Source of the DNA: Pseudomonadota bacterium
GTDB taxonomy: Bacteria > Pseudomonadota > Gammaproteobacteria > Burkholderiales > Casimicrobiaceae
Length of the DNA stretch: 49,176 nt
NCBI GenBank assembly: GCA_018241785.1
Contig: JAFEDF010000242.1
Coordinates: forward strand, 1 to 49,176
Direction of reading: 5' to 3'
The notes beneath the pieces are model-generated. The model worked only from the letters and a program-made list of their open reading frames with translations. It ran no database searches and was not told the DNA's origin. Below are positions 1 to 49,176 of the stretch, piece by piece; within the stretch, counting starts at the first letter, position 1, and each line of letters begins with the position of its first letter. The position numbers were made by a program, and so were the translations under genes.

Positions 1-1131
1 ATCCTCGAGTTCGAGGCGATCGGTCCCGTCCCGTTCTGCGGCATGATGCTGGCCGACATGGGCGCGGACGTGCTCGTCGTCGACCGCCCGGTCGACCCCC
101 GCCTCGGCTTCGGACGCGAGCGCTGGTACGACGTCATGATGCGCGGCCGGCGCTCGGTCACGGTCGATCTCAAGACCGAGGCCGGCGTCGCGGCAGCGGC
201 GCGCCTTTCCTCGAAGGCCGATGCGCTGATCGAGGGCTTTCGCCCGGGAGTCATGGAGCGGCTCGGCCTCGGACCCGACGTCCTTCGCGCGGTCAATCCG
301 CGGCTCGTCTACGGCCGCATGACGGGCTTCGGGCAGGACGGGCCGCTCGCGCCGAGGGCCGGGCACGACATCGACTACATCGCGCTCTCGGGCGTGCTTC
401 ATGCCATCGGGAGAAAGGGTGGCGCACCCGTGCCTCCGCTCAACCTCGTCGGGGATTTTGGCGGAGGCGGCATGCTGCTCGCCTTCGGCGTCGCCTGCGC
501 GCTCCTCGAAGCCCATCGGTCGGGCAAGGGGCAGATCGTCGACGCTGCGATGGTCGACGGCGCAGCGACGCTCGCGACGATGTTCTTCGGGATGGCGGCG
601 GCGGGCCGCTGGAGCGAGGCGCGCGGCGAGAACGTGCTCGACAGCGGTGCGCCGTGGTACGACACCTACGAGACGAGCGACGGCAAGTACGTCGCGATCG
701 GAGCGATCGAGCCGAAGTTCTACGGCGAACTCCTCGCGAGGCTCGGCCTGCGGAATCGGACGAATCTTCCGCCGCAGCACGAGGAGAGCGGCTGGCCGGC
801 GCTGCGCACCGCATTCGCCGACGCGATCGGGACGAAGACCCGCGACGAATGGTGCCGGATCTTCGACGGCTCCGACGCCTGCTTCGCTCCGGTGCTGACC
901 TTCACCGAGGCGCGCGCGCACCCGCACAATACCGCGCGCGGCACGTTCACCCGCGTCGGCGCCGTCGACCAGCCCGCACCGGCGCCGCGCTTCTCGCGCA
1001 CCCCCGGCATGATCCGCCGGGCGCCGCCCGAGCGCGGCGAAGGCGGCGCAGCGGCCCTCGCCGACTGGGGCTTCTCGCCGGAGGAAATCGAAGCGCTGAG
1101 GTCGCTCGGCCTCGCCTTCAGTGCAGCTTGA
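1..1131 (+). CDS. CaiB/BaiF-family acyl-CoA racemase/CoA-transferase, 5' end missing
   Basis: The reading frame is open from base 1 and ends in TGA, so the true start lies left of the window; about 376 residues are visible. The protein resembles alpha-methylacyl-CoA racemase, which epimerises 2-methyl-branched acyl-CoAs, within the class III CoA-transferase fold. Family features seen are MLADMGADVLVVDRP near the start, FRPGVMERLGLGPDVL, a GHDIDYIALSGVL segment holding the expected catalytic His, and VDAAMVDGAA holding the expected Asp. It converges on maeB with a 24-base gap. The family also contains true CoA-transferases, and the substrate cannot be read from the sequence. Racemase is preferred because of the His and Asp segments. 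Confidence 0.82.
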   Translation: MLEFEAIGPVPFCGMMLADMGADVLVVDRPVDPRLGFGRERWYDVMMRGRRSVTVDLKTEAGVAAAARLSSKADALIEGFRPGVMERLGLGPDVLRAVNPRLVYGRMTGFGQDGPLAPRAGHDIDYIALSGVLHAIGRKGGAPVPPLNLVGDFGGGGMLLAFGVACALLEAHRSGKGQIVDAAMVDGAATLATMFFGMAAAGRWSEARGENVLDSGAPWYDTYETSDGKYVAIGAIEPKFYGELLARLGLRNRTNLPPQHEESGWPALRTAFADAIGTKTRDEWCRIFDGSDACFAPVLTFTEARAHPHNTARGTFTRVGAVDQPAPAPRFSRTPGMIRRAPPERGEGGAAALADWGFSPEEIEALRSLGLAFSAA

Positions 1132-1155
1132 CGTGCGGCTCGGTGCGGCGGGTGA

Positions 1156-3447
1156 TCATCCGCGCGCTCCCGCCGCGGCGAGCGCGCTCGCCTCGGCCGC
1201 AGCGACCGCGGTCATGTTGAGGATGCGCCGCACCGTCGACGACGGTGTCAGCACGTGGACCGGCCTCGCCGCGCCGAGCAGGAAGCCTCCGATCGCGATG
1301 CCCTCGCTGGCGATCACGCGCAGCGTGTTGTAGGCGATGTTCGCCGCGTCGATGTTGGGCATGATCAGCAGGTTGGCATCGGTCGCGAGGCGGGAATCGG
1401 GGAACTCGCGGTCGCGGATCTCCTTCGACAGCGCGGCATCGGCCTGCATTTCGCCCTCGACGGCAAGGTCGGGCATGCGCGCGACGATGACGTCGAGCGC
1501 GTCGCGCATCTTCTGCGCCGACGGGGCATCCGAGCTGCCGAAGCTCGAATGCGACAGCAGCGCCACCGAAGGCCTGAGTCCGAAGCGCTGCACCTGCTCG
1601 ACGGCGAGCAGCGTCATCTCGGCGATCTCCGCGGCATTCGGGTCGCGATTGACGTGCGTGTCGCAGATGAAGAGCTGGCGCCTCGGTGTCAGCACCATCT
1701 GCATCGCGGCCAGCGTGTGCACCCCTTCGCGCATCCCGATCACGTTGCGGATGTAGCGCAGGTGGTCCGGAAAGTTGCCGCTGGTGCCGCACAGCATCGC
1801 GTCGACGTCGCCGCGGTGCACGAGCATCGCCCCGATCAGCGTCGGCCGGCTGCGCATCTCCTCCATCGCCGGCCCGCGCGTGACGCCGTGGCGTCGCATC
1901 ATCCGGTAGTAGTCGAGCGCGTATTCGCGGTGACGCGGATCGTCGAGGATGTTGACGACCTCGCAGTCGCGCCCGGGGTCGAGCCTCAAGCCGAGCTTGG
2001 CGAGGCGCGAGCGAATGATGTCGGGTCGTCCGATCAGGACCGGTACGGCAAGCCGCTCGTCGACCGCCGCCTGCGCCGCGCGCAGCACGCGCTCGTCCTC
2101 GCCCTCGGCATACGCGACCCGCCGCGCCGAGCGGCGCGCGGCGGCGAACACCGGGGCCATCGGCGTGCCCGAGTGGTAGACGAACTGCAGGAGCTTCTCG
2201 CGGTACAGGTCGAAGTCGGCGATCGGACGCGTTGCGACGCCGCTCTCCATCGCGGCTTTCGCGACGGCGGGCGCGATGTTGACGATGAGCCGCGGGTCGA
2301 ACGCGCGCGGAATCAGGTAGTCGGGCCCGAACGCGGGCGTCGCCTCTCCGTAGGCGAGCGCGACGATCTCCGAAGGCTCGGCACGGGCGAGGTCGGCGAG
2401 CGCACGCGTCGCTGCAAGCTTCATCGGCTCGTTGATCGCCGATGCGCCGCAGTCGAGCGCACCGCGGAAGATGAACGGGAAGCAGAGCGAATTGTTGACC
2501 TGGTTCGGGTAGTCCGAGCGTCCGGTGCCGATCAGGCAGTCGGGGCGCACGGACTTCGCGAGCTCGGGGCGGATCTCGGGCTCGGGATTGGCCATCGCGA
2601 GGATGATCGGCCGCGCCGCCATCCGTTCCACCATCGCTGCGGTGAGCACGCCCCCGGTCGACAGGCCGAGAAAGACGTCGGCGCCGTCGATCGCGTCGGC
2701 GAGCGTGCGCGCGGGGGTCTCGCGCGCGTAGCGCGCCTTGTCGGCGTCGACGCCGCCGCGGCCGCGGTACACGACACCCTTGCTGTCGACGATCGTGACG
2801 TGCTCGCGCGCGAGGCCGAGGCTCACCTGCAGGTCGAGGCAGGCGATCGCGGCGGCTCCGGCACCCGAGCAGACGAGCCTCACGTCACCGATGTTCTTGC
2901 CGACGATCGCGAGCGCATTCAGCACCGCTGCGGCGGCGACGATCGCGGTACCGTGCTGGTCGTCGTGAAACACGGGCACCTTGAGCCGCTCGCGAAGCTT
3001 GCGCTCGATGTAGAAGCACTCCGGAGCCTTGATGTCCTCGAGGTTGATGCCGCCGAACGTCGGCTCGAGCGCCGCCACCACGTCGACGATCCGGTCGGGA
3101 TCGGAGGCACCGATCTCGATGTCGAACACGTCGATGCCGGCGAACTTCCTGAAGAGGCACGCCTTGCCCTCCATCACCGGCTTGCCGGCGAGCGCGCCGA
3201 TGTTGCCGAGGCCGAGCACCGCGCTGCCGTTGGTGATCACCGCGACCAGGTTGGCGCGGGCGGTGTAACGCGCTGCGAGCGCAGGATCGGCGGCGATCGC
3301 CGTGCACGCATAGGCGACTCCCGGCGAATAGGCGAGTGACAGGTCGCGCTGATTCGCGAGCGCCTTGGTCGGCGCAATCGAAATCTTTCCCGGGACCGGA
3401 TACTCGTGATACTCGAGCGCTGCAGCCTTCAGTTGCTCTTCCGCCAT
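1156..3447 (-). CDS. maeB: NADP-type malic enzyme with C-terminal phosphotransacetylase-like domain
   Basis: Oxidative decarboxylation of malate to pyruvate, giving NAD(P)H in the cytoplasm. At 763 residues it has the usual length of the fused MaeB family. The malic enzyme part covers about residues 1-420, with [38 protein letters not shown] and a GAGAAA nucleotide-binding segment. The C-terminal 330 or so residues form a phosphotransacetylase-like domain, usually regulatory and responsive to acetyl-CoA in this family. Two ATGs lie in tandem (3450 and 3447). AAGGAG sits 4 bases before the first and 7 before the second, so the second is preferred. It lies 26 bases downstream of the chloride channel gene on the same strand. 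Confidence 0.93.
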
Positions 3448-3473
3448 CATCGATCTCCTTGCTGCGCGATCGA

Positions 3474-5270
3474 CTAAATCCCCTCCGCTCCTCCGAAATG
3501 CGTCAGTCTTTCACGCTTCTCCTCTTCTTCGAAATAGCGTGCCGACGGGTTGACGAGGTCGCTGCGGCTGACGATGCCGACCAGCCGACGGCGATCCTCG
3601 TCGGCGACCACTGCGAGCCGCTCGACGCCGTTGACCGCCATCCGTGTCGCGATCACGCGCCCCGTCTCGCCGGGGAGCGCCACCACTGCAGGCGGCGTGA
3701 CGATCGACGCGAGCGATTGCCGCCCCTGCGAATCGGTCTCGAGCGCGGTGGCGAGCGTCGCGCGGTCGACGATACCGAGCAGCTCGCCGCCCTGGCCCAC
3801 GACGGGAAAGCCGCGGAACTGCTGCTGGGGTCCGAAGTAGGTGGCGAGCACGTCGTGGACGCTCATCGCGCCCGGAATCGTCGCGACGTTGGTCGTCATC
3901 ACCTCCTCGACCAGCACGCGCTCGAGGTTGTCGACCGAGTACTCGCGGTAGATGTGGAAGCCGCGTCGCGCGACCTTCTCGGTCAGGATCGAGCGGCGCA
4001 TGACCAGCACGGTGAAGCCGTAGGCGACGACGCAGGTCAGCATCAGGGGCAGGAAAGACGTCGGATCGCGCGACAGCTCGAAGGCGAACACGATCGCCGT
4101 AAGCGGCGAACGCATGACGCCGGCGAGCACCGCCGCCATGCACACGAGCGGCCACAGCGACGGGCTCGCCCCCGGCAGCACCGGTCCGATCACCGTGCCG
4201 AGCCCGGCCCCCATGATGAGGAGCGGCGCCAGCACGCCGCCCGACGTGCCTGACCCCAGCGCGATCGACCAGATGATGAACTTCACCACGACGAGCGACA
4301 GCGCGACCGACAGCACGAGATGCCCGGCGAGGAGATCGGCGATCACGTCGTAGCCGACGCCGAGGGCGCGCGGCTGGAAGTAGCCGCCGATGCCGACGGC
4401 GAGGCCGCCGAGCGCCGGCCACCACATCCAGTGCAGCTTGAACTTGCTGAACGTGTCCTCGCAGAAGTAGACGGCGACGGTCAGGAGCGAGCCGAGCGCT
4501 CCCGACAGGAGGCCCGCGACCACGCAGGATAGGAAGCCGAGCGCGCGGATCTCCTCGTGCGGCGGCACCGGGAAGAGCGGCCCGCTCCCCAGCAGGAGCG
4601 GGCGCATCACTGCTGCGATCGCGCTCGCCAATGCGACCGGGATGAGACTTCTCGGGCGCCACTCGAAGAGCAGCAGCTCGACCGCGAGGAGCACTGCTGC
4701 AACCGGCGTGTCGAACACCGCCGCCATGCCGGCGGCCGCTCCGGCGACGAGCAGCGTCTTGCGCTCGGCTGCCGTGAGGTGAAAGTTCTGCGCGACGAGC
4801 GAGCCGAACGCGCCGCCCGTCATGATGATCGGACCCTCGGCGCCGAAGGGCCCGCCGCTGCCGATGACGATCCCCGACGAGAGCGGCTTCAGGATCGCGA
4901 CCTTGAAGTCCATCTTGCTCTTGCCGAAGAGGATCGCCTCGAGCGCCTCGGGAATGCCGTGACCGCGGATCTTGTCGGAGCCGAAGCGTGCGATCAGCCC
5001 GACGATCAGGCCGCCGAGCGCCGGGACGAGCACGATCGCGCGCCCGAGATGGGACGCCGCCGGCGACACCGTCGCGAACGACAGCGTCTGGAAGAAGAAC
5101 AGGTTGGTGAAGAAGCCGATCATCCGCAGCAGCAGCCATGCGATGAACGCGCAGGCGACGCCGACGACGGCGGCGATCAGCGAGATCAGCAGGACCCGGC
5201 GGTTGGCGGCGAAGTCTCCCCGCTGGTCTTCGATCGGGGACGTTGCGTGGAGGCCGGATGGGTTCGACAT
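3474..5270 (-). CDS. ClC-family chloride channel/transporter with two CBS domains
   Basis: Inner-membrane ClC protein of 598 residues that moves chloride, or exchanges chloride for protons. The selectivity-filter segments are all recognisable: a GHGIP variant of GSGIP, GPFGAEGPIIM carrying the gating glutamate of the G(K/R)EGP motif, and GTSGGVLAPLL as the GxFxP region. The C-terminal 150 residues form a CBS pair, starting near VEEVMTTNVATIP and near SLASIVTPPAVV, typical of nucleotide-regulated ClC proteins. Longer in-frame starts exist upstream, but MSNPSGL at 5270 begins where the conserved sequence begins, although no clear Shine-Dalgarno precedes it. It may be cotranscribed with maeB. 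Channel versus antiporter cannot be decided here. Confidence 0.9.
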   Translation of the reverse strand: MSNPSGLHATSPIEDQRGDFAANRRVLLISLIAAVVGVACAFIAWLLLRMIGFFTNLFFFQTLSFATVSPAASHLGRAIVLVPALGGLIVGLIARFGSDKIRGHGIPEALEAILFGKSKMDFKVAILKPLSSGIVIGSGGPFGAEGPIIMTGGAFGSLVAQNFHLTAAERKTLLVAGAAAGMAAVFDTPVAAVLLAVELLLFEWRPRSLIPVALASAIAAVMRPLLLGSGPLFPVPPHEEIRALGFLSCVVAGLLSGALGSLLTVAVYFCEDTFSKFKLHWMWWPALGGLAVGIGGYFQPRALGVGYDVIADLLAGHLVLSVALSLVVVKFIIWSIALGSGTSGGVLAPLLIMGAGLGTVIGPVLPGASPSLWPLVCMAAVLAGVMRSPLTAIVFAFELSRDPTSFLPLMLTCVVAYGFTVLVMRRSILTEKVARRGFHIYREYSVDNLERVLVEEVMTTNVATIPGAMSVHDVLATYFGPQQQFRGFPVVGQGGELLGIVDRATLATALETDSQGRQSLASIVTPPAVVALPGETGRVIATRMAVNGVERLAVVADEDRRRLVGIVSRSDLVNPSARYFEEEEKRERLTHFGGAEGI

Positions 5271-5407
5271 GGGCGGGAAACGGCAGCGCGCCGCGAGGAC
5301 TCGCAGGCGCGCCCGTGACGAAGTATATTCTGTCCAGTCCGGTCGCTTCGCCCAGCCTGAAGCATGCGGCGCGCGGTGGCTCGCCCGCCGCTCGAAAGGA
5401 GGAACCG
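5271..5407. promoter_or_regulatory. Divergent intergenic region with an AT-rich -10-like element
   Basis: This 137-base gap separates the leftward ClC gene from the rightward PEBP gene. Its only AT-rich patch is around 5321-5330. Read rightward it gives TATATT (5324-5329), and read leftward TATACT (5322-5327), so it could serve promoters in either direction. I found no convincing -35 element for either. An AAGGAGGAA ribosome-binding site ends just before the PEBP start. Confidence 0.4.
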
Positions 5408-5974
5408 ATGCTCTCGCATCCACTCGTTCGCCTGACGGCCCTCGCCGCGGGGCTCGCATTCGCCGACGCCGTCCACGCGTTCACGCTGACGAGCCCCGAT
5501 TTCGCGCGCGGGGGCACGATCGGCAAGGAGCAGGTCTATGACAGCTTCGGCTGCACCGGCGGCAACGTCTCGCCCGCGCTCGCATGGACCGGCGCACCGG
5601 CCGGCACGAAGAGCTTCGCGCTGCTCGTCCACGACCCCGACGCACCGACGGGTGGCGCCGGCTGGTGGCACTGGGTCGTCGTCGACATTCCCGCGACGAC
5701 GCACTCGCTGCCGAAGAATGCCGGCAAGGCCGACGGCAGCGGACTTCCCGCCGGAGCGGCAAGCTTTGCTTCCGATTTCGGCGCACCCGGCTACGGCGGC
5801 CCGTGTCCTCCGGTCGGCGACAAGCCGCACCATTACCACTTCACGATCTACGCGCTCAAGGTCGACAAGCTCGACCTCCCGAAGGGCGCCACGGCATCGC
5901 TCGCCGGGTTCATGGTGAATGCGAATGCGATCGGCAAGGCGACGCTGATCGGGACGTTCGGGCGCCCGAAATGA
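5408..5974 (+). CDS. YbhB/YbcL-type phosphatidylethanolamine-binding-like protein, exported
   Basis: 188-residue member of the Raf-kinase-inhibitor-like/PEBP family. The ligand-pocket segments DPDAPTGGAGWWHWVVVDIP and GYGGPCPPVGDKPHHY are clear. The N-terminus looks like a signal peptide: MLSHPLVRL followed by a hydrophobic stretch and an Ala-rich end at about residue 22 (VHA), so the mature protein is probably periplasmic. The start at 5408 is set by a strong AAGGAGG eight bases upstream; longer in-frame starts lack this. Its stop overlaps the start of the next gene (ATGA), so it is translationally coupled to the lipid methyltransferase. The bacterial family has no agreed function, although lipid or small-ligand binding would fit its neighbours. 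Confidence 0.88.
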   Translation: MLSHPLVRLTALAAGLAFADAVHAFTLTSPDFARGGTIGKEQVYDSFGCTGGNVSPALAWTGAPAGTKSFALLVHDPDAPTGGAGWWHWVVVDIPATTHSLPKNAGKADGSGLPAGAASFASDFGAPGYGGPCPPVGDKPHHYHFTIYALKVDKLDLPKGATASLAGFMVNANAIGKATLIGTFGRPK

Positions 5975-7239
5975 CCACCGACCGAACGCGCCAGAGCGGC
6001 CGCGCCGGCGCTCCCGGAGGCCTGCCCGGCGCCCTGCGGCGCGCGCTCGCCGCGATGGGAGCGCAGACCGCGATTCCGTTTCGCGTCGTCTTCGCCGACG
6101 GCGCCGAATACGCCAACCACGCTGCCGAGCCGGCATTCACGCTGCGCTTCAACTCGCGCCGCGCCGAGACGCGCGCGGCGGCCTACGGGCACGTCGGGTT
6201 GCTCGAAGCCTACTTCGACGGCGGGCTCGACGTCGACGGCGATTTCGCGCTGCCGTTTCGCGCGGCGTTCCAGGCGTCGTTCGACCAGCACTCGAGCCCG
6301 CTCGTCGCGCTGCGCAACCGCTGGCACGAGGCGCGCTACTCCAACCACTCGATCGCGCAGGCCAAGGCCAACGCCCGCTTCCACTACGGTCTCGGCGAGC
6401 CTTTCTACCGGCTGTGGCTCGACCGCGTCGGCATGATGTACACGTGCGCCTACTGGAAGGAGGGCACGACGACCCTCGAGGAAGCGCAGACCAACAAGAT
6501 GGACCATGTATGCCGCAAGGTCCGGCTCGCGGCGGGCGAGACCTTCGTCGACGTCGGCTGCGGCTGGGGGGGACTCCTGTTCCACGCGTGGGAGCGATAC
6601 GGTGCGATCGGCACCGGCATCAACACGACGACCGAGCAGGTGAACGAGCTTCGCTCGATGCTCGCCGCACGCGGCCTCGCAGACCGCATCGGGGTCGTCG
6701 AGTGCGACTTCCGCGAGATTCCGGGGCAGTACGACAAGCTCCTGTCGATCGGCACGCTCGAACACGCCGGCCGCGACCAGATGAGCGAGGTCGTGCGCGC
6801 GCACGCCAACGCGATGAAGCCGGGCGCGCTCGGCGTGATCCATTTCATCGGTCACGTCGGGATGCGCGACACCGAGTTCTACATTCGCAAGTACATCTTC
6901 CCCGGCGGGTGGATCCCGAGCCTCGCCGAGGCGATCACCGCGATGGAGGCCTGCGGGCTCGAGATCGTCGACGTCGAGAACCTGCGCCGGCACTACGCGC
7001 TCACCCTCGACTGCTGGGCCGACCGCTTCGACGAGCGCTGGGAGGAGATCGCCGCGATCGATCCCGCACGCTTCAACGAGCGCTTCAGGCGCATCTGGCG
7101 CACCTACCTGCGGTCGTGCGCCGAGATGTTCCGCTCGGCGACCGCGCAGACGAACCTCTTCCAGGTGACGGTGAGCAAGGGCAACCTCGGAGCGCGCTAC
7201 CCGATGAGCCGGCGCTTCCTCTATTCGCCGGCCGGATGA
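5971..7239 (+). CDS. Cyclopropane-fatty-acyl-phospholipid synthase-like SAM methyltransferase
   Basis: 422-residue protein of the CFA/mycolic acid methyltransferase family, which transfers a methyl or methylene carbon from SAM to the double bond of phospholipid acyl chains. The SAM-binding motif is VDVGCGWGGLLFHAWERYG, about residues 193-211. YTCAYWKEGTTTLEEAQ upstream and SIGTLEHAGRDQMSEV downstream are family landmarks. The start ATG overlaps the PEBP stop, and the end overlaps the start of an FAD-linked oxidoreductase. That pairing matches the methyltransferase/oxidoreductase pairs making 10-methyl fatty acids in actinobacteria (BfaB/BfaA, TmsB/TmsA) better than a plain cyclopropane synthase, which works alone. 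Product identity is inference. Confidence 0.87.
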   Translation: MTTDRTRQSGRAGAPGGLPGALRRALAAMGAQTAIPFRVVFADGAEYANHAAEPAFTLRFNSRRAETRAAAYGHVGLLEAYFDGGLDVDGDFALPFRAAFQASFDQHSSPLVALRNRWHEARYSNHSIAQAKANARFHYGLGEPFYRLWLDRVGMMYTCAYWKEGTTTLEEAQTNKMDHVCRKVRLAAGETFVDVGCGWGGLLFHAWERYGAIGTGINTTTEQVNELRSMLAARGLADRIGVVECDFREIPGQYDKLLSIGTLEHAGRDQMSEVVRAHANAMKPGALGVIHFIGHVGMRDTEFYIRKYIFPGGWIPSLAEAITAMEACGLEIVDVENLRRHYALTLDCWADRFDERWEEIAAIDPARFNERFRRIWRTYLRSCAEMFRSATAQTNLFQVTVSKGNLGARYPMSRRFLYSPAG

Positions 7240-8576
7240 GCGGCCACGCGGAAAAGCAGGCGCGCCTTCTCGCCGACCTCGCCGCTGCACCGCCCGGCTC
7301 CCGTCCGACCGCTTCCAAACCGACGTCGAACCTGTTCCGCGACCGTCCGGGCACGCCGGGCCGTCGCGTCAGCCTCGCGCACTTCGACGAGGTGATCGCG
7401 GTCGACGCCGCGGCCGGGACCGTCGACGCCGAGGGGATGATCACCTACGAGGCGCTCGCCGACGCGACGCTCGCGCACGGCACGATGCCCGCGGTGGTCC
7501 CGCAGCTGAAGTCGATCACGCTGGGCGGCGCCGTCGCCGGCGTCGGCATCGAGGCGTCGTCGTTCCGGCACGGACTCGTGCACGACACCGTCGTCGAACT
7601 CGACGTCCTGACCGGCGACGGCGCCGTCGTGACCTGCACGGCGGAGAACGAGCACCGCGACCTCTTCTTCGGCTTTCCGAACTCCTACGGCACGCTCGGC
7701 TACGCGCTCCGGGTACGCGCGAGGACGATTCCGGTGCGAAGCTTCGTCGCGATCGAGCACGCCGCCCACAGCGACCCGGCGGCGTACTTCGACGACATTG
7801 CACGCCGGTGCGCGACACCCGGCACCAATTTCGTCGACGGAGTCGTGTTCGCGAAGGACGAGCTCCGCGTCACGATCGGCCGCTTCGCCGACGACGCGCC
7901 GCAGGTGAGCGACTACGGTTTCGAGCACATCTACTACCGGTCGATCCGCGACAAGCCGAAGGACTGGCTCACCGTGCGCGACTGGCTGTGGCGCTGGGAC
8001 ACTGACTGGTTCTGGTGCTCGAAGAACGTCGGCGCCGAATTGCCGCTGGTGCGGCGCCTGCTCGGGCGCGAGCGGCTCAACTCGATCACCTACCAGAAGA
8101 TCATGCGGTGGAACTCGCGCTGGGGACTTTCGCGCGCGCTCAACCGCCTGCGCAGGCTGTCGAGCGAATCGGTGATCCAGGACATCGACATCCCGGTCTC
8201 CCGTGCGCCCGAGTTCCTCGCCTTTCTCCATGACGAGGTCGGCATCCTGCCGATCTGGATCTGCCCGATCCGCGCGCCGGCCCCGGGGCGGCGCGCGAGC
8301 CTCTATCCGCTCGCGCCGGGCGAACTCTCGATCAACTTCGGATTCTGGGACGCGGTGACCTCGCGCGAGCACCTTGCGCCCGGGCACCGCAACCGCCGCA
8401 TCGAGGCGATGACGCGCGAACTCGGCGGCGTGAAGTCGCTCTACTCCGACTCGTACTTCACCGAGGACGAGTTCTGGTCGATCTACGACCGCGACGCGTG
8501 GACGGCGCTGAAGCGGCGCTACGATCCGCAGGGCACGCTCGGCGACCTCTACGCGAAGTGCGTCGGGCGCGCCTGA
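7236..8576 (+). CDS. FAD-binding oxidoreductase of the DHCR24/BfaA-like type
   Basis: 446-residue flavoprotein with a PCMH-type FAD domain. The segment ITLGGAVAGVGIEASSFRHG is the family's FAD-binding loop, and PNSYGTLGYALRVRA follows in the same domain. The C-terminal part is rich in Trp and Arg, as in sterol-reductase-like members (DHCR24). It starts inside the stop of the CFA-like methyltransferase (ATGA), so the two products are probably made in equal amounts. In known pairs, the methyltransferase makes a methylene-branched acyl chain and the flavoprotein reduces it to a methyl branch. A desaturation role, as in furan fatty acid synthesis, is an alternative. No signal peptide is seen, and association with the membrane face is likely. 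Confidence 0.78.
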   Translation: MSGHAEKQARLLADLAAAPPGSRPTASKPTSNLFRDRPGTPGRRVSLAHFDEVIAVDAAAGTVDAEGMITYEALADATLAHGTMPAVVPQLKSITLGGAVAGVGIEASSFRHGLVHDTVVELDVLTGDGAVVTCTAENEHRDLFFGFPNSYGTLGYALRVRARTIPVRSFVAIEHAAHSDPAAYFDDIARRCATPGTNFVDGVVFAKDELRVTIGRFADDAPQVSDYGFEHIYYRSIRDKPKDWLTVRDWLWRWDTDWFWCSKNVGAELPLVRRLLGRERLNSITYQKIMRWNSRWGLSRALNRLRRLSSESVIQDIDIPVSRAPEFLAFLHDEVGILPIWICPIRAPAPGRRASLYPLAPGELSINFGFWDAVTSREHLAPGHRNRRIEAMTRELGGVKSLYSDSYFTEDEFWSIYDRDAWTALKRRYDPQGTLGDLYAKCVGRA

Positions 8577-8595
8577 GCGCCGCCGCGGTCGGCGC
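8577..8595. terminator. Short GC hairpin between convergent genes
   Basis: GCGCCG (8577-8582) and CGGCGC (8590-8595) can pair around a 7-base loop in the 30-base gap between the FAD oxidoreductase and the leftward universal stress gene. No T-run follows on either strand, so termination is only suggested by position. Confidence 0.25.
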
Positions 8596-8606
8596 CGGCG
8601 GGCGGA

Positions 8607-9443
8607 TCAGCGCGCCATCAGCACGGGCAGCGTCATCGACTCGAGCATCGTGCGGGTCACGCCGCCGAGCACCCATTCGCGCGCGCGCGAGTGGGCGAAA
8701 CCGCCCATCACCAGCAGGTCGCTGCCGAAGTCGGCTGCCTGCGACAGCAGGCGCTGGCCCACCTCGAGGTCGTCGCCGAGGTGCCGGCGGAAGACGGGAC
8801 GCACGCCGTGGCGTCCGAGGTAGGCATCGAGGTGCGGCTGCGCGAGCGCAAGCGTATCGGCCGTTTCCGTGTTGCGCGGGTACGACGCGATCATCACCTG
8901 GCTCGCTTCGCGGAGAAACGGAAGCGCATCACGGATCGCCCGCGCGGACTCGCGCTTGCCGTCCCACGCAACCAGCACGCGCGCGCCGAGCGACTGCGGC
9001 GCGCCCGTGTAGGGGATGTAGAGTACCGGCGTGCCGCTCTGCAGCAGCACGCTTTCGGCGACGCGCTGCTGGAAGCCGAAGGCGTCGGTATCGCGCTGCG
9101 GCTGCCCGAGGATCGCGAGATCGGCATAGCGGGCATTCGCGACCGCTGCCTCGACGGCGATCCCCGCCGGCGCGCGCCACTCGACCGCGGTGACGCGTCC
9201 CGTTGCGCCATCCCGGAAGGCCGCTTCGGAGCGCTCCTGGGCTTCACCGGTCGCCGCGATGCGCTGCGAAACGGCGTCCGGGGGCAGAAGCGCCGCCACC
9301 GTCGGCGTGACTTCCTGCGTCGCCACCAGGTAGACGCCGGTCAGCGCGCTGCCGAAGCGCGCGGCGACGCGCACCGCCGTCTCGACGCGGTCGCCAACCG
9401 CCACACCGTCGTCCACGTGAACCACGATCGACTTGATGTTCAT
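8607..9443 (-). CDS. Universal stress protein with tandem UspA domains
   Basis: 278-residue cytoplasmic protein with two UspA folds. The first begins MNIKSIVVHVDDG; the second begins near SLGARVLVAWDGKRESARAI and ends with DLLVMGGFAHSRAREWVLGG, an ATP-binding G-2x-G-9x-G type loop. The start at 9443 is chosen because GGAGG lies five bases before it; the in-frame ATG at 9455 overlaps that ribosome-binding site. It follows the FNR-like regulator by 28 bases on the same strand and is probably in its operon. Tandem Usp proteins beside FNR-type regulators and P-type ATPases are typical of oxygen- or energy-limitation responses. The exact role is unknown. Confidence 0.9.
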   Translation of the reverse strand: MNIKSIVVHVDDGVAVGDRVETAVRVAARFGSALTGVYLVATQEVTPTVAALLPPDAVSQRIAATGEAQERSEAAFRDGATGRVTAVEWRAPAGIAVEAAVANARYADLAILGQPQRDTDAFGFQQRVAESVLLQSGTPVLYIPYTGAPQSLGARVLVAWDGKRESARAIRDALPFLREASQVMIASYPRNTETADTLALAQPHLDAYLGRHGVRPVFRRHLGDDLEVGQRLLSQAADFGSDLLVMGGFAHSRAREWVLGGVTRTMLESMTLPVLMAR

Positions 9444-9471
9444 GCCCGCCTCCATTGCGTACGCCGCAGCG

Positions 9472-10248
9472 TCACCCCGCCAGTATGATTCGTTTGAGGG
9501 CGGCGCGATCGAGAAGCTTCACCACGCGGCCGCGCACGTCGATGAGGCCGCTGTCGCGAAAGCGCGAGAACAGCCGGCTCACCGTCTCCAGCGTCAGGCC
9601 GAGGTGGCTGCCGATCTCCTCCCGCGTCATCCGCAGGACGAACTCGCTTCCCGAATAGCCGCGCTCGTGATAGCGCCGCGCGAGGTCGATCAGGAACGAC
9701 GCGAGGCGCTGCTCGGCGCGCATCGTCCCCAGCATCACCATCACGCCGCGCTCGCGCGCAATCTCGCCGGCGAGGACGCGGTGAAGGCTCCTCTGGAACC
9801 CGATGTCCTCGCGCGCGAGCGCCTCGATGCGCTCGAACGGCAGCACGTACACCTCGGCATCCTCGAGCGCAACCGCTTCGCAGTCGTGGGCGCTGCCGCC
9901 GATGCCGTCGGAGCCGATCACGTCGCCCGTCATATGGTATCCCGACACCTGCTCGTGGCCGTCGTCGGTGACGACCTGCGTCTTGAACGAGCCGAGGCGG
10001 ATCGCGTAGAGCGCCGTGGAGCGCTCGCCGGCACGAAACAGCGCAGCACCCTTGCGCACGTTGATGTGCGTTGCCCCGGCGCGCTCGACCATGGTCGCCT
10101 GCACGGAGCCGAAGCCCGGCATGCCGCAGCGCCCGGGATGCGGGAATGCAAGGGGTACGACGGACGCCGGCGCACGCCGGAACTGCGGGTTCGGCACGGG
10201 GGTCCACCCGCTGCGTGCGACGGGCGAGATGGCGACGGCGGTATCCAT
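9472..10248 (-). CDS. FNR/Crp-family transcription regulator with incomplete cysteine set
   Basis: 258-residue regulator with an N-terminal cNMP-like sensor domain (about 55-165) and a C-terminal helix-turn-helix. The recognition helix region EEIGSHLGLTLETVSRLFSR has the Glu-x-x-Ser-Arg pattern of FNR proteins that read TTGAT half-sites. FNR normally holds its oxygen-sensing [4Fe-4S] cluster with three N-terminal Cys and one central Cys. Only Cys41 (GRCGMPGFG) and Cys123 (AHDCEAVAL) are present here, so a classical cluster seems impossible from this chain alone. AAGGA lies about nine bases before the start. It could be FixK-like. The perfect FNR boxes in this window are plausible targets, as are those read by a true FNR elsewhere. 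Confidence 0.87.
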   Translation of the reverse strand: MDTAVAISPVARSGWTPVPNPQFRRAPASVVPLAFPHPGRCGMPGFGSVQATMVERAGATHINVRKGAALFRAGERSTALYAIRLGSFKTQVVTDDGHEQVSGYHMTGDVIGSDGIGGSAHDCEAVALEDAEVYVLPFERIEALAREDIGFQRSLHRVLAGEIARERGVMVMLGTMRAEQRLASFLIDLARRYHERGYSGSEFVLRMTREEIGSHLGLTLETVSRLFSRFRDSGLIDVRGRVVKLLDRAALKRIILAG

Positions 10249-10275
10249 GGCGGCGTTCCTTTCGCGACGGCGATG

Positions 10276-10662
10276 TCAATGCAATCCGGCGCCGATCTCG
10301 GCGATCGCCGCCGGGATCATGGCGAATTCGGTGCTCTTGTCGAAGAAGTAGCGTGCGCCCGCGGCGAGACAGGCCGCGCGATGCTGGGCCGTCGCGTGAT
10401 TGGTGAGCACGATGAACGCGATGCGCGGCGCGGCTTCGCGAACCACGCGCAGGACCTTCACGCCGGTGCCGTCCGGCAGCTGGTAGTCGAGAACCACGCA
10501 ATCGGGGCGGGTGCCGAGGATTCCGGCGATCGCCTCGCCGACGGTTCGCGCGTCGCCGACGACCCGGACCCCGTCGACGCCGGCAATGAGTTCGCGCAGC
10601 CGTTCCTGCATCGACGGCAGGTCGTCGACGATGAAGATGCCGATCGGCGCGCGCGGGGTCAT
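10276..10662 (-). CDS. Stand-alone CheY-like receiver domain protein
   Basis: 128-residue single receiver domain with no output domain. The acidic pair is in FIVDDLPSM, the phospho-acceptor is Asp59 in VVLDYQLPDGTG, and Lys109 in FFDKSTEF is the conserved switch lysine. The start MTPRAPIG at 10662 begins right before the first beta strand; an in-frame start at 10755 would add a Cys/His/Gly-rich tail with no family match. The ribosome-binding site is weak. It lies 27 bases upstream of the FNR-like gene on the same strand. The cognate kinase is not evident; the PAS kinase at 14207-15625 is the nearest candidate. Confidence 0.85.
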   Translation of the reverse strand: MTPRAPIGIFIVDDLPSMQERLRELIAGVDGVRVVGDARTVGEAIAGILGTRPDCVVLDYQLPDGTGVKVLRVVREAAPRIAFIVLTNHATAQHRAACLAAGARYFFDKSTEFAMIPAAIAEIGAGLH

Positions 10663-10799
10663 CACCGCGCGGCCGCCGGTGCGGCCCTTCCCGCAGCATC
10701 CGTGCGCGTTCTGCCCATGACCCGCATGCTCGACGCTCCGATGCCCGCCGGACATCGGCGGGCGACGATTCGCGGGGTCGGCCGCGGAGGGTTCCGGTT

Positions 10800-10815
10800 G
10801 TCAGGGACGCCTGAC
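10800..10815 (-). terminator. GTCAGG/CCTGAC stem-loop after the P-type ATPase
   Basis: A perfect 6-bp inverted repeat with a 4-base loop begins 16 bases past the stop of the leftward ATPase gene, in the 169-base gap before the receiver gene. There is no clear T-run, so it may be a weak terminator or an RNA end-protecting hairpin. I see nothing else distinctive in 10663-10831. Confidence 0.35.
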
Positions 10816-10831
10816 GCTGCGGCGAATCGCC

Positions 10832-13414
10832 CTACGGCGGGACGCCGGCGCGCCGCGCTCCTGCCACCCCGCGCAGGCTGCGCCAAAGCGCGATCGCGCC
10901 CAGGGTGACGGCCGCCGGCAATGCGCTCGCCGCGAGACCCTCGGCAGGGAGCGGGGCGATCCGGAAGACGTGCGACACGGGCGCGACATAGAGCGTGATC
11001 GCAAGGCCGGCGAGCGTCGCGCAGACGATCCACCACAGCACGCGGTTGGCGCGCAACATGCCCGCCGGTCCGTCGTCGCCGGCGCGATTGCCGACGATGA
11101 GCGCGAGGTTCACGAGCACGACCGACGCGAAGCCCGCCGCACGCGCGGTCTCCTCGCCGGCGCCGAGCGCCAGCGCGGCGGCATAGAGCGCGGCCACCGC
11201 GGCGAGCGCGATCGCCCCCTCGCCGAACGCCTCGGCGAGCGTGCGCATGTCGAACAGGCGCTCCGCGAGCGACCGCGGCGGCCGCCGCATCACGCTGGCC
11301 GCCGGGGGCTCGGCCTCGAACGCGATCGCGCAGGCGGGGTCGATCACGAGCTCGAGGAACACGATGTGGATCGGAAAGAAGACGAGCGGCCACCCCGCGG
11401 CGAGCGGGACCAGCGCCATGCCCACCGTCGGGACGTGCACCGAGATGATGTAGCGGATCGCCTTGCGCAGGTTGTCGTGGATGCGCCGTCCGAGCGCGAT
11501 CGCCGCGACGAGCGACGCGAAGTCGTCGCTGACCAGCACAAGCGCGGCAGCTTCGCGCGCGACGTCGCTTCCGCGCTGCCCCATGGCGACGCCAATGTTG
11601 GCGGCACGAAGCGCCGGCGCGTCGTTCACGCCGTCGCCGGTCATCGCGACGACCTGCCCGTTCGCCTTGAACGCCTGGACGAGGCGCAGCTTGTGCTCGG
11701 GCGTCACGCGCGCATAGATGTCGACCGTCGCGGCGCAGGCGCGCAAGGCCGCGGGCGTCATCGCGTCGATGTCGGCGCCGGTCGCCACACTCGCACCGCC
11801 GGCGAGACCGATCGTGCGCGCGATGGCGCGCGCGGTCGCCGCATGATCGCCGGTGATCATCACCGTGCGGATGCCGGCCCGCCGGCACTCGGCGATCGCC
11901 TCCGGCACGCCCTCGCGCACCGGATCGAGGAAGCCGACGAGCCCGGCGAAGGAAAGCGCGAGTCCGCGCTGCGTCTCCGGCCACGGCGGCGGGCGGCCCG
12001 CGCCGAGCGGCCACTCGCCGCCCGCTGCGGCGAGCACCCGCAGCCCGTCGCGCGCCATCGCGTCGACGGCGTGCAGCATCGCCGCGCGCTCGCCGGCAGT
12101 CAGCCCGCAGAGGTCGGCAATCGCCTCGGGCGCGCCCTTCGCCGCGATCCGACAGGGCCCGGTCGAGCGACGCCACGCCCGCGTCACCGTGAGCTGCGCC
12201 GGCGAAAGCGGCCAGGTCCGCACCGGCATCCATTCGTCGAGCCGCAACCGCAAAGACGGGCTGCGCTTCGCGACGTCAGCCCACAGTGCGCGCTCCATCG
12301 GATCGAAGGCGTCGCGCTCGCTTGCGAGAACGAGGATCTCGACGAGCCCGTCGAGCTCGTCCTCGGTGCCGGCATCGCGTCGCGACGCGGCGCCAAGCGC
12401 GCGCGTGCCGACCAGCCTGGCGACCGCCATCCGGTTCTCGGTGAGCGTCCCGGTCTTGTCGACGCCGAGCACCGCCGCTGCCCCGAGCGCCTCGACTGCC
12501 GACGCGCGCCGCGCGAGCACGCCGCTGGCGGCGATGCGCCACGCACCGAGCGCGAGAAACACCGTCAGCACGACTGGAAACTCCTCGGGAATGTTCGCCA
12601 TCGCAAGCGTGATGCCGGCGAGCAGCCCCTGCAGCCATGCATCGCGGACGATGCCGTACCACGCGACGACGAGCGCGCACAGCGTGCCGCCGATTGCCGC
12701 GAACACCACGACCGCGCGCCGCGTCTCGCGCTCGAGCGCGGTCGGCTCCTCCGCGATCACCGCAAGGTGGCCGCCGATGCGGCCCATTTCGGTCCCCCGC
12801 CCGGTTGCGACAACGCGCGCGAGCCCCTGCCCGCGCGTGACGAGCGTGCCCGAGTAGACCCAGGGCTGGTCGTCGCCGCCGGGGCGCGTAGGGAGGTCGG
12901 CCGGGCCGCCCGGACGCTTCGCGACCGGCACCGATTCGCCGGTGAGAAGCGACTCGTCGACCATCAGGTCCGAAGCGGTTTCGAGATGGGCGTCGGCCGA
13001 GATGCGATCGCCCTCCTTCACGCGCAGCAGGTCGTCGACGACGACGTCGCGGCCGGCGACGGTGCGCCACGCGCCATCGCGCAGCACCTGCGCGCGCGGG
13101 CTCGCGAGCCCGCGCAGCGCCTCGAGCGCACGCTCGGTCTTGCGCCGCTGGTGGAGCGTGATGCCGATCATCACCAGTACCGACAGGGCGAGCGCGATCG
13201 CCTCGCCGTGATCGCCGAGAACGAGATAGACCGTGGCGGCCGCCACCAGCAGCAGGAGCATCGGCTCGCGGACGACGTCCCAGGCGATCGCCCAGAATCC
13301 CGGCGGGCGAGCCGACGGCAGCTCGTTGTAGCCGTCGCGGGCGAGCCTCGCCGCAGCGTCGCGCTCGCTGAGCGAAGGCGGCAGTGGCGGAGCCGACGGA
13401 GCTTCTGCGTTCAT
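10832..13414 (-). CDS. P-type cation-transporting ATPase (P2-like)
   Basis: 860-residue inner-membrane ion pump. The full set of P-type motifs is present: DESLLTGES (actuator TGES loop), DKTGTLTEN with phospho-acceptor Asp319, and MTGDGVNDAPALRAANIG (hinge). The N-terminus (SERDAAARLARDGYNELP) is a cation-ATPase N domain, as in Ca2+/Mg2+-type P2/P3 pumps. The M4 ion-site segment reads ANIPEEFPVV rather than the usual IPEGLP of Ca2+ pumps, so the ion is uncertain. There is no CPC motif, so it is not a heavy-metal P1B pump. An FNR-like box with a TAGGAT -10 lies upstream. The context of stress protein, FNR-like regulator and PHA synthase recalls CtpF-type pumps of hypoxia regulons. Confidence 0.88.
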   Translation of the reverse strand: MNAEAPSAPPLPPSLSERDAAARLARDGYNELPSARPPGFWAIAWDVVREPMLLLLVAAATVYLVLGDHGEAIALALSVLVMIGITLHQRRKTERALEALRGLASPRAQVLRDGAWRTVAGRDVVVDDLLRVKEGDRISADAHLETASDLMVDESLLTGESVPVAKRPGGPADLPTRPGGDDQPWVYSGTLVTRGQGLARVVATGRGTEMGRIGGHLAVIAEEPTALERETRRAVVVFAAIGGTLCALVVAWYGIVRDAWLQGLLAGITLAMANIPEEFPVVLTVFLALGAWRIAASGVLARRASAVEALGAAAVLGVDKTGTLTENRMAVARLVGTRALGAASRRDAGTEDELDGLVEILVLASERDAFDPMERALWADVAKRSPSLRLRLDEWMPVRTWPLSPAQLTVTRAWRRSTGPCRIAAKGAPEAIADLCGLTAGERAAMLHAVDAMARDGLRVLAAAGGEWPLGAGRPPPWPETQRGLALSFAGLVGFLDPVREGVPEAIAECRRAGIRTVMITGDHAATARAIARTIGLAGGASVATGADIDAMTPAALRACAATVDIYARVTPEHKLRLVQAFKANGQVVAMTGDGVNDAPALRAANIGVAMGQRGSDVAREAAALVLVSDDFASLVAAIALGRRIHDNLRKAIRYIISVHVPTVGMALVPLAAGWPLVFFPIHIVFLELVIDPACAIAFEAEPPAASVMRRPPRSLAERLFDMRTLAEAFGEGAIALAAVAALYAAALALGAGEETARAAGFASVVLVNLALIVGNRAGDDGPAGMLRANRVLWWIVCATLAGLAITLYVAPVSHVFRIAPLPAEGLAASALPAAVTLGAIALWRSLRGVAGARRAGVPP

Positions 13415-13466
13415 CCCGGTGCGACGTGCCGGGCCCGGAGGCCCGCCTGCGCTGCGCAGCGCGACG

Positions 13467-13508
13467 ATCCTAGCGCGGCGCGCCGCGACTCCGGTTGACT
13501 CGCGTCAA
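13467..13508 (-). promoter_or_regulatory. FNR-like box and -10 element upstream of the P-type ATPase
   Basis: TTGACTCGCGTCAA (13495-13508) is a perfect TTGAC-N4-GTCAA palindrome. Read leftward, a TAGGAT hexamer (13472-13467) begins 22 bases beyond it, placing the box centre about 41.5 bases before the inferred start at about 13460 (class II FNR geometry). The ATPase start codon follows at 13414. The half-site differs from TTGAT by its last base, so it might be read by a Dnr- or FixK-type relative of FNR. Confidence 0.6.
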
Positions 13509-13523
13509 TCGCCGGTGGCGGCG

Positions 13524-13543
13524 GACGCGTACGTGTACGCGTC
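13524..13543. repeat. 20-base near-perfect palindrome at the response-regulator stop codon
   Basis: Arms GACGCGTAC and GTACGCGTC pair perfectly around a 2-base GT centre. The palindrome begins at the stop codon of the NarL-type regulator and lies 16 bases from the FNR-like box of the ATPase. It could be the transcription end of the kinase/regulator operon or an operator. No T-run follows. Confidence 0.55.
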
Positions 13544-14210
13544 AGGGCGGCGAAGCGTCCCCGGCCGGCGCGCCGGCGTCGTCGAACAGTCGATGGCGCA
13601 TCGCGTAGCGGACGAGATCCGCGGTGCTCGCGACACCGAGCTTCTCCATCAGCCTCGCCTTGTGCGTGCTGATCGTCTTCGACGACAGGTTGAGCCGCGC
13701 GGCGATCGCGCCGACGCTCTCGCCGGCGACGAGCCGGCGGAACACCTCGAACTCGCGATCCGAGAGCGTCGCGTGGCTCGCCGGCCTGCCGCCGGGCATC
13801 GCCTCGAGGGCGAGGTGCTCGGCGACGGCGGCGGTGACGTAGGCGCGTCCGGCAGCGACCTTGCGGATCGCCGCGACGAGCTCGGACGATGCGCTCTCCT
13901 TGGTGAGATAGCCGGCGGCGCCGGCGCGAATCGCCCGCACCGCGTACTGGTGCTCGTCGTGCATGCTGAGCACGAGCACGCGCAGCCGCGGCCGCTCGTC
14001 GGCCACCTGGCGGATCAGATCCATGCCGCTGCGGCCGGGCATCGACAGATCGAGCACCAGCACGTCGAACGCGTCGCCGCGCACGCGCTCGAGGGTCGCT
14101 GCACCGTCGCCGGCCTCTCCGACGACCGCGATGTCACCGGCCGACTCGAGGAGCTGCTTCAGCCCTTCGCGCAGGATCTGGTGATCGTCGGCAATGACGA
14201 CGCGGATCAT
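13542..14210 (-). CDS. NarL/FixJ-family response regulator
   Basis: 222-residue two-domain regulator. The receiver has the acidic pair in VVIADDHQILREG, phospho-acceptor Asp54 in VLVLDLSMPGRSGMD, and Lys in GYLTKESAS. The C-terminal LuxR-type helix-turn-helix spans about residues 150-205, with LSDREFEVFRRLVAGES and LNLSSKTISTHKARLMEKL. Its start overlaps the stop of the histidine kinase gene (ATGA), so the two form a translationally coupled pair. The DNA target cannot be read from the sequence. The neighbouring ATPase, PHA synthase and stress genes are reasonable candidates. Confidence 0.93.
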   Translation of the reverse strand: MIRVVIADDHQILREGLKQLLESAGDIAVVGEAGDGAATLERVRGDAFDVLVLDLSMPGRSGMDLIRQVADERPRLRVLVLSMHDEHQYAVRAIRAGAAGYLTKESASSELVAAIRKVAAGRAYVTAAVAEHLALEAMPGGRPASHATLSDREFEVFRRLVAGESVGAIAARLNLSSKTISTHKARLMEKLGVASTADLVRYAMRHRLFDDAGAPAGDASPP

Positions 14211-15625
14211 GCGCGTCCCGCGCCGGCGGGGCTCGCTGGATGCGGGAATGCGCCAGCGGCCGGATCGGCCGGCTCACTCTCGGCAAGGGGCAGGTGGACT
14301 TCCACCGTCGTTCCCGCCCCCGGCACGCCGGTGATGCTGAAGGCTCCCCCGAGGAACGACACGCGCTCGCGCATCCCGAGCAGACCGAACGAGTCGCCGC
14401 GTCGTGCGACGCCCTCCGCGTAGCCGACGCCGTCGTCGCTCACGCGCAGCGTGAGCCGCCCGGGTTCGTGCGCGAGCGCGACCTCGGCGTGCGCCGCGCG
14501 CGCGTGCTTCGCGATGTTGGTGAGCGACTCCTGCACGATGCGGAACACGGCCGAGGCGCGCGCCATCGGCAGGTCGACGTGGCTGCGGTCGACCGACAGC
14601 GTGCAGGCGATGCCGGTGCGCTGCGAGAAGTTCTCCACCAGCCATTCGAGCGCAGCGACGAGGCCGAGGTCGTCGAGCAGAAGGGGACGCAGATCCGACG
14701 CGATCCTGCGCGTCGCGACGATCGTCGAGCGCAGCAGCGCGTCCATCCGCTCGAGCTTCGGCGCGAGCGCCGGCGATCCGGGCTGAAGCTGCGCACGGCA
14801 CCAGGCGACGTCCATCTGCAGCATCGTGAGCTGCTGGCCGAGCTCGTCATGGAGTTCGCGCGCGATCCGGCTCGTCTCCTGCTCGCGCGTCATGTGCGCG
14901 GCCGCACCGAGCTCCTTCAACTCGTCGCGCGACGCCCGCAGCTCGGCATCGGCCTTCACCCGCTCGGTGACGTCGCGCAGGATCACCGTGCAGAAGGTCT
15001 CGCCGTGTTCGGGATGCTGGGAAATCGACGCCTCGATCGGGAATTCGCTGCCGTCGGCGCGCGCCCCGGCCAGCACCATCTGCGCACCCATCCGGCGCGC
15101 GGTCGCTCCGGTCCGGCCGAACGCTTCGACGTGCCCCTGGTGCGAGCCCCGGTAACGCGCCGGAATCAGGATGTCGATCGGCTTGCCGAGCACGTCGTCG
15201 CGCCGCCAGCCGAACGTTTCCTCGGCCGCGCGATTGAAGCCGACGATGCGCTGCATGCCGTCGATCGTGACGATCGAATCCATGGCCGACTCGAGAATGT
15301 CCGTCACCCGCCGCTCGACGTTGCGCAGACCGCGGCTCGCGACCAGGCGCCCGCGCGACTGCCGATAGAGCTGGATCATGCCGACGACGCCCGCGAGCGC
15401 CGCGCAGACGACCGCCGCGCCGAGGTAGCGCGCCCGCAGCGGCGGCTCGTTGCCGACGCCGAGCGCGGCGAGCACCATCACGGCGACGAGCAGCGCGAGA
15501 ATCGGCGCGAACACCGACCACAGCGCCGGAGCGTCCCGGCGCCCGGTCGCCGCAGCCCCGGCAGGGGGAACCGCCGCCTCGCCGAACCGTCCCGCCATCC
15601 ACGATCCCGTCGTCTTGCGCGGCAT
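14207..15625 (-). CDS. Membrane-anchored PAS-domain histidine kinase of the NarX/DegS type
   Basis: 472-residue sensor kinase. Two hydrophobic segments near residues 33-53 and 65-85 anchor it in the membrane with almost no periplasmic loop. A PAS domain follows (about 105-225; MQRIVGFNRAAEETFGWRR, ending with a PAC-like FCTVILRDVTERV). The HisKA_3 phospho-acceptor is His259 in ARELHDELGQQLTML. The ATPase core ends with VSDDGVGYAEG and GLLGMRERVSFLGG. The PAS domain carries no obvious cofactor motif, so the signal (redox, gas or other) is open. An alternative start at 15598 (MAGRFGEA) would remove nine residues. It is coupled to the response regulator that follows. Confidence 0.92.
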   Translation of the reverse strand: MPRKTTGSWMAGRFGEAAVPPAGAAATGRRDAPALWSVFAPILALLVAVMVLAALGVGNEPPLRARYLGAAVVCAALAGVVGMIQLYRQSRGRLVASRGLRNVERRVTDILESAMDSIVTIDGMQRIVGFNRAAEETFGWRRDDVLGKPIDILIPARYRGSHQGHVEAFGRTGATARRMGAQMVLAGARADGSEFPIEASISQHPEHGETFCTVILRDVTERVKADAELRASRDELKELGAAAHMTREQETSRIARELHDELGQQLTMLQMDVAWCRAQLQPGSPALAPKLERMDALLRSTIVATRRIASDLRPLLLDDLGLVAALEWLVENFSQRTGIACTLSVDRSHVDLPMARASAVFRIVQESLTNIAKHARAAHAEVALAHEPGRLTLRVSDDGVGYAEGVARRGDSFGLLGMRERVSFLGGAFSITGVPGAGTTVEVHLPLAESEPADPAAGAFPHPASPAGAGRA

Positions 15626-15633
15626 GCCGCCGC

Positions 15634-15677
15634 TTGATCGAAGTCAAACGGCGGCGGCCCGCGAACGGTCACATTAT
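15634..15677 (+). promoter_or_regulatory. FNR-like box and -10 element upstream of phaC
   Basis: TTGATCGAAGTCAA (15634-15647) pairs a perfect TTGAT half-site with a GTCAA half-site. CATTAT (15672-15677) lies 24 bases downstream and can act as a -10 hexamer. The inferred start, about 15683-15685, coincides with the GTG proposed for phaC. The box lies nine bases from the kinase start on the other strand, where I see no -10 at the right distance. Confidence 0.5.
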
Positions 15678-15684
15678 AGGCAGC

Positions 15685-17463
15685 GTGGATACGGAACCAA
15701 TTGCCGGACCCGACGAGTCGCTGCTGCGCGATTCGTACGCGGCGACGGCACTGGGCGAGATCGTCGACCGGTCGATGCATGCGATGGTCGCGCGCCACAC
15801 CGCGTTCCTGTCGCCGATCGCACTCGCCGACGCCTGCTTCGACTGGGCGTTTCATCTCGCCTCGCTGCCCGGCAAGCGCATGCAGCTCGCCGAGAAGGCA
15901 GGCAAGAAATGGCTGCGTCTCGTCAGCCATGCCGCGAGGCGCGGATGGGAGCGCGACCCGTCGCCCTGCATCCTGCCGCTGCCGCAGGACCACCGCTTCG
16001 ACGGGCCGGCGTGGCGGATCCCGCCCTTCGACCTCATCTACCAGTCGTTCCTGCTCACCCAGCAGTGGTGGCACAACGCGACGACCGGGGTGCGCGGCGT
16101 CACCAGGCGCCACGAGGATCTCGTCGCCTTCATGACGAGGCAGGCGCTCGACGTGATGTCGCCGTCGAACGCCGTCGCGACCAATCCCGAGGTCCTGCTG
16201 CGCACCTTCGCCGAAGGCGGCGCCAACCTCTGGCGGGGCGCCGCCAACCTCGTCGAGGACTGGGAGCGCGCGCAGGGCGGCCGCAAGCCGGTCGGTGCGG
16301 ACGCCTTTGAGCCGGGCCGCGACGTGGCCGTGACGCCGGGCAAGGTCGTGTTTCGCAACAGGCTGATCGAACTGATCCAGTACGCACCGGCGACGCGCGG
16401 CGTGCGCCCAGAGCCGATCCTGATCGTCCCGGCGTGGATCATGAAGTACTACATCCTCGACCTGTCGCCGGCAAACTCGCTCGTCCGCTACCTCGTCGGC
16501 GAGGGATACACCGTGTTCATCGTGTCGTGGCGAAACCCGGGACGCGAAGACCGCGACCTCGCATTCGACGACTACCGCACGCTGGGCATCGCGGCGGCGC
16601 TCGACGCGATCGGCGCGATCGTGCCGGACACGAAGATCCACGCGATCGGCTACTGCCTCGGCGGAACGCTCCTCGCCGTGGCCGCGGCGGCGATGGCCCG
16701 CGACGGCGACGGGCGGCTCGCAAGCCTCGGCTTCTTCGCGGCCCAGGTCGACTTCACCGAGGCGGGGGAGCTCACGCTGTTCGTCAACGAGAGCCAGCTC
16801 GCGTTCCTCGAAGACACGATGTGGGAGCAGGGCTTCCTCGACTCGCGGCAGATGGCGGGCGCTTTCCAGTTCCTGCGCTCGAACGACCTCGTCTGGTCGC
16901 GAATGGTCCGCGAGTACCTGCTCGGCGAACGGCCTGCGATGACGGACCTGATGGCGTGGAACGCCGACGCGACGCGGATGCCCTACCGGATGCACGCCGA
17001 GTACCTGCGGCACCTGTTCCTCGAGAACGACCTCGCCGAGGGCCGCCTCGTCGTCGGCACGCGGCCGGTGGCGATCGCCGACCTGAAACTGCCGATGTTC
17101 GTCGTCGGCACCGAGACCGACCACGTCGCGCCGTGGCGGTCGGTGTACAAGCTCCACCTCCTCTGCGACTGCGAGATCACCTTCGTGCTGACCTCGGGCG
17201 GGCACAACGCCGGAGTCGTATCGGAGCCGGGGCACCCCCGCCGGCGTTATCGCATCGCAACGCGGCCCGCCGAGGGGCATTACGTCGACCCCGACCAGTG
17301 GCTGGCCGGCGCGACGGCGGCGAGCGGCTCGTGGTGGCCCGAATGGACCGCCTGGCTCGCCGCCCGCTCGGGCGCCCCCGGGCCGGCGCCCCCGATGGGT
17401 GCTGCAGCGGCGGGCTATCCGCCGGTCTGCGACGCACCGGGGACCTACGTGCACATGCGGTAG
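15685..17463 (+). CDS. phaC: Class I-type poly(3-hydroxyalkanoate) synthase
   Basis: 592-residue cytoplasmic, granule-bound enzyme that polymerises 3-hydroxyacyl-CoA into PHA storage polymer. The alpha/beta-hydrolase triad is visible: Cys324 in the lipase-like box AIGYCLGGTLL, Asp479 in VGTETDHVAPWRS, and His507 in TSGGHNAGVVSEPG. PAWIMKYYILDLSPANSLVR is a family landmark upstream. The length fits class I synthases. The GTG at 15685 is chosen because it precedes the N-terminal family region; the TTG at 15634 lies inside the FNR-like box. The inferred promoter would start RNA almost at this GTG, so the mRNA may be leaderless or the true start lies slightly downstream. No phaA, phaB or phasin gene is in the window. 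Confidence 0.92.
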   Translation: MDTEPIAGPDESLLRDSYAATALGEIVDRSMHAMVARHTAFLSPIALADACFDWAFHLASLPGKRMQLAEKAGKKWLRLVSHAARRGWERDPSPCILPLPQDHRFDGPAWRIPPFDLIYQSFLLTQQWWHNATTGVRGVTRRHEDLVAFMTRQALDVMSPSNAVATNPEVLLRTFAEGGANLWRGAANLVEDWERAQGGRKPVGADAFEPGRDVAVTPGKVVFRNRLIELIQYAPATRGVRPEPILIVPAWIMKYYILDLSPANSLVRYLVGEGYTVFIVSWRNPGREDRDLAFDDYRTLGIAAALDAIGAIVPDTKIHAIGYCLGGTLLAVAAAAMARDGDGRLASLGFFAAQVDFTEAGELTLFVNESQLAFLEDTMWEQGFLDSRQMAGAFQFLRSNDLVWSRMVREYLLGERPAMTDLMAWNADATRMPYRMHAEYLRHLFLENDLAEGRLVVGTRPVAIADLKLPMFVVGTETDHVAPWRSVYKLHLLCDCEITFVLTSGGHNAGVVSEPGHPRRRYRIATRPAEGHYVDPDQWLAGATAASGSWWPEWTAWLAARSGAPGPAPPMGAAAAGYPPVCDAPGTYVHMR

Positions 17464-17530
17464 AGCCGCGGCTTTTCGCGGCGCCAAGCCGCGCGTACGC
17501 GATTCGCGCACAGCAACGGGCCGGGGCACG

Positions 17531-17536
17531 TAAAAT
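17531..17536 (+). promoter_or_regulatory. Possible -10 element of the Crp/Dnr-type regulator
   Basis: TAAAAT at 17531-17536 matches five of six consensus bases and stands out in very GC-rich sequence 26 bases before the chosen start. No good -35 element is seen, so an activator may be needed. Confidence 0.4.
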
Positions 17537-17561
17537 GTGCCGTCCGCAAACGACCCGCCCC

Positions 17562-18254
17562 ATGCCCACCCCACGAATCGCCGCCCAGGCCTTCCTCTCG
17601 CGCCTGCCCCTGTTCAGCGACCTCGCCCCGGCCGAGCTCGAGCGCATCGCGCTCGGAACGACCGAGGTCCACGTTCCCCGCGGCGAGATCATCTTCAACC
17701 GCGGGGACCCCTGCACGGGCTTCCACCTCGTCGTCTACGGGCAGGTGAAGCTCGCAATCGTCACCGCGCAGGGCGACGAGAAGATCGTCGAGATCATCGC
17801 GCCAGGCTTTTCGTTCGGCGAAGCCGTGATGTTCATGGAGCGCCCCTACGTCGTGATGGCCCAGGCGCTCGCCGACTCGTTTCTGCTCCACGTCACCCGC
17901 CAGGTCGTATTCGACGAGATCGCGCGCGACGCGCGCTTCGCGAAAAAGATGCTTGCCGGACTGTCGCGGCGGCTGCACGGGCTGATCAGCGACGTCGAAT
18001 CGTATTCGCTGCAGTCGGGCACCGAGCGCCTGATCGGCTACCTGCTGCGCCGGGACGACGGCGAGCAGCGCGACGAGGGCTCCTACGTGGTCACGCTGCC
18101 GACGTCGAAGACGATCGTCGCCTCGCGGCTCAACCTCACTCCGGAGCACCTGTCGCGCATCCTGCACGACCTCGCCAGCGCCGAGCTGATCCGCGTCGAC
18201 GGGCGCGACATCCACATCGTCGACGCCGCAAGGCTGCGCAACTATCACCCGTAG
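17562..18254 (+). CDS. Crp/Fnr-superfamily regulator, Dnr-like
   Basis: 230-residue regulator with a cyclic-nucleotide-like sensor domain (about 15-135; VPRGEIIFNRGDPCTGFHLV, GFSFGEAVMFMERPY) and a winged helix-turn-helix near residues 170-220. The recognition region is SRLNLTPEHLSRILHDLA, again with a Glu-x-x-Ser-Arg pattern suited to TTGA(T/C)-type half-sites. It has no N-terminal cysteine cluster, so it is not an oxygen-sensing FNR. Dnr/NnrR-type NO sensors have this layout, and the nearby NOR-like operon makes that attractive but unproven. An ATG at 17535 would add nine residues but overlaps the likely -10. It converges on the trpD2-like gene with a 10-base overlap. Confidence 0.85.
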   Translation: MPTPRIAAQAFLSRLPLFSDLAPAELERIALGTTEVHVPRGEIIFNRGDPCTGFHLVVYGQVKLAIVTAQGDEKIVEIIAPGFSFGEAVMFMERPYVVMAQALADSFLLHVTRQVVFDEIARDARFAKKMLAGLSRRLHGLISDVESYSLQSGTERLIGYLLRRDDGEQRDEGSYVVTLPTSKTIVASRLNLTPEHLSRILHDLASAELIRVDGRDIHIVDAARLRNYHP

Positions 18255-19033
18255 CGACGTGCAGCGCCGACGGGCTCGGCCGCGGCGCCGTCGCTGCCAG
18301 CCGCGTGCACGCAGCACGCAAGCTCGTCCAGGATCGCGCCCGGGATGGCCACCCTTCCCGCGAGCGCGCCGGCCGTCCAGTCGGCAATCGCCGCGGCGTC
18401 GCCCGGCGCAGGGAGGCGCTCCGGCGACTGCTCCGGCGGGCGTGCCGCAAACATGACCGTCGCGACACCCTGACGGTACCACTCGATGCGCGGCGGACGC
18501 CGCGGATCGGCAAACGGCTCGCCCCCGGTTGCGCGCAAGAGCAGCGCATCGGCTGCCGTCGCCTCCAGATGCGCGCGAAGCGCCGCCAGCATGCGGGCGT
18601 CCGTGGCGCCCAGCACGCGCACGCCTGCGCCGCCGAACGGATCGAGCAGAGCCGCCGCCATTCGCGTGGCGGCCGTGACGGCGCCGCCGCCCAGCGCCGG
18701 GGCGAGTAGTGACGTTTCGACGTAGGCGAGGCGATCCGCCGCCATCCGTGCGCTTGCGCACGCGAGCGATCGTGCCGGCAGGATGCCGAGTTCGCGCAGC
18801 ACCTGCCAGCTCGCCGCGCCTCCGCGACGGCCGCGCCCGGCGGCCGGCCCGTGCACGAGGACCGGCACGCGGTAGCGTTCGAGAAGAAGCGCGAGCAGCG
18901 GCGTCAGGTTCGGACAGCCCCGCGGCCGCGCGTAGCTCGCGATGACGATCGGACGCGGGCAGTCGGCGCGCACCGGCAGGCGCCGCTCCGCCGGCACGGT
19001 CCGCTGCACTGCCGCCTCGGCCCCTCGAACCAT
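18245..19033 (-). CDS. TrpD2/YbiB-like protein, N-terminally short
   Basis: 262-residue homologue of YbiB/TrpD2, DNA-binding relatives of anthranilate phosphoribosyltransferase. Matching segments include RPIVIASYARP, NLTPLLALLLERYRVPVLVHG, a GGEPFADPRRPPRIEWY segment that aligns with YbiB, and DELACCVHAAG near the end. Typical members have about 320 residues; this one lacks roughly the first 70-80, the helical N-terminal domain. The frame upstream stays open to a TGA near 19115 but offers no ATG, GTG or TTG before the start at 19033. The body is also rather divergent. It diverges from the oxidase cluster, and a perfect FNR box is centred 43 bases before its start. Its function is unknown. Confidence 0.72.
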   Translation of the reverse strand: MVRGAEAAVQRTVPAERRLPVRADCPRPIVIASYARPRGCPNLTPLLALLLERYRVPVLVHGPAAGRGRRGGAASWQVLRELGILPARSLACASARMAADRLAYVETSLLAPALGGGAVTAATRMAAALLDPFGGAGVRVLGATDARMLAALRAHLEATAADALLLRATGGEPFADPRRPPRIEWYRQGVATVMFAARPPEQSPERLPAPGDAAAIADWTAGALAGRVAIPGAILDELACCVHAAGSDGAAAEPVGAARRYG

Positions 19034-19040
19034 CCGCGCG

Positions 19041-19083
19041 ATTGTCGAAAACGTCGCCTCTGCGACGCATTGATTCGCATCAA
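19041..19083 (-). promoter_or_regulatory. Perfect FNR box (proximal to trpD2-like gene)
   Basis: TTGATTCGCATCAA (19070-19083) is an exact TTGAT-N4-ATCAA FNR/Anr site. Leftward, GACAAT (19046-19041) could be a -10 element 23 bases away, which would start RNA almost at the trpD2-like ATG (19033). It is also the upstream member of a tandem pair with the next site, 35 bases centre to centre. Confidence 0.72.
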
Positions 19084-19104
19084 GCGGGCAGCCGCAGGTT
19101 TTCT

Positions 19105-19146
19105 TTGATGCGCATCAATGGCGTCGGCGGTGCGCGTCTTTAGTGT
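19105..19146 (+). promoter_or_regulatory. Perfect FNR box and -10 element of the respiratory cluster
   Basis: TTGATGCGCATCAA (19105-19118) is a fully symmetric FNR site. TAGTGT (19141-19146) begins 22 bases after it, giving an inferred start near 19153 with the box centred at about -41.5. The first gene starts at 19226, leaving a leader of about 73 bases. Anaerobic activation of the whole rightward cluster is the natural reading. Confidence 0.75.
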
Positions 19147-19225
19147 CCGTTCCGTCGGCTGCTGCGCCGACGACGCCCGGCCACAGGGCCGGGCGCATTG
19201 CGAACGCACCGCGAGGAGCGCAACG

Positions 19226-19399
19226 ATGGCCGCACCCCAGACGATTCGACCCGAAGACGAAGCGGACGAGCCGGTCCCGGCGATGCAGCAACTGCTGGAC
19301 AACCCCTTCCTGCTGCTGTTCATCGGCATCGCGATGCCGACGGTGCTCTACGTCGTCTGGGGCGTGATGGAGATCGTCGGCATCCCGCTCGCCCGCTGA
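19226..19399 (+). CDS. Small single-pass membrane protein, probable oxidase subunit
   Basis: 57-residue protein with a polar, acidic N-terminal half and one hydrophobic helix (PFLLLFIGIAMPTVLYVVWG, about residues 30-50). GAGGAG lies eight bases before the ATG. It is the first gene after the tandem FNR boxes and lies 28 bases before the CuA subunit gene. Size and position recall the short subunit IIa/CbaD helix of ba3-type oxidases, which completes a truncated subunit II. I see no sequence motif that proves this. Confidence 0.7.
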   Translation: MAAPQTIRPEDEADEPVPAMQQLLDNPFLLLFIGIAMPTVLYVVWGVMEIVGIPLAR

Positions 19400-19427
19400 G
19401 CCGCGGACGCGCGACGAGGAGACCGCA

Positions 19428-19973
19428 ATGAGCGCGATTCAACCGCCGGCCGTCCGCGTATGGTGGAAGCAGCCGCTCGACCGTGTCGAGGGCACGTGGA
19501 TCGCCATCGCATTCGTATGGTGCCTCGTGATGTTCTTCATGATGCCGTACTGGCACGTGTACGGTAAGCAGAACCTCTCGAACGAGGCCTACCGGACGAC
19601 GCCCGAGCGCTACCAGCAGAAGACGCAGGAGATCGTCGATCGCTACACGGTGCGTACCGAGACCGACCTCAAGGTCCCCGTCGTGCACCCGCCCGCGGGA
19701 AGCGACGTCTACCTGATCGCGCGGCTCTGGCAGTGGTGGCCGATGCTCGAGCTCGAGGAGGGCAAGACCTACAGGCTCCACCTCGCGTCGATGGACTGGC
19801 TGCACGGCTTCTCGCTGCAGCCGGAGAACATCAACGTCGAAGTCCACCCGGGCTACGAGCACGTCGTCACGCTGACGCCGACGCGCGCCGGAACGTATTC
19901 GATCATCTGCAACGAGTACTGCGGCATCAACCATCACACGATGGCGAGCCGCCTCTATGTCGTGAAGCGATAG
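19428..19973 (+). CDS. Heme-copper oxidase/NO reductase subunit II with CuA site
   Basis: 181-residue membrane-anchored electron-entry subunit. It has one transmembrane helix (about residues 24-42, IAIAFVWCLVMFFMMPYW) followed by a cupredoxin domain. The dinuclear CuA ligands are all present: His126 (MDWLHGF), Cys161, Glu163, Cys165, His169 and Met172 in ICNEYCGINHHTM. A single N-terminal helix rather than a hairpin resembles ba3-type subunit II. GAGGAG precedes the start by six bases. It lies nine bases before the catalytic subunit. No fused cytochrome c domain is present, so electrons should come from a soluble cytochrome c or copper protein, or from the cytochrome b partners in this cluster. 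Confidence 0.92.
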   Translation: MSAIQPPAVRVWWKQPLDRVEGTWIAIAFVWCLVMFFMMPYWHVYGKQNLSNEAYRTTPERYQQKTQEIVDRYTVRTETDLKVPVVHPPAGSDVYLIARLWQWWPMLELEEGKTYRLHLASMDWLHGFSLQPENINVEVHPGYEHVVTLTPTRAGTYSIICNEYCGINHHTMASRLYVVKR

Positions 19974-19982
19974 GGGAACTTC

Positions 19983-21710
19983 ATGGCGATCAACAGGAAC
20001 TTCCGCACCTGCCCGACGACCGGGCTCGTCTTCCACGAGCAGGCCGACCGGCTGATCCGCTGGAACGCCGTCGCCGGGGTCGTGTCGCTGCTCGTCGGCG
20101 GGGTGCTCGCACTGCTCGTCACGCTCACCCGCTGGCCGGCGGTCCACCTGCTGCCTGCCGACTGGTTCTACCTCGTGCTGACGGCGCATGGGCTCGACAT
20201 GCTGGTGTTCTGGATCATCTTCTTCGAGATCGCCGTTCTCTACTTCTGCGGGGCGGTGCTGCTCCGATGCAGGATCGCGGCGCCGCGCTGGGCATGGCTC
20301 GGCTTCGCGCTGATGGTGATCGGCGCCGTCACCAACAACGTCGCAGTGTTCCGCGGCGATTCGAGCGTGATGTTCACCTCGTACGCGCCGATGGGCGCGC
20401 ACCCCGCCTTCTACCTCGGCCTGATCCTGTTCGCCGTCGGTGCGCTGATCGGCTGCTTCGTGTTCCTCGGCACGCTCGTCGTCGCGAGGAGCGAGGGCAC
20501 GTTCCACGGATCGCTGCCGCTCGTCACCTTCGGCGCGGTCACCGCGTGCATCATCGCGATCTTCACGATCGCCTCGGGCGCGATCATCCTGATCCCGACG
20601 TTCCTGTGGTCGATCGGGCTCGTCAGCCACATCGACTCGCTGATGTACCGGACCGTCTGGTGGGCGTTCGGCCACAGCTCGCAGCAGATCAACGTCGCCG
20701 CGCACGTGTCGATCTGGTACGCGATCGCCGCGATCGTGTTCGGCGCCAAGGCGCTCTCCGAGCGGGTCTCGCGCACCGCGTTCCTGCTCTACATCTGCTT
20801 CCTGCAGCTCGCGTCGGCGCACCACCTGCTCGCCGATCCGGGGCTCACGTCGAACTGGAAGATCTTCAACACGAGCTACGCGATGTACCTCGCCGTGCTG
20901 GCGTCGATGGTGCACGGCCTGACGGTGCCGGGGGCGATCGAGGTCGCGCAGCGCGAGAAGGGCTACAACCGCGGCCTGTTCGAGTGGCTGAGGAAGGCGC
21001 CGTGGGGCAATCCGGTGTTCTCGGGAATGTTCATCTCGCTCGTCGGATTCGGGTTCCTCGGCGGCATCTCGGGCGTGATGATGGGCACCGAGCAGCTCAA
21101 CCTGATCATCCACAACACGATCTACGTCCCGGGCCACTTCCATGCGACGGTCGTCGTCGGCACGACGCTCGCGTTCATGTCGATGACCTACTTCCTGATC
21201 CCGGTGCTGTTCCGCCGCGAGCTGATGTTTCCCGGGCTCGCCCGCTGGCAGCCGTATCTCTTCGGCCTCGGGATGAGCTCGTTCGCGCTCTTCATGATGG
21301 GCGCCGGCACGCTCGGGGTGCCGCGCAGGCACTGGGACATCACGTTCGCCGGCAACCCGCTCGGCTACGAGTTCCCGGGCACGGCGTACCTGATGATGGG
21401 CATCATGGCCCTCTCCGGCATCGTCGCGGTCGTCGGGGGCATCGCCTACCTGCTGATCACCGTCGGCAGCGTGTTCTTCGGCAAGCGGATCGGCGGATCG
21501 GAGTTCAAGGCGCTCTCGGTGCGCGAGGGGCGCGCGTCGCCGCCGGCTCCGCAGCCGGTCGCCGCAGCGATCACCGGCCACGGCAGCATCGGCATCGGCG
21601 GCTTCGTTGCGCCGGGGACCTTCACGCTGGCGCTCGTGTTCCTGGTCGCCTTCGTCCTCTACTACTTCGTGAATTGGAAATACCTGTCGACGCTCTGGCC
21701 GCTGTCCTAG
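19983..21710 (+). CDS. Heme-copper superfamily subunit I lacking the active-site tyrosine (candidate NO reductase)
   Basis: 575-residue integral membrane catalytic subunit of about 12-13 helices. All six canonical His ligands are present: His69 (TAHG, low-spin heme), His231, His280 and His281 (CuB/FeB site), and His385 and His387 (PGHFHATVVVG). Oxygen reductases carry a His-Pro-Glu-Val-Tyr motif in helix VI, whose Tyr is crosslinked to His. Here it reads GHSSQQINVAAH: Glu is replaced by Ser233 and Tyr by Gln235. No Tyr lies at the cbb3-type position six residues before the HH pair either. Loss of this Tyr marks NO-reducing branches such as the eNOR, sNOR, gNOR and nNOR families. Activity is inferred. 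It overlaps the sco gene by 37 bases. Confidence 0.88.
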   Translation: MAINRNFRTCPTTGLVFHEQADRLIRWNAVAGVVSLLVGGVLALLVTLTRWPAVHLLPADWFYLVLTAHGLDMLVFWIIFFEIAVLYFCGAVLLRCRIAAPRWAWLGFALMVIGAVTNNVAVFRGDSSVMFTSYAPMGAHPAFYLGLILFAVGALIGCFVFLGTLVVARSEGTFHGSLPLVTFGAVTACIIAIFTIASGAIILIPTFLWSIGLVSHIDSLMYRTVWWAFGHSSQQINVAAHVSIWYAIAAIVFGAKALSERVSRTAFLLYICFLQLASAHHLLADPGLTSNWKIFNTSYAMYLAVLASMVHGLTVPGAIEVAQREKGYNRGLFEWLRKAPWGNPVFSGMFISLVGFGFLGGISGVMMGTEQLNLIIHNTIYVPGHFHATVVVGTTLAFMSMTYFLIPVLFRRELMFPGLARWQPYLFGLGMSSFALFMMGAGTLGVPRRHWDITFAGNPLGYEFPGTAYLMMGIMALSGIVAVVGGIAYLLITVGSVFFGKRIGGSEFKALSVREGRASPPAPQPVAAAITGHGSIGIGGFVAPGTFTLALVFLVAFVLYYFVNWKYLSTLWPLS

Positions 21711-22513
21711 TCCTCGCCGCCGCGCTCGCGGCCCCGCCCGCGCGCGCGGCGATCGCTCCGCCGCCCACGGCGGCGCAGGCACCTCGCACGCAGGTCTTCG
21801 ATCGGGACAACGCACTCCGCGCGAGCTCGGCGGTGGTCGGCACGACTCCCGCGGACCGCGTGCTGTCGACCTCCGACGGCCGGACGATCCGCCTCGCCGA
21901 GCTTCGCGGCAGGCCGCTCATCGTGAGCTTCGTCTACACGGGCTGCACGCAGGTGTGCCCGGCGGCGACGCAGTTCCTCGCCGGGGCGGTCGCCGAAGCG
22001 CGGCGTGCCGTCGGTCCGGACAGCTTCACCGCGCTCACGATCGGCTTCAACCTTCCGTTCGACAACCCCCAGGCGATGCGCTCGTTCGCGCGCTCGCATG
22101 GCATCGACGGGCCGGGATGGATCGCGGCGAGCCCGGCCGCGGCCGACGTCGATGCGCTGGTGCGCGATTTCGGCTTCAGCTACGTCGCGACGCCGGCAGG
22201 ATTCGACCATATCGAGCAGGTGACGATCGTCGATGGCGGCGGGCGGATCGTCCGCCAGGTCTACGGCGACTCGTTCGCGCTGCCGATGCTGATCGATCCG
22301 CTGAAGGCTCTTGCCTCCGGCGCACCGCTTCCCGCCGGCGGCGGCCTCGCGGCGATCGCCGAGCGCGTGCGCGTCTGGTGCACGGTCTACGACCCCGCGC
22401 TGGGGCGCTACCGCTTCGATTACGGCCTCGTCATCGAGCTCGTCGCCGGAGCGACGATTCTCGGCGGCACGCTTGCCTACCTCGCGAGCGGGCGCAGGCG
22501 CCGCGGGACGTGA
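21674..22513 (+). CDS. Sco1/SenC-like copper chaperone with C-terminal anchor
   Basis: Thioredoxin-fold copper protein that loads or reduces the CuA centre. The ligands are Cys91 and Cys95 in FVYTGCTQVCP and His179 in GFDHIEQVTIVD. The proposed TTG start at 21674 gives a signal-like segment (ALAAVLVLAAALAAPPARA) and overlaps the subunit I gene by 37 bases; no ATG or GTG lies in a better place, so the start is uncertain. A second hydrophobic helix near the C-terminus (about residues 248-268) followed by a basic tail should fix it to the membrane, unlike most Sco proteins, which are anchored at the N-terminus only. Its presence fits the CuA subunit two genes upstream. Confidence 0.85.
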   Translation: MEIPVDALAAVLVLAAALAAPPARAAIAPPPTAAQAPRTQVFDRDNALRASSAVVGTTPADRVLSTSDGRTIRLAELRGRPLIVSFVYTGCTQVCPAATQFLAGAVAEARRAVGPDSFTALTIGFNLPFDNPQAMRSFARSHGIDGPGWIAASPAAADVDALVRDFGFSYVATPAGFDHIEQVTIVDGGGRIVRQVYGDSFALPMLIDPLKALASGAPLPAGGGLAAIAERVRVWCTVYDPALGRYRFDYGLVIELVAGATILGGTLAYLASGRRRRGT

Positions 22514-22529
22514 CGCAGGCCGGCCGGCC

Positions 22530-24476
22530 ATGCTGAAGCTCGTCCAGCGCATCCTGCAGCGGGTTTTCCTCGCCGTCGAGCGCGTGTTCAACCATGCATT
22601 CGGCGAGGAGAACAACCCGCTCTACCACCTGGGCGCGATCGCGTACTTCCTGATGTGGGTGGTCGTGGCGAGCGGCGTCTACCTCTACGTGTTCTTCCGC
22701 ACCGGGGTCGAGGAGGCCTATGCGTCGGTCGAGTACCTGACGCATACGCAGTGGTATGCAGGCGGGATCCTGCGCAGCCTGCACCGCTACGCATCCGACG
22801 GCGTGGTGCTCGCGATGCTGCTCCACGTGTGCCGCCATTTCACCTTCGATCACTACCGCGGCTTCCGCTGGTTCTCGTGGATCTCGGGGATCGTCGTGCT
22901 GTGGCTCGTCTACGTCTCGGGCATCAACGGCTTCATGCTGCCATGGGACCGGCTCGCACAGTACGTGACGGTCGGCAGCGCCGAGTGGCTCGACCGGCTG
23001 CCGATCTTCAGCGGAACGCTTGCACGCAACTTCCTGTCCCCGCAGGCGGTCGGCGACCGGCTGTTCTCGCTGCTGTCGTTCCTGCACATCGGCTTTCCGC
23101 TCGGCATTCTCGCGCTGCTGTGGATCCACACTCAGCGCGTGCCGCGCGCCACGACGCAGCCCCCGCGCCCGTTGATGGCGTGGCTCGCGGGATCGATGGT
23201 CGCGCTCTCGCTCGTGAAGCCGGTGGTGAGCCAGGGCCCGGCCGACCTCGCGACGGTGCCGCAGCAAATCGGCATCGACTGGTTCTACCTGCCGGTTTTT
23301 CCCCTCTTCGACCGCTGGACCCTCGGCAGCGTCTGGCTCCTCGTCGCCGTGTCGACGGTCGTCGTCGCCCTCCTTCCGTGGCTGCCGCCGCGGCGTGCCT
23401 CGCGCGGCGCGGCGCGGCAGATCATGCTCCGTCCGGACAACCGCGTCATCGCGGTGCGCGACGGCGAGACGCTGCTCGAGAGCGCGCTTCGCGACGGCAT
23501 CGACTTCCCGTTCGAGTGCAGGAGCGGCGGCTGCGGCGAGTGCAAGTGCACGATCGTCGCCGGGCGCGTCGACTACGGCAGCTATCAGGAGGACGTGCTC
23601 TCGACGCAGGAGCGCGCCGAAGGCAAGGCGCTCGCGTGCTGCGCGACGCCGCTCACCGACGTCGTGCTGCAGTACGTCCCGCGCACGGCGCCTGGCGGCA
23701 TCGCGGCCGGCCGCTTCCGCGCGCGCGTCGTGTCGATGGACCTGCTCGCCGACGACGTGATGCGCGTGCGGCTCGCCCCCGAGCACCGTGCAACGATCGC
23801 GTTCCGCGCCGGCCAGTACGTCAACGTCGTGCTCCCCGACGGCGAGCGGCGCAGCTTCTCGTTCGCCACCGCGCCGCACGTCGGCGGCCCGATCGAGCTG
23901 CAGGTCCGGCTCGTCGCCGGAGGCCGCTTCACGACCCACGTGTTCACGCGGATGAGAGTCGGCGACGACATCGATCTCGAGGGGCCGCTGGGGTCGTTCT
24001 TCCTGCGCGAGGACAGCGACAAGCCGATGATCTTCGTCGCGGGCGCCACCGGCTTCGCCCCGGTGAAGAGCATGCTCGAGCACGCGTTCCACACCGGCGT
24101 CGCGCGCCCGATGGTCCTGTACTGGGGTGTGCGCTCGCGCAAGGACCTCTACCTCGCCGACCTGCCGTACCGCTGGGAAGCCGAACACGCGAACTTCCGC
24201 TTCGTGCCCGTCCTGTCGGAGCCGCGGCCCGAGGACCACTGGACGGGACGCACCGGCCTCGTGCACGAGGCGATCCTCGCCGACTATCCCGACCTCTCGT
24301 CGCAGCAGCTCTATGCGTGCGGCTCGGTGGCGATGGTCGAGGCCGCGCATCCGGCGTTCGTCGCGCGCGGCCTTGCCGAAGACGACTGCTTCTCCGACGC
24401 GTTCAGGCTCGCAGCGCATCGGCCGCGCGTGCTTCCGGAGGCCGAGCTCGTGAGCCTCGGGGGACGGGCGCCGTGA
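22530..24476 (+). CDS. Cytochrome b / [2Fe-2S] ferredoxin / flavin NAD(P)H reductase fusion
   Basis: 648-residue three-part redox protein. Residues 1-300 are a cytochrome b of the b/b6 type with two His-x13-His pairs (His85/His99 and His186/His200), enough for two b hemes. Residues 310-390 are a plant-type ferredoxin, with CRSGGCGECKC (Cys330, 335, 338) and a fourth Cys at 370 or 371. The C-terminal 250 residues are a ferredoxin reductase, with RSFSFATAP for FAD and VAGATGFAPVKSMLEHA plus YACGSVAMVE for NAD(P)H. Electrons could run from NAD(P)H through FAD and the iron-sulfur centre to membrane hemes in one chain. The 16-base spacing to sco and the GTGA overlap with the next gene place it in the operon. 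Confidence 0.88.
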   Translation: MLKLVQRILQRVFLAVERVFNHAFGEENNPLYHLGAIAYFLMWVVVASGVYLYVFFRTGVEEAYASVEYLTHTQWYAGGILRSLHRYASDGVVLAMLLHVCRHFTFDHYRGFRWFSWISGIVVLWLVYVSGINGFMLPWDRLAQYVTVGSAEWLDRLPIFSGTLARNFLSPQAVGDRLFSLLSFLHIGFPLGILALLWIHTQRVPRATTQPPRPLMAWLAGSMVALSLVKPVVSQGPADLATVPQQIGIDWFYLPVFPLFDRWTLGSVWLLVAVSTVVVALLPWLPPRRASRGAARQIMLRPDNRVIAVRDGETLLESALRDGIDFPFECRSGGCGECKCTIVAGRVDYGSYQEDVLSTQERAEGKALACCATPLTDVVLQYVPRTAPGGIAAGRFRARVVSMDLLADDVMRVRLAPEHRATIAFRAGQYVNVVLPDGERRSFSFATAPHVGGPIELQVRLVAGGRFTTHVFTRMRVGDDIDLEGPLGSFFLREDSDKPMIFVAGATGFAPVKSMLEHAFHTGVARPMVLYWGVRSRKDLYLADLPYRWEAEHANFRFVPVLSEPRPEDHWTGRTGLVHEAILADYPDLSSQQLYACGSVAMVEAAHPAFVARGLAEDDCFSDAFRLAAHRPRVLPEAELVSLGGRAP

Positions 24477-24976
24477 AGCGCACGATGCGCATCGCGGCAC
24501 AGGCGGTCCTCTATGCCGCCTTCGTCGCGGTCATCGGCTATTTCTCGACGTCGCCTGCGTACGTCCACCTCGCGCCCGGCGAAGCGGTCGTCAAGCTCTC
24601 GCTGAGCCATGCAGGCGAGCGCAAGGAGCCATGCCGGACCCGCAGCGAAGCCGAGCTCGCGAAGCTCGCGCCGAACATGCGCTCACCGACCGTGTGTACG
24701 CGCGAGCGGGTTCCCGTGCGCATCGTGGTGGCGATCGACGGCACGACCATATTCGACGTCGTCGCGCAGCCGACCGGGCTCGCGAAGGACGGTGCGTCGA
24801 CCGTCTACCGGCGGCTCACCGTCGCCGCCGGCCGCCACCGCATCCGCGCCGAGCTCGCCGACGCACCGGGGGGCCGCATGACGTACTCGGCGACGACCGA
24901 GGTCGACCTCGCGCCCGGGCGCCTGCTCGTCATCGACTTCGCCCCCGAGGCCGGCGGCTTCGTGTTCCGGAGCTGA
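24473..24976 (+). CDS. Unknown membrane-anchored protein of the respiratory cluster
   Basis: I do not recognise this 167-residue protein. The GTG start overlaps the preceding stop (GTGA); an ATG at 24485 is an alternative. One hydrophobic helix (about residues 8-24, AQAVLYAAFVAVIGYF) is followed by a soluble domain, probably periplasmic, rich in alternating hydrophobic residues suggesting a beta-sandwich. It has two Cys (in KEPCRTR and PTVCTRE) that could form a disulfide or bind a metal. It is flanked by the two cytochrome b fusion genes with 3-4-base spacing or overlap, so it is likely a subunit or assembly factor of their complex. Confidence 0.75.
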   Translation: MKRTMRIAAQAVLYAAFVAVIGYFSTSPAYVHLAPGEAVVKLSLSHAGERKEPCRTRSEAELAKLAPNMRSPTVCTRERVPVRIVVAIDGTTIFDVVAQPTGLAKDGASTVYRRLTVAAGRHRIRAELADAPGGRMTYSATTEVDLAPGRLLVIDFAPEAGGFVFRS

Positions 24977-24979
24977 TCG

Positions 24980-26536
24980 ATGCGCGCAGCCCTCGCCGCC
25001 AGTCTCGACGCCTGCGAAGCTGCGTTCGACCGCGCATTCGGGCAGGCAGGCAACCCCTGGCGCCACCTCGGGAGTCTCGCGTTCCTGCTCGTCGTCGTCA
25101 CGACGGCGACCGGGATCGTCGTCTATGCGGTGTACGACACGAGCGTCGGCGGCGCCTACCGGTCGGTGCGCGCGATGTCCGCGGGCCCTCCCGCGGGACT
25201 TGCACTGGCGCGAAGCGTTCACCGCTACGCGTCGGACGCGCTCGTGCTGACGATGATCGCGCACCTCGCCCGCGAATGGCTGCGCGGACACGCCGCCGGC
25301 TTTCGCTGGTTCTCGTGGCTCTCGGGCGTGCCGCTCGTGGCGCTCGTCTACGCATCGGGCATCGGCGGCTACTGGCTGCCGTTCGACCGGCTCGCGCAGC
25401 TGAGCCTCACCGCGACGACCGAGTGGCTCGACGCGCTTCCGCTCTTCGGCGAGCCGCTCGCGCGCAACTTCGTCTCGCCCGCATCCGTGCCGGACCGGCT
25501 GCTCTCGCTCCTCGTGTTCCTGCACATCGGCATCCCGCTCGCGCTCCTCGCCTTCATCGGTGTTCACCTGCTGCGCCTGACGCGCCCGCGGAGCTTTCCG
25601 CCGGCGACGATCGCCGCGGCGACCTGCGCGGCGCTCGTCGTCCTCGCGCTCATGCATCCCGCGCGCGCGCTCGCCGAAGCCGATTTCGGATCGGAGCCGA
25701 TGACCGTCGCGTTCGACTGGCCGTACCTGTTCATCCACGCGCTGCAGTACCGAACGTCGCCGCAGCTGCTGTGGGCGGCGGCCGGCGCCGCGGGGCTCGT
25801 GCTCGCCGTGCTGCCGTGGATCGAGCGAACGCCGCACGCACCGGCGGCGTGCGTCGACCTCGCGAACTGCAATGGTTGCGGGCGCTGCTTTGCCGATTGC
25901 CCGTACGCAGCGATCACCCTCGTCGCACGCAGCGACGGCAGGCACCTTCCGCGGCAGGCCGAGGTCGACCCCCGGCGCTGCGCATCGTGCGGCATCTGTG
26001 CCGGCGCGTGTCCGTCGTCGACGCCGTTTCGCAGCGGATCCGACCTCGCGACAGGGATCGACCTTCCGCAGGCGCCGATCCGCGCACTTCGCGCGAGCCT
26101 CGACCGTGCGCTCGAGACACTCGCGCCGAGGCCGGCGATCGTCGTGTTCGGCTGCGCATCGGGGGTCGAGGTCGCCTCCGTTCGCGAGCCTGGAACGGCG
26201 CCGATCGAGCTCGTCTGTATCGCCATGCTCCCGCCGTCGTTCGTCGAATACGCGCTGCGCGCGGGCGCCGACGGCGTGATGGTGTCGGGGTGCCGTGAAG
26301 GCGACTGCGCGTACCGGCTCGGCCACGAAATCCTGCGCGCGCGCCTCGAAGGATCGCGCGAGCCGCGCCTGCGTGCGCGCGTCTCGCGTGCGCGCGTGCG
26401 GACCTTCTGGGGTGCACGCGCCGACGCGCGCTCGCTCTCTGCGGCGGTGGCGGCGTTTCGCCGCGACCTCGCGGCGTCGCCGCGAGCCGCCGGGCCGTCG
26501 ATGCCGCCGAAGCGGCGGGAGGCATTGGATGCGTGA
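24980..26536 (+). CDS. Cytochrome b / 2[4Fe-4S] ferredoxin / MvhD-FlpD-like fusion
   Basis: 518-residue redox protein. Residues 1-285 are a cytochrome b paralogous to that of the gene two upstream, with His81/His95 and His182/His196. Two [4Fe-4S] motifs follow: CNGCGRCFADCP (Cys297, 300, 303, 307) and CASCGICAGACP (Cys334, 337, 340, 344). The last third (about 385-455) resembles the MvhD/FlpD family, which passes electrons between a hydrogenase or dehydrogenase and HdrA: FGCASGVEV (Cys392), ELVCIAMLP (Cys413) and VSGCREGDC (Cys438, 443). MvhD proteins carry a [2Fe-2S] cluster. No hydrogenase or Hdr genes are in the window, so the donor is unknown; reduced ferredoxin is a possibility. Confidence 0.85.
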   Translation: MRAALAASLDACEAAFDRAFGQAGNPWRHLGSLAFLLVVVTTATGIVVYAVYDTSVGGAYRSVRAMSAGPPAGLALARSVHRYASDALVLTMIAHLAREWLRGHAAGFRWFSWLSGVPLVALVYASGIGGYWLPFDRLAQLSLTATTEWLDALPLFGEPLARNFVSPASVPDRLLSLLVFLHIGIPLALLAFIGVHLLRLTRPRSFPPATIAAATCAALVVLALMHPARALAEADFGSEPMTVAFDWPYLFIHALQYRTSPQLLWAAAGAAGLVLAVLPWIERTPHAPAACVDLANCNGCGRCFADCPYAAITLVARSDGRHLPRQAEVDPRRCASCGICAGACPSSTPFRSGSDLATGIDLPQAPIRALRASLDRALETLAPRPAIVVFGCASGVEVASVREPGTAPIELVCIAMLPPSFVEYALRAGADGVMVSGCREGDCAYRLGHEILRARLEGSREPRLRARVSRARVRTFWGARADARSLSAAVAAFRRDLAASPRAAGPSMPPKRREALDA

Positions 26537-27968
26537 CGCACACACGGCCGGCCCGGGTCTTGCGCCGCCGCGCGTCGTCCGCAGCGCGCCCGCCGGCGCC
26601 GTGCAGGCGCGGCGCGGCTACGCGCTCGAGGTGCCGTCGGAGGCGCACCGGCGCCTTGCCGCGGCCTGGCTGCTGCTGGGAGTCGCCGCACTGGTCGGCG
26701 CCGGGCTGCTCGCGGTGCTCCTCGTCGTCGCGCGAACGCCCGGACTGCGCGAGGCGATGCCCAGCGCGGACTTCTTCCGCGTCGTGCTCGTCGCGCACGT
26801 CGACCTGTCGGTGCTCGTCTGGTTCCTCGCCTTCGCGGGCGTGCTGTGGACGATCAACAGCGGCTCACACGCGCTCGCTGCGGGCTGGCTCGCCCTCGCG
26901 CTCGTGGCGTGTGCTGCCGCAGCGATCGCGATCTCGCCGTTCGCCGGGACGGCTGCGCCGGTCATGTCGAACTACATTCCGGTACTCGACGGCCCGGTAT
27001 TCCTCGCCGGGCTCATCATCCTCGGCGCTGGCGTCGCGCTGCTCGTCGTGCGCGGGATGCGGCAGGCGCCTCCGGTCGGCACGACGCTCGACGGTTCGGC
27101 CGCGCTTCGCTTCGGCCTCAACGCCTCGCTGGTGTCGGCGGCGGTTGCACTGATCGCGTTCGGCTGGTCGTGGGCCGCCATCCCGCGATCGCTCCCAGCG
27201 GCCGGCTACTACGACATCCTGTTCTGGGGCGGCGGCCACGTGCTGCAGTTCACGTGGAGCCTGCTCCTCGTCGTCGCCTGGCTGTGGCTCGCCGACGCGG
27301 CCGGGTTGACGCTGCCGCTGTCGCCGAGGGTCGTGACGCTCCTGTTCGGGGTCGGGCTTGCATCGGTGTTCGCGATCCCGCTGATCTACCTTGCCTTCGA
27401 TGTCGGATCGGTCGAGCACCATCGCCTGCTCACCTGGCTGATGCGCTTCGGCGGGGCCCTCGCGATCCCGCCGATCGGCATTGCCGTCGCGTGGTCGCTC
27501 GTGCGCCAGCGCGCGGGCTCGCCGGCCGCGCGCGCGCCGCGGGCGGCGCTCGCCGCGTCGCTCGTGCTGTTCGCCGCCGGCGGGGCGATCGGCTTCCTCA
27601 TCCGCGGCAGCGACGTGCGCATTCCCGCGCATTACCACGGCGCGATCGTCGGCGTGACGATCGCCATGATGGGGCTCGCCTATCACCTCCTTCCCCGCCT
27701 CGGGCTGGCGATGCCGTCGGTGCGCCTTGCGACGCTGCAGCCGTGGGTCTACGGTGGCGGACAGCTCGTCCACATCACGGGCCTCGTGTGGTCGGGCGGC
27801 TACGGCGTCCAGCGCAAGGTCGCCGGAAGCGAGCAGGTGCTGCACGGCGCCCGCGAGGTCGCCGGCATGGCGTTGATGGGTGCCGGAGGATTGGTCGCGG
27901 TGATCGGAGGCCTGCTGTTCGTCGTCGTCGTGCTGCAGGCGCTCGCCTCGCGCCGGTGTTCGCGATGA
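26529..27968 (+). CDS. Second heme-copper subunit-I-like protein lacking the tyrosine
   Basis: 479-residue integral membrane protein with about 12 hydrophobic helices. The six ligand His of the superfamily are kept: His90 (LVAHVDLSVLVW), His237 (GGGHVLQFTW), His297 and His298 (VEHHRLLTW), and His368 and His370 (PAHYHGAIVG). At the helix VI position of the catalytic Tyr there is Phe241, preceded by Gln240, and the cbb3-type Tyr position before the HH pair is Asp. It is very different from the subunit I at 19983 and looks closer to the NorB/CcoN side of the superfamily. The start at 26529 overlaps the previous gene by eight bases, and the end overlaps the next gene (ATGA). It may be a second NO-reducing centre or a structural partner. 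Confidence 0.78.
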   Translation: MRDAHTAGPGLAPPRVVRSAPAGAVQARRGYALEVPSEAHRRLAAAWLLLGVAALVGAGLLAVLLVVARTPGLREAMPSADFFRVVLVAHVDLSVLVWFLAFAGVLWTINSGSHALAAGWLALALVACAAAAIAISPFAGTAAPVMSNYIPVLDGPVFLAGLIILGAGVALLVVRGMRQAPPVGTTLDGSAALRFGLNASLVSAAVALIAFGWSWAAIPRSLPAAGYYDILFWGGGHVLQFTWSLLLVVAWLWLADAAGLTLPLSPRVVTLLFGVGLASVFAIPLIYLAFDVGSVEHHRLLTWLMRFGGALAIPPIGIAVAWSLVRQRAGSPAARAPRAALAASLVLFAAGGAIGFLIRGSDVRIPAHYHGAIVGVTIAMMGLAYHLLPRLGLAMPSVRLATLQPWVYGGGQLVHITGLVWSGGYGVQRKVAGSEQVLHGAREVAGMALMGAGGLVAVIGGLLFVVVVLQALASRRCSR

Positions 27969-28813
27969 GCTCGCAGGCCAGCGCGCCCGCACCCCGGCGC
28001 GAGCGCGTGCTTGCGAACGCTTCGGTCGCGCTGATGGCGATCGTCGTCGTCGCGAGCGCGTTCATCCGCCTCGCGCGTCCAGGCCTCGAGTGCGCGGCCG
28101 GGCCGGACTGCACGGCCGGTGTTCGCGAGCCTGCGCTCGCCGCCATGGTTGCCGTCGCCCGCGGCATGCACCGGATCGCGGCGGCGGGCGTCGGACTCGC
28201 GCTCGTCGCGCTCACCGCGGCGGCGGTCGCGCGCCGCCCCCGCGACCGTGGGGCGATCGTGCTTGCGGTAGCGGCACTCGTCCTCACCGTCGTGCTCGCG
28301 GCCGCCGGCGCACGCGGCGCGGAGCGCGCAGCCGGCGGCCCTGCGGCGGGAACCACCTTCGTCAATGCCTTCGGGGGGCTCGCGCTGCTCGCCGTCCTGT
28401 GGCGCGTGCGCATCGGCACGCTCGTACGCGCGACACCGGCGACGCGCGCGGCGCGCGCGGCAGCCGGCCTTGCGCTGGCAGCGGCCGCCGCGTGGATCGC
28501 CACCGACACGGCCATCGCCGCCGGCCTCGCTGCGGATGAAGTCTTCACCCGTATCGTGCGCGTTGCCCTCGCGGGTCTCGGCGCATCGGGACTCGTCGCC
28601 TGCGTGCTGCTCGCACGCGGGCGGCCGCCGCAACGCCGCCTCGCGGTGGTGATCGCAGTGCTCGTCGCTGCGGTCATCACGACCGCCTCGCTCGGCCGCC
28701 CCGGCGGCTCTGTCGACCCGGCCGTCGCGATCGCCTCCGGGCTCGTCCACGTTGTCGCCGTCGCGCTGCTTCTCGGCGCGCTCGTCGGTGCAGCGTCGGG
28801 TCACTCGGTGTAG
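27965..28813 (+). CDS. Short CtaA/Cox15-like membrane protein
   Basis: 282-residue, mostly hydrophobic protein of about eight helices. IRLARPGLECAAGPDCTAG matches the region after the first helix of heme A synthase (Cox15/CtaA), including its two Cys, and ARGMHRIAAAGVG holds a conserved heme-binding His. A later SGLVHVVAVALLL contributes another His. It is shorter than typical Cox15 and may be a degenerate or specialised branch. If it makes heme A or O, one of the heme-copper proteins in the cluster would use that heme. It is the last gene of the rightward cluster and overlaps the 3' end of the leftward ferritin-like gene by 13 bases. Confidence 0.72.
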   Translation: MSSQASAPAPRRERVLANASVALMAIVVVASAFIRLARPGLECAAGPDCTAGVREPALAAMVAVARGMHRIAAAGVGLALVALTAAAVARRPRDRGAIVLAVAALVLTVVLAAAGARGAERAAGGPAAGTTFVNAFGGLALLAVLWRVRIGTLVRATPATRAARAAAGLALAAAAAWIATDTAIAAGLAADEVFTRIVRVALAGLGASGLVACVLLARGRPPQRRLAVVIAVLVAAVITTASLGRPGGSVDPAVAIASGLVHVVAVALLLGALVGAASGHSV

Positions 28814-29379
28814 CGCGGCGGGTCGGGGTCGTCCGACCAGTTGGGAAGCGGCCGCTCGACGCGCTCCATCCACGAGCGGATCAACTCGACGTGGGCGCGC
28901 TCCTCGTCCCTCAGCGCAAGCGCGGCCTCGCGCAGCTCCGGACTGCGCGCAACGCCCGCGAGGCGATCGAAGAAGCGCTCGGCGCGCACCTCGAATTCGA
29001 GTGCAAGCTCGAGCGCGTGATAGGGCTGCATCAGGTAGTGAAGCGCATCGACCGGCGGCGCCTCGGGCGACTCCGCTGCCGCCGCGTGCCCGGGCTGCGG
29101 CGCGTCGCTCCACCCCATCTCCGAGAGGAGAGCCTGCGCATGGCCGAGCTCGATCACCGACATCCGGCGAAAGAGCTCGGTGACCTCGCGGTTGTTGTGC
29201 GTCTCCATCGCGTCGGCGAGCTCGGCGTAGCGAGCCGCCGCGTCGCGCTCCATGTGCACCGCGAGCGTCAGCAGCTCGGCGAGGCTCGCAGGGGTCGCCG
29301 TCGCGCCAACCGCGTCGACGCCGACCGCTGCTTCCGGGTTCGCCCGAGCCTCGGTGTCACGCCGCTCAGGCGGTGTCAT
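28801..29379 (-). CDS. Ferritin-like/rubrerythrin-type di-iron protein in the kor operon
   Basis: 192-residue protein with a ferritin-like four-helix pattern. Candidate di-iron ligands are Glu in VHMERDAAARYAE, Glu and His in VIELGHAQALL, Glu in EFEVRAERFF, and Glu and His in LRDEERAHVEL. There is no rubredoxin domain. Its start overlaps the korB stop (ATGA), so it is cotranscribed and translationally coupled with the 2-oxoglutarate:ferredoxin oxidoreductase. Rubrerythrin-like proteins remove peroxide or oxygen, so protection of the oxygen-sensitive KorAB or benzoyl-CoA reductase system is a sensible inference. Iron storage is less likely at this size. Confidence 0.8.
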   Translation of the reverse strand: MTPPERRDTEARANPEAAVGVDAVGATATPASLAELLTLAVHMERDAAARYAELADAMETHNNREVTELFRRMSVIELGHAQALLSEMGWSDAPQPGHAAAAESPEAPPVDALHYLMQPYHALELALEFEVRAERFFDRLAGVARSPELREAALALRDEERAHVELIRSWMERVERPLPNWSDDPDPPRYTE

Positions 29380-30215
29380 CGCTCGAACTCGCGCACGAGG
29401 TCGTCGGGTGCGGCGGTTGCGGCCCGCGCACCTGCCTGAGCCGTCGGACGATCGGCGACGTAGAGCACGCCGAGATTGAAGCCGTCGTCGGTCATCAGCC
29501 TGCGCGCCGCGCGCGCAGGATCCGACGTCGCCGCGACGGGTGCCGGACGCACGCGCTCCTTCCACTCGCGCTGCTCGGGGCGGAAGGTGACGCAGGGGCT
29601 GAGGATCTCGACGAACGAGAAGCCGCGGTGGTCGATCGCCTGCGCGAGGAGCTCGGCGCACCCGTTCGGGTCTCCCGAGAAGCCGCGGGCGATGAACCCT
29701 GCGCCTGCGGCAAGCGCGATGACGAGTGGATGGAACACGCGTAGCCCCGTCCCTCCCGGCGCGAGCCGCGAATCCCAGTCGGGCTCGGTCGTCGGCGACG
29801 GCTGCCCTTTCGTCATCCCGTACACGTGGTTGTCCATCACGACGTAGGTGAGGTCGACGTTGCGCCGGCATGCGTGCAGGAAATGGTTGCCGCCGATCGA
29901 GTAGCCGTCGCCATCGCCGCTCGCGACGAGGACGGTGAGGTCGGGGCGTGCGACCTTGAGCCCGGTCGCCGCGGCGAGCGAGCGGCCGTGCACACCGTGA
30001 AATCCGTAGCAGCGCGTGTACGCGGGGATGCGCGACGAGCACCCGATCCCCGAGACGACGACGACCTCCTCGGGAGAGAGGCCGAGCTTCGCGAGCGCCT
30101 TCGTCGTCGCGCTCAGCACCGAGTAGTCGCCGCAGCCGGGGCACCAGATCGGCTTGTAGCTCGACTTGTAGTCCTGCGCCGTGCGGGCGGCCAGCGCGGC
30201 TGCGACGTCGTTCAT
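29376..30215 (-). CDS. korB: 2-oxoacid (2-oxoglutarate):ferredoxin oxidoreductase, beta subunit
   Basis: 279-residue TPP-binding subunit. WCPGCGDYSVL near the N-terminus holds cluster-ligand Cys, and the TPP/Mg motif runs from SGDGDGYSIGGNHFLHA to DNHVYGMTKGQPSPTT. With KorA it oxidises a 2-oxoacid plus CoA to acyl-CoA and CO2 and reduces ferredoxin. In Thauera aromatica the 2-oxoglutarate enzyme is the electron source for benzoyl-CoA reductase. The start at 30215 has GGAG seven bases upstream and overlaps the korA stop (ATGA). Substrate choice is inferred from the adjacent benzoyl-CoA genes; pyruvate cannot be excluded. Confidence 0.88.
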   Translation of the reverse strand: MNDVAAALAARTAQDYKSSYKPIWCPGCGDYSVLSATTKALAKLGLSPEEVVVVSGIGCSSRIPAYTRCYGFHGVHGRSLAAATGLKVARPDLTVLVASGDGDGYSIGGNHFLHACRRNVDLTYVVMDNHVYGMTKGQPSPTTEPDWDSRLAPGGTGLRVFHPLVIALAAGAGFIARGFSGDPNGCAELLAQAIDHRGFSFVEILSPCVTFRPEQREWKERVRPAPVAATSDPARAARRLMTDDGFNLGVLYVADRPTAQAGARAATAAPDDLVREFER

Positions 30216-31999
30216 CGTGCGCTCCATTCGCGGATCGCCTGCACGATCTCGCCGGGGCGCAGCGGCAGCGGCCCCGGACGATGGAAGCTCTCGGTCCGCC
30301 CCGGCAGGTCGGCGTACGCGCGCAGGTAGCGGTAGAGCTGCGCGCCGTAATTCTGCTCGACGACGAGGATCCGCGACACGCCGTCGAGCGCATGCGCGAG
30401 CGCCGCGGCGTCGATCGGTGCGATCAGGCGAAGGGCGACGAGCCGCGCATCGAGCCCGGCCGCCCTGACGCGCATGAGCGCCTCGCGCACCGGGCCGACC
30501 GCCGAGCCGAACGCGATGACGGCGTACGCGCCGCTTCCCTCGACGCTCGCCCAGCGCGGGCCATAGTCGTACGAGGCGAGCTTGCGCGAGCGCTTGTCGA
30601 GCTGCATCCGGTGATCGCGCCCCTGGCTGCTCGGGATGCCGGACTCGGTGTGCTCGAGCCCGTCGGCGGTGTAGACGGTCCCGGGCGTGCCGGGAATGGC
30701 CATCGGCGACACTCCGCTCGGAGTGTCGCGGTAGCGCCGGTAGTCCGGGTCGTTCGCCGGCGCCGTCACGCGCCGGGCGACCCCGTCCGGGAGCGGCGGC
30801 GCGTCGATGATCGCGCGCGCCTGCCCGAGGAACTGGTCGGAGAGAACGATCGCCGGGGTTTGCAGCGCCTCGGCGAGGTGCACGGCCCACTGCGTCGTCG
30901 CCGCGCAATCGGCGATCGACGTCGGCGCGACCACGATGCGCGGAGCGTCGCCGTGCAGGCCGCCGACCGCGAACGAGAGATCCGACTGCTCGCTCTTCGC
31001 CGGGATGCCGGTCGACGGACCGCCGCGCATCACGTCGACGACGACGACAGGCACTTCGGCGGCGACCGCGAGACCGATGCCTTCGGCCATCAGCGAAAGG
31101 CCAGGCCCCGCCGTCGCGGTGAGTGACGGGACACCGCCGTAGGAGGCACCGACGATCATGTTGATCGAGGCGAGCTCATCCTCGGCCTGGACGAGCGCGC
31201 CCCCGACCTTCGCGAGCGCCGGCGCCATCCATTCGAGCAGCTCGGTCGCCGGAGTGATCGGATAGGCGGCGACGAAGCGCACGCCGCCGCGCACCGCGCC
31301 GAACCCTGCCGCTTCGTTGCCGCTGACGAGCCACCGGCGTCCGCGCGCCGGCGCGAGCGGCGTCGCTTCGGACGGCTGGCTCGCACCACCCAGTCCGGCA
31401 GCCGCCGCGTAACCGCCGGAGAGCGCCGCGAGATTCGCCGCGAGCGCGTCGTCGCCCCTGTGCCAGGATGCCCGCACCGCGGACTCGAGCGCGGCGAGCG
31501 GAAGGCGCCCGAGCGCACCGGCGAGACCAAGCGCCAGCATGTTGATCCAGCTCCCCGGCATCTCGCGCGCCATGCGCTTGAGAGGCAGCGGCACGCTGCG
31601 TGCGCCGCTCGCTGCAAAGATGTCGGGCACCTCGCCTTCGTCGGCGTCGCCGACGACGATGCTAGACGGCGCGAGCACGATCTCGTCGGCGAAGCGCCCG
31701 ACGTTGCGCCAGTCGATCGCAACCAGCAGGTCGAACGTGTCGTCGAGCGATTCGACGGGGACCGAGGCGAGCCGGACGAGTGCGGCAGCCTCGCCGCCGC
31801 GGATCTGCGGACCGCTGCTGCGGACCATCAGCCCGTAGCGCCCGGCGCGGGCGGCCGCTTCGAGCAACAGCGTTCCGGCAGTCATCACGCCGGCGCCACC
31901 GCTGCCCGCGATCGCGACCGACCACGAGCGGATCGGCGCAGGCGAAGCCGTCGCCGATGCGGCGGGCCGCGCTTCGCGCTCGTCGACGGCGACCCGCAT
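30212..31999 (-). CDS. korA: 2-oxoacid (2-oxoglutarate):ferredoxin oxidoreductase, fused gamma-alpha subunit
   Basis: 595-residue fusion. The N-terminal 190 or so residues are the gamma domain (IAGSGGAGVMTAGTLLLEAA, SSGPQIRGGEAAALVR). The rest is the alpha/pyrimidine-binding part (GNEAAGFGAVRGGVRFVAAY, PITPATELLEWM, TATAGPGLSLMAEG). This domain order is typical of KorA in aromatic-degrading betaproteobacteria and many other bacteria. GAGG lies seven bases before the ATG. The gene diverges from the benzoyl-CoA operon across a 210-base region with a perfect FNR box. A KorC-type flavoprotein, as in the NADP-linked Azoarcus evansii enzyme, is not seen, so ferredoxin should be the acceptor. Confidence 0.9.
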   Translation of the reverse strand: MRVAVDEREARPAASATASPAPIRSWSVAIAGSGGAGVMTAGTLLLEAAARAGRYGLMVRSSGPQIRGGEAAALVRLASVPVESLDDTFDLLVAIDWRNVGRFADEIVLAPSSIVVGDADEGEVPDIFAASGARSVPLPLKRMAREMPGSWINMLALGLAGALGRLPLAALESAVRASWHRGDDALAANLAALSGGYAAAAGLGGASQPSEATPLAPARGRRWLVSGNEAAGFGAVRGGVRFVAAYPITPATELLEWMAPALAKVGGALVQAEDELASINMIVGASYGGVPSLTATAGPGLSLMAEGIGLAVAAEVPVVVVDVMRGGPSTGIPAKSEQSDLSFAVGGLHGDAPRIVVAPTSIADCAATTQWAVHLAEALQTPAIVLSDQFLGQARAIIDAPPLPDGVARRVTAPANDPDYRRYRDTPSGVSPMAIPGTPGTVYTADGLEHTESGIPSSQGRDHRMQLDKRSRKLASYDYGPRWASVEGSGAYAVIAFGSAVGPVREALMRVRAAGLDARLVALRLIAPIDAAALAHALDGVSRILVVEQNYGAQLYRYLRAYADLPGRTESFHRPGPLPLRPGEIVQAIREWSAR

Positions 32000-32034
32000 C
32001 GACTGTCCTCACTCCTGCGTCTGGCGATGACCGC

Positions 32035-32103
32035 AGTAGACGTTGCACACGCGCGGATTGCGTTGATTCGCATCAAGGTCGCCGCAGGTGCAGACGCTAG
32101 CAT
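32035..32103. promoter_or_regulatory. Perfect FNR box in a bidirectional korA / had promoter region
   Basis: TTGATTCGCATCAA (32063-32076) is an exact FNR site, identical in sequence to the one at 19070. Leftward, TCTACT (32040-32035) begins 22 bases away, matching four of six -10 bases. Rightward, TAGCAT (32098-32103) begins 21 bases away, also four of six. One box could thus act as a class II activator site for both korAB and the benzoyl-CoA operon. I found no second obvious operator in 32000-32209. Confidence 0.72.
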
Positions 32104-32209
32104 CGATCGGGTCGATCCGTTCGGCGCAACCGCGAGCGGCGACGAGGCGGCGCGGATCGCACACCCCGCGTCGGCAATCATCGCGCGTCGTCGATGAAAG
32201 GCAGGCAGC

Positions 32210-33277
32210 ATGGGCGTCGATGGCTATCGCTGGCAGATGACCGCTCCGCGCGCACCGCTCGCGCGCGCTGCCGCTCGCTTCGATGCGGCAAAGGACGAGG
32301 TGGTCGTCGCGATCGCCGGATGCGGCGTCTGCCACACCGACCTCGGCTACCTCCACGGCGACGTGCGCACGCAGCACGCACTGCCCCTCGCGCTCGGCCA
32401 CGAGGTGAGCGGCACGGTGGTCGAGGCCGGCGACGATGCGCGCGCGCTGGTCGGCAGCGCGGTGATCGTTCCGGCCGTGCTCCCCTGCGGCACCTGCGAC
32501 GCGTGCCGGCGCGGTCTCGGCACCATCTGCAGCGGCCAGAAGATGCCGGGCAACGACATCGACGGAGGCTTCGCGACGCACATCGTCGTGCCCGCGCGCG
32601 GGCTCTGCGGCGTCGACCGCGCGCGCCTCGAACGCGCAGGCCTCACGCTCGCCGAGGTGGCGATCGTGGCCGATGCGGTGACGACGCCGTACCAGGCGGT
32701 GCGCCGCGCCGGCGTGCGCCCGGGCAGCCTCGCGATCGTCGTCGGTGCCGGAGGAGTGGGCGGGTTCTGCGTGCAGATCGCCCATGCGCTCGGCGCGACC
32801 GTCGTCGCGATCGACGTCGACGCCGGGCGGCTTGCGCTGATCGAGGCGCACGGAGCCGACCTCACGATCGATGCGCGCGGCCGCGACACACGCGCGATCA
32901 AGTCTGCGATCGCGGCGTTCGCAAAGGAGCGCGGCCTGCCGTCGATCGAGTGGCTGATCTTCGAGTGCTCGGGAACCGGCGCCGGCCAGCTCACCGCGTA
33001 CGGATTGCTCGTGCACGGCGCAACGCTTGCCGTCGTCGGCTTCACGATGGAGAAGATCGAGATCCGCCTGTCGAACCTGATGGCGTTCGATGCGCGCGCA
33101 CTCGGCAACTGGGGATGTCCGCCCGAGCACTACCCCGCAGCACTCGACCTCGTCCTCGACCGGCGGATCGACGTGAAGCCGTTCGTCGAATTGCGGCCGC
33201 TCGACGCAGTCAACGAAGTGCTCGCTGCCGCCGACCGGCACGAGCTCCGCGGGCGCGCCGTGCTCGTTCCCGCGTGA
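32210..33277 (+). CDS. had: 6-hydroxycyclohex-1-ene-1-carbonyl-CoA dehydrogenase
   Basis: 355-residue zinc-dependent medium-chain alcohol dehydrogenase. Catalytic zinc ligands are Cys41 (GVCHTD) and His64-Glu65 (LGHEVSG). The structural zinc loop is [15 protein letters not shown], and NAD binds at [15 protein letters not shown]. Alone this family is broad. The assignment rests on position as first gene of an operon with oah, dch and bcrCBAD, where Had oxidises the 6-hydroxy intermediate to 6-oxocyclohexene-carbonyl-CoA. The end is 15 bases before the oah start. Expression is probably FNR-activated from the box at 32063. Confidence 0.9.
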
Positions 33278-33291
33278 CCGTGGAGATCGCG

Positions 33292-34422
33292 ATGATGAAC
33301 GCCCTCGATGCGCGCGTGCCGGCAGATGGCCTGCATTCGCACGATCTCGCCGACGACTTCAGGCGTCCCGGGGTGCGCTACGAGCTGAAGCCCGCGCGCA
33401 GGCCCGATGGCACCGCGGTTGCCGGCCTTTGGAACGCGTGGATCACGCTCGACAACCCGGCGCAGCTCAACTCGTACACGACCGAGATGGTGAAGGGAGT
33501 GATCCTCGCCTTTCGCGCCGCGTCGAACGCGCGCGACGTCAACTGCGTCGTGTTCACCGGCGCCGGCGACCGCGCGTTCTGCACCGGGGGCAACACGAAG
33601 GAATACGCCGAGTACTACGCCGGGAGGCCGCAGGAGTACCGGCAGTACATGCGCCTGTTCAACGACATGGTGTCGTCGATCCTGGCCTGCGACAAGCCCG
33701 TCGTCTGCCGCGTCAACGGAATGCGCATCGGCGGCGGCCAGGAGATCGGCATGGCGTGCGATTTCTCGATCGCGCAGGACCTCGCGCGCTTCGGCCAGGC
33801 GGGGCCGAAGCACGGCTCGGCGCCGATCGGGGGCGCGACCGATTTCCTGCCGGTGATCCTCGGCGCCGAGCGCGCAATGGTCGCCGGCGTGCTGTGCGAG
33901 CCCTTCTCGGCGCACAAGGCCTACCACTGGGGCATGCTCTCCGATCTCGCCCCGGCACTCAGGGTCGACGGAGCGTTCGTCGCCAATCCCCTCGTCGAGA
34001 CGCAGCGCCTCGTCGACGGCGACGGGCGGTGGGTGTTCGGCGAGCCGAAGACCGGCGACGCCGCGCGCGAGGCGAAGGCGCAGCTCGCGCGCGGCAGCGT
34101 CGATCTCGCGCGCCTCGACGAGCGCGTCGACGCGCTCTGCGCGAAGCTCCTGCTCACGTTTCCGGAATGCACGACGAAGACGCTCGAGGAGCTTCGCAAG
34201 CCCAAGCTCGACGCCTGGAACCGCAACAAGGAGAACTCGCGCGCGTGGCTTGCGCTCAACATGGTGACCGAGGCGCGCGCCGGCTTCACCGCGTTCAATT
34301 CGGGGGCGAAGGATGGTCGCGAGGTCGACTTCGTGCTCCTGCGGCGGCGACTCGCCGCCGGAGAGGGCTGGGACGGTACGCTGTGCGAATCGATCCAGCC
34401 GGGCCGGCCGGCCGAGGATTAG
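33292..34422 (+). CDS. oah: 6-oxocyclohex-1-ene-1-carbonyl-CoA hydrolase (ring opening)
   Basis: 376-residue crotonase-superfamily enzyme that adds water and cleaves the alicyclic ring, giving 3-hydroxypimeloyl-CoA. The length agrees with the Thauera enzyme (about 377). Landmarks are WITLDNPAQLNSYTTEM, the oxyanion region FTGAGDRAFCTGGNTKEYAE, and VNGMRIGGGQEIGMACDFSI. A C-terminal extension (LTFPECTTKTLEELRKPKL) is typical of Oah and absent from ordinary enoyl-CoA hydratases. GGAG sits six bases before the ATG at 33292; a second ATG follows directly. It is followed three bases later by dch. Confidence 0.93.
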   Translation: MMNALDARVPADGLHSHDLADDFRRPGVRYELKPARRPDGTAVAGLWNAWITLDNPAQLNSYTTEMVKGVILAFRAASNARDVNCVVFTGAGDRAFCTGGNTKEYAEYYAGRPQEYRQYMRLFNDMVSSILACDKPVVCRVNGMRIGGGQEIGMACDFSIAQDLARFGQAGPKHGSAPIGGATDFLPVILGAERAMVAGVLCEPFSAHKAYHWGMLSDLAPALRVDGAFVANPLVETQRLVDGDGRWVFGEPKTGDAAREAKAQLARGSVDLARLDERVDALCAKLLLTFPECTTKTLEELRKPKLDAWNRNKENSRAWLALNMVTEARAGFTAFNSGAKDGREVDFVLLRRRLAAGEGWDGTLCESIQPGRPAED

Positions 34423-34425
34423 ACG

Positions 34426-35199
34426 ATGGAAACGGCTTCGCCGCTGAGGGTCAGGACCGAGCGCGACGGAGGGCTCCTGCACGTCACGCTCGCGCGTCCG
34501 AAGGCGAACCTCGTCGACGCCGCGATGATTGCAGCGCTCACCGCGGCCTTTCGCGCCGGCAGGAACACGCCGCAGCTTCGCGGCGTCCTCCTCGACGCCG
34601 AAGGGCCGCACTTCAGCTTCGGGGCGAGCGTCGAGGAGCACGCTGCCGAGCGCTGCGCGGCCCTGCTCGAGTCGCTGCACGCGCTCATTCTAGCCATGCT
34701 CGAGTTTCCGGTGCCGATCCTCGTCGCCGCGCGCGGCCAATGCCTCGGCGGGGGTCTCGAACTGGCACTGGCCGGGAGCCTCATTTTCGCCGCACCCGAC
34801 GCGCAGCTCGGCCAGCCCGAGACGAAGCTCGGAGTGTTCGCGCCGGCGGCGTCGTGCCTCCTTCCGCGCCGCGTCGGGCAGCCTGCGGCCGAGGACCTGC
34901 TCGTCTCCGGACGCTCGCTCGGCGGCACCGAGGCGAAGGCGATCGGCCTCGTCGATGCGCTCGCCGACGACCCCGGGAACGCGGCGCTCGCGTATTTCGA
35001 AACGCATCTCGCACCGAAAAGCGCGGCGGCCGTCGTCCACGCCCTCGCGGCCGTCCGCGCACCGGTCGTCGCCGAGACGAAGACGCGCCTCGCCGAGGTG
35101 ACCGCTCTGTATGTCGACCGGCTGATGCGGACGCACGACGCCAACGAGGGCATCGCGGCGTTCGTCGCGCACCGGCCGGCGCGTTGGGAGCACCGCTGA
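34426..35199 (+). CDS. dch: Cyclohexa-1,5-diene-1-carbonyl-CoA hydratase
   Basis: 257-residue crotonase-fold hydratase that adds water to the dienoyl-CoA product of benzoyl-CoA reductase. Visible family parts are VTLARPKANLVDAAMI, the first oxyanion segment FSFGASVEEH and the second QCLGGGLELALAG. The length equals that of known Dch proteins. Its TGA overlaps the bcrC ATG by one base. Order and spacing in the had-oah-dch-bcr series support the assignment over a generic enoyl-CoA hydratase. Confidence 0.93.
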   Translation: METASPLRVRTERDGGLLHVTLARPKANLVDAAMIAALTAAFRAGRNTPQLRGVLLDAEGPHFSFGASVEEHAAERCAALLESLHALILAMLEFPVPILVAARGQCLGGGLELALAGSLIFAAPDAQLGQPETKLGVFAPAASCLLPRRVGQPAAEDLLVSGRSLGGTEAKAIGLVDALADDPGNAALAYFETHLAPKSAAAVVHALAAVRAPVVAETKTRLAEVTALYVDRLMRTHDANEGIAAFVAHRPARWEHR

Positions 35200-36377
35200 T
35201 GGACGAGCGAACCTCGGTCGCCACGATCGTCGCACGCTGCCAGGCGCTCTACGACGACCTCGATTTCAAAGCGGTCAAGGCATGGAAAGCCGCCGCACCG
35301 GGACGCCGCGCGATCGGCTACATGCCGATCTACGTGCCGCGCGAGCTCGTCCATGCTGCGGGGATGCTCGCCGTCGGCATCTTTGGCGGCGGCGACCAGC
35401 TCGAGGTGATCCAGGGCGACGCCTACTACCAGAGCTACATCTGCCGGATCCCGCGCTCGACGATCGAGCTCGGCCTCACCGGACGGCTCGACTGCCTCGA
35501 CGGCATGCTGTTCCCGTCGATCTGCGACGTGATCCGCAACCTCTCCGGCATGTGGCAGGTGAAGTTTCCCGGGAAGTTCGTCCGCTACGTCGACCTGCCG
35601 CAGAACTACGACGACGCGGTCGGTGGCGCGTTCTACCGGTCCGAGCTCGCAAAGCTGATGGACGAGCTCGGCGAGCTTCGCGGCAACCCGATCACCGACG
35701 GCGAGCTCCGCGCGTCGATCGCGATCCACAACGAGAACCGCAGCGCGGTGCGCGCGCTCTACGCCTACCGCTCCGAGAAGCCGTGGCAGGCGCCGACCTC
35801 CGAGGTCTACCTCGTCCTCCGCGCGGGGATGGTGCTTCCCCCCGACGAGCATACGCAGCTCGTGCGCGACTACCTCGCCGCCACCGAGGCCGCGCCGCGC
35901 GCGAAGCGCGACAACGCGCGCATCGTGCTCACCGGAGCATTCTGCGAGCAGCCCCCGCTGGGACTCATCAAGTCGATCGAAATGGCCGGATGCTACATCG
36001 TCGACGACGACTTCCTGCTCGCCACGCGCTGGCTGCAATCCGGCGTCGCGACCGACGGCGATCCGCTCGAGGCGCTCGCGAGCGCGTTCCTGCACCATTC
36101 GGTATCGACCGCCGCGCGCTACGACATGCGACGCGAGGACAAGGGGGCGTACCTGCTCGAGCAGGTGCGTACGCGGCGTGCCGAAGGGGTGATCTTCGCG
36201 GCGCCGTCGTTCTGCGACCCGGCGCTCCTCGAGCGTCCGATGCTGCAGGACGTCCTCGCACGGCACGACATCCCCTACACGGCGTTCAAGTACGCCGAGA
36301 ACACCGGCCAGATGGCGCCGATCCGCGAGCAGGCCGGCACTTTCGCCGATTCCATCAAACTCTGGAACGCCGCATGA
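35199..36377 (+). CDS. bcrC: Class I benzoyl-CoA reductase, subunit C (gamma)
   Basis: 392-residue protein of the HgdB/FldB-like dehydratase fold. With BcrB it forms the module that binds benzoyl-CoA and [4Fe-4S] clusters in the ATP-driven ring-reducing enzyme. Landmarks are IGYMPIYVPRELVHAAG, YICRIPRSTIELG, FPSICDVIRNLSG and VLTGAFCEQPPLGLI. The size fits Thauera BcrC (about 384). The stop overlaps the bcrB ATG (ATGA). The sequence looks like the Bcr (Thauera) branch because it has BcrCBAD order and a 2[4Fe-4S] ferredoxin gene at the end. The Bzd (Azoarcus) branch is the alternative to exclude. Confidence 0.93.
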   Translation: MDERTSVATIVARCQALYDDLDFKAVKAWKAAAPGRRAIGYMPIYVPRELVHAAGMLAVGIFGGGDQLEVIQGDAYYQSYICRIPRSTIELGLTGRLDCLDGMLFPSICDVIRNLSGMWQVKFPGKFVRYVDLPQNYDDAVGGAFYRSELAKLMDELGELRGNPITDGELRASIAIHNENRSAVRALYAYRSEKPWQAPTSEVYLVLRAGMVLPPDEHTQLVRDYLAATEAAPRAKRDNARIVLTGAFCEQPPLGLIKSIEMAGCYIVDDDFLLATRWLQSGVATDGDPLEALASAFLHHSVSTAARYDMRREDKGAYLLEQVRTRRAEGVIFAAPSFCDPALLERPMLQDVLARHDIPYTAFKYAENTGQMAPIREQAGTFADSIKLWNAA

Positions 36378-37663
36378 GCCCAGTCGCCGAGCGCCAGGTG
36401 GTCAAGGAGAACGCGATGTGGCTCCAGAAGGAGCTCATCAACCGCAACTACCGTGAGCTCGCGACGGCGCGCGAGACCGGCCGCAAGGTGTCGGCGACGT
36501 TCGTCCCGGGCAACCTGAACGAGCTCCTGATGTGCTTCGACTTCGCGCGCAGCCTCCCCGAGACCAACGCGCTGCAGAACGGGCTGCGCAAGAAATCCGG
36601 CAAGCTCATCATGGACGCCGAGCGCGACGGCCAGTCGGAGGACGTGTGCACTTACGTCAAGGCCGACCTCGGCATGATGCTGGGCGGCGAGGTCGGCCCG
36701 ACCGGCGAGGCGCTGCCGCGCCCGGACGTGCTGCTCCTCTCCTACACCGGCTGCTTCACGTTCATGAAGTGGTTCGAGCTGATCCGCCACCGCTACGGGT
36801 GCGAGACGGTGATGCTGCACGTCCCCTATCAGGGCGAGGGGAAGGTTTCCCCCGGCATGCGCGACTACGTCGTCAAGCAGCTCAGGGAGACGGTGATCCC
36901 GGCGCTCGAGCGGATCTCGGGCAAGCGCTTCGACATCGACCGGCTGCGCGAGTACATGCGCGAATCGCAGAAGGCCGAGGACGACCTCGTCGCCGTGCTG
37001 CAGTCGGCGAAGCATCGCCCGTCGCCGATCGACGGCTACTTCGGCGCCGTCTACTACATCGGGCCGATCTTCACGGCGTTTCGCGGGCTCCCCGAGGCGA
37101 GCGAATACTACCGGGTGCTGCGCGCCGAGGTCGACGAGCGCATCCGCGAGGGCAAGGGCCCGGTGACCCCCGACGGCGACATGGGCGAGGAGAAGTACCG
37201 GCTGGTCGTCGAGGGGCCGCCGAACTGGACGAGCTTCCGCGACTTCTGGAAGATGTTCTACGACGAAGGCGCAGTCGTCGTCGCGTCGACCTATTCGAAG
37301 GTCGGAGGCGTCTACGACTTCGGCTTCCGCCACGACGCAGACCACCCGCTCGAATCGCTCGCCGAGTACTGCCTCGGCTGCTACACGAACCTCAACCTGC
37401 CGTCGCGGATCGACATGATCTGCCGCTACATCGACGAGTATCAGGCCGACGGGCTCCTCATCAACTCGATCAAGAGCTGCAACAGCTTCTCGGCGGGTCA
37501 GCTCCTCATCCTGCGCGAAGTCGAGCAGCGGACCGGCAGGCCGGCGGCATTCATCGAGACCGACCTCGTCGACCCGCGCTACTTCTCGGCCGCGAACGTG
37601 AAGAACCGGCTCGAGAGCTACTTCCAGATGGTGCGCCAGAAGCGGTCGGCGCAGGTCCACTGA
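36374..37663 (+). CDS. bcrB: Class I benzoyl-CoA reductase, subunit B (beta)
   Basis: 429-residue HgdB-like subunit, close to the roughly 434 residues of Thauera BcrB. Conserved segments include FVPGNLNELLMCFDFARSLP, LSYTGCFTFMKWFELI, EYCLGCYTNLNLPSRID and INSIKSCNSFSAGQ, whose Cys are candidate iron-sulfur ligands. It pairs with BcrC as the catalytic half of the enzyme. The start is coupled to bcrC by an ATGA overlap, and bcrA follows after nine bases. Confidence 0.94.
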   Translation: MSPVAERQVVKENAMWLQKELINRNYRELATARETGRKVSATFVPGNLNELLMCFDFARSLPETNALQNGLRKKSGKLIMDAERDGQSEDVCTYVKADLGMMLGGEVGPTGEALPRPDVLLLSYTGCFTFMKWFELIRHRYGCETVMLHVPYQGEGKVSPGMRDYVVKQLRETVIPALERISGKRFDIDRLREYMRESQKAEDDLVAVLQSAKHRPSPIDGYFGAVYYIGPIFTAFRGLPEASEYYRVLRAEVDERIREGKGPVTPDGDMGEEKYRLVVEGPPNWTSFRDFWKMFYDEGAVVVASTYSKVGGVYDFGFRHDADHPLESLAEYCLGCYTNLNLPSRIDMICRYIDEYQADGLLINSIKSCNSFSAGQLLILREVEQRTGRPAAFIETDLVDPRYFSAANVKNRLESYFQMVRQKRSAQVH

Positions 37664-37672
37664 GCCGCCGCC

Positions 37673-39013
37673 ATGCGCTGCTTCGTCGGCATCGATCTCG
37701 GCTCGACGACGACCAAGGCGGTCGTCATCGACGAGGACAGGCGCGTGCTCGGCCGCGGCATCACCAACTCGCGCTCGAACTACGACACCGCCGCAGCGGT
37801 CGCGAAGCAGGAGGCGCTCGTCAACGGACGCTTCTGCCTGTTCCGCGAGGCGCTTGCGGGGAGCGGCGCGCTCGGCGGCGCCCTCGACGCCTTTCTCGCC
37901 GAGCTCGAGCGTGCGTTCCGCCTCGAGCAGTATCTCGAGCAGCTTGCCGACCTCGAGCAGACCTGCCTGCGCAACGCCGACGCGGGCCGCTTCGGTGAAC
38001 GCGCGCGCGCGGTCGCCGAAGCGCTCGGCGCAGTGTTCGCACGGCTGCGGGAAGGCGCACCCGCGCTCTTCGCGGCCGGCGCAAGGCGCAAATCGGACTT
38101 CTTCCGCGATATCGCGGGAAGCCAGTATCTCGCCGTCGGAGAAACCGTCGCCAGGGAAGCCGGAATCGCCTACGACAGCCTGCTCAACGTGTTCGACCGC
38201 TCGATCATCGAAGTCGAGAACCGCGTCTACGAAGGCTCGATCCGCGGGCACCTCCTTGCCGCGCTCGAGCGCACCTTCGCCGCGCTTCCGGGCACCGCTT
38301 TGCAGCGCGCTGCCGTCGAGGCGCCGATCCGCGGCGTACTCGACGCCGAGCTCGAGGAGACCTACGTCGTCGGCACCGGCTACGGCCGCGCACGGCTGCC
38401 GTTCTCGAAGGAGCACATCCGCTCGGAGATCCTCTGTCATGGCCTCGGCGCCCACGTGATGTACCCGGATACGGCGACCGTACTCGACATCGGGGGGCAG
38501 GACACCAAGGCCATCCAGGTCGACCGCGCCGGCATCGTCGAGAGCTTCCAGATGAACGATCGCTGCGCGGCGGGCTGCGGACGCTATCTCGGCTACATCG
38601 CCGACGAGATGAACATGGGGCTGCACGAGCTGGGGCCGCTCGCGATGCAGTCGACGCGCACCGTCCGCATCAACTCGACCTGCACGGTGTTCGCCGGCGC
38701 CGAGCTCCGCGATCGCCTCGCGCTCGGCGAGCGGCGCGAGGACATCATCGCAGGGCTCCACCGCGCGATCGTGCTGCGCGCGATGTCGATCCTCGCGCGC
38801 TCGGGCGGCGTGCGCGACCAGTTCACGTTCACTGGAGGGGTCGCGAAGAACGAGGCCGCCGTCAAGGCGCTGCGCGACCTCGTCGCCGAGAACTACGGCA
38901 CGGTAACCCTCAACATCGATCCGGACTCGATCTACACCGGGGCGCTCGGCGGCGCGACGTTCGCCTGGCGCGCGGTCGTCGAGGAAGGCCGGACCGCCGA
39001 GGCAAGGCCATGA
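37673..39013 (+). CDS. bcrA: Class I benzoyl-CoA reductase, ATPase subunit A (alpha)
   Basis: 446-residue ASKHA-fold ATPase of the BadF/BadG/HgdC family. The phosphate-binding start is [17 protein letters not shown], and the second nucleotide segment is [35 protein letters not shown] and [12 protein letters not shown] supply Cys for the [4Fe-4S] cluster bridged with BcrD. Compared with BcrD it carries a long insertion (about residues 55-230) typical of BcrA. ATP hydrolysis here drives electron transfer to the BcrBC half at very low potential. Its last bases overlap the bcrD start (ATGA). Confidence 0.94.
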
Positions 39014-39840
39014 CGCGAACGATCGGCATCGACGTGGGCTCGGGCGCCGTCAAGAGCGTCCTCTTCGACGTCACCGGCGGCGAGCCGCGCTGGCTCGCGA
39101 AGCGCTGCGAGCGCATCCGAAGGCGTGACCCGATGGAGCTCGCGCGCGCAGGCTGCGAGGGGGTCCTCGCCGACGCCAACCTCGATCGCAGCGACGTCGA
39201 CTACGTCGCCACGACCGGCGAGGGTGAGAACGTGGCGTTCGCGACCGGGCACTTCTATTCGATGACGACCCACGCGCGCGGCGGCGTCTACCTGCAGCCG
39301 GACGTCGGCGCCGTCGTCGACATCGGCGCGCTCAATGGCCGCGCGATCCGCGTCGACCCGCGCGGCAAGGTGCTCTCGTACAAGATGACGAGCCAGTGCG
39401 CATCGGGCTCGGGCCAGTTCCTCGAGAACATCGCGCGCTACCTCGGCGTCGCCGTCGAGGAGATCGGGCCGCTGTCGCAGACCTCGAAGCAGCCCGAGAA
39501 GTGCAGCTCGATCTGCGCCGTCCTCGCCGAGACCGACGTCATCAACATGGTCTCGCGTGGCATCGCCACCCCCGACGTGCTGAAGGGCATCCACCTGTCG
39601 ATGGCGGCGCGCATCGTCAAGCTCCTCAAGGTGACCGGGATCCGCGACGGGGTGGCGCTCATCACCGGGGGCCTTGCGCTCGATTCCGGCCTCGTCGCGG
39701 CGATCGGCGAGGAACTCGTCGTCGAGAAGGCCGGCGTCACCGCGGTGAGCCATCCGGATTCGATCTACGCCGGCGCGATCGGCGCTGCGCTGTGGGGTGC
39801 GTTCAGGCACCAGCGGTTCGCCGACGCGGCGGCCGCCTGA
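39010..39840 (+). CDS. bcrD: Class I benzoyl-CoA reductase, ATPase subunit D (delta)
   Basis: 276-residue short ASKHA ATPase that forms the activator half with Bcr[18 protein letters not shown] is the phosphate loop, and [17 protein letters not shown] the second nucleotide segment. [20 protein letters not shown] and [15 protein letters not shown] hold the Cys of the bridging [4Fe-4S] cluster. The length matches Thauera BcrD (about 282). It is the last reductase gene, 42 bases before the ferredoxin. Confidence 0.94.
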
Positions 39841-39882
39841 TTCCGGCGCGGACGGCGCCGCAAAGACCGAGGAGAAACCCCG

Positions 39883-40128
39883 ATGGCCCTCACGATCAAC
39901 GAGAACTGCACCGCCTGCGACGCCTGCAGGCCGGTGTGCCCGAACGAAGCGATCGCCGTCGGCGATCCGATCTACGTGATCGATCCGCTGCGCTGCACCG
40001 AGTGCGTCGGCGCCGAGGACGAGCCGCAGTGCCGTCTCGCGTGCCCGGTCGACTGCATCGTCCAGCATCCCGACTTCCGGGAGTCGCGCGAAGAGCTGCT
40101 CGCGAAGTACGAGTCGCTGCACGTCTGA
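39883..40128 (+). CDS. fdx: 2[4Fe-4S] ferredoxin for benzoyl-CoA reductase
   Basis: 81-residue low-potential ferredoxin, the same length as the Thauera aromatica electron donor of benzoyl-CoA reductase. The first cluster motif is Cys9-x2-Cys12-x2-Cys15-x3-Cys19. The second has the extended Chromatium-type spacing Cys38-x2-Cys41-x8-Cys50-x3-Cys54, followed by a helical tail. GAGGAG lies eight bases before the ATG. It should be reduced by KorAB, encoded at the other end of the region, and deliver electrons to BcrAD. Confidence 0.94.
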   Translation: MALTINENCTACDACRPVCPNEAIAVGDPIYVIDPLRCTECVGAEDEPQCRLACPVDCIVQHPDFRESREELLAKYESLHV

Positions 40129-40160
40129 GGCAGCGCGGGTGGCGCGGGCCCGGGCAGTGT

Positions 40161-40206
40161 CATGCGCAGCACCCCGATAGCCGTTCATGCGCAGCGCCGG
40201 TATCGG
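40161..40206. repeat. Direct repeat and imperfect stem-loop after fdx
   Basis: CATGCGCAGC occurs at 40161-40170 and again at 40186-40195. The second copy forms most of the loop between CCGATAGCCG (40174-40183) and CCGGTATCGG (40197-40206), which pair at eight of ten positions. The element lies between the ends of fdx and the leftward GNAT gene, so it may terminate transcription from both sides, although there is no T-run. The rest of the 95-base gap shows nothing else. Confidence 0.4.
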
Positions 40207-40223
40207 CCCCGGGGGCGTCCGGC

Positions 40224-41240
40224 TCAGAGCGCGCGGACGAAGGGAATGCTCTGCGCCGGCGCAAACCCGATCGCGTAGAGAAAACCGAGGAGCGCGAGGT
40301 CGCGCGGCGCCACCATCGTCTCGACGCGCTCGACCCTGAGAGCGCCGAGGTTCGCGAAGAGTTGCGAGACGAGCGCGTGGCCGATCCCCCCGCGACGCCG
40401 CTCCGGGTGCACGCCGATCGTGTCGAGCACGGCCACGGGTGCCGTGCGGCCGAACTCGCCGATGTCGACGCGCGCAGTGGCGAACCCCGCCGCGGCGCCG
40501 TCGCGCCGCGCGATCAGCGACACGCGGATCGCCGAATCGCGCAACGCCTCGTCCAGCCTGCGCCGCATGTAGGCTTCGCGATCGCGACCGGTGATCGCGC
40601 GGTCGATGAACAGCACGTCGGCAAGGTCTCCCTCCTCCATCGCGCAGATCTCGGCTCCGTCCCGCGCGAGGCGCTCGAAATCGTTCGACGCGCCCGCCGC
40701 GTAGCGTTGCTCGCGCTCGGATGCCCCGTCGTTCGCGGCGGCAGCCGCCGGGACCGCGTCGCGCGCTTCGGCGTAGGCGCCGCCCTCGACCGGACAGTCG
40801 ACGATGTGGTTTGGCGCGAGGGCAAAGCCGCCCTCGTCGAGCCAGCGCAGGAGCGCGTGGTCGCGCCACGCTGCCTGCGTCCGCAACTCGGTGAGCTCGT
40901 GCCGCCGCGCGACCTCGATCAGCGAATCGAGCATGCGGCGTCCGAGGCCGGCACCCTTGGCGTCGTGCCGCACGCCGATCGCCTCGATCCACAGCGACCG
41001 TCCAGGCTGCCCGAATTCACCGTCGAGGATCCTCCCGAGGAGATACCCGGTGACGGCCTCGCCATCGTCGACCGCGAGCTGGACGTGCCACGCCGGCTCA
41101 CGCAGCGCGGCAGCGAGCCTGCGCTCGAAGTACGGGCGCCGCGACACCCCTTCGGCGAATGCGTCGATCGAAACCACCGCGTCGAGGTCGGCCTCGACGA
41201 GAGGCCTCACCCTCGTCTGGCGGGACAGGACGCCCTCCAT
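40224..41240 (-). CDS. Tandem-domain GNAT acetyltransferase
   Basis: 338-residue protein with two GNAT folds. The N-terminal one runs from VRPLVEADLDAVVSID with acetyl-CoA loop GVRHDAKGAGLGRRML. The C-terminal one runs from AMEEGDLADVLFIDRAITG with loop GVHPERRRGGIGHALV. Both share an ID-x(n)-R-x2-Y-x-RRL-x2-AL pattern, so they arose by duplication. The middle segment (about 140-195) is low-complexity. The start at 41240 lies 10 bases after the hemerythrin stop; an in-frame ATG at 41270 would overlap that gene. It is likely cotranscribed with the hemerythrin gene. The acetyl acceptor is unknown. Confidence 0.82.
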   Translation of the reverse strand: MEGVLSRQTRVRPLVEADLDAVVSIDAFAEGVSRRPYFERRLAAALREPAWHVQLAVDDGEAVTGYLLGRILDGEFGQPGRSLWIEAIGVRHDAKGAGLGRRMLDSLIEVARRHELTELRTQAAWRDHALLRWLDEGGFALAPNHIVDCPVEGGAYAEARDAVPAAAAANDGASEREQRYAAGASNDFERLARDGAEICAMEEGDLADVLFIDRAITGRDREAYMRRRLDEALRDSAIRVSLIARRDGAAAGFATARVDIGEFGRTAPVAVLDTIGVHPERRRGGIGHALVSQLFANLGALRVERVETMVAPRDLALLGFLYAIGFAPAQSIPFVRAL

Positions 41241-41250
41241 TCGGCCCGTT

Positions 41251-41745
41251 TCAGGACGACGCGTAGGCAAGCGTGAGCTCGCGATCGGCCGCCTCGTCGA
41301 AGAGGTCCTCGACCTGCGGCAGCAACGCCATCGACTCCTTGCTGATGTGCGCGGACTCGCGCTCGGCGAGCTCGAGCGCGAGACGCTTCAGGCTCGCCCG
41401 CTCGTCTTGCCCGAGGCTTCCGCCGGGCGCTCGCCTCGCGAGCGGGACGAGCTCGCCGGCAACGGCGCGGATCATCCTGTGCTCCTCGGTCAGCAGGTCG
41501 GCGAGGTCGTCGCCGCCCGCATCGCGCAGCCGCGGAAAGATCTCGCTCTCCTCGAATCCGAAGTGGCGCGCGAGATCGAGCTCGATGTGCCGCACGATGG
41601 CCGGTGCGATCGCGGCGAGCGCAGCGTCGGCTCGATCGCCCGCGCCGGCCGGGCCGCCGACCGCGAGCTCGATGCGATCGATCAGCTCGAGATTGGCCCG
41701 ATGGTCGTCATCGAGCATGCGATTCACCTGACGTTCGAAATTCAT
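41251..41745 (-). CDS. Hemerythrin-like (HHE) domain protein
   Basis: 164-residue four-helix protein. Candidate di-iron ligands in order are His in LDDDHRANLEL, His-x(n)-His-x3-Glu in IELDLARHFGFEESEIF, Glu-His in LLTEEHRMIRA and His in RESAHISKE. Such proteins bind oxygen or NO or help repair iron-sulfur centres damaged by them (YtfE/DnrN-like members). The start MNFERQ at 41745 is where the domain begins; a longer start at 41787 has no support. An FNR-like box with a -10 hexamer lies upstream, so induction under low oxygen or NO is likely. Confidence 0.85.
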   Translation of the reverse strand: MNFERQVNRMLDDDHRANLELIDRIELAVGGPAGAGDRADAALAAIAPAIVRHIELDLARHFGFEESEIFPRLRDAGGDDLADLLTEEHRMIRAVAGELVPLARRAPGGSLGQDERASLKRLALELAERESAHISKESMALLPQVEDLFDEAADRELTLAYASS

Positions 41746-41812
41746 CGGCGACCCCGGCTGTCGATCGTGTGGCCGGCGCGCGCGCAATGACGTGCGTTCC
41801 GGCGGTCACCGC

Positions 41813-41854
41813 ACACTAGCGCCGCATCGCGCGGCGGCCCTTGACCCCCGTCAA
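41813..41854 (-). promoter_or_regulatory. FNR-like box and -10 element upstream of the hemerythrin gene
   Basis: TTGACCCCCGTCAA (41841-41854) has the same TTGAC-N4-GTCAA form as the site upstream of the P-type ATPase. Leftward, TAGTGT (41818-41813) begins 22 bases away, the same hexamer and distance seen before the respiratory cluster. The site overlaps the last codon of hcrB by a few bases. Confidence 0.6.
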
Positions 41855-42822
41855 GCCGCCAGCGTCCTCAGGAGGCGGGCGGCGAGCACCCCCGCGACCT
41901 GGCGCCGATAGGCGGCGGGGGTCGCGGTCGTGCGCATCGGCTTCACCGATTGCTCGACTCGCGTTGCGAGGAGCGCGGCGGTCTCGTCGTCGACACGGCG
42001 ACCGACGATCGCCTCGGTTCCGACGACGACCGGACGCGGTCCGACCCCGGTCACCGCCACGATGGCCCGCTCGATCGACCGCTGCCCGACGCGCAAGGCG
42101 ATCGCCACGCCGGCGAGCGGGAAATCGATCGAGCCCCGCACGCGCGCCTTGCGATAACCCGACACACCGTCGGGCGGCGGCAATCGCACCGCGGTGACGA
42201 GTTCACCCGGAAGCAGCGCGAGATGCGCCGCACCGTCGTCGCGATAGAGGTCCACCGCCGCCATGCGCCGCACGCCGCCGTACGAGGCGACGTCGAGCTC
42301 GGCGGAAAGCGCGATCAGCGCCGGAGCGAGGTCGCCGCAGAACGCCGCGTGGCAGCGCCGGCCCTGCGGAGCGACGTGGCAAACGTCGCCTCCGCGCTTG
42401 AGACAGCCGCCGACCGCCCCGCGCCACCACGCTCCCTGGTTGTAATGAACGCAGCGCGTGTCGGCGCACAGGTTGCCCCCGACGGTACCCGCGCTGCGGT
42501 GCGCCGGCGCGCCGACCGCGGCGGCGGCCTCGGCGAGCGCCGGATAGGTCGAGGCGACGCGCGCATCCGCGGCGAGGCGCGCGAGCGTGACCGTTGCTCC
42601 GATCGCGCAGGCATCGTCGCGCCACGCGATCCCGGCAAGTCCGGCGATGCCGCCGATGTCGACGACGATCGACGGGCGCTCGAGCCCGCGCCTCAGGTTC
42701 GGCACGAGGTCGGTGCCTCCGGCATGCACGCGCGCGCCGGGGGTCGCGAGCCATTGCACCGCCTCGCCGACGCTCGCTGCGCGGCGGAATTCGAAGCGCG
42801 GCGTCGTCGCGTCGATCGTCAT
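41851..42822 (-). CDS. hcrB: 4-hydroxybenzoyl-CoA reductase, FAD/[4Fe-4S] beta subunit
   Basis: 323-residue FAD-binding subunit of a xanthine-oxidase-family enzyme; Thauera HcrB has about 324. ARVHAGGTDLVPNLRRG and SAGTVGGNLCADTR bind FAD. A Cys-rich insertion follows with Cys124, Cys140, Cys148 and Cys157. The spacings of 16, 8 and 9 are the same as those of the four ligands of the extra [4Fe-4S] cluster that is unique to 4-hydroxybenzoyl-CoA reductase. This loop is the best evidence for the substrate assignment of the whole enzyme. The start overlaps the hcrA stop (ATGA). Confidence 0.94.
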   Translation of the reverse strand: MTIDATTPRFEFRRAASVGEAVQWLATPGARVHAGGTDLVPNLRRGLERPSIVVDIGGIAGLAGIAWRDDACAIGATVTLARLAADARVASTYPALAEAAAAVGAPAHRSAGTVGGNLCADTRCVHYNQGAWWRGAVGGCLKRGGDVCHVAPQGRRCHAAFCGDLAPALIALSAELDVASYGGVRRMAAVDLYRDDGAAHLALLPGELVTAVRLPPPDGVSGYRKARVRGSIDFPLAGVAIALRVGQRSIERAIVAVTGVGPRPVVVGTEAIVGRRVDDETAALLATRVEQSVKPMRTTATPAAYRRQVAGVLAARLLRTLAA

Positions 42823-45200
42823 GGATTCGTCCGCTCGCCGGCGGCTGCGGCGGCACGGTTTGCGCGCATCGATTCGAGACGCGCCTCGCGACGCCTGCGC
42901 ACGATCGCATCGAGGACGCGGTCGGGAGTCGCCGGAAGCGCCATGAGGCGGATGCCGGTCGCGTCGGCGATCGCGCTGGTGAGCGCCGGAGCGAAGCCGT
43001 GCAGCGAGCCCTCGCTCGCCTCCTTGGCGCCGAACGGGCCGAGCGGGTCGAGGCTGTCGACCAACGTGACGTCGATCGGCGGCGACTCGGCGATCGTCGG
43101 GATCCGGTAGTCGAGGAAGTTGGGACGCAGCGCGAGCCCCTCGTGGTACTGCGTCTCTTCCTGCAGCGCCTGCCCCATGCCCATCCACACCGCACCCTGG
43201 ACCTGCCCCGTGGCGGCGAGCGGATTGATCGCAAAGCCGCAATCGTGCGCGACCCAGACGTGCTCGACCGACACCGCGCCGGTCTCCTCGTCGACCGCAA
43301 CCTCGACCACCTGCGCCGAGTACGAGAAGCCCGCGGTCGACCCCACGGCCGCGCCGCGAAAGCGTCCACCCTGCATCTCGGACGGCGTCGTCCAGACTCC
43401 CTTCACGGTCAGCGTTCCGGTCCCCGCGAGCGCAGCCGCGACGACCGAGGCGAAGTCGAGCTCACGATCGGTTCCCCGGACGAGGCAGCGCTCGCCTTGC
43501 CACACGACCTCCGTCGCGGCGACACCGAGGGTGCGCGCCGCGGCCTCGACCAGCGTATCGCGCAGCGCTTCGGCCGCGCGCAGCGCCGCGTTGCCGACCA
43601 TGAACGACACGCGCGACGAATACGAGCCGTTGTCCTTGGGCGTCAGCGCGCTGTCGGCGGCGACGACGCGGATGCGCTCGATCGGCAGGCACAGCGTCTC
43701 GGCGGCGACCTGGGTGAGCAGGGTCGAGCTCCCCTGGCCGATGTCGGCGGCGCCGGTGAGCAGCGTGATGCTGCCGTCGAAGTCGAGCTTGAGGTTGACG
43801 ACCGCGTGCGGCTCGCCGCTCCACTGCACCGGCTTCGCCGCCCCCGACACGTAGTGCGAGCATGCGAGCCCGAGCCCGCGCCCGCGCGGAAGCTTTCCGC
43901 GCCGCTCGCGCCAGCCCGACGCCTCTTCGACGCGATCGAGGCACGCGGCGAGCGCGCACGAGTTCACCTGCAGGTCGTTCGCCGTTCGCCACGGGGGCTC
44001 GATCAGGTTCGCGCGGCGCAGCGCAAACGGGTCGAGCCCGAGCTCGCCCCCCATCTCGTCCAGAAGCGCCTCGAAAGCGTGCCGCACGTCGACGGCGCCG
44101 TGGCCGCGCATCGCACCGGATGGAGGTGTGTTCGTATAGACGCGCAGGCCGCGATAGCGCACGGCACCGACGCGGTACAGCGCATGCAGCAGCGCCCCGG
44201 CGTAGAGGATCGTCACGACGCCGTAGCCGGCATACGCGCCGCCGCGCTGGATGACCTCGCAGTCGACGGCGGTGATCTCGCCGCCGGCGCGCAGGCCGAG
44301 CCTGAGGCGGATGTCGGTCTCGGGGCGCCCGCGGTGGGTGAGGAAGCTGTCCTCGCGCGACTGCTCGACGCGTACCGTAGCTCCCGCGGCGCGAGCGAGC
44401 GCCGCGGCGACGATCTCGAAGTTGAGCGGCTCGACGCGATGGCCGAAGCCTCCACCGACGAACGGTTTGGTGATGCGGATCTGCGCACGGTCGAGGCCGA
44501 GGCAGCGTGCGATGGCGAGGTGCAGGTAGTACGGCACCTGCGTCGTCGACCGGCTGGTGAGCTCGCCGCGCTCGGGGTCGAAGCTCGCGACCGCCGCGTT
44601 GCGCTCGATCTGCCCGTGCGCCACCTCGGCGTAGTGAAAGCGCCGCTCGCGCACGAGGTCGGCTGCGGCGAAGCCGGCGTCGACGTCGCCGAAGTCCTGC
44701 GCGACTTCGCGCTCGACGTTGCCGGCCTTGTCGCGGTGAAGCAGCGGAGCGCCTTCGGCGAGCGCGTCCTGCGCGGTGAACACCGGGGAAAGCGGCGCGA
44801 TGTCGGCGACGATCGCGGCAAGCGCCGCCTCGGCGCTCGCGCGGTCGTCGGCCGCGACGGCGGCGATCGGCTCGCCGCGGTAGCGCACGCGCTCGCGGGC
44901 GAGAGGCCATTCGTTCTGCGCGATCGGGATCACCCCGTAGGGTGCCGCGAAATCGTCGCCGGTGACGACCGCACGCACGCCGGGAAGAGCGCGCGCCGCG
45001 CTGACGTCGATGCCGACGATCGTGCCGTGGGCGACGGTGCTGCGCAGGATCATGCCGACGAGTGCATCGGCGTGCGGAAGATCGGCCGTGTAGCGCGCAC
45101 GCCCCGTCACCTTGTCGACGCCGTCGACGAGCGGGGTCGGATGCCCGACCGTGCGCGGCGGCGAGGCTTCGGCGCTGGCGGCTCCGATGGAACTGCTCAC
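42819..45200 (-). CDS. hcrA: 4-hydroxybenzoyl-CoA reductase, molybdenum alpha subunit
   Basis: 793-residue molybdopterin subunit that removes the para-hydroxyl of 4-hydroxybenzoyl-CoA to yield benzoyl-CoA. Landmarks are VDGVDKVTGRARYTADLPHA near the start, ITKPFVGGGFGHRVEP, NTPPSGAMRGHGAVDVRHAF, TGAADIGQGSSTLLTQVAAE and GFGAKEASEG-like PFGAKEASEGSLHG near the active-site Glu. The GTG start overlaps the hcrC stop (GTGA). Known HcrA is slightly shorter (about 769), so a start a few codons downstream is possible. Gene order C-A-B and the HcrB loop identify the enzyme among relatives such as CO or quinoline dehydrogenases. Confidence 0.93.
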   Translation of the reverse strand: MSSSIGAASAEASPPRTVGHPTPLVDGVDKVTGRARYTADLPHADALVGMILRSTVAHGTIVGIDVSAARALPGVRAVVTGDDFAAPYGVIPIAQNEWPLARERVRYRGEPIAAVAADDRASAEAALAAIVADIAPLSPVFTAQDALAEGAPLLHRDKAGNVEREVAQDFGDVDAGFAAADLVRERRFHYAEVAHGQIERNAAVASFDPERGELTSRSTTQVPYYLHLAIARCLGLDRAQIRITKPFVGGGFGHRVEPLNFEIVAAALARAAGATVRVEQSREDSFLTHRGRPETDIRLRLGLRAGGEITAVDCEVIQRGGAYAGYGVVTILYAGALLHALYRVGAVRYRGLRVYTNTPPSGAMRGHGAVDVRHAFEALLDEMGGELGLDPFALRRANLIEPPWRTANDLQVNSCALAACLDRVEEASGWRERRGKLPRGRGLGLACSHYVSGAAKPVQWSGEPHAVVNLKLDFDGSITLLTGAADIGQGSSTLLTQVAAETLCLPIERIRVVAADSALTPKDNGSYSSRVSFMVGNAALRAAEALRDTLVEAAARTLGVAATEVVWQGERCLVRGTDRELDFASVVAAALAGTGTLTVKGVWTTPSEMQGGRFRGAAVGSTAGFSYSAQVVEVAVDEETGAVSVEHVWVAHDCGFAINPLAATGQVQGAVWMGMGQALQEETQYHEGLALRPNFLDYRIPTIAESPPIDVTLVDSLDPLGPFGAKEASEGSLHGFAPALTSAIADATGIRLMALPATPDRVLDAIVRRRREARLESMRANRAAAAAGERTNP

Positions 45201-45679
45201 CGTTCGCCCTCCGCGAGCGCACGCGAAGCCGCCTGCACCGACTCGACGATCTTCACGTAGCCGGTGCAGCGGCACAGGTTGCCCGCGAGCGCCGCACGGA
45301 TCGCGTCCTCCGTCGGCGCGCGGTCGCGCCGCAGGAGCGCTTCGGCGCTCATGATCATCCCCGGCGTGCAGTAGCCGCACTGGGCGCCGAGGTGCTCGTG
45401 GAACGCCCGCTGGAGCGGGCTCATGCGACCCGCCGCCGCGAGGCTCTCGATCGTCTCGATGCTGCGCCCGGCCATGGAGGCTGCGAGCGTGATGCACGCG
45501 AGCCTCGGCGCGCCGTCGACCAGCACCGTGCACGCGCCGCATTCGCCGCCGTCGCATCCCTGCTTGGTGCCGGTGAGTCCCACCGACCTGCGCAGGTAGT
45601 CGACGAGGAGCGTCGCGTCGTCGACCGCGTCGCAGCGCGTACGCCCGTTCACCGTCACCTCGAGAAGTCGCGTTCCCAT
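45197..45679 (-). CDS. hcrC: 4-hydroxybenzoyl-CoA reductase, 2[2Fe-2S] gamma subunit
   Basis: 160-residue iron-sulfur subunit, the same size as Thauera HcrC (about 161). The plant-type cluster is in GTKQGCDGGECGACTVLVDG with a fourth Cys in LACITLA. The second cluster is in AQCGYCTPGMIMSAEALL and GNLCRCTGYVKIVES. It is the first gene of hcrCAB, 52 bases after the padD-like gene on the same strand. I see no clear promoter in the gap, so read-through from the pad genes is possible. Confidence 0.94.
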   Translation of the reverse strand: MGTRLLEVTVNGRTRCDAVDDATLLVDYLRRSVGLTGTKQGCDGGECGACTVLVDGAPRLACITLAASMAGRSIETIESLAAAGRMSPLQRAFHEHLGAQCGYCTPGMIMSAEALLRRDRAPTEDAIRAALAGNLCRCTGYVKIVESVQAASRALAEGER

Positions 45680-45731
45680 GTCATTGCCCGGTGCGCATCG
45701 CCGCCCGAGCGGTCGCGGTCATCGCGCCTCC

Positions 45732-46577
45732 TCACCGGCCGCGCGCGAGGCGTGCTCCGCGCACCGGCAGATGCGCGAGCGCGTACGCCTGGCGAAAGCC
45801 TGCGCGCGTGACGAGTGCGTACTTGGCGAAGACTCCTCCCGCTGCGGCGAGCACCCCGGCGAGCGCCGCGGCGATCCGTACGCCGCTCTCGCCGACTCCC
45901 GACGTCGCCACGACGGCGAGCGCGAGCGGGACGGCGGTTCCCGCCGCGAGCAGGAAGCGCCCGGCGCCGGTGAGCGCGTCGCGCGCGTCGTTCGCCCCGA
46001 TTGCGGCGAGCGCACGCCTATAGAGGAGCCAGACGACCGCCCGAACGAGCGCCAGCGCGCCGACGGCAACCGTCAGGAGCGCAGAGAGCTCGCCTCGCCA
46101 GGACGCCGCGACGAGCACGATCCCGCTTCCTTCGGTAAGTGCCGTCGCGACGATGAGCGCGACGACGAAAGGCGCCCGCCATGCCGGAATGCCGTATGCA
46201 GCTTTCAGCATTGCCGCCTGGCTCAGGACGAACGCCGCGGCAAGCACCGCGGCGACCCACTGCGCGCCGGGCACGCCGAACACCGCGGCGATGGCGGCCG
46301 GGACGAGCAACGTTGCGGCGAGCGCTTCGCGCGACATCCACGATCCGCCGAGGTGGAAGAACACGTGGAGCGCGCGAAGCGGCCGGCCGAGCTCGGTCGC
46401 GACGAGAGCGAGCCCCGTCGCGACGAGGACGAGGCCGAGCAGGATGACGGGCGGCCGGATTCCGGGCCCGCCCGCGCAGGCTGCTGCGACGATCGCACCG
46501 GCCCCTGCGCCGCCGAAGACGAAGTTGGCGGCGGCGCGTGCATCCCAGCTTCGCTGCAGGGGTGCTGCCGCAGTCAA
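45732..46577 (-). CDS. padD: NrfD/DmsC-like membrane anchor of a molybdoenzyme (PadD-like)
   Basis: 281-residue hydrophobic protein with about eight helices, ending in a short Arg-rich tail. RSWDARAAANFVFGGAGAGA at the N-terminus and TELGRPLRALHVFFHLGGSW are typical of NrfD/DmsC-type quinone-linked anchors. The start is taken as TTG at 46577 because it overlaps the preceding stop (TTGA) and begins just before the conserved region; a longer ATG start at 46631 adds an Arg-rich stretch inside padC. It would tie the PadBC-like enzyme to the quinone pool. Other molybdoenzyme systems use similar anchors, so the symbol rests on context. Confidence 0.75.
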   Translation of the reverse strand: MTAAAPLQRSWDARAAANFVFGGAGAGAIVAAACAGGPGIRPPVILLGLVLVATGLALVATELGRPLRALHVFFHLGGSWMSREALAATLLVPAAIAAVFGVPGAQWVAAVLAAAFVLSQAAMLKAAYGIPAWRAPFVVALIVATALTEGSGIVLVAASWRGELSALLTVAVGALALVRAVVWLLYRRALAAIGANDARDALTGAGRFLLAAGTAVPLALAVVATSGVGESGVRIAAALAGVLAAAGGVFAKYALVTRAGFRQAYALAHLPVRGARLARGR

Positions 46578-47260
46578 GCCGGATCCCCTCGCCCGGGCGT
46601 CGCGTCGTCGTCGTCGACAGCGCGATCCCACAGGTAGTAGAAGCCGGGGCCGGTGCCGAGCTCCTCGTGCATCCTGAAATGGCGGTTCTCGGCGAGAAGC
46701 GTCGATACGTTGCTTTCAGGGTCGTCGATGTCGCCGAACGCGAGCGCGCTCGCGATGCACGAGTTGACGCAGGCCGGGGTCGCTTCCGGATCGACGCCGG
46801 GCTTCCTGCCCGACGCGAGGCCGTCGTCGATGCGGTCGACGCAGAACGTGCACTTGGTCGCGACGCCGATCCTCGCGTCGTTGCGCCGCGTGGCCTCGTC
46901 ATCGGTCGGGCGACCGTAGGCGAACGTCGGCTTCAGCGTTCGCGACCGCGCGTCGTACGGGCACGCGACCGAGCAGTATGCGCATCCGATGCACAGGTCG
47001 TAGTCGATCGTGACGATGCCGTCCGGGCGCTTGCGCGTCGCCGTCGTCGGACAGACTTTCGCGCACGGCGGGTCGTCGCAATGCTGGCATCCGGTGGGAA
47101 CGAACGCGCGCTGGACGTCGGGATAGGTGCCGAACTCCATGTCGAGCACACGCCGCCACTGCACGCCCGGAGGCGTCGCATTCGCATGCCGGCACGCCGC
47201 CGTGCACGTCTGGCAGCCGACGCAGCGGTTGAGATCGGCGACCATCACCCAGCGGGTCAT
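46574..47260 (-). CDS. padC: Four-cluster ferredoxin subunit of a molybdoenzyme (PadC-like)
   Basis: 228-residue iron-sulfur subunit of the DmsB/NrfC type. Four Cys groups are visible: CVGCQTCTAACR, CQHCDDPPCAKVCP, CIGCAYCSVACP, and CTFC with a later CVNSC, fitting four [4Fe-4S] clusters. GAGG lies six bases before the ATG at 47260. It sits between the molybdopterin subunit and the anchor and should carry electrons from one to the other. There is no signal peptide, which agrees with a cytoplasmic-side enzyme. Confidence 0.83.
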   Translation of the reverse strand: MTRWVMVADLNRCVGCQTCTAACRHANATPPGVQWRRVLDMEFGTYPDVQRAFVPTGCQHCDDPPCAKVCPTTATRKRPDGIVTIDYDLCIGCAYCSVACPYDARSRTLKPTFAYGRPTDDEATRRNDARIGVATKCTFCVDRIDDGLASGRKPGVDPEATPACVNSCIASALAFGDIDDPESNVSTLLAENRHFRMHEELGTGPGFYYLWDRAVDDDDATPGRGDPA

Positions 47261-47309
47261 GCCACACCTCGATCGGCGACCGCCGCGGCGGCCTCTCGCG
47301 CGTGCACGC

Positions 47310-49175
47310 TCATGCCGCCCGCGGGCGCACGGCGACGCGCACGATGTCGGCGCCCGATCCGGTCGCGTCGGTGAGGTCGAGCGACATCCGCGCGAGCGTA
47401 TTGAGGCTCGGCACACCCTGGTCCTTCGCGTACGGCGTGGCCCAGTGGCCGAACTGGCCGATCAAGAGCAGCGTATCGGGGCGGATGCCGTGGCGCAGGA
47501 CGGCGCGGCCGCACACGATGCGCTCGGGTGTGGCGATCTCGACGTCGGCGCCATCGGTGATTCCCAGGCGGCTCGCGGTTTCGGTGTTGATGACGACGCC
47601 GCGGTGCCCGGCGACGTTGTCGGCGACTTCGCGGATCAGCGGCATGCCGACGTTGCCGCCCCACGCGTACTGCATGCTGCGCGCGGTCAGCAGCCAGAAC
47701 GGGTAGTCACCCGGGAGCCCGCCGATCCGCGCGACGTCGTCCTCCCAGGGCTTGGCGAAATCCTTCCACGCCGGGAGCGCCTGGTATTCGTCGAGCTGCC
47801 GGTCCCACCAGCGCATGTCGCGCTCGTGCAGCCGCCGGCCGAGCTCGGCGCCGATGCGCAGCAGCCGCTCCTGGTAGGGAAGCTCGAAGCGCAGCCCCTG
47901 CTTCGCGAGCGCGGGGTAGAGATACCAGTTCCTGCGCGAGAACGGCTTGGTCGCGAGGCCCCGCTCCTTCCACCAGTCGAGCCCGTGGACCTCGGCGCCA
48001 TCGCTCAATTCGGCGCTCGCCGCCCTGCACACGGCGTCCCAGATCGCGTCGCGATCGTGCGCACGTCCGACATCGAGCGAGAAATCGCCGTGCGGGCCGG
48101 CGAGCGCGACCCCGCCGGCGCCCTTGTTGATCGCCGCGTTGTAGGGCTCGAGGAGACCGGTGCGGCGCGCGAGCTCGGTCGCGACGTCGGTGAAGTCGCG
48201 CGCCTCGCCCCGCGCCGGCACCACCGGCTGGCGCAGCGCGAACCCCTGGTGATCCCAGAACTGCTCGACGAACTTGGTGCCGCCGATGCGGATGAGCTGC
48301 AGGCTCTCGAGGTCGGTCGCATCGGGCAGTACGACGTCGGCAAAATGATTCGTTTCGTCGCGCGTGTAGGCGAACGCGACGACGAACGGGAAGCGCGCCA
48401 TCTTCTCGCCGAGGGCAGCGGTATCCCAGAACGAGATCGACGGGTTGGTGCGGTAGACGAACCACACGTCTGGCAGCGTCACGCGCGGCAGCCCCGGCGG
48501 CGTCTCGTCGAGGAACATCCACGAGAAATGCGTCGGCCCGAGCGCCTGGCTCCACGGGCCGTTGCCGGCGAGCGGAATCATCGTCCGGTACGCGTTGCGG
48601 ATGTTCGGCGCGGCCGACCAGTGCTCGCGGTCGGTCGGGTTGAACGGATAGGTCATGAAGCCGTCGGGCCCCGGGCGCACGCTCTCGATGCGCTCGCCGA
48701 GCGGCCGGTTGAGGCGCACCGTCGTCCCGAGCGTCCCGCCCGGAACCTCGAGCGCCCCGACGAGCGACGCGAGCACCGTGCGCGCCCAGCAGCACTCGTA
48801 GCCGCCCCATCCGTTGTTGACCGTCTTGCCGAGGCTCACGGCAACCGGGCGATAGGGGAGGCGCTCGCCGTCGATCTCGATCGTCTCGCCGATGCGCGCG
48901 TGGTCGACGAACTCGCGCGCGATCGTCTCGATCGTCGCGGCTGGAACGTCGCAGATCGCCTGGGCCCACTCGGGCGAATAGCCGGCGACGTGCATGACGA
49001 GCTTCGAGAAGCCCGTCTCGCCGCGTGCGATGCCGTCGCCCAGCACCTCGCCGTCGGCGCCGATCTCCACCGCGTCGACGTCCCAGGCACCTTCGAGCGC
49101 CTCCACGGCCTCGGGCGCATCGGCGGTGCCGGGTGCATCGAAGGCAATTGCCGCGTTGCGCGACGTATCGAAAAC
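47310..49175 (-). CDS. padB: Molybdopterin oxidoreductase, PadB-like, N-terminus outside the window
   Basis: 621 C-terminal residues of a DMSO-reductase-family catalytic subunit. The frame is still open at the right edge, so the N-terminal iron-sulfur and first pterin domains are missing. Family signs are FADVVLPDATDLES, a C-terminal pterin-binding part with INTETASRLGITDGADVEI, and LLIGQFGHWATPYAKDQG. With the PadC- and PadD-like genes this fits phenylacetyl-CoA:acceptor oxidoreductase, which oxidises phenylacetyl-CoA to phenylglyoxylate under denitrifying conditions. Proximity to the hcr and bcr genes supports this. A different substrate cannot be ruled out from the visible part. Confidence 0.75.
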   Translation of the reverse strand, partial: VFDTSRNAAIAFDAPGTADAPEAVEALEGAWDVDAVEIGADGEVLGDGIARGETGFSKLVMHVAGYSPEWAQAICDVPAATIETIAREFVDHARIGETIEIDGERLPYRPVAVSLGKTVNNGWGGYECCWARTVLASLVGALEVPGGTLGTTVRLNRPLGERIESVRPGPDGFMTYPFNPTDREHWSAAPNIRNAYRTMIPLAGNGPWSQALGPTHFSWMFLDETPPGLPRVTLPDVWFVYRTNPSISFWDTAALGEKMARFPFVVAFAYTRDETNHFADVVLPDATDLESLQLIRIGGTKFVEQFWDHQGFALRQPVVPARGEARDFTDVATELARRTGLLEPYNAAINKGAGGVALAGPHGDFSLDVGRAHDRDAIWDAVCRAASAELSDGAEVHGLDWWKERGLATKPFSRRNWYLYPALAKQGLRFELPYQERLLRIGAELGRRLHERDMRWWDRQLDEYQALPAWKDFAKPWEDDVARIGGLPGDYPFWLLTARSMQYAWGGNVGMPLIREVADNVAGHRGVVINTETASRLGITDGADVEIATPERIVCGRAVLRHGIRPDTLLLIGQFGHWATPYAKDQGVPSLNTLARMSLDLTDATGSGADIVRVAVRPRAA

Positions 49176-49176
49176 G

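Follow-up and report, generated by a model that had tools for sequence, protein, structure and literature searches.

Which electron acceptor is served by a cluster that encodes a CuA subunit, two heme-copper subunit I proteins and two cytochrome b fusions, and where would its electrons come from? The question was addressed in the window (the whole stretch of DNA analysed, 49,176 nucleotides) and by comparison with related loci and genomes.

Gene arrangement and candidate regulation

The nine genes (g1 to g9) lie on the + strand at 19226-28813 with every reading frame intact, and the successive gaps from g1 to g9 (+28, +9, -37, +16, -4, +3, -8 and -4 nt) all fall within +28 to -37 nt, in agreement with the tight rightward cluster described by the sequence-only reading. 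The domain set proposed there was recovered by Pfam as well: COX2/CuA in g2, COX1 in g3 and g8, SCO1-SenC in g4, and the two fusions, Cytochrome_B with Fer2 and FAD/NAD-binding domains in g5 and Cytochrome_B with Fer4 and FlpD/MvhD in g7. Up to an E value of 0.1, no Pfam match was obtained for g1, g6 or g9. The features are as follows:

17562..18254, + strand: Crp/Fnr-family regulator, 230 aa, one Cys at position 51 (Pfam cNMP_binding, HTH_Crp_2)
19070..19083, no strand assigned: perfect FNR/DNR-type box TTGATTCGCATCAA (motif scan)
19105..19118, no strand assigned: perfect FNR/DNR-type box TTGATGCGCATCAA (motif scan)
19226..19399, + strand: g1, 57-aa protein with one hydrophobic stretch, a putative membrane helix (no Pfam match)
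19428..19973, + strand: g2, CuA subunit II (Pfam COX2)
19983..21710, + strand: g3, eNOR-type subunit I with Gln replacing the active-site Tyr (COX1, residues, tree)
21674..22513, + strand: g4, Sco/SenC copper-insertion protein (Pfam SCO1-SenC)
22530..24476, + strand: g5, cytochrome b6/IV-like membrane part, 2Fe-2S ferredoxin and FAD/NAD(P)H reductase (Pfam)
24473..24976, + strand: g6, anchored protein with two conserved Cys, of no known family (no Pfam match)
24980..26536, + strand: g7, cytochrome b6/IV-like membrane part, two 4Fe-4S sites and MvhD/FlpD domain (Pfam)
26529..27968, + strand: g8, CuB-less paralogue of eNOR subunit I (ligands, tree, distribution)
27965..28813, + strand: g9, hydrophobic protein, weakly CtaA-like (short motif only)

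Perfect TTGAT-N4-ATCAA boxes (TTGATNNNNATCAA) occur three times in the window, at 19070, 19105 and 32063, so that the two boxes reported ahead of the cluster were confirmed; with up to one mismatch, five were found against 0.17 expected. Among related loci, 23 of 36 had a box with no more than one mismatch within 700 nt 5' of g2 (2.5 expected); its absence from that interval in the other 13 counts against the overall interpretation. The sequence-only reading had called the cluster FNR-controlled: the boxes are there, but FNR itself goes beyond what they show, since the FNR-type set of four Cys is missing from both Crp/Fnr-family genes examined (17562-18254, and a second at 9472-10248 with two Cys) and the boxes could equally be of the DNR type. 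The product of 17562..18254 is a possible DNR-type regulator of these boxes, and a regulator of the Crp/Fnr type would switch the gene set on under anoxia or NO.

The catalytic core and its CuB-less paralogue

The CuA ligands of g2 (H126, C161, E163, C165, H169 and M172) were complete in all 45 sequences compared. In the g3 family, the window's sequence included, Gln occupied the position of ba3 Tyr237 in 44 of 44 members, and all six His of the two heme sites and CuB (three CuB His among them) were likewise conserved in 44 of 44. The same Gln was found in two Thermus homologues and one from Thermomicrobium. Of the proton-channel positions, Y248, S309 and T315 were kept, and T312 was His in 44/44.

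The B-family-derived NO reductase eNOR, characterised in Rhodothermus marinus, carries Gln in its active site. The available part of PMC8756737 defines it by a Gln in place of the Tyr and shows a cupredoxin subunit directly upstream; here g3 has the Gln and the CuA-bearing g2 ends 9 nt before it. The best PDB matches of g3 were ba3-type oxidases, a B-family kinship shared with eNOR. In the phylogenetic tree, g3 formed one clade (support 100/100) with the Gln-type sequences of Thermus and Thermomicrobium, references that stand in for the Rhodothermus marinus eNOR; this clade was separate from Tyr-type ba3 oxidases, sNOR, A-type and C/NOR types. By these sequence features, g2-g3 is an eNOR-family heme-copper core, i.e. 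of an already known kind. The sequence-only reading knew of no characterised system with this combination; the core has the published eNOR features, and the set of partners is new.

Other families were compared at the same position. Both subunit I proteins had been described as tyrosine-less, and this proved correct, the residue being Gln in g3 and Phe in g8; neither has the active-site Tyr of heme-copper oxygen reductases, nor the Asp that gNOR shows in Table A4 of PMC8756737. Where NorB-type cNOR and qNOR have Glu, g3 has Gln, and NorB-like sequences fell in another clade. A further family, nNOR, is named in the accessible portions of PMC11388526, PMC12569097, PMC11707229 and PMC10359470, none of which lists its diagnostic residues. 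The sNOR of ammonia oxidisers (norSY-senC) resembles the present locus in the order of CuA subunit, subunit I and Sco, yet has Asn at the site (FGHVFIN) and belongs to a separate clade; identification of the core as sNOR was rejected on the site residue and because the genome holds a separate sNOR. Placement of both subunit I proteins among ordinary oxygen reductases had been named in advance as evidence against the proposal, and the tree places neither of them there.

The second subunit I, g8, is homologous to g3 across its full length. Its family keeps the heme His (77-78 of 78) and the equivalent of H233 (78 of 78), but at the equivalent of H282 His never occurs, and at that of H283 there are 48 Tyr, 15 His and 15 other residues or gaps (n = 78). 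The heme ligands thus stay while the complete CuB triad of the superfamily is lacking, and the view that g8 forms another full reductase was abandoned, the helix VII His being absent across the family. The description of g8 as a second tyrosine-less subunit I therefore holds for the Phe at the Tyr site, but not for a complete reductase site. As a catalytically silent heme partner, g8 might act as an electron relay, an NO-binding regulator or a scaffold. For g9, which keeps two of the four CtaA His positions and had no significant PDB match, the proposed CtaA likeness extends to a short motif and not to the COX15-CtaA profile or the four His.

Cytochrome b fusions and recurrence of the gene set

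Both g5 and g7 resemble cytochrome b6f/bc1 in their b6-type helices, which carry the heme His in two pairs, and in a subunit-IV-like helix pair whose DW(F/Y) motif aligns to the Qo-site PEWY, with Asp replacing its Glu; they differ in their fused NAD(P)H or Fe-S/MvhD heads, and no Rieske or cytochrome f/c1 domain was found by Pfam among the nine proteins. The four heme His are conserved in 20-21 of 21 members of the g5 family and are also kept in g7, whose family has all eight 4Fe-4S Cys in 46 of 46 members, three of the four MvhD Cys in 46 and the fourth in 45. The subunit-IV-like part with its PEWY-like motif makes a quinone link possible for both proteins, and suggests a quinone site that would be superfluous for a purely direct route from NADH to CuA. 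In NCBIfam, the best match of the membrane part was ExtP, a cytochrome b of selenite/tellurite operons (48/48 sequences), with ExtQ matched in 24/48; these matches are far under the curated cut-offs, and ExtP and ExtQ are two families where a single fused protein is found here. The ferredoxin-FAD-NAD order of g5 is that of BenC, the benzoate dioxygenase reductase, but g5 is fused to a membrane part and scored 209 against a cut-off of 430. For g6, comparison with the PDB gave chance-level matches only.

Recurrence of the gene order in other genomes, proposed as a check, was found: core parts of the set occur together across many proteobacteria. At 38 g3 loci, g1 was present in 36, g6 in 30 (always accompanied by g5 or g7) and g9 in 6; in g4, C91, C95 and H179 were kept in 36 of 36 family members, and its predicted start is a TTG codon followed by a signal-like N-terminus. 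In g3-bearing genomes, g7 and g8 were each detected in 29 of 30, with one TGA read through in each of four g7 matches (G470, G498, G525, G601) and three stops in one g8 match (G605). Overall, g8 was present in 30 of 31 g3-bearing vs. 29 of 367 g3-lacking genomes, and its retention by the latter 29 suggests that it also has another role. Distant g3 carriers belong to the same phylum but lie outside the host's class; in some of other classes (for example G470 and G498), g3, g7 and g8 are retained on three different contigs. One cultivated carrier is Simplicispira hankyongi NY-02 (locus L041). Of the "one complex or pathway" first proposed, the pathway is supported as the best reading, and a single complex is less well backed, given such dispersal. 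Ammonia oxidisers as g3 carriers were rejected: in eight AMO-bearing genomes of one family, the one weak match was an ordinary Tyr-type oxidase.

Thermus and Thermomicrobium carry the same core without g5-g8 on the stretches examined, so these partners are not required for eNOR as such. The Thermus plasmid loci also begin with a small protein, as here with g1, and the two copies examined have multicopper oxidase and DUF542 among the annotations in their neighbourhood, with cytochrome P460 in one; a search for g8 on plasmids found none. Compared with known eNOR, the present core is accompanied by Sco, two cytochrome b fusions, g6 and the CuB-less paralogue.

Probable nitric oxide reduction and competing readings

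Association with NO-producing genes was examined through cytochrome d1, with five of the d1-family members checked against Pfam. Matches below E 1e-100 occurred in 15 of 18 g3-bearing vs. 8 of 43 g3-lacking relatives (Fisher p 3e-6, relatedness ignored), and d1-type (nirS-type) or heme-d1 synthesis genes lay on 9 of 23 g3 stretches. Several observations in the host count against NO reduction: nirS is not present at full length in its genome (a single partial match to cytochrome d1, at 38.8 bits, exceeds the Pfam cut-off), nirK has no match above cut-off, the genome encodes a separate sNOR (L006, Asn in FGHVFIN) and a NorB-like protein, and the neighbouring genes in the window are an anaerobic benzoyl-CoA cluster and not denitrification genes. 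Benzoyl-CoA degradation as part of the set was rejected, korA being present at 1 of 38 related loci.

These patterns are still best interpreted, much as the sequence-only reading proposed, as a pathway linked to NO in which electrons enter from the cytoplasm by way of b hemes. We consider it somewhat probable that the eNOR-type g2-g3 reduces NO to N2O at low oxygen, with g5 and g7 supplying cytoplasmic NAD(P)H and Fe-S electrons across the membrane. In g5, electrons would pass from NADH through FAD and 2Fe-2S to the heme b pair, and in g7 from a ferredoxin-like donor through the 4Fe-4S/2Fe-2S centres to its own pair; from there they would reach the outer face, directly or through quinone, and then CuA, the g3 hemes and NO. 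Sco, plus CtaB and CtaA in many relatives, would build the copper and heme O/A centres, and g6 may be a periplasmic docking piece.

That g2-g3 mainly reduces O2 at low tension, NO reduction being a side reaction, is unlikely: the B-family kinship of g3, its CuB ligands and K-channel-like Y248 and S309 and the oxidase-like heme set suggested by CtaB/CtaA neighbours would all fit, and the authors of PMC6967387 argue likewise for sNOR in the part available, but the cross-linkable Tyr is Gln throughout the family, the genes are linked to cytochrome d1, and the accessible part of PMC11388526 counts eNOR among the biochemically characterised NO reductases. Nor is it probable that g5-g9 serve heme A/O and copper insertion with cytoplasmic reductant while cytochrome c feeds eNOR via CuA. 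CtaB-type genes on 16 of 23 g3 stretches, CtaA on 15 of 30 stretches with g8 but without g3 or g7 (adjoining g8 in 14), Sco at 37 of 38 g3 loci and the incomplete CuB site of g8 are all consistent with such a maturation role; against it, a CuA-like subunit shares 7 of those 30 g8 stretches and directly adjoins g8 in 3, which makes g8 look like an electron-accepting enzyme, and d1-type (nirS-type) or heme-d1 synthesis genes accompany g7 on 4 of the 5 stretches where it is matched without g3.

The b6 helices, four heme His and PEWY-aligned motif of g5 and g7, together with their low-potential type of head and the missing Rieske protein, for which CuA would provide the high-potential branch, also bring to mind bifurcation, in which the PEWY-like site would oxidise quinol and send one electron to CuA and NO, the other passing inward through the b hemes and heads to make NAD(P)H or reduced ferredoxin. 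This we regard as very improbable: BenC-like reductases normally oxidise NADH, the PEWY Glu is Asp, the Thermus core lacks g5 and g7 on the stretch examined, and we know of no precedent for CuA standing in for a Rieske protein. Slightly more doubtful still is a Rieske-less, NO-driven bifurcating system with g8 as a heme bridge between its halves and ferredoxin made by g7 usable by the neighbouring benzoyl-CoA reductase.

Returning to the probable NO reduction by g2-g3, what is new is the partner set g5-g8 around a known eNOR core. As an NO reductase family, eNOR was recognised recently; it would make N2O, a greenhouse gas, from nitric oxide, and its contribution is easily missed because standard pipelines annotate it as cytochrome oxidase. 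For work on heme-copper enzymes, it is puzzling that a CuB-less paralogue so closely accompanies an active-type enzyme. The b6/IV modules, which bear NAD(P)H or MvhD heads, make it possible to test for quinone-linked bifurcation beyond the bc complexes. If the partners feed eNOR, these bacteria would draw on NAD(P)H or Fe-S donors in the cytoplasm to reduce NO, and a dedicated cytochrome b would offer a route in addition to that of the bc1 complex and cytochrome c.

Gene cluster and its surroundings

A reading-frame check bore out the nine intact, tightly packed frames that the sequence-only reading had claimed for a respiratory cluster. These genes and their neighbours in the window were as follows.

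19226-28813, plus strand, nine rightward genes: g1, small predicted membrane protein (57 aa); g2, CuA subunit II (181 aa); g3, subunit I (575 aa); g4, Sco (279 aa); g5, cytochrome b fusion (648 aa); g6, anchored 2-Cys protein (167 aa); g7, cytochrome b fusion (518 aa); g8, second subunit I (479 aa); g9, weakly CtaA-like protein (282 aa)
28822-29328, minus strand, gene for a protein with a Rubrerythrin domain, converging on g9
29376-40128, benzoyl-CoA degradation cluster: 2-oxoacid:acceptor oxidoreductase, had, oah, dch, bcrB, bcrA, bcrD and ferredoxin, with a second HGD-D protein in the place of bcrC
42819-49106, minus strand, a downstream pair of genes for molybdopterin-type oxidoreductases

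Two perfect FNR/DNR-type boxes (TTGAT-N4-ATCAA) were found upstream of g1, the first of which was repeated identically at 32063, ahead of the benzoyl-CoA pathway cluster. Of 36 related loci, 23 had a box differing at no more than one position within 700 nt 5' of g2, compared with 2.5 expected when random stretches were drawn from these loci. The identity of the benzoyl-CoA neighbour was confirmed, as had, oah, dch, bcrB, bcrA, bcrD and the alpha subunit of the 2-oxoacid:acceptor oxidoreductase all scored above NCBIfam cut-offs. Homologues of korAB, had and dch also came after the putative NO reductase cluster in one related locus (L031).

A Gln-type subunit I and its paralogue

The best PDB matches of g3 were ba3-type oxidases. 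In all 44 distinct sequences of its family, the window's g3 included, H72, H233, H282, H283, H384 and H386 (ba3 numbering) were intact, while Gln replaced Tyr237 and His replaced Thr312. Both replacements were common to homologues from a Thermus thermophilus plasmid and Thermomicrobium, sharing 46-47% identity with g3. The Gln-type subunit I of two T. thermophilus plasmids (L131 and L132) carried HFK rather than HFH, with Lys at the position of a low-spin heme ligand. The eNOR of Rhodothermus marinus is reportedly a characterised enzyme. The maximum-likelihood tree separated the Gln-type sequences, as one clade with 100/100 support, from the Tyr-type B oxidases, from sNOR and from the A-type and C/NOR types. 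The sequence-only reading had called both subunit I proteins tyrosine-less and proposed their placement in a heme-copper phylogeny; there, g3 and g8 indeed fell outside the Tyr-type oxygen reductases. In the literature, eNOR is selected by the Gln criterion, with a cupredoxin subunit immediately upstream (PMC8756737), and is counted among biochemically characterised enzymes (PMC11388526); it is also reported from Gallionellaceae and Zetaproteobacteria. The host assembly (3.49 Mb, 262 contigs) yielded eight COX1-type matches, seven of them above cut-off, and elsewhere in this genome (contig C212, locus L006) a separate sNOR with adjoining CuA and Sco homologues was found, differing from g3 in having Asn (in FGHVFIN) rather than Gln at the site.

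Profile comparison related g8 to g3 over the full length (E 1.1e-44). Its close relatives came from MAGs labelled Casimicrobiaceae, Burkholderiales or Betaproteobacteria, which points to a betaproteobacterial host. In the tree, g8 lay within the Gln-type clade (100/99), on a long branch whose exact position was unsure, and its constrained grouping with Tyr-type B oxidases was rejected (p-AU 0.006). Heme ligands were conserved across 78 sequences (H90 in 77, plus one gap; H368 and H370 in 78), as was the first CuB His (78/78), followed by an invariant Gln at +3 and by Phe at +4 in 76; the second CuB His was present in none, and the third position held Tyr in 48 (the window's g8 among them), His in 15 and another residue or a gap in 15. 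Membership of the Gln-type clade and the missing CuB histidines together mark g8, at the level of sequence, as an eNOR paralogue lacking a complete CuB site.

Thirty stretches carried g8 with neither g3 nor g7, one of them (L153) being a piece of another locus, L123; in some cases the genome had g3 on a different contig. CtaA was present on 15 of the 30, adjoining g8 in 14, and a CuA-like protein on seven besides L153, adjoining g8 in three. Pfam confirmed CtaA on the L122 and L168 stretches; when two of the CuA-like proteins were examined likewise, that of L177 passed COX2 and that of L169 gave only a sub-threshold cupredoxin match. Eight loci (L168-L172, L175, L176 and L187) came from family f79, with genomes of 1.7-2.6 Mb outside the host's class; in these g8 adjoined CtaA, and in six a CuA-like subunit lay on the same stretch. 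The f79 loci may encode another heme-copper-like enzyme, CuB-less and composed of two subunits.

Cytochrome b fusions and gene co-occurrence

The membrane part common to g5 and g7 has, by homology, six helices; its profile matched cytochrome b6 (E 6.5e-34) and, separately, subunit IV of b6f, the latter also being the top match of the last two helices (E 4.3e-6). As in b6f, a b6-like part is followed by a subunit-IV-like one, with a conserved DW(F/Y) aligned on the PEWY of the Qo site. Heme histidines were present in 20-21 of 21 g5 sequences; in g7, three occurred in 46/46 and the first in 43/46 (3 gaps). The C-terminal head of g5 is a BenC-like ferredoxin/FAD/NAD module, whereas that of g7 comprises two 4Fe-4S sites and an MvhD/FlpD domain, with invariant cysteines except C443 (45/46). 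In four genomes of genus g243 (G470, G498, G525 and G601), g7 matches ran through a single TGA, which may be a genuine stop, a recoded codon or an error.

Gene content was compared in 38 related stretches of at least 9 kb outside the window (two duplicates removed, one Thermus plasmid retained): g2 was present in 38, g4 in 37, g1 in 36, g6 in 30, g7 in 28, g8 in 22, g5 in 17 and g9 in 6. Since g5 occurred without g7 in two loci and g7 without g5 in 13, and all 30 loci with g6 had g5 or g7, the two fusions seem to provide alternative heads for a single membrane module. A UbiA-family gene (CtaB) lay between g3 and g4 in all six loci whose gap was inspected, and on 16 of 23 g3 stretches. On an alphaproteobacterial Defluviimonas plasmid (L130), where it is annotated as heme o synthase, the order was a small protein, a CuA-place protein, g3 (63% identity), this gene, Sco, and g7 and g6 homologues, then a hemerythrin gene; the gene set can therefore be plasmid-borne.

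Among 61 relatives, the host included, g3 was found in 18, g8 in 20 and both in 17 (p 4e-11, relatedness ignored). In a phylum sample of 398 genomes, the counts were 31, 59 and 30 (p 1e-27, relatedness ignored), five weak g3 matches (28-30%) having been removed from an initial 36 and one of those left being partial. Nearly all of these g3 carriers belonged to the same phylum but lay outside the host's class. Of the 30 non-host carriers, 29 had g7 and 29 had g8, in many cases on a different contig. The four g243 matches with a TGA are among those of g7, and one of the g8 matches spanned three stops.

Association with NO and proposed function

Cytochrome d1 matches (E < 1e-100) were found in 15 of 18 g3-bearing vs. 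8 of 43 g3-lacking relatives. Genes of d1 type (nirS or nirN), nirJ-like radical SAM or nirDL-like genes, verified by Pfam for representatives, occurred on 9 of 23 g3 stretches; where g7 was matched without g3, nirS-type genes lay on four of five stretches, and the match on the fifth was weak (26%). According to the annotation as deposited for 2 of 11 Thermus records, the T. thermophilus core lies near a multicopper oxidase and DUF542, with cytochrome P460 also in one plasmid. Against a link to NO, the host genome gave a single partial d1 match (38.8 bits) and no nirK above cut-off.

A literature search, thin on subscription papers, found no description of this partner set. The direction of electron flow, the involvement of quinone, what g6, g8 and g9 do and whether the proteins form a single complex are matters of inference. 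The best-supported reading of these sequences is an eNOR (g2-g3) that would reduce NO, with Sco (g4) helping to build it, and dedicated cytochrome b modules that would connect cytoplasmic redox heads with the outer face and so supply it with electrons.
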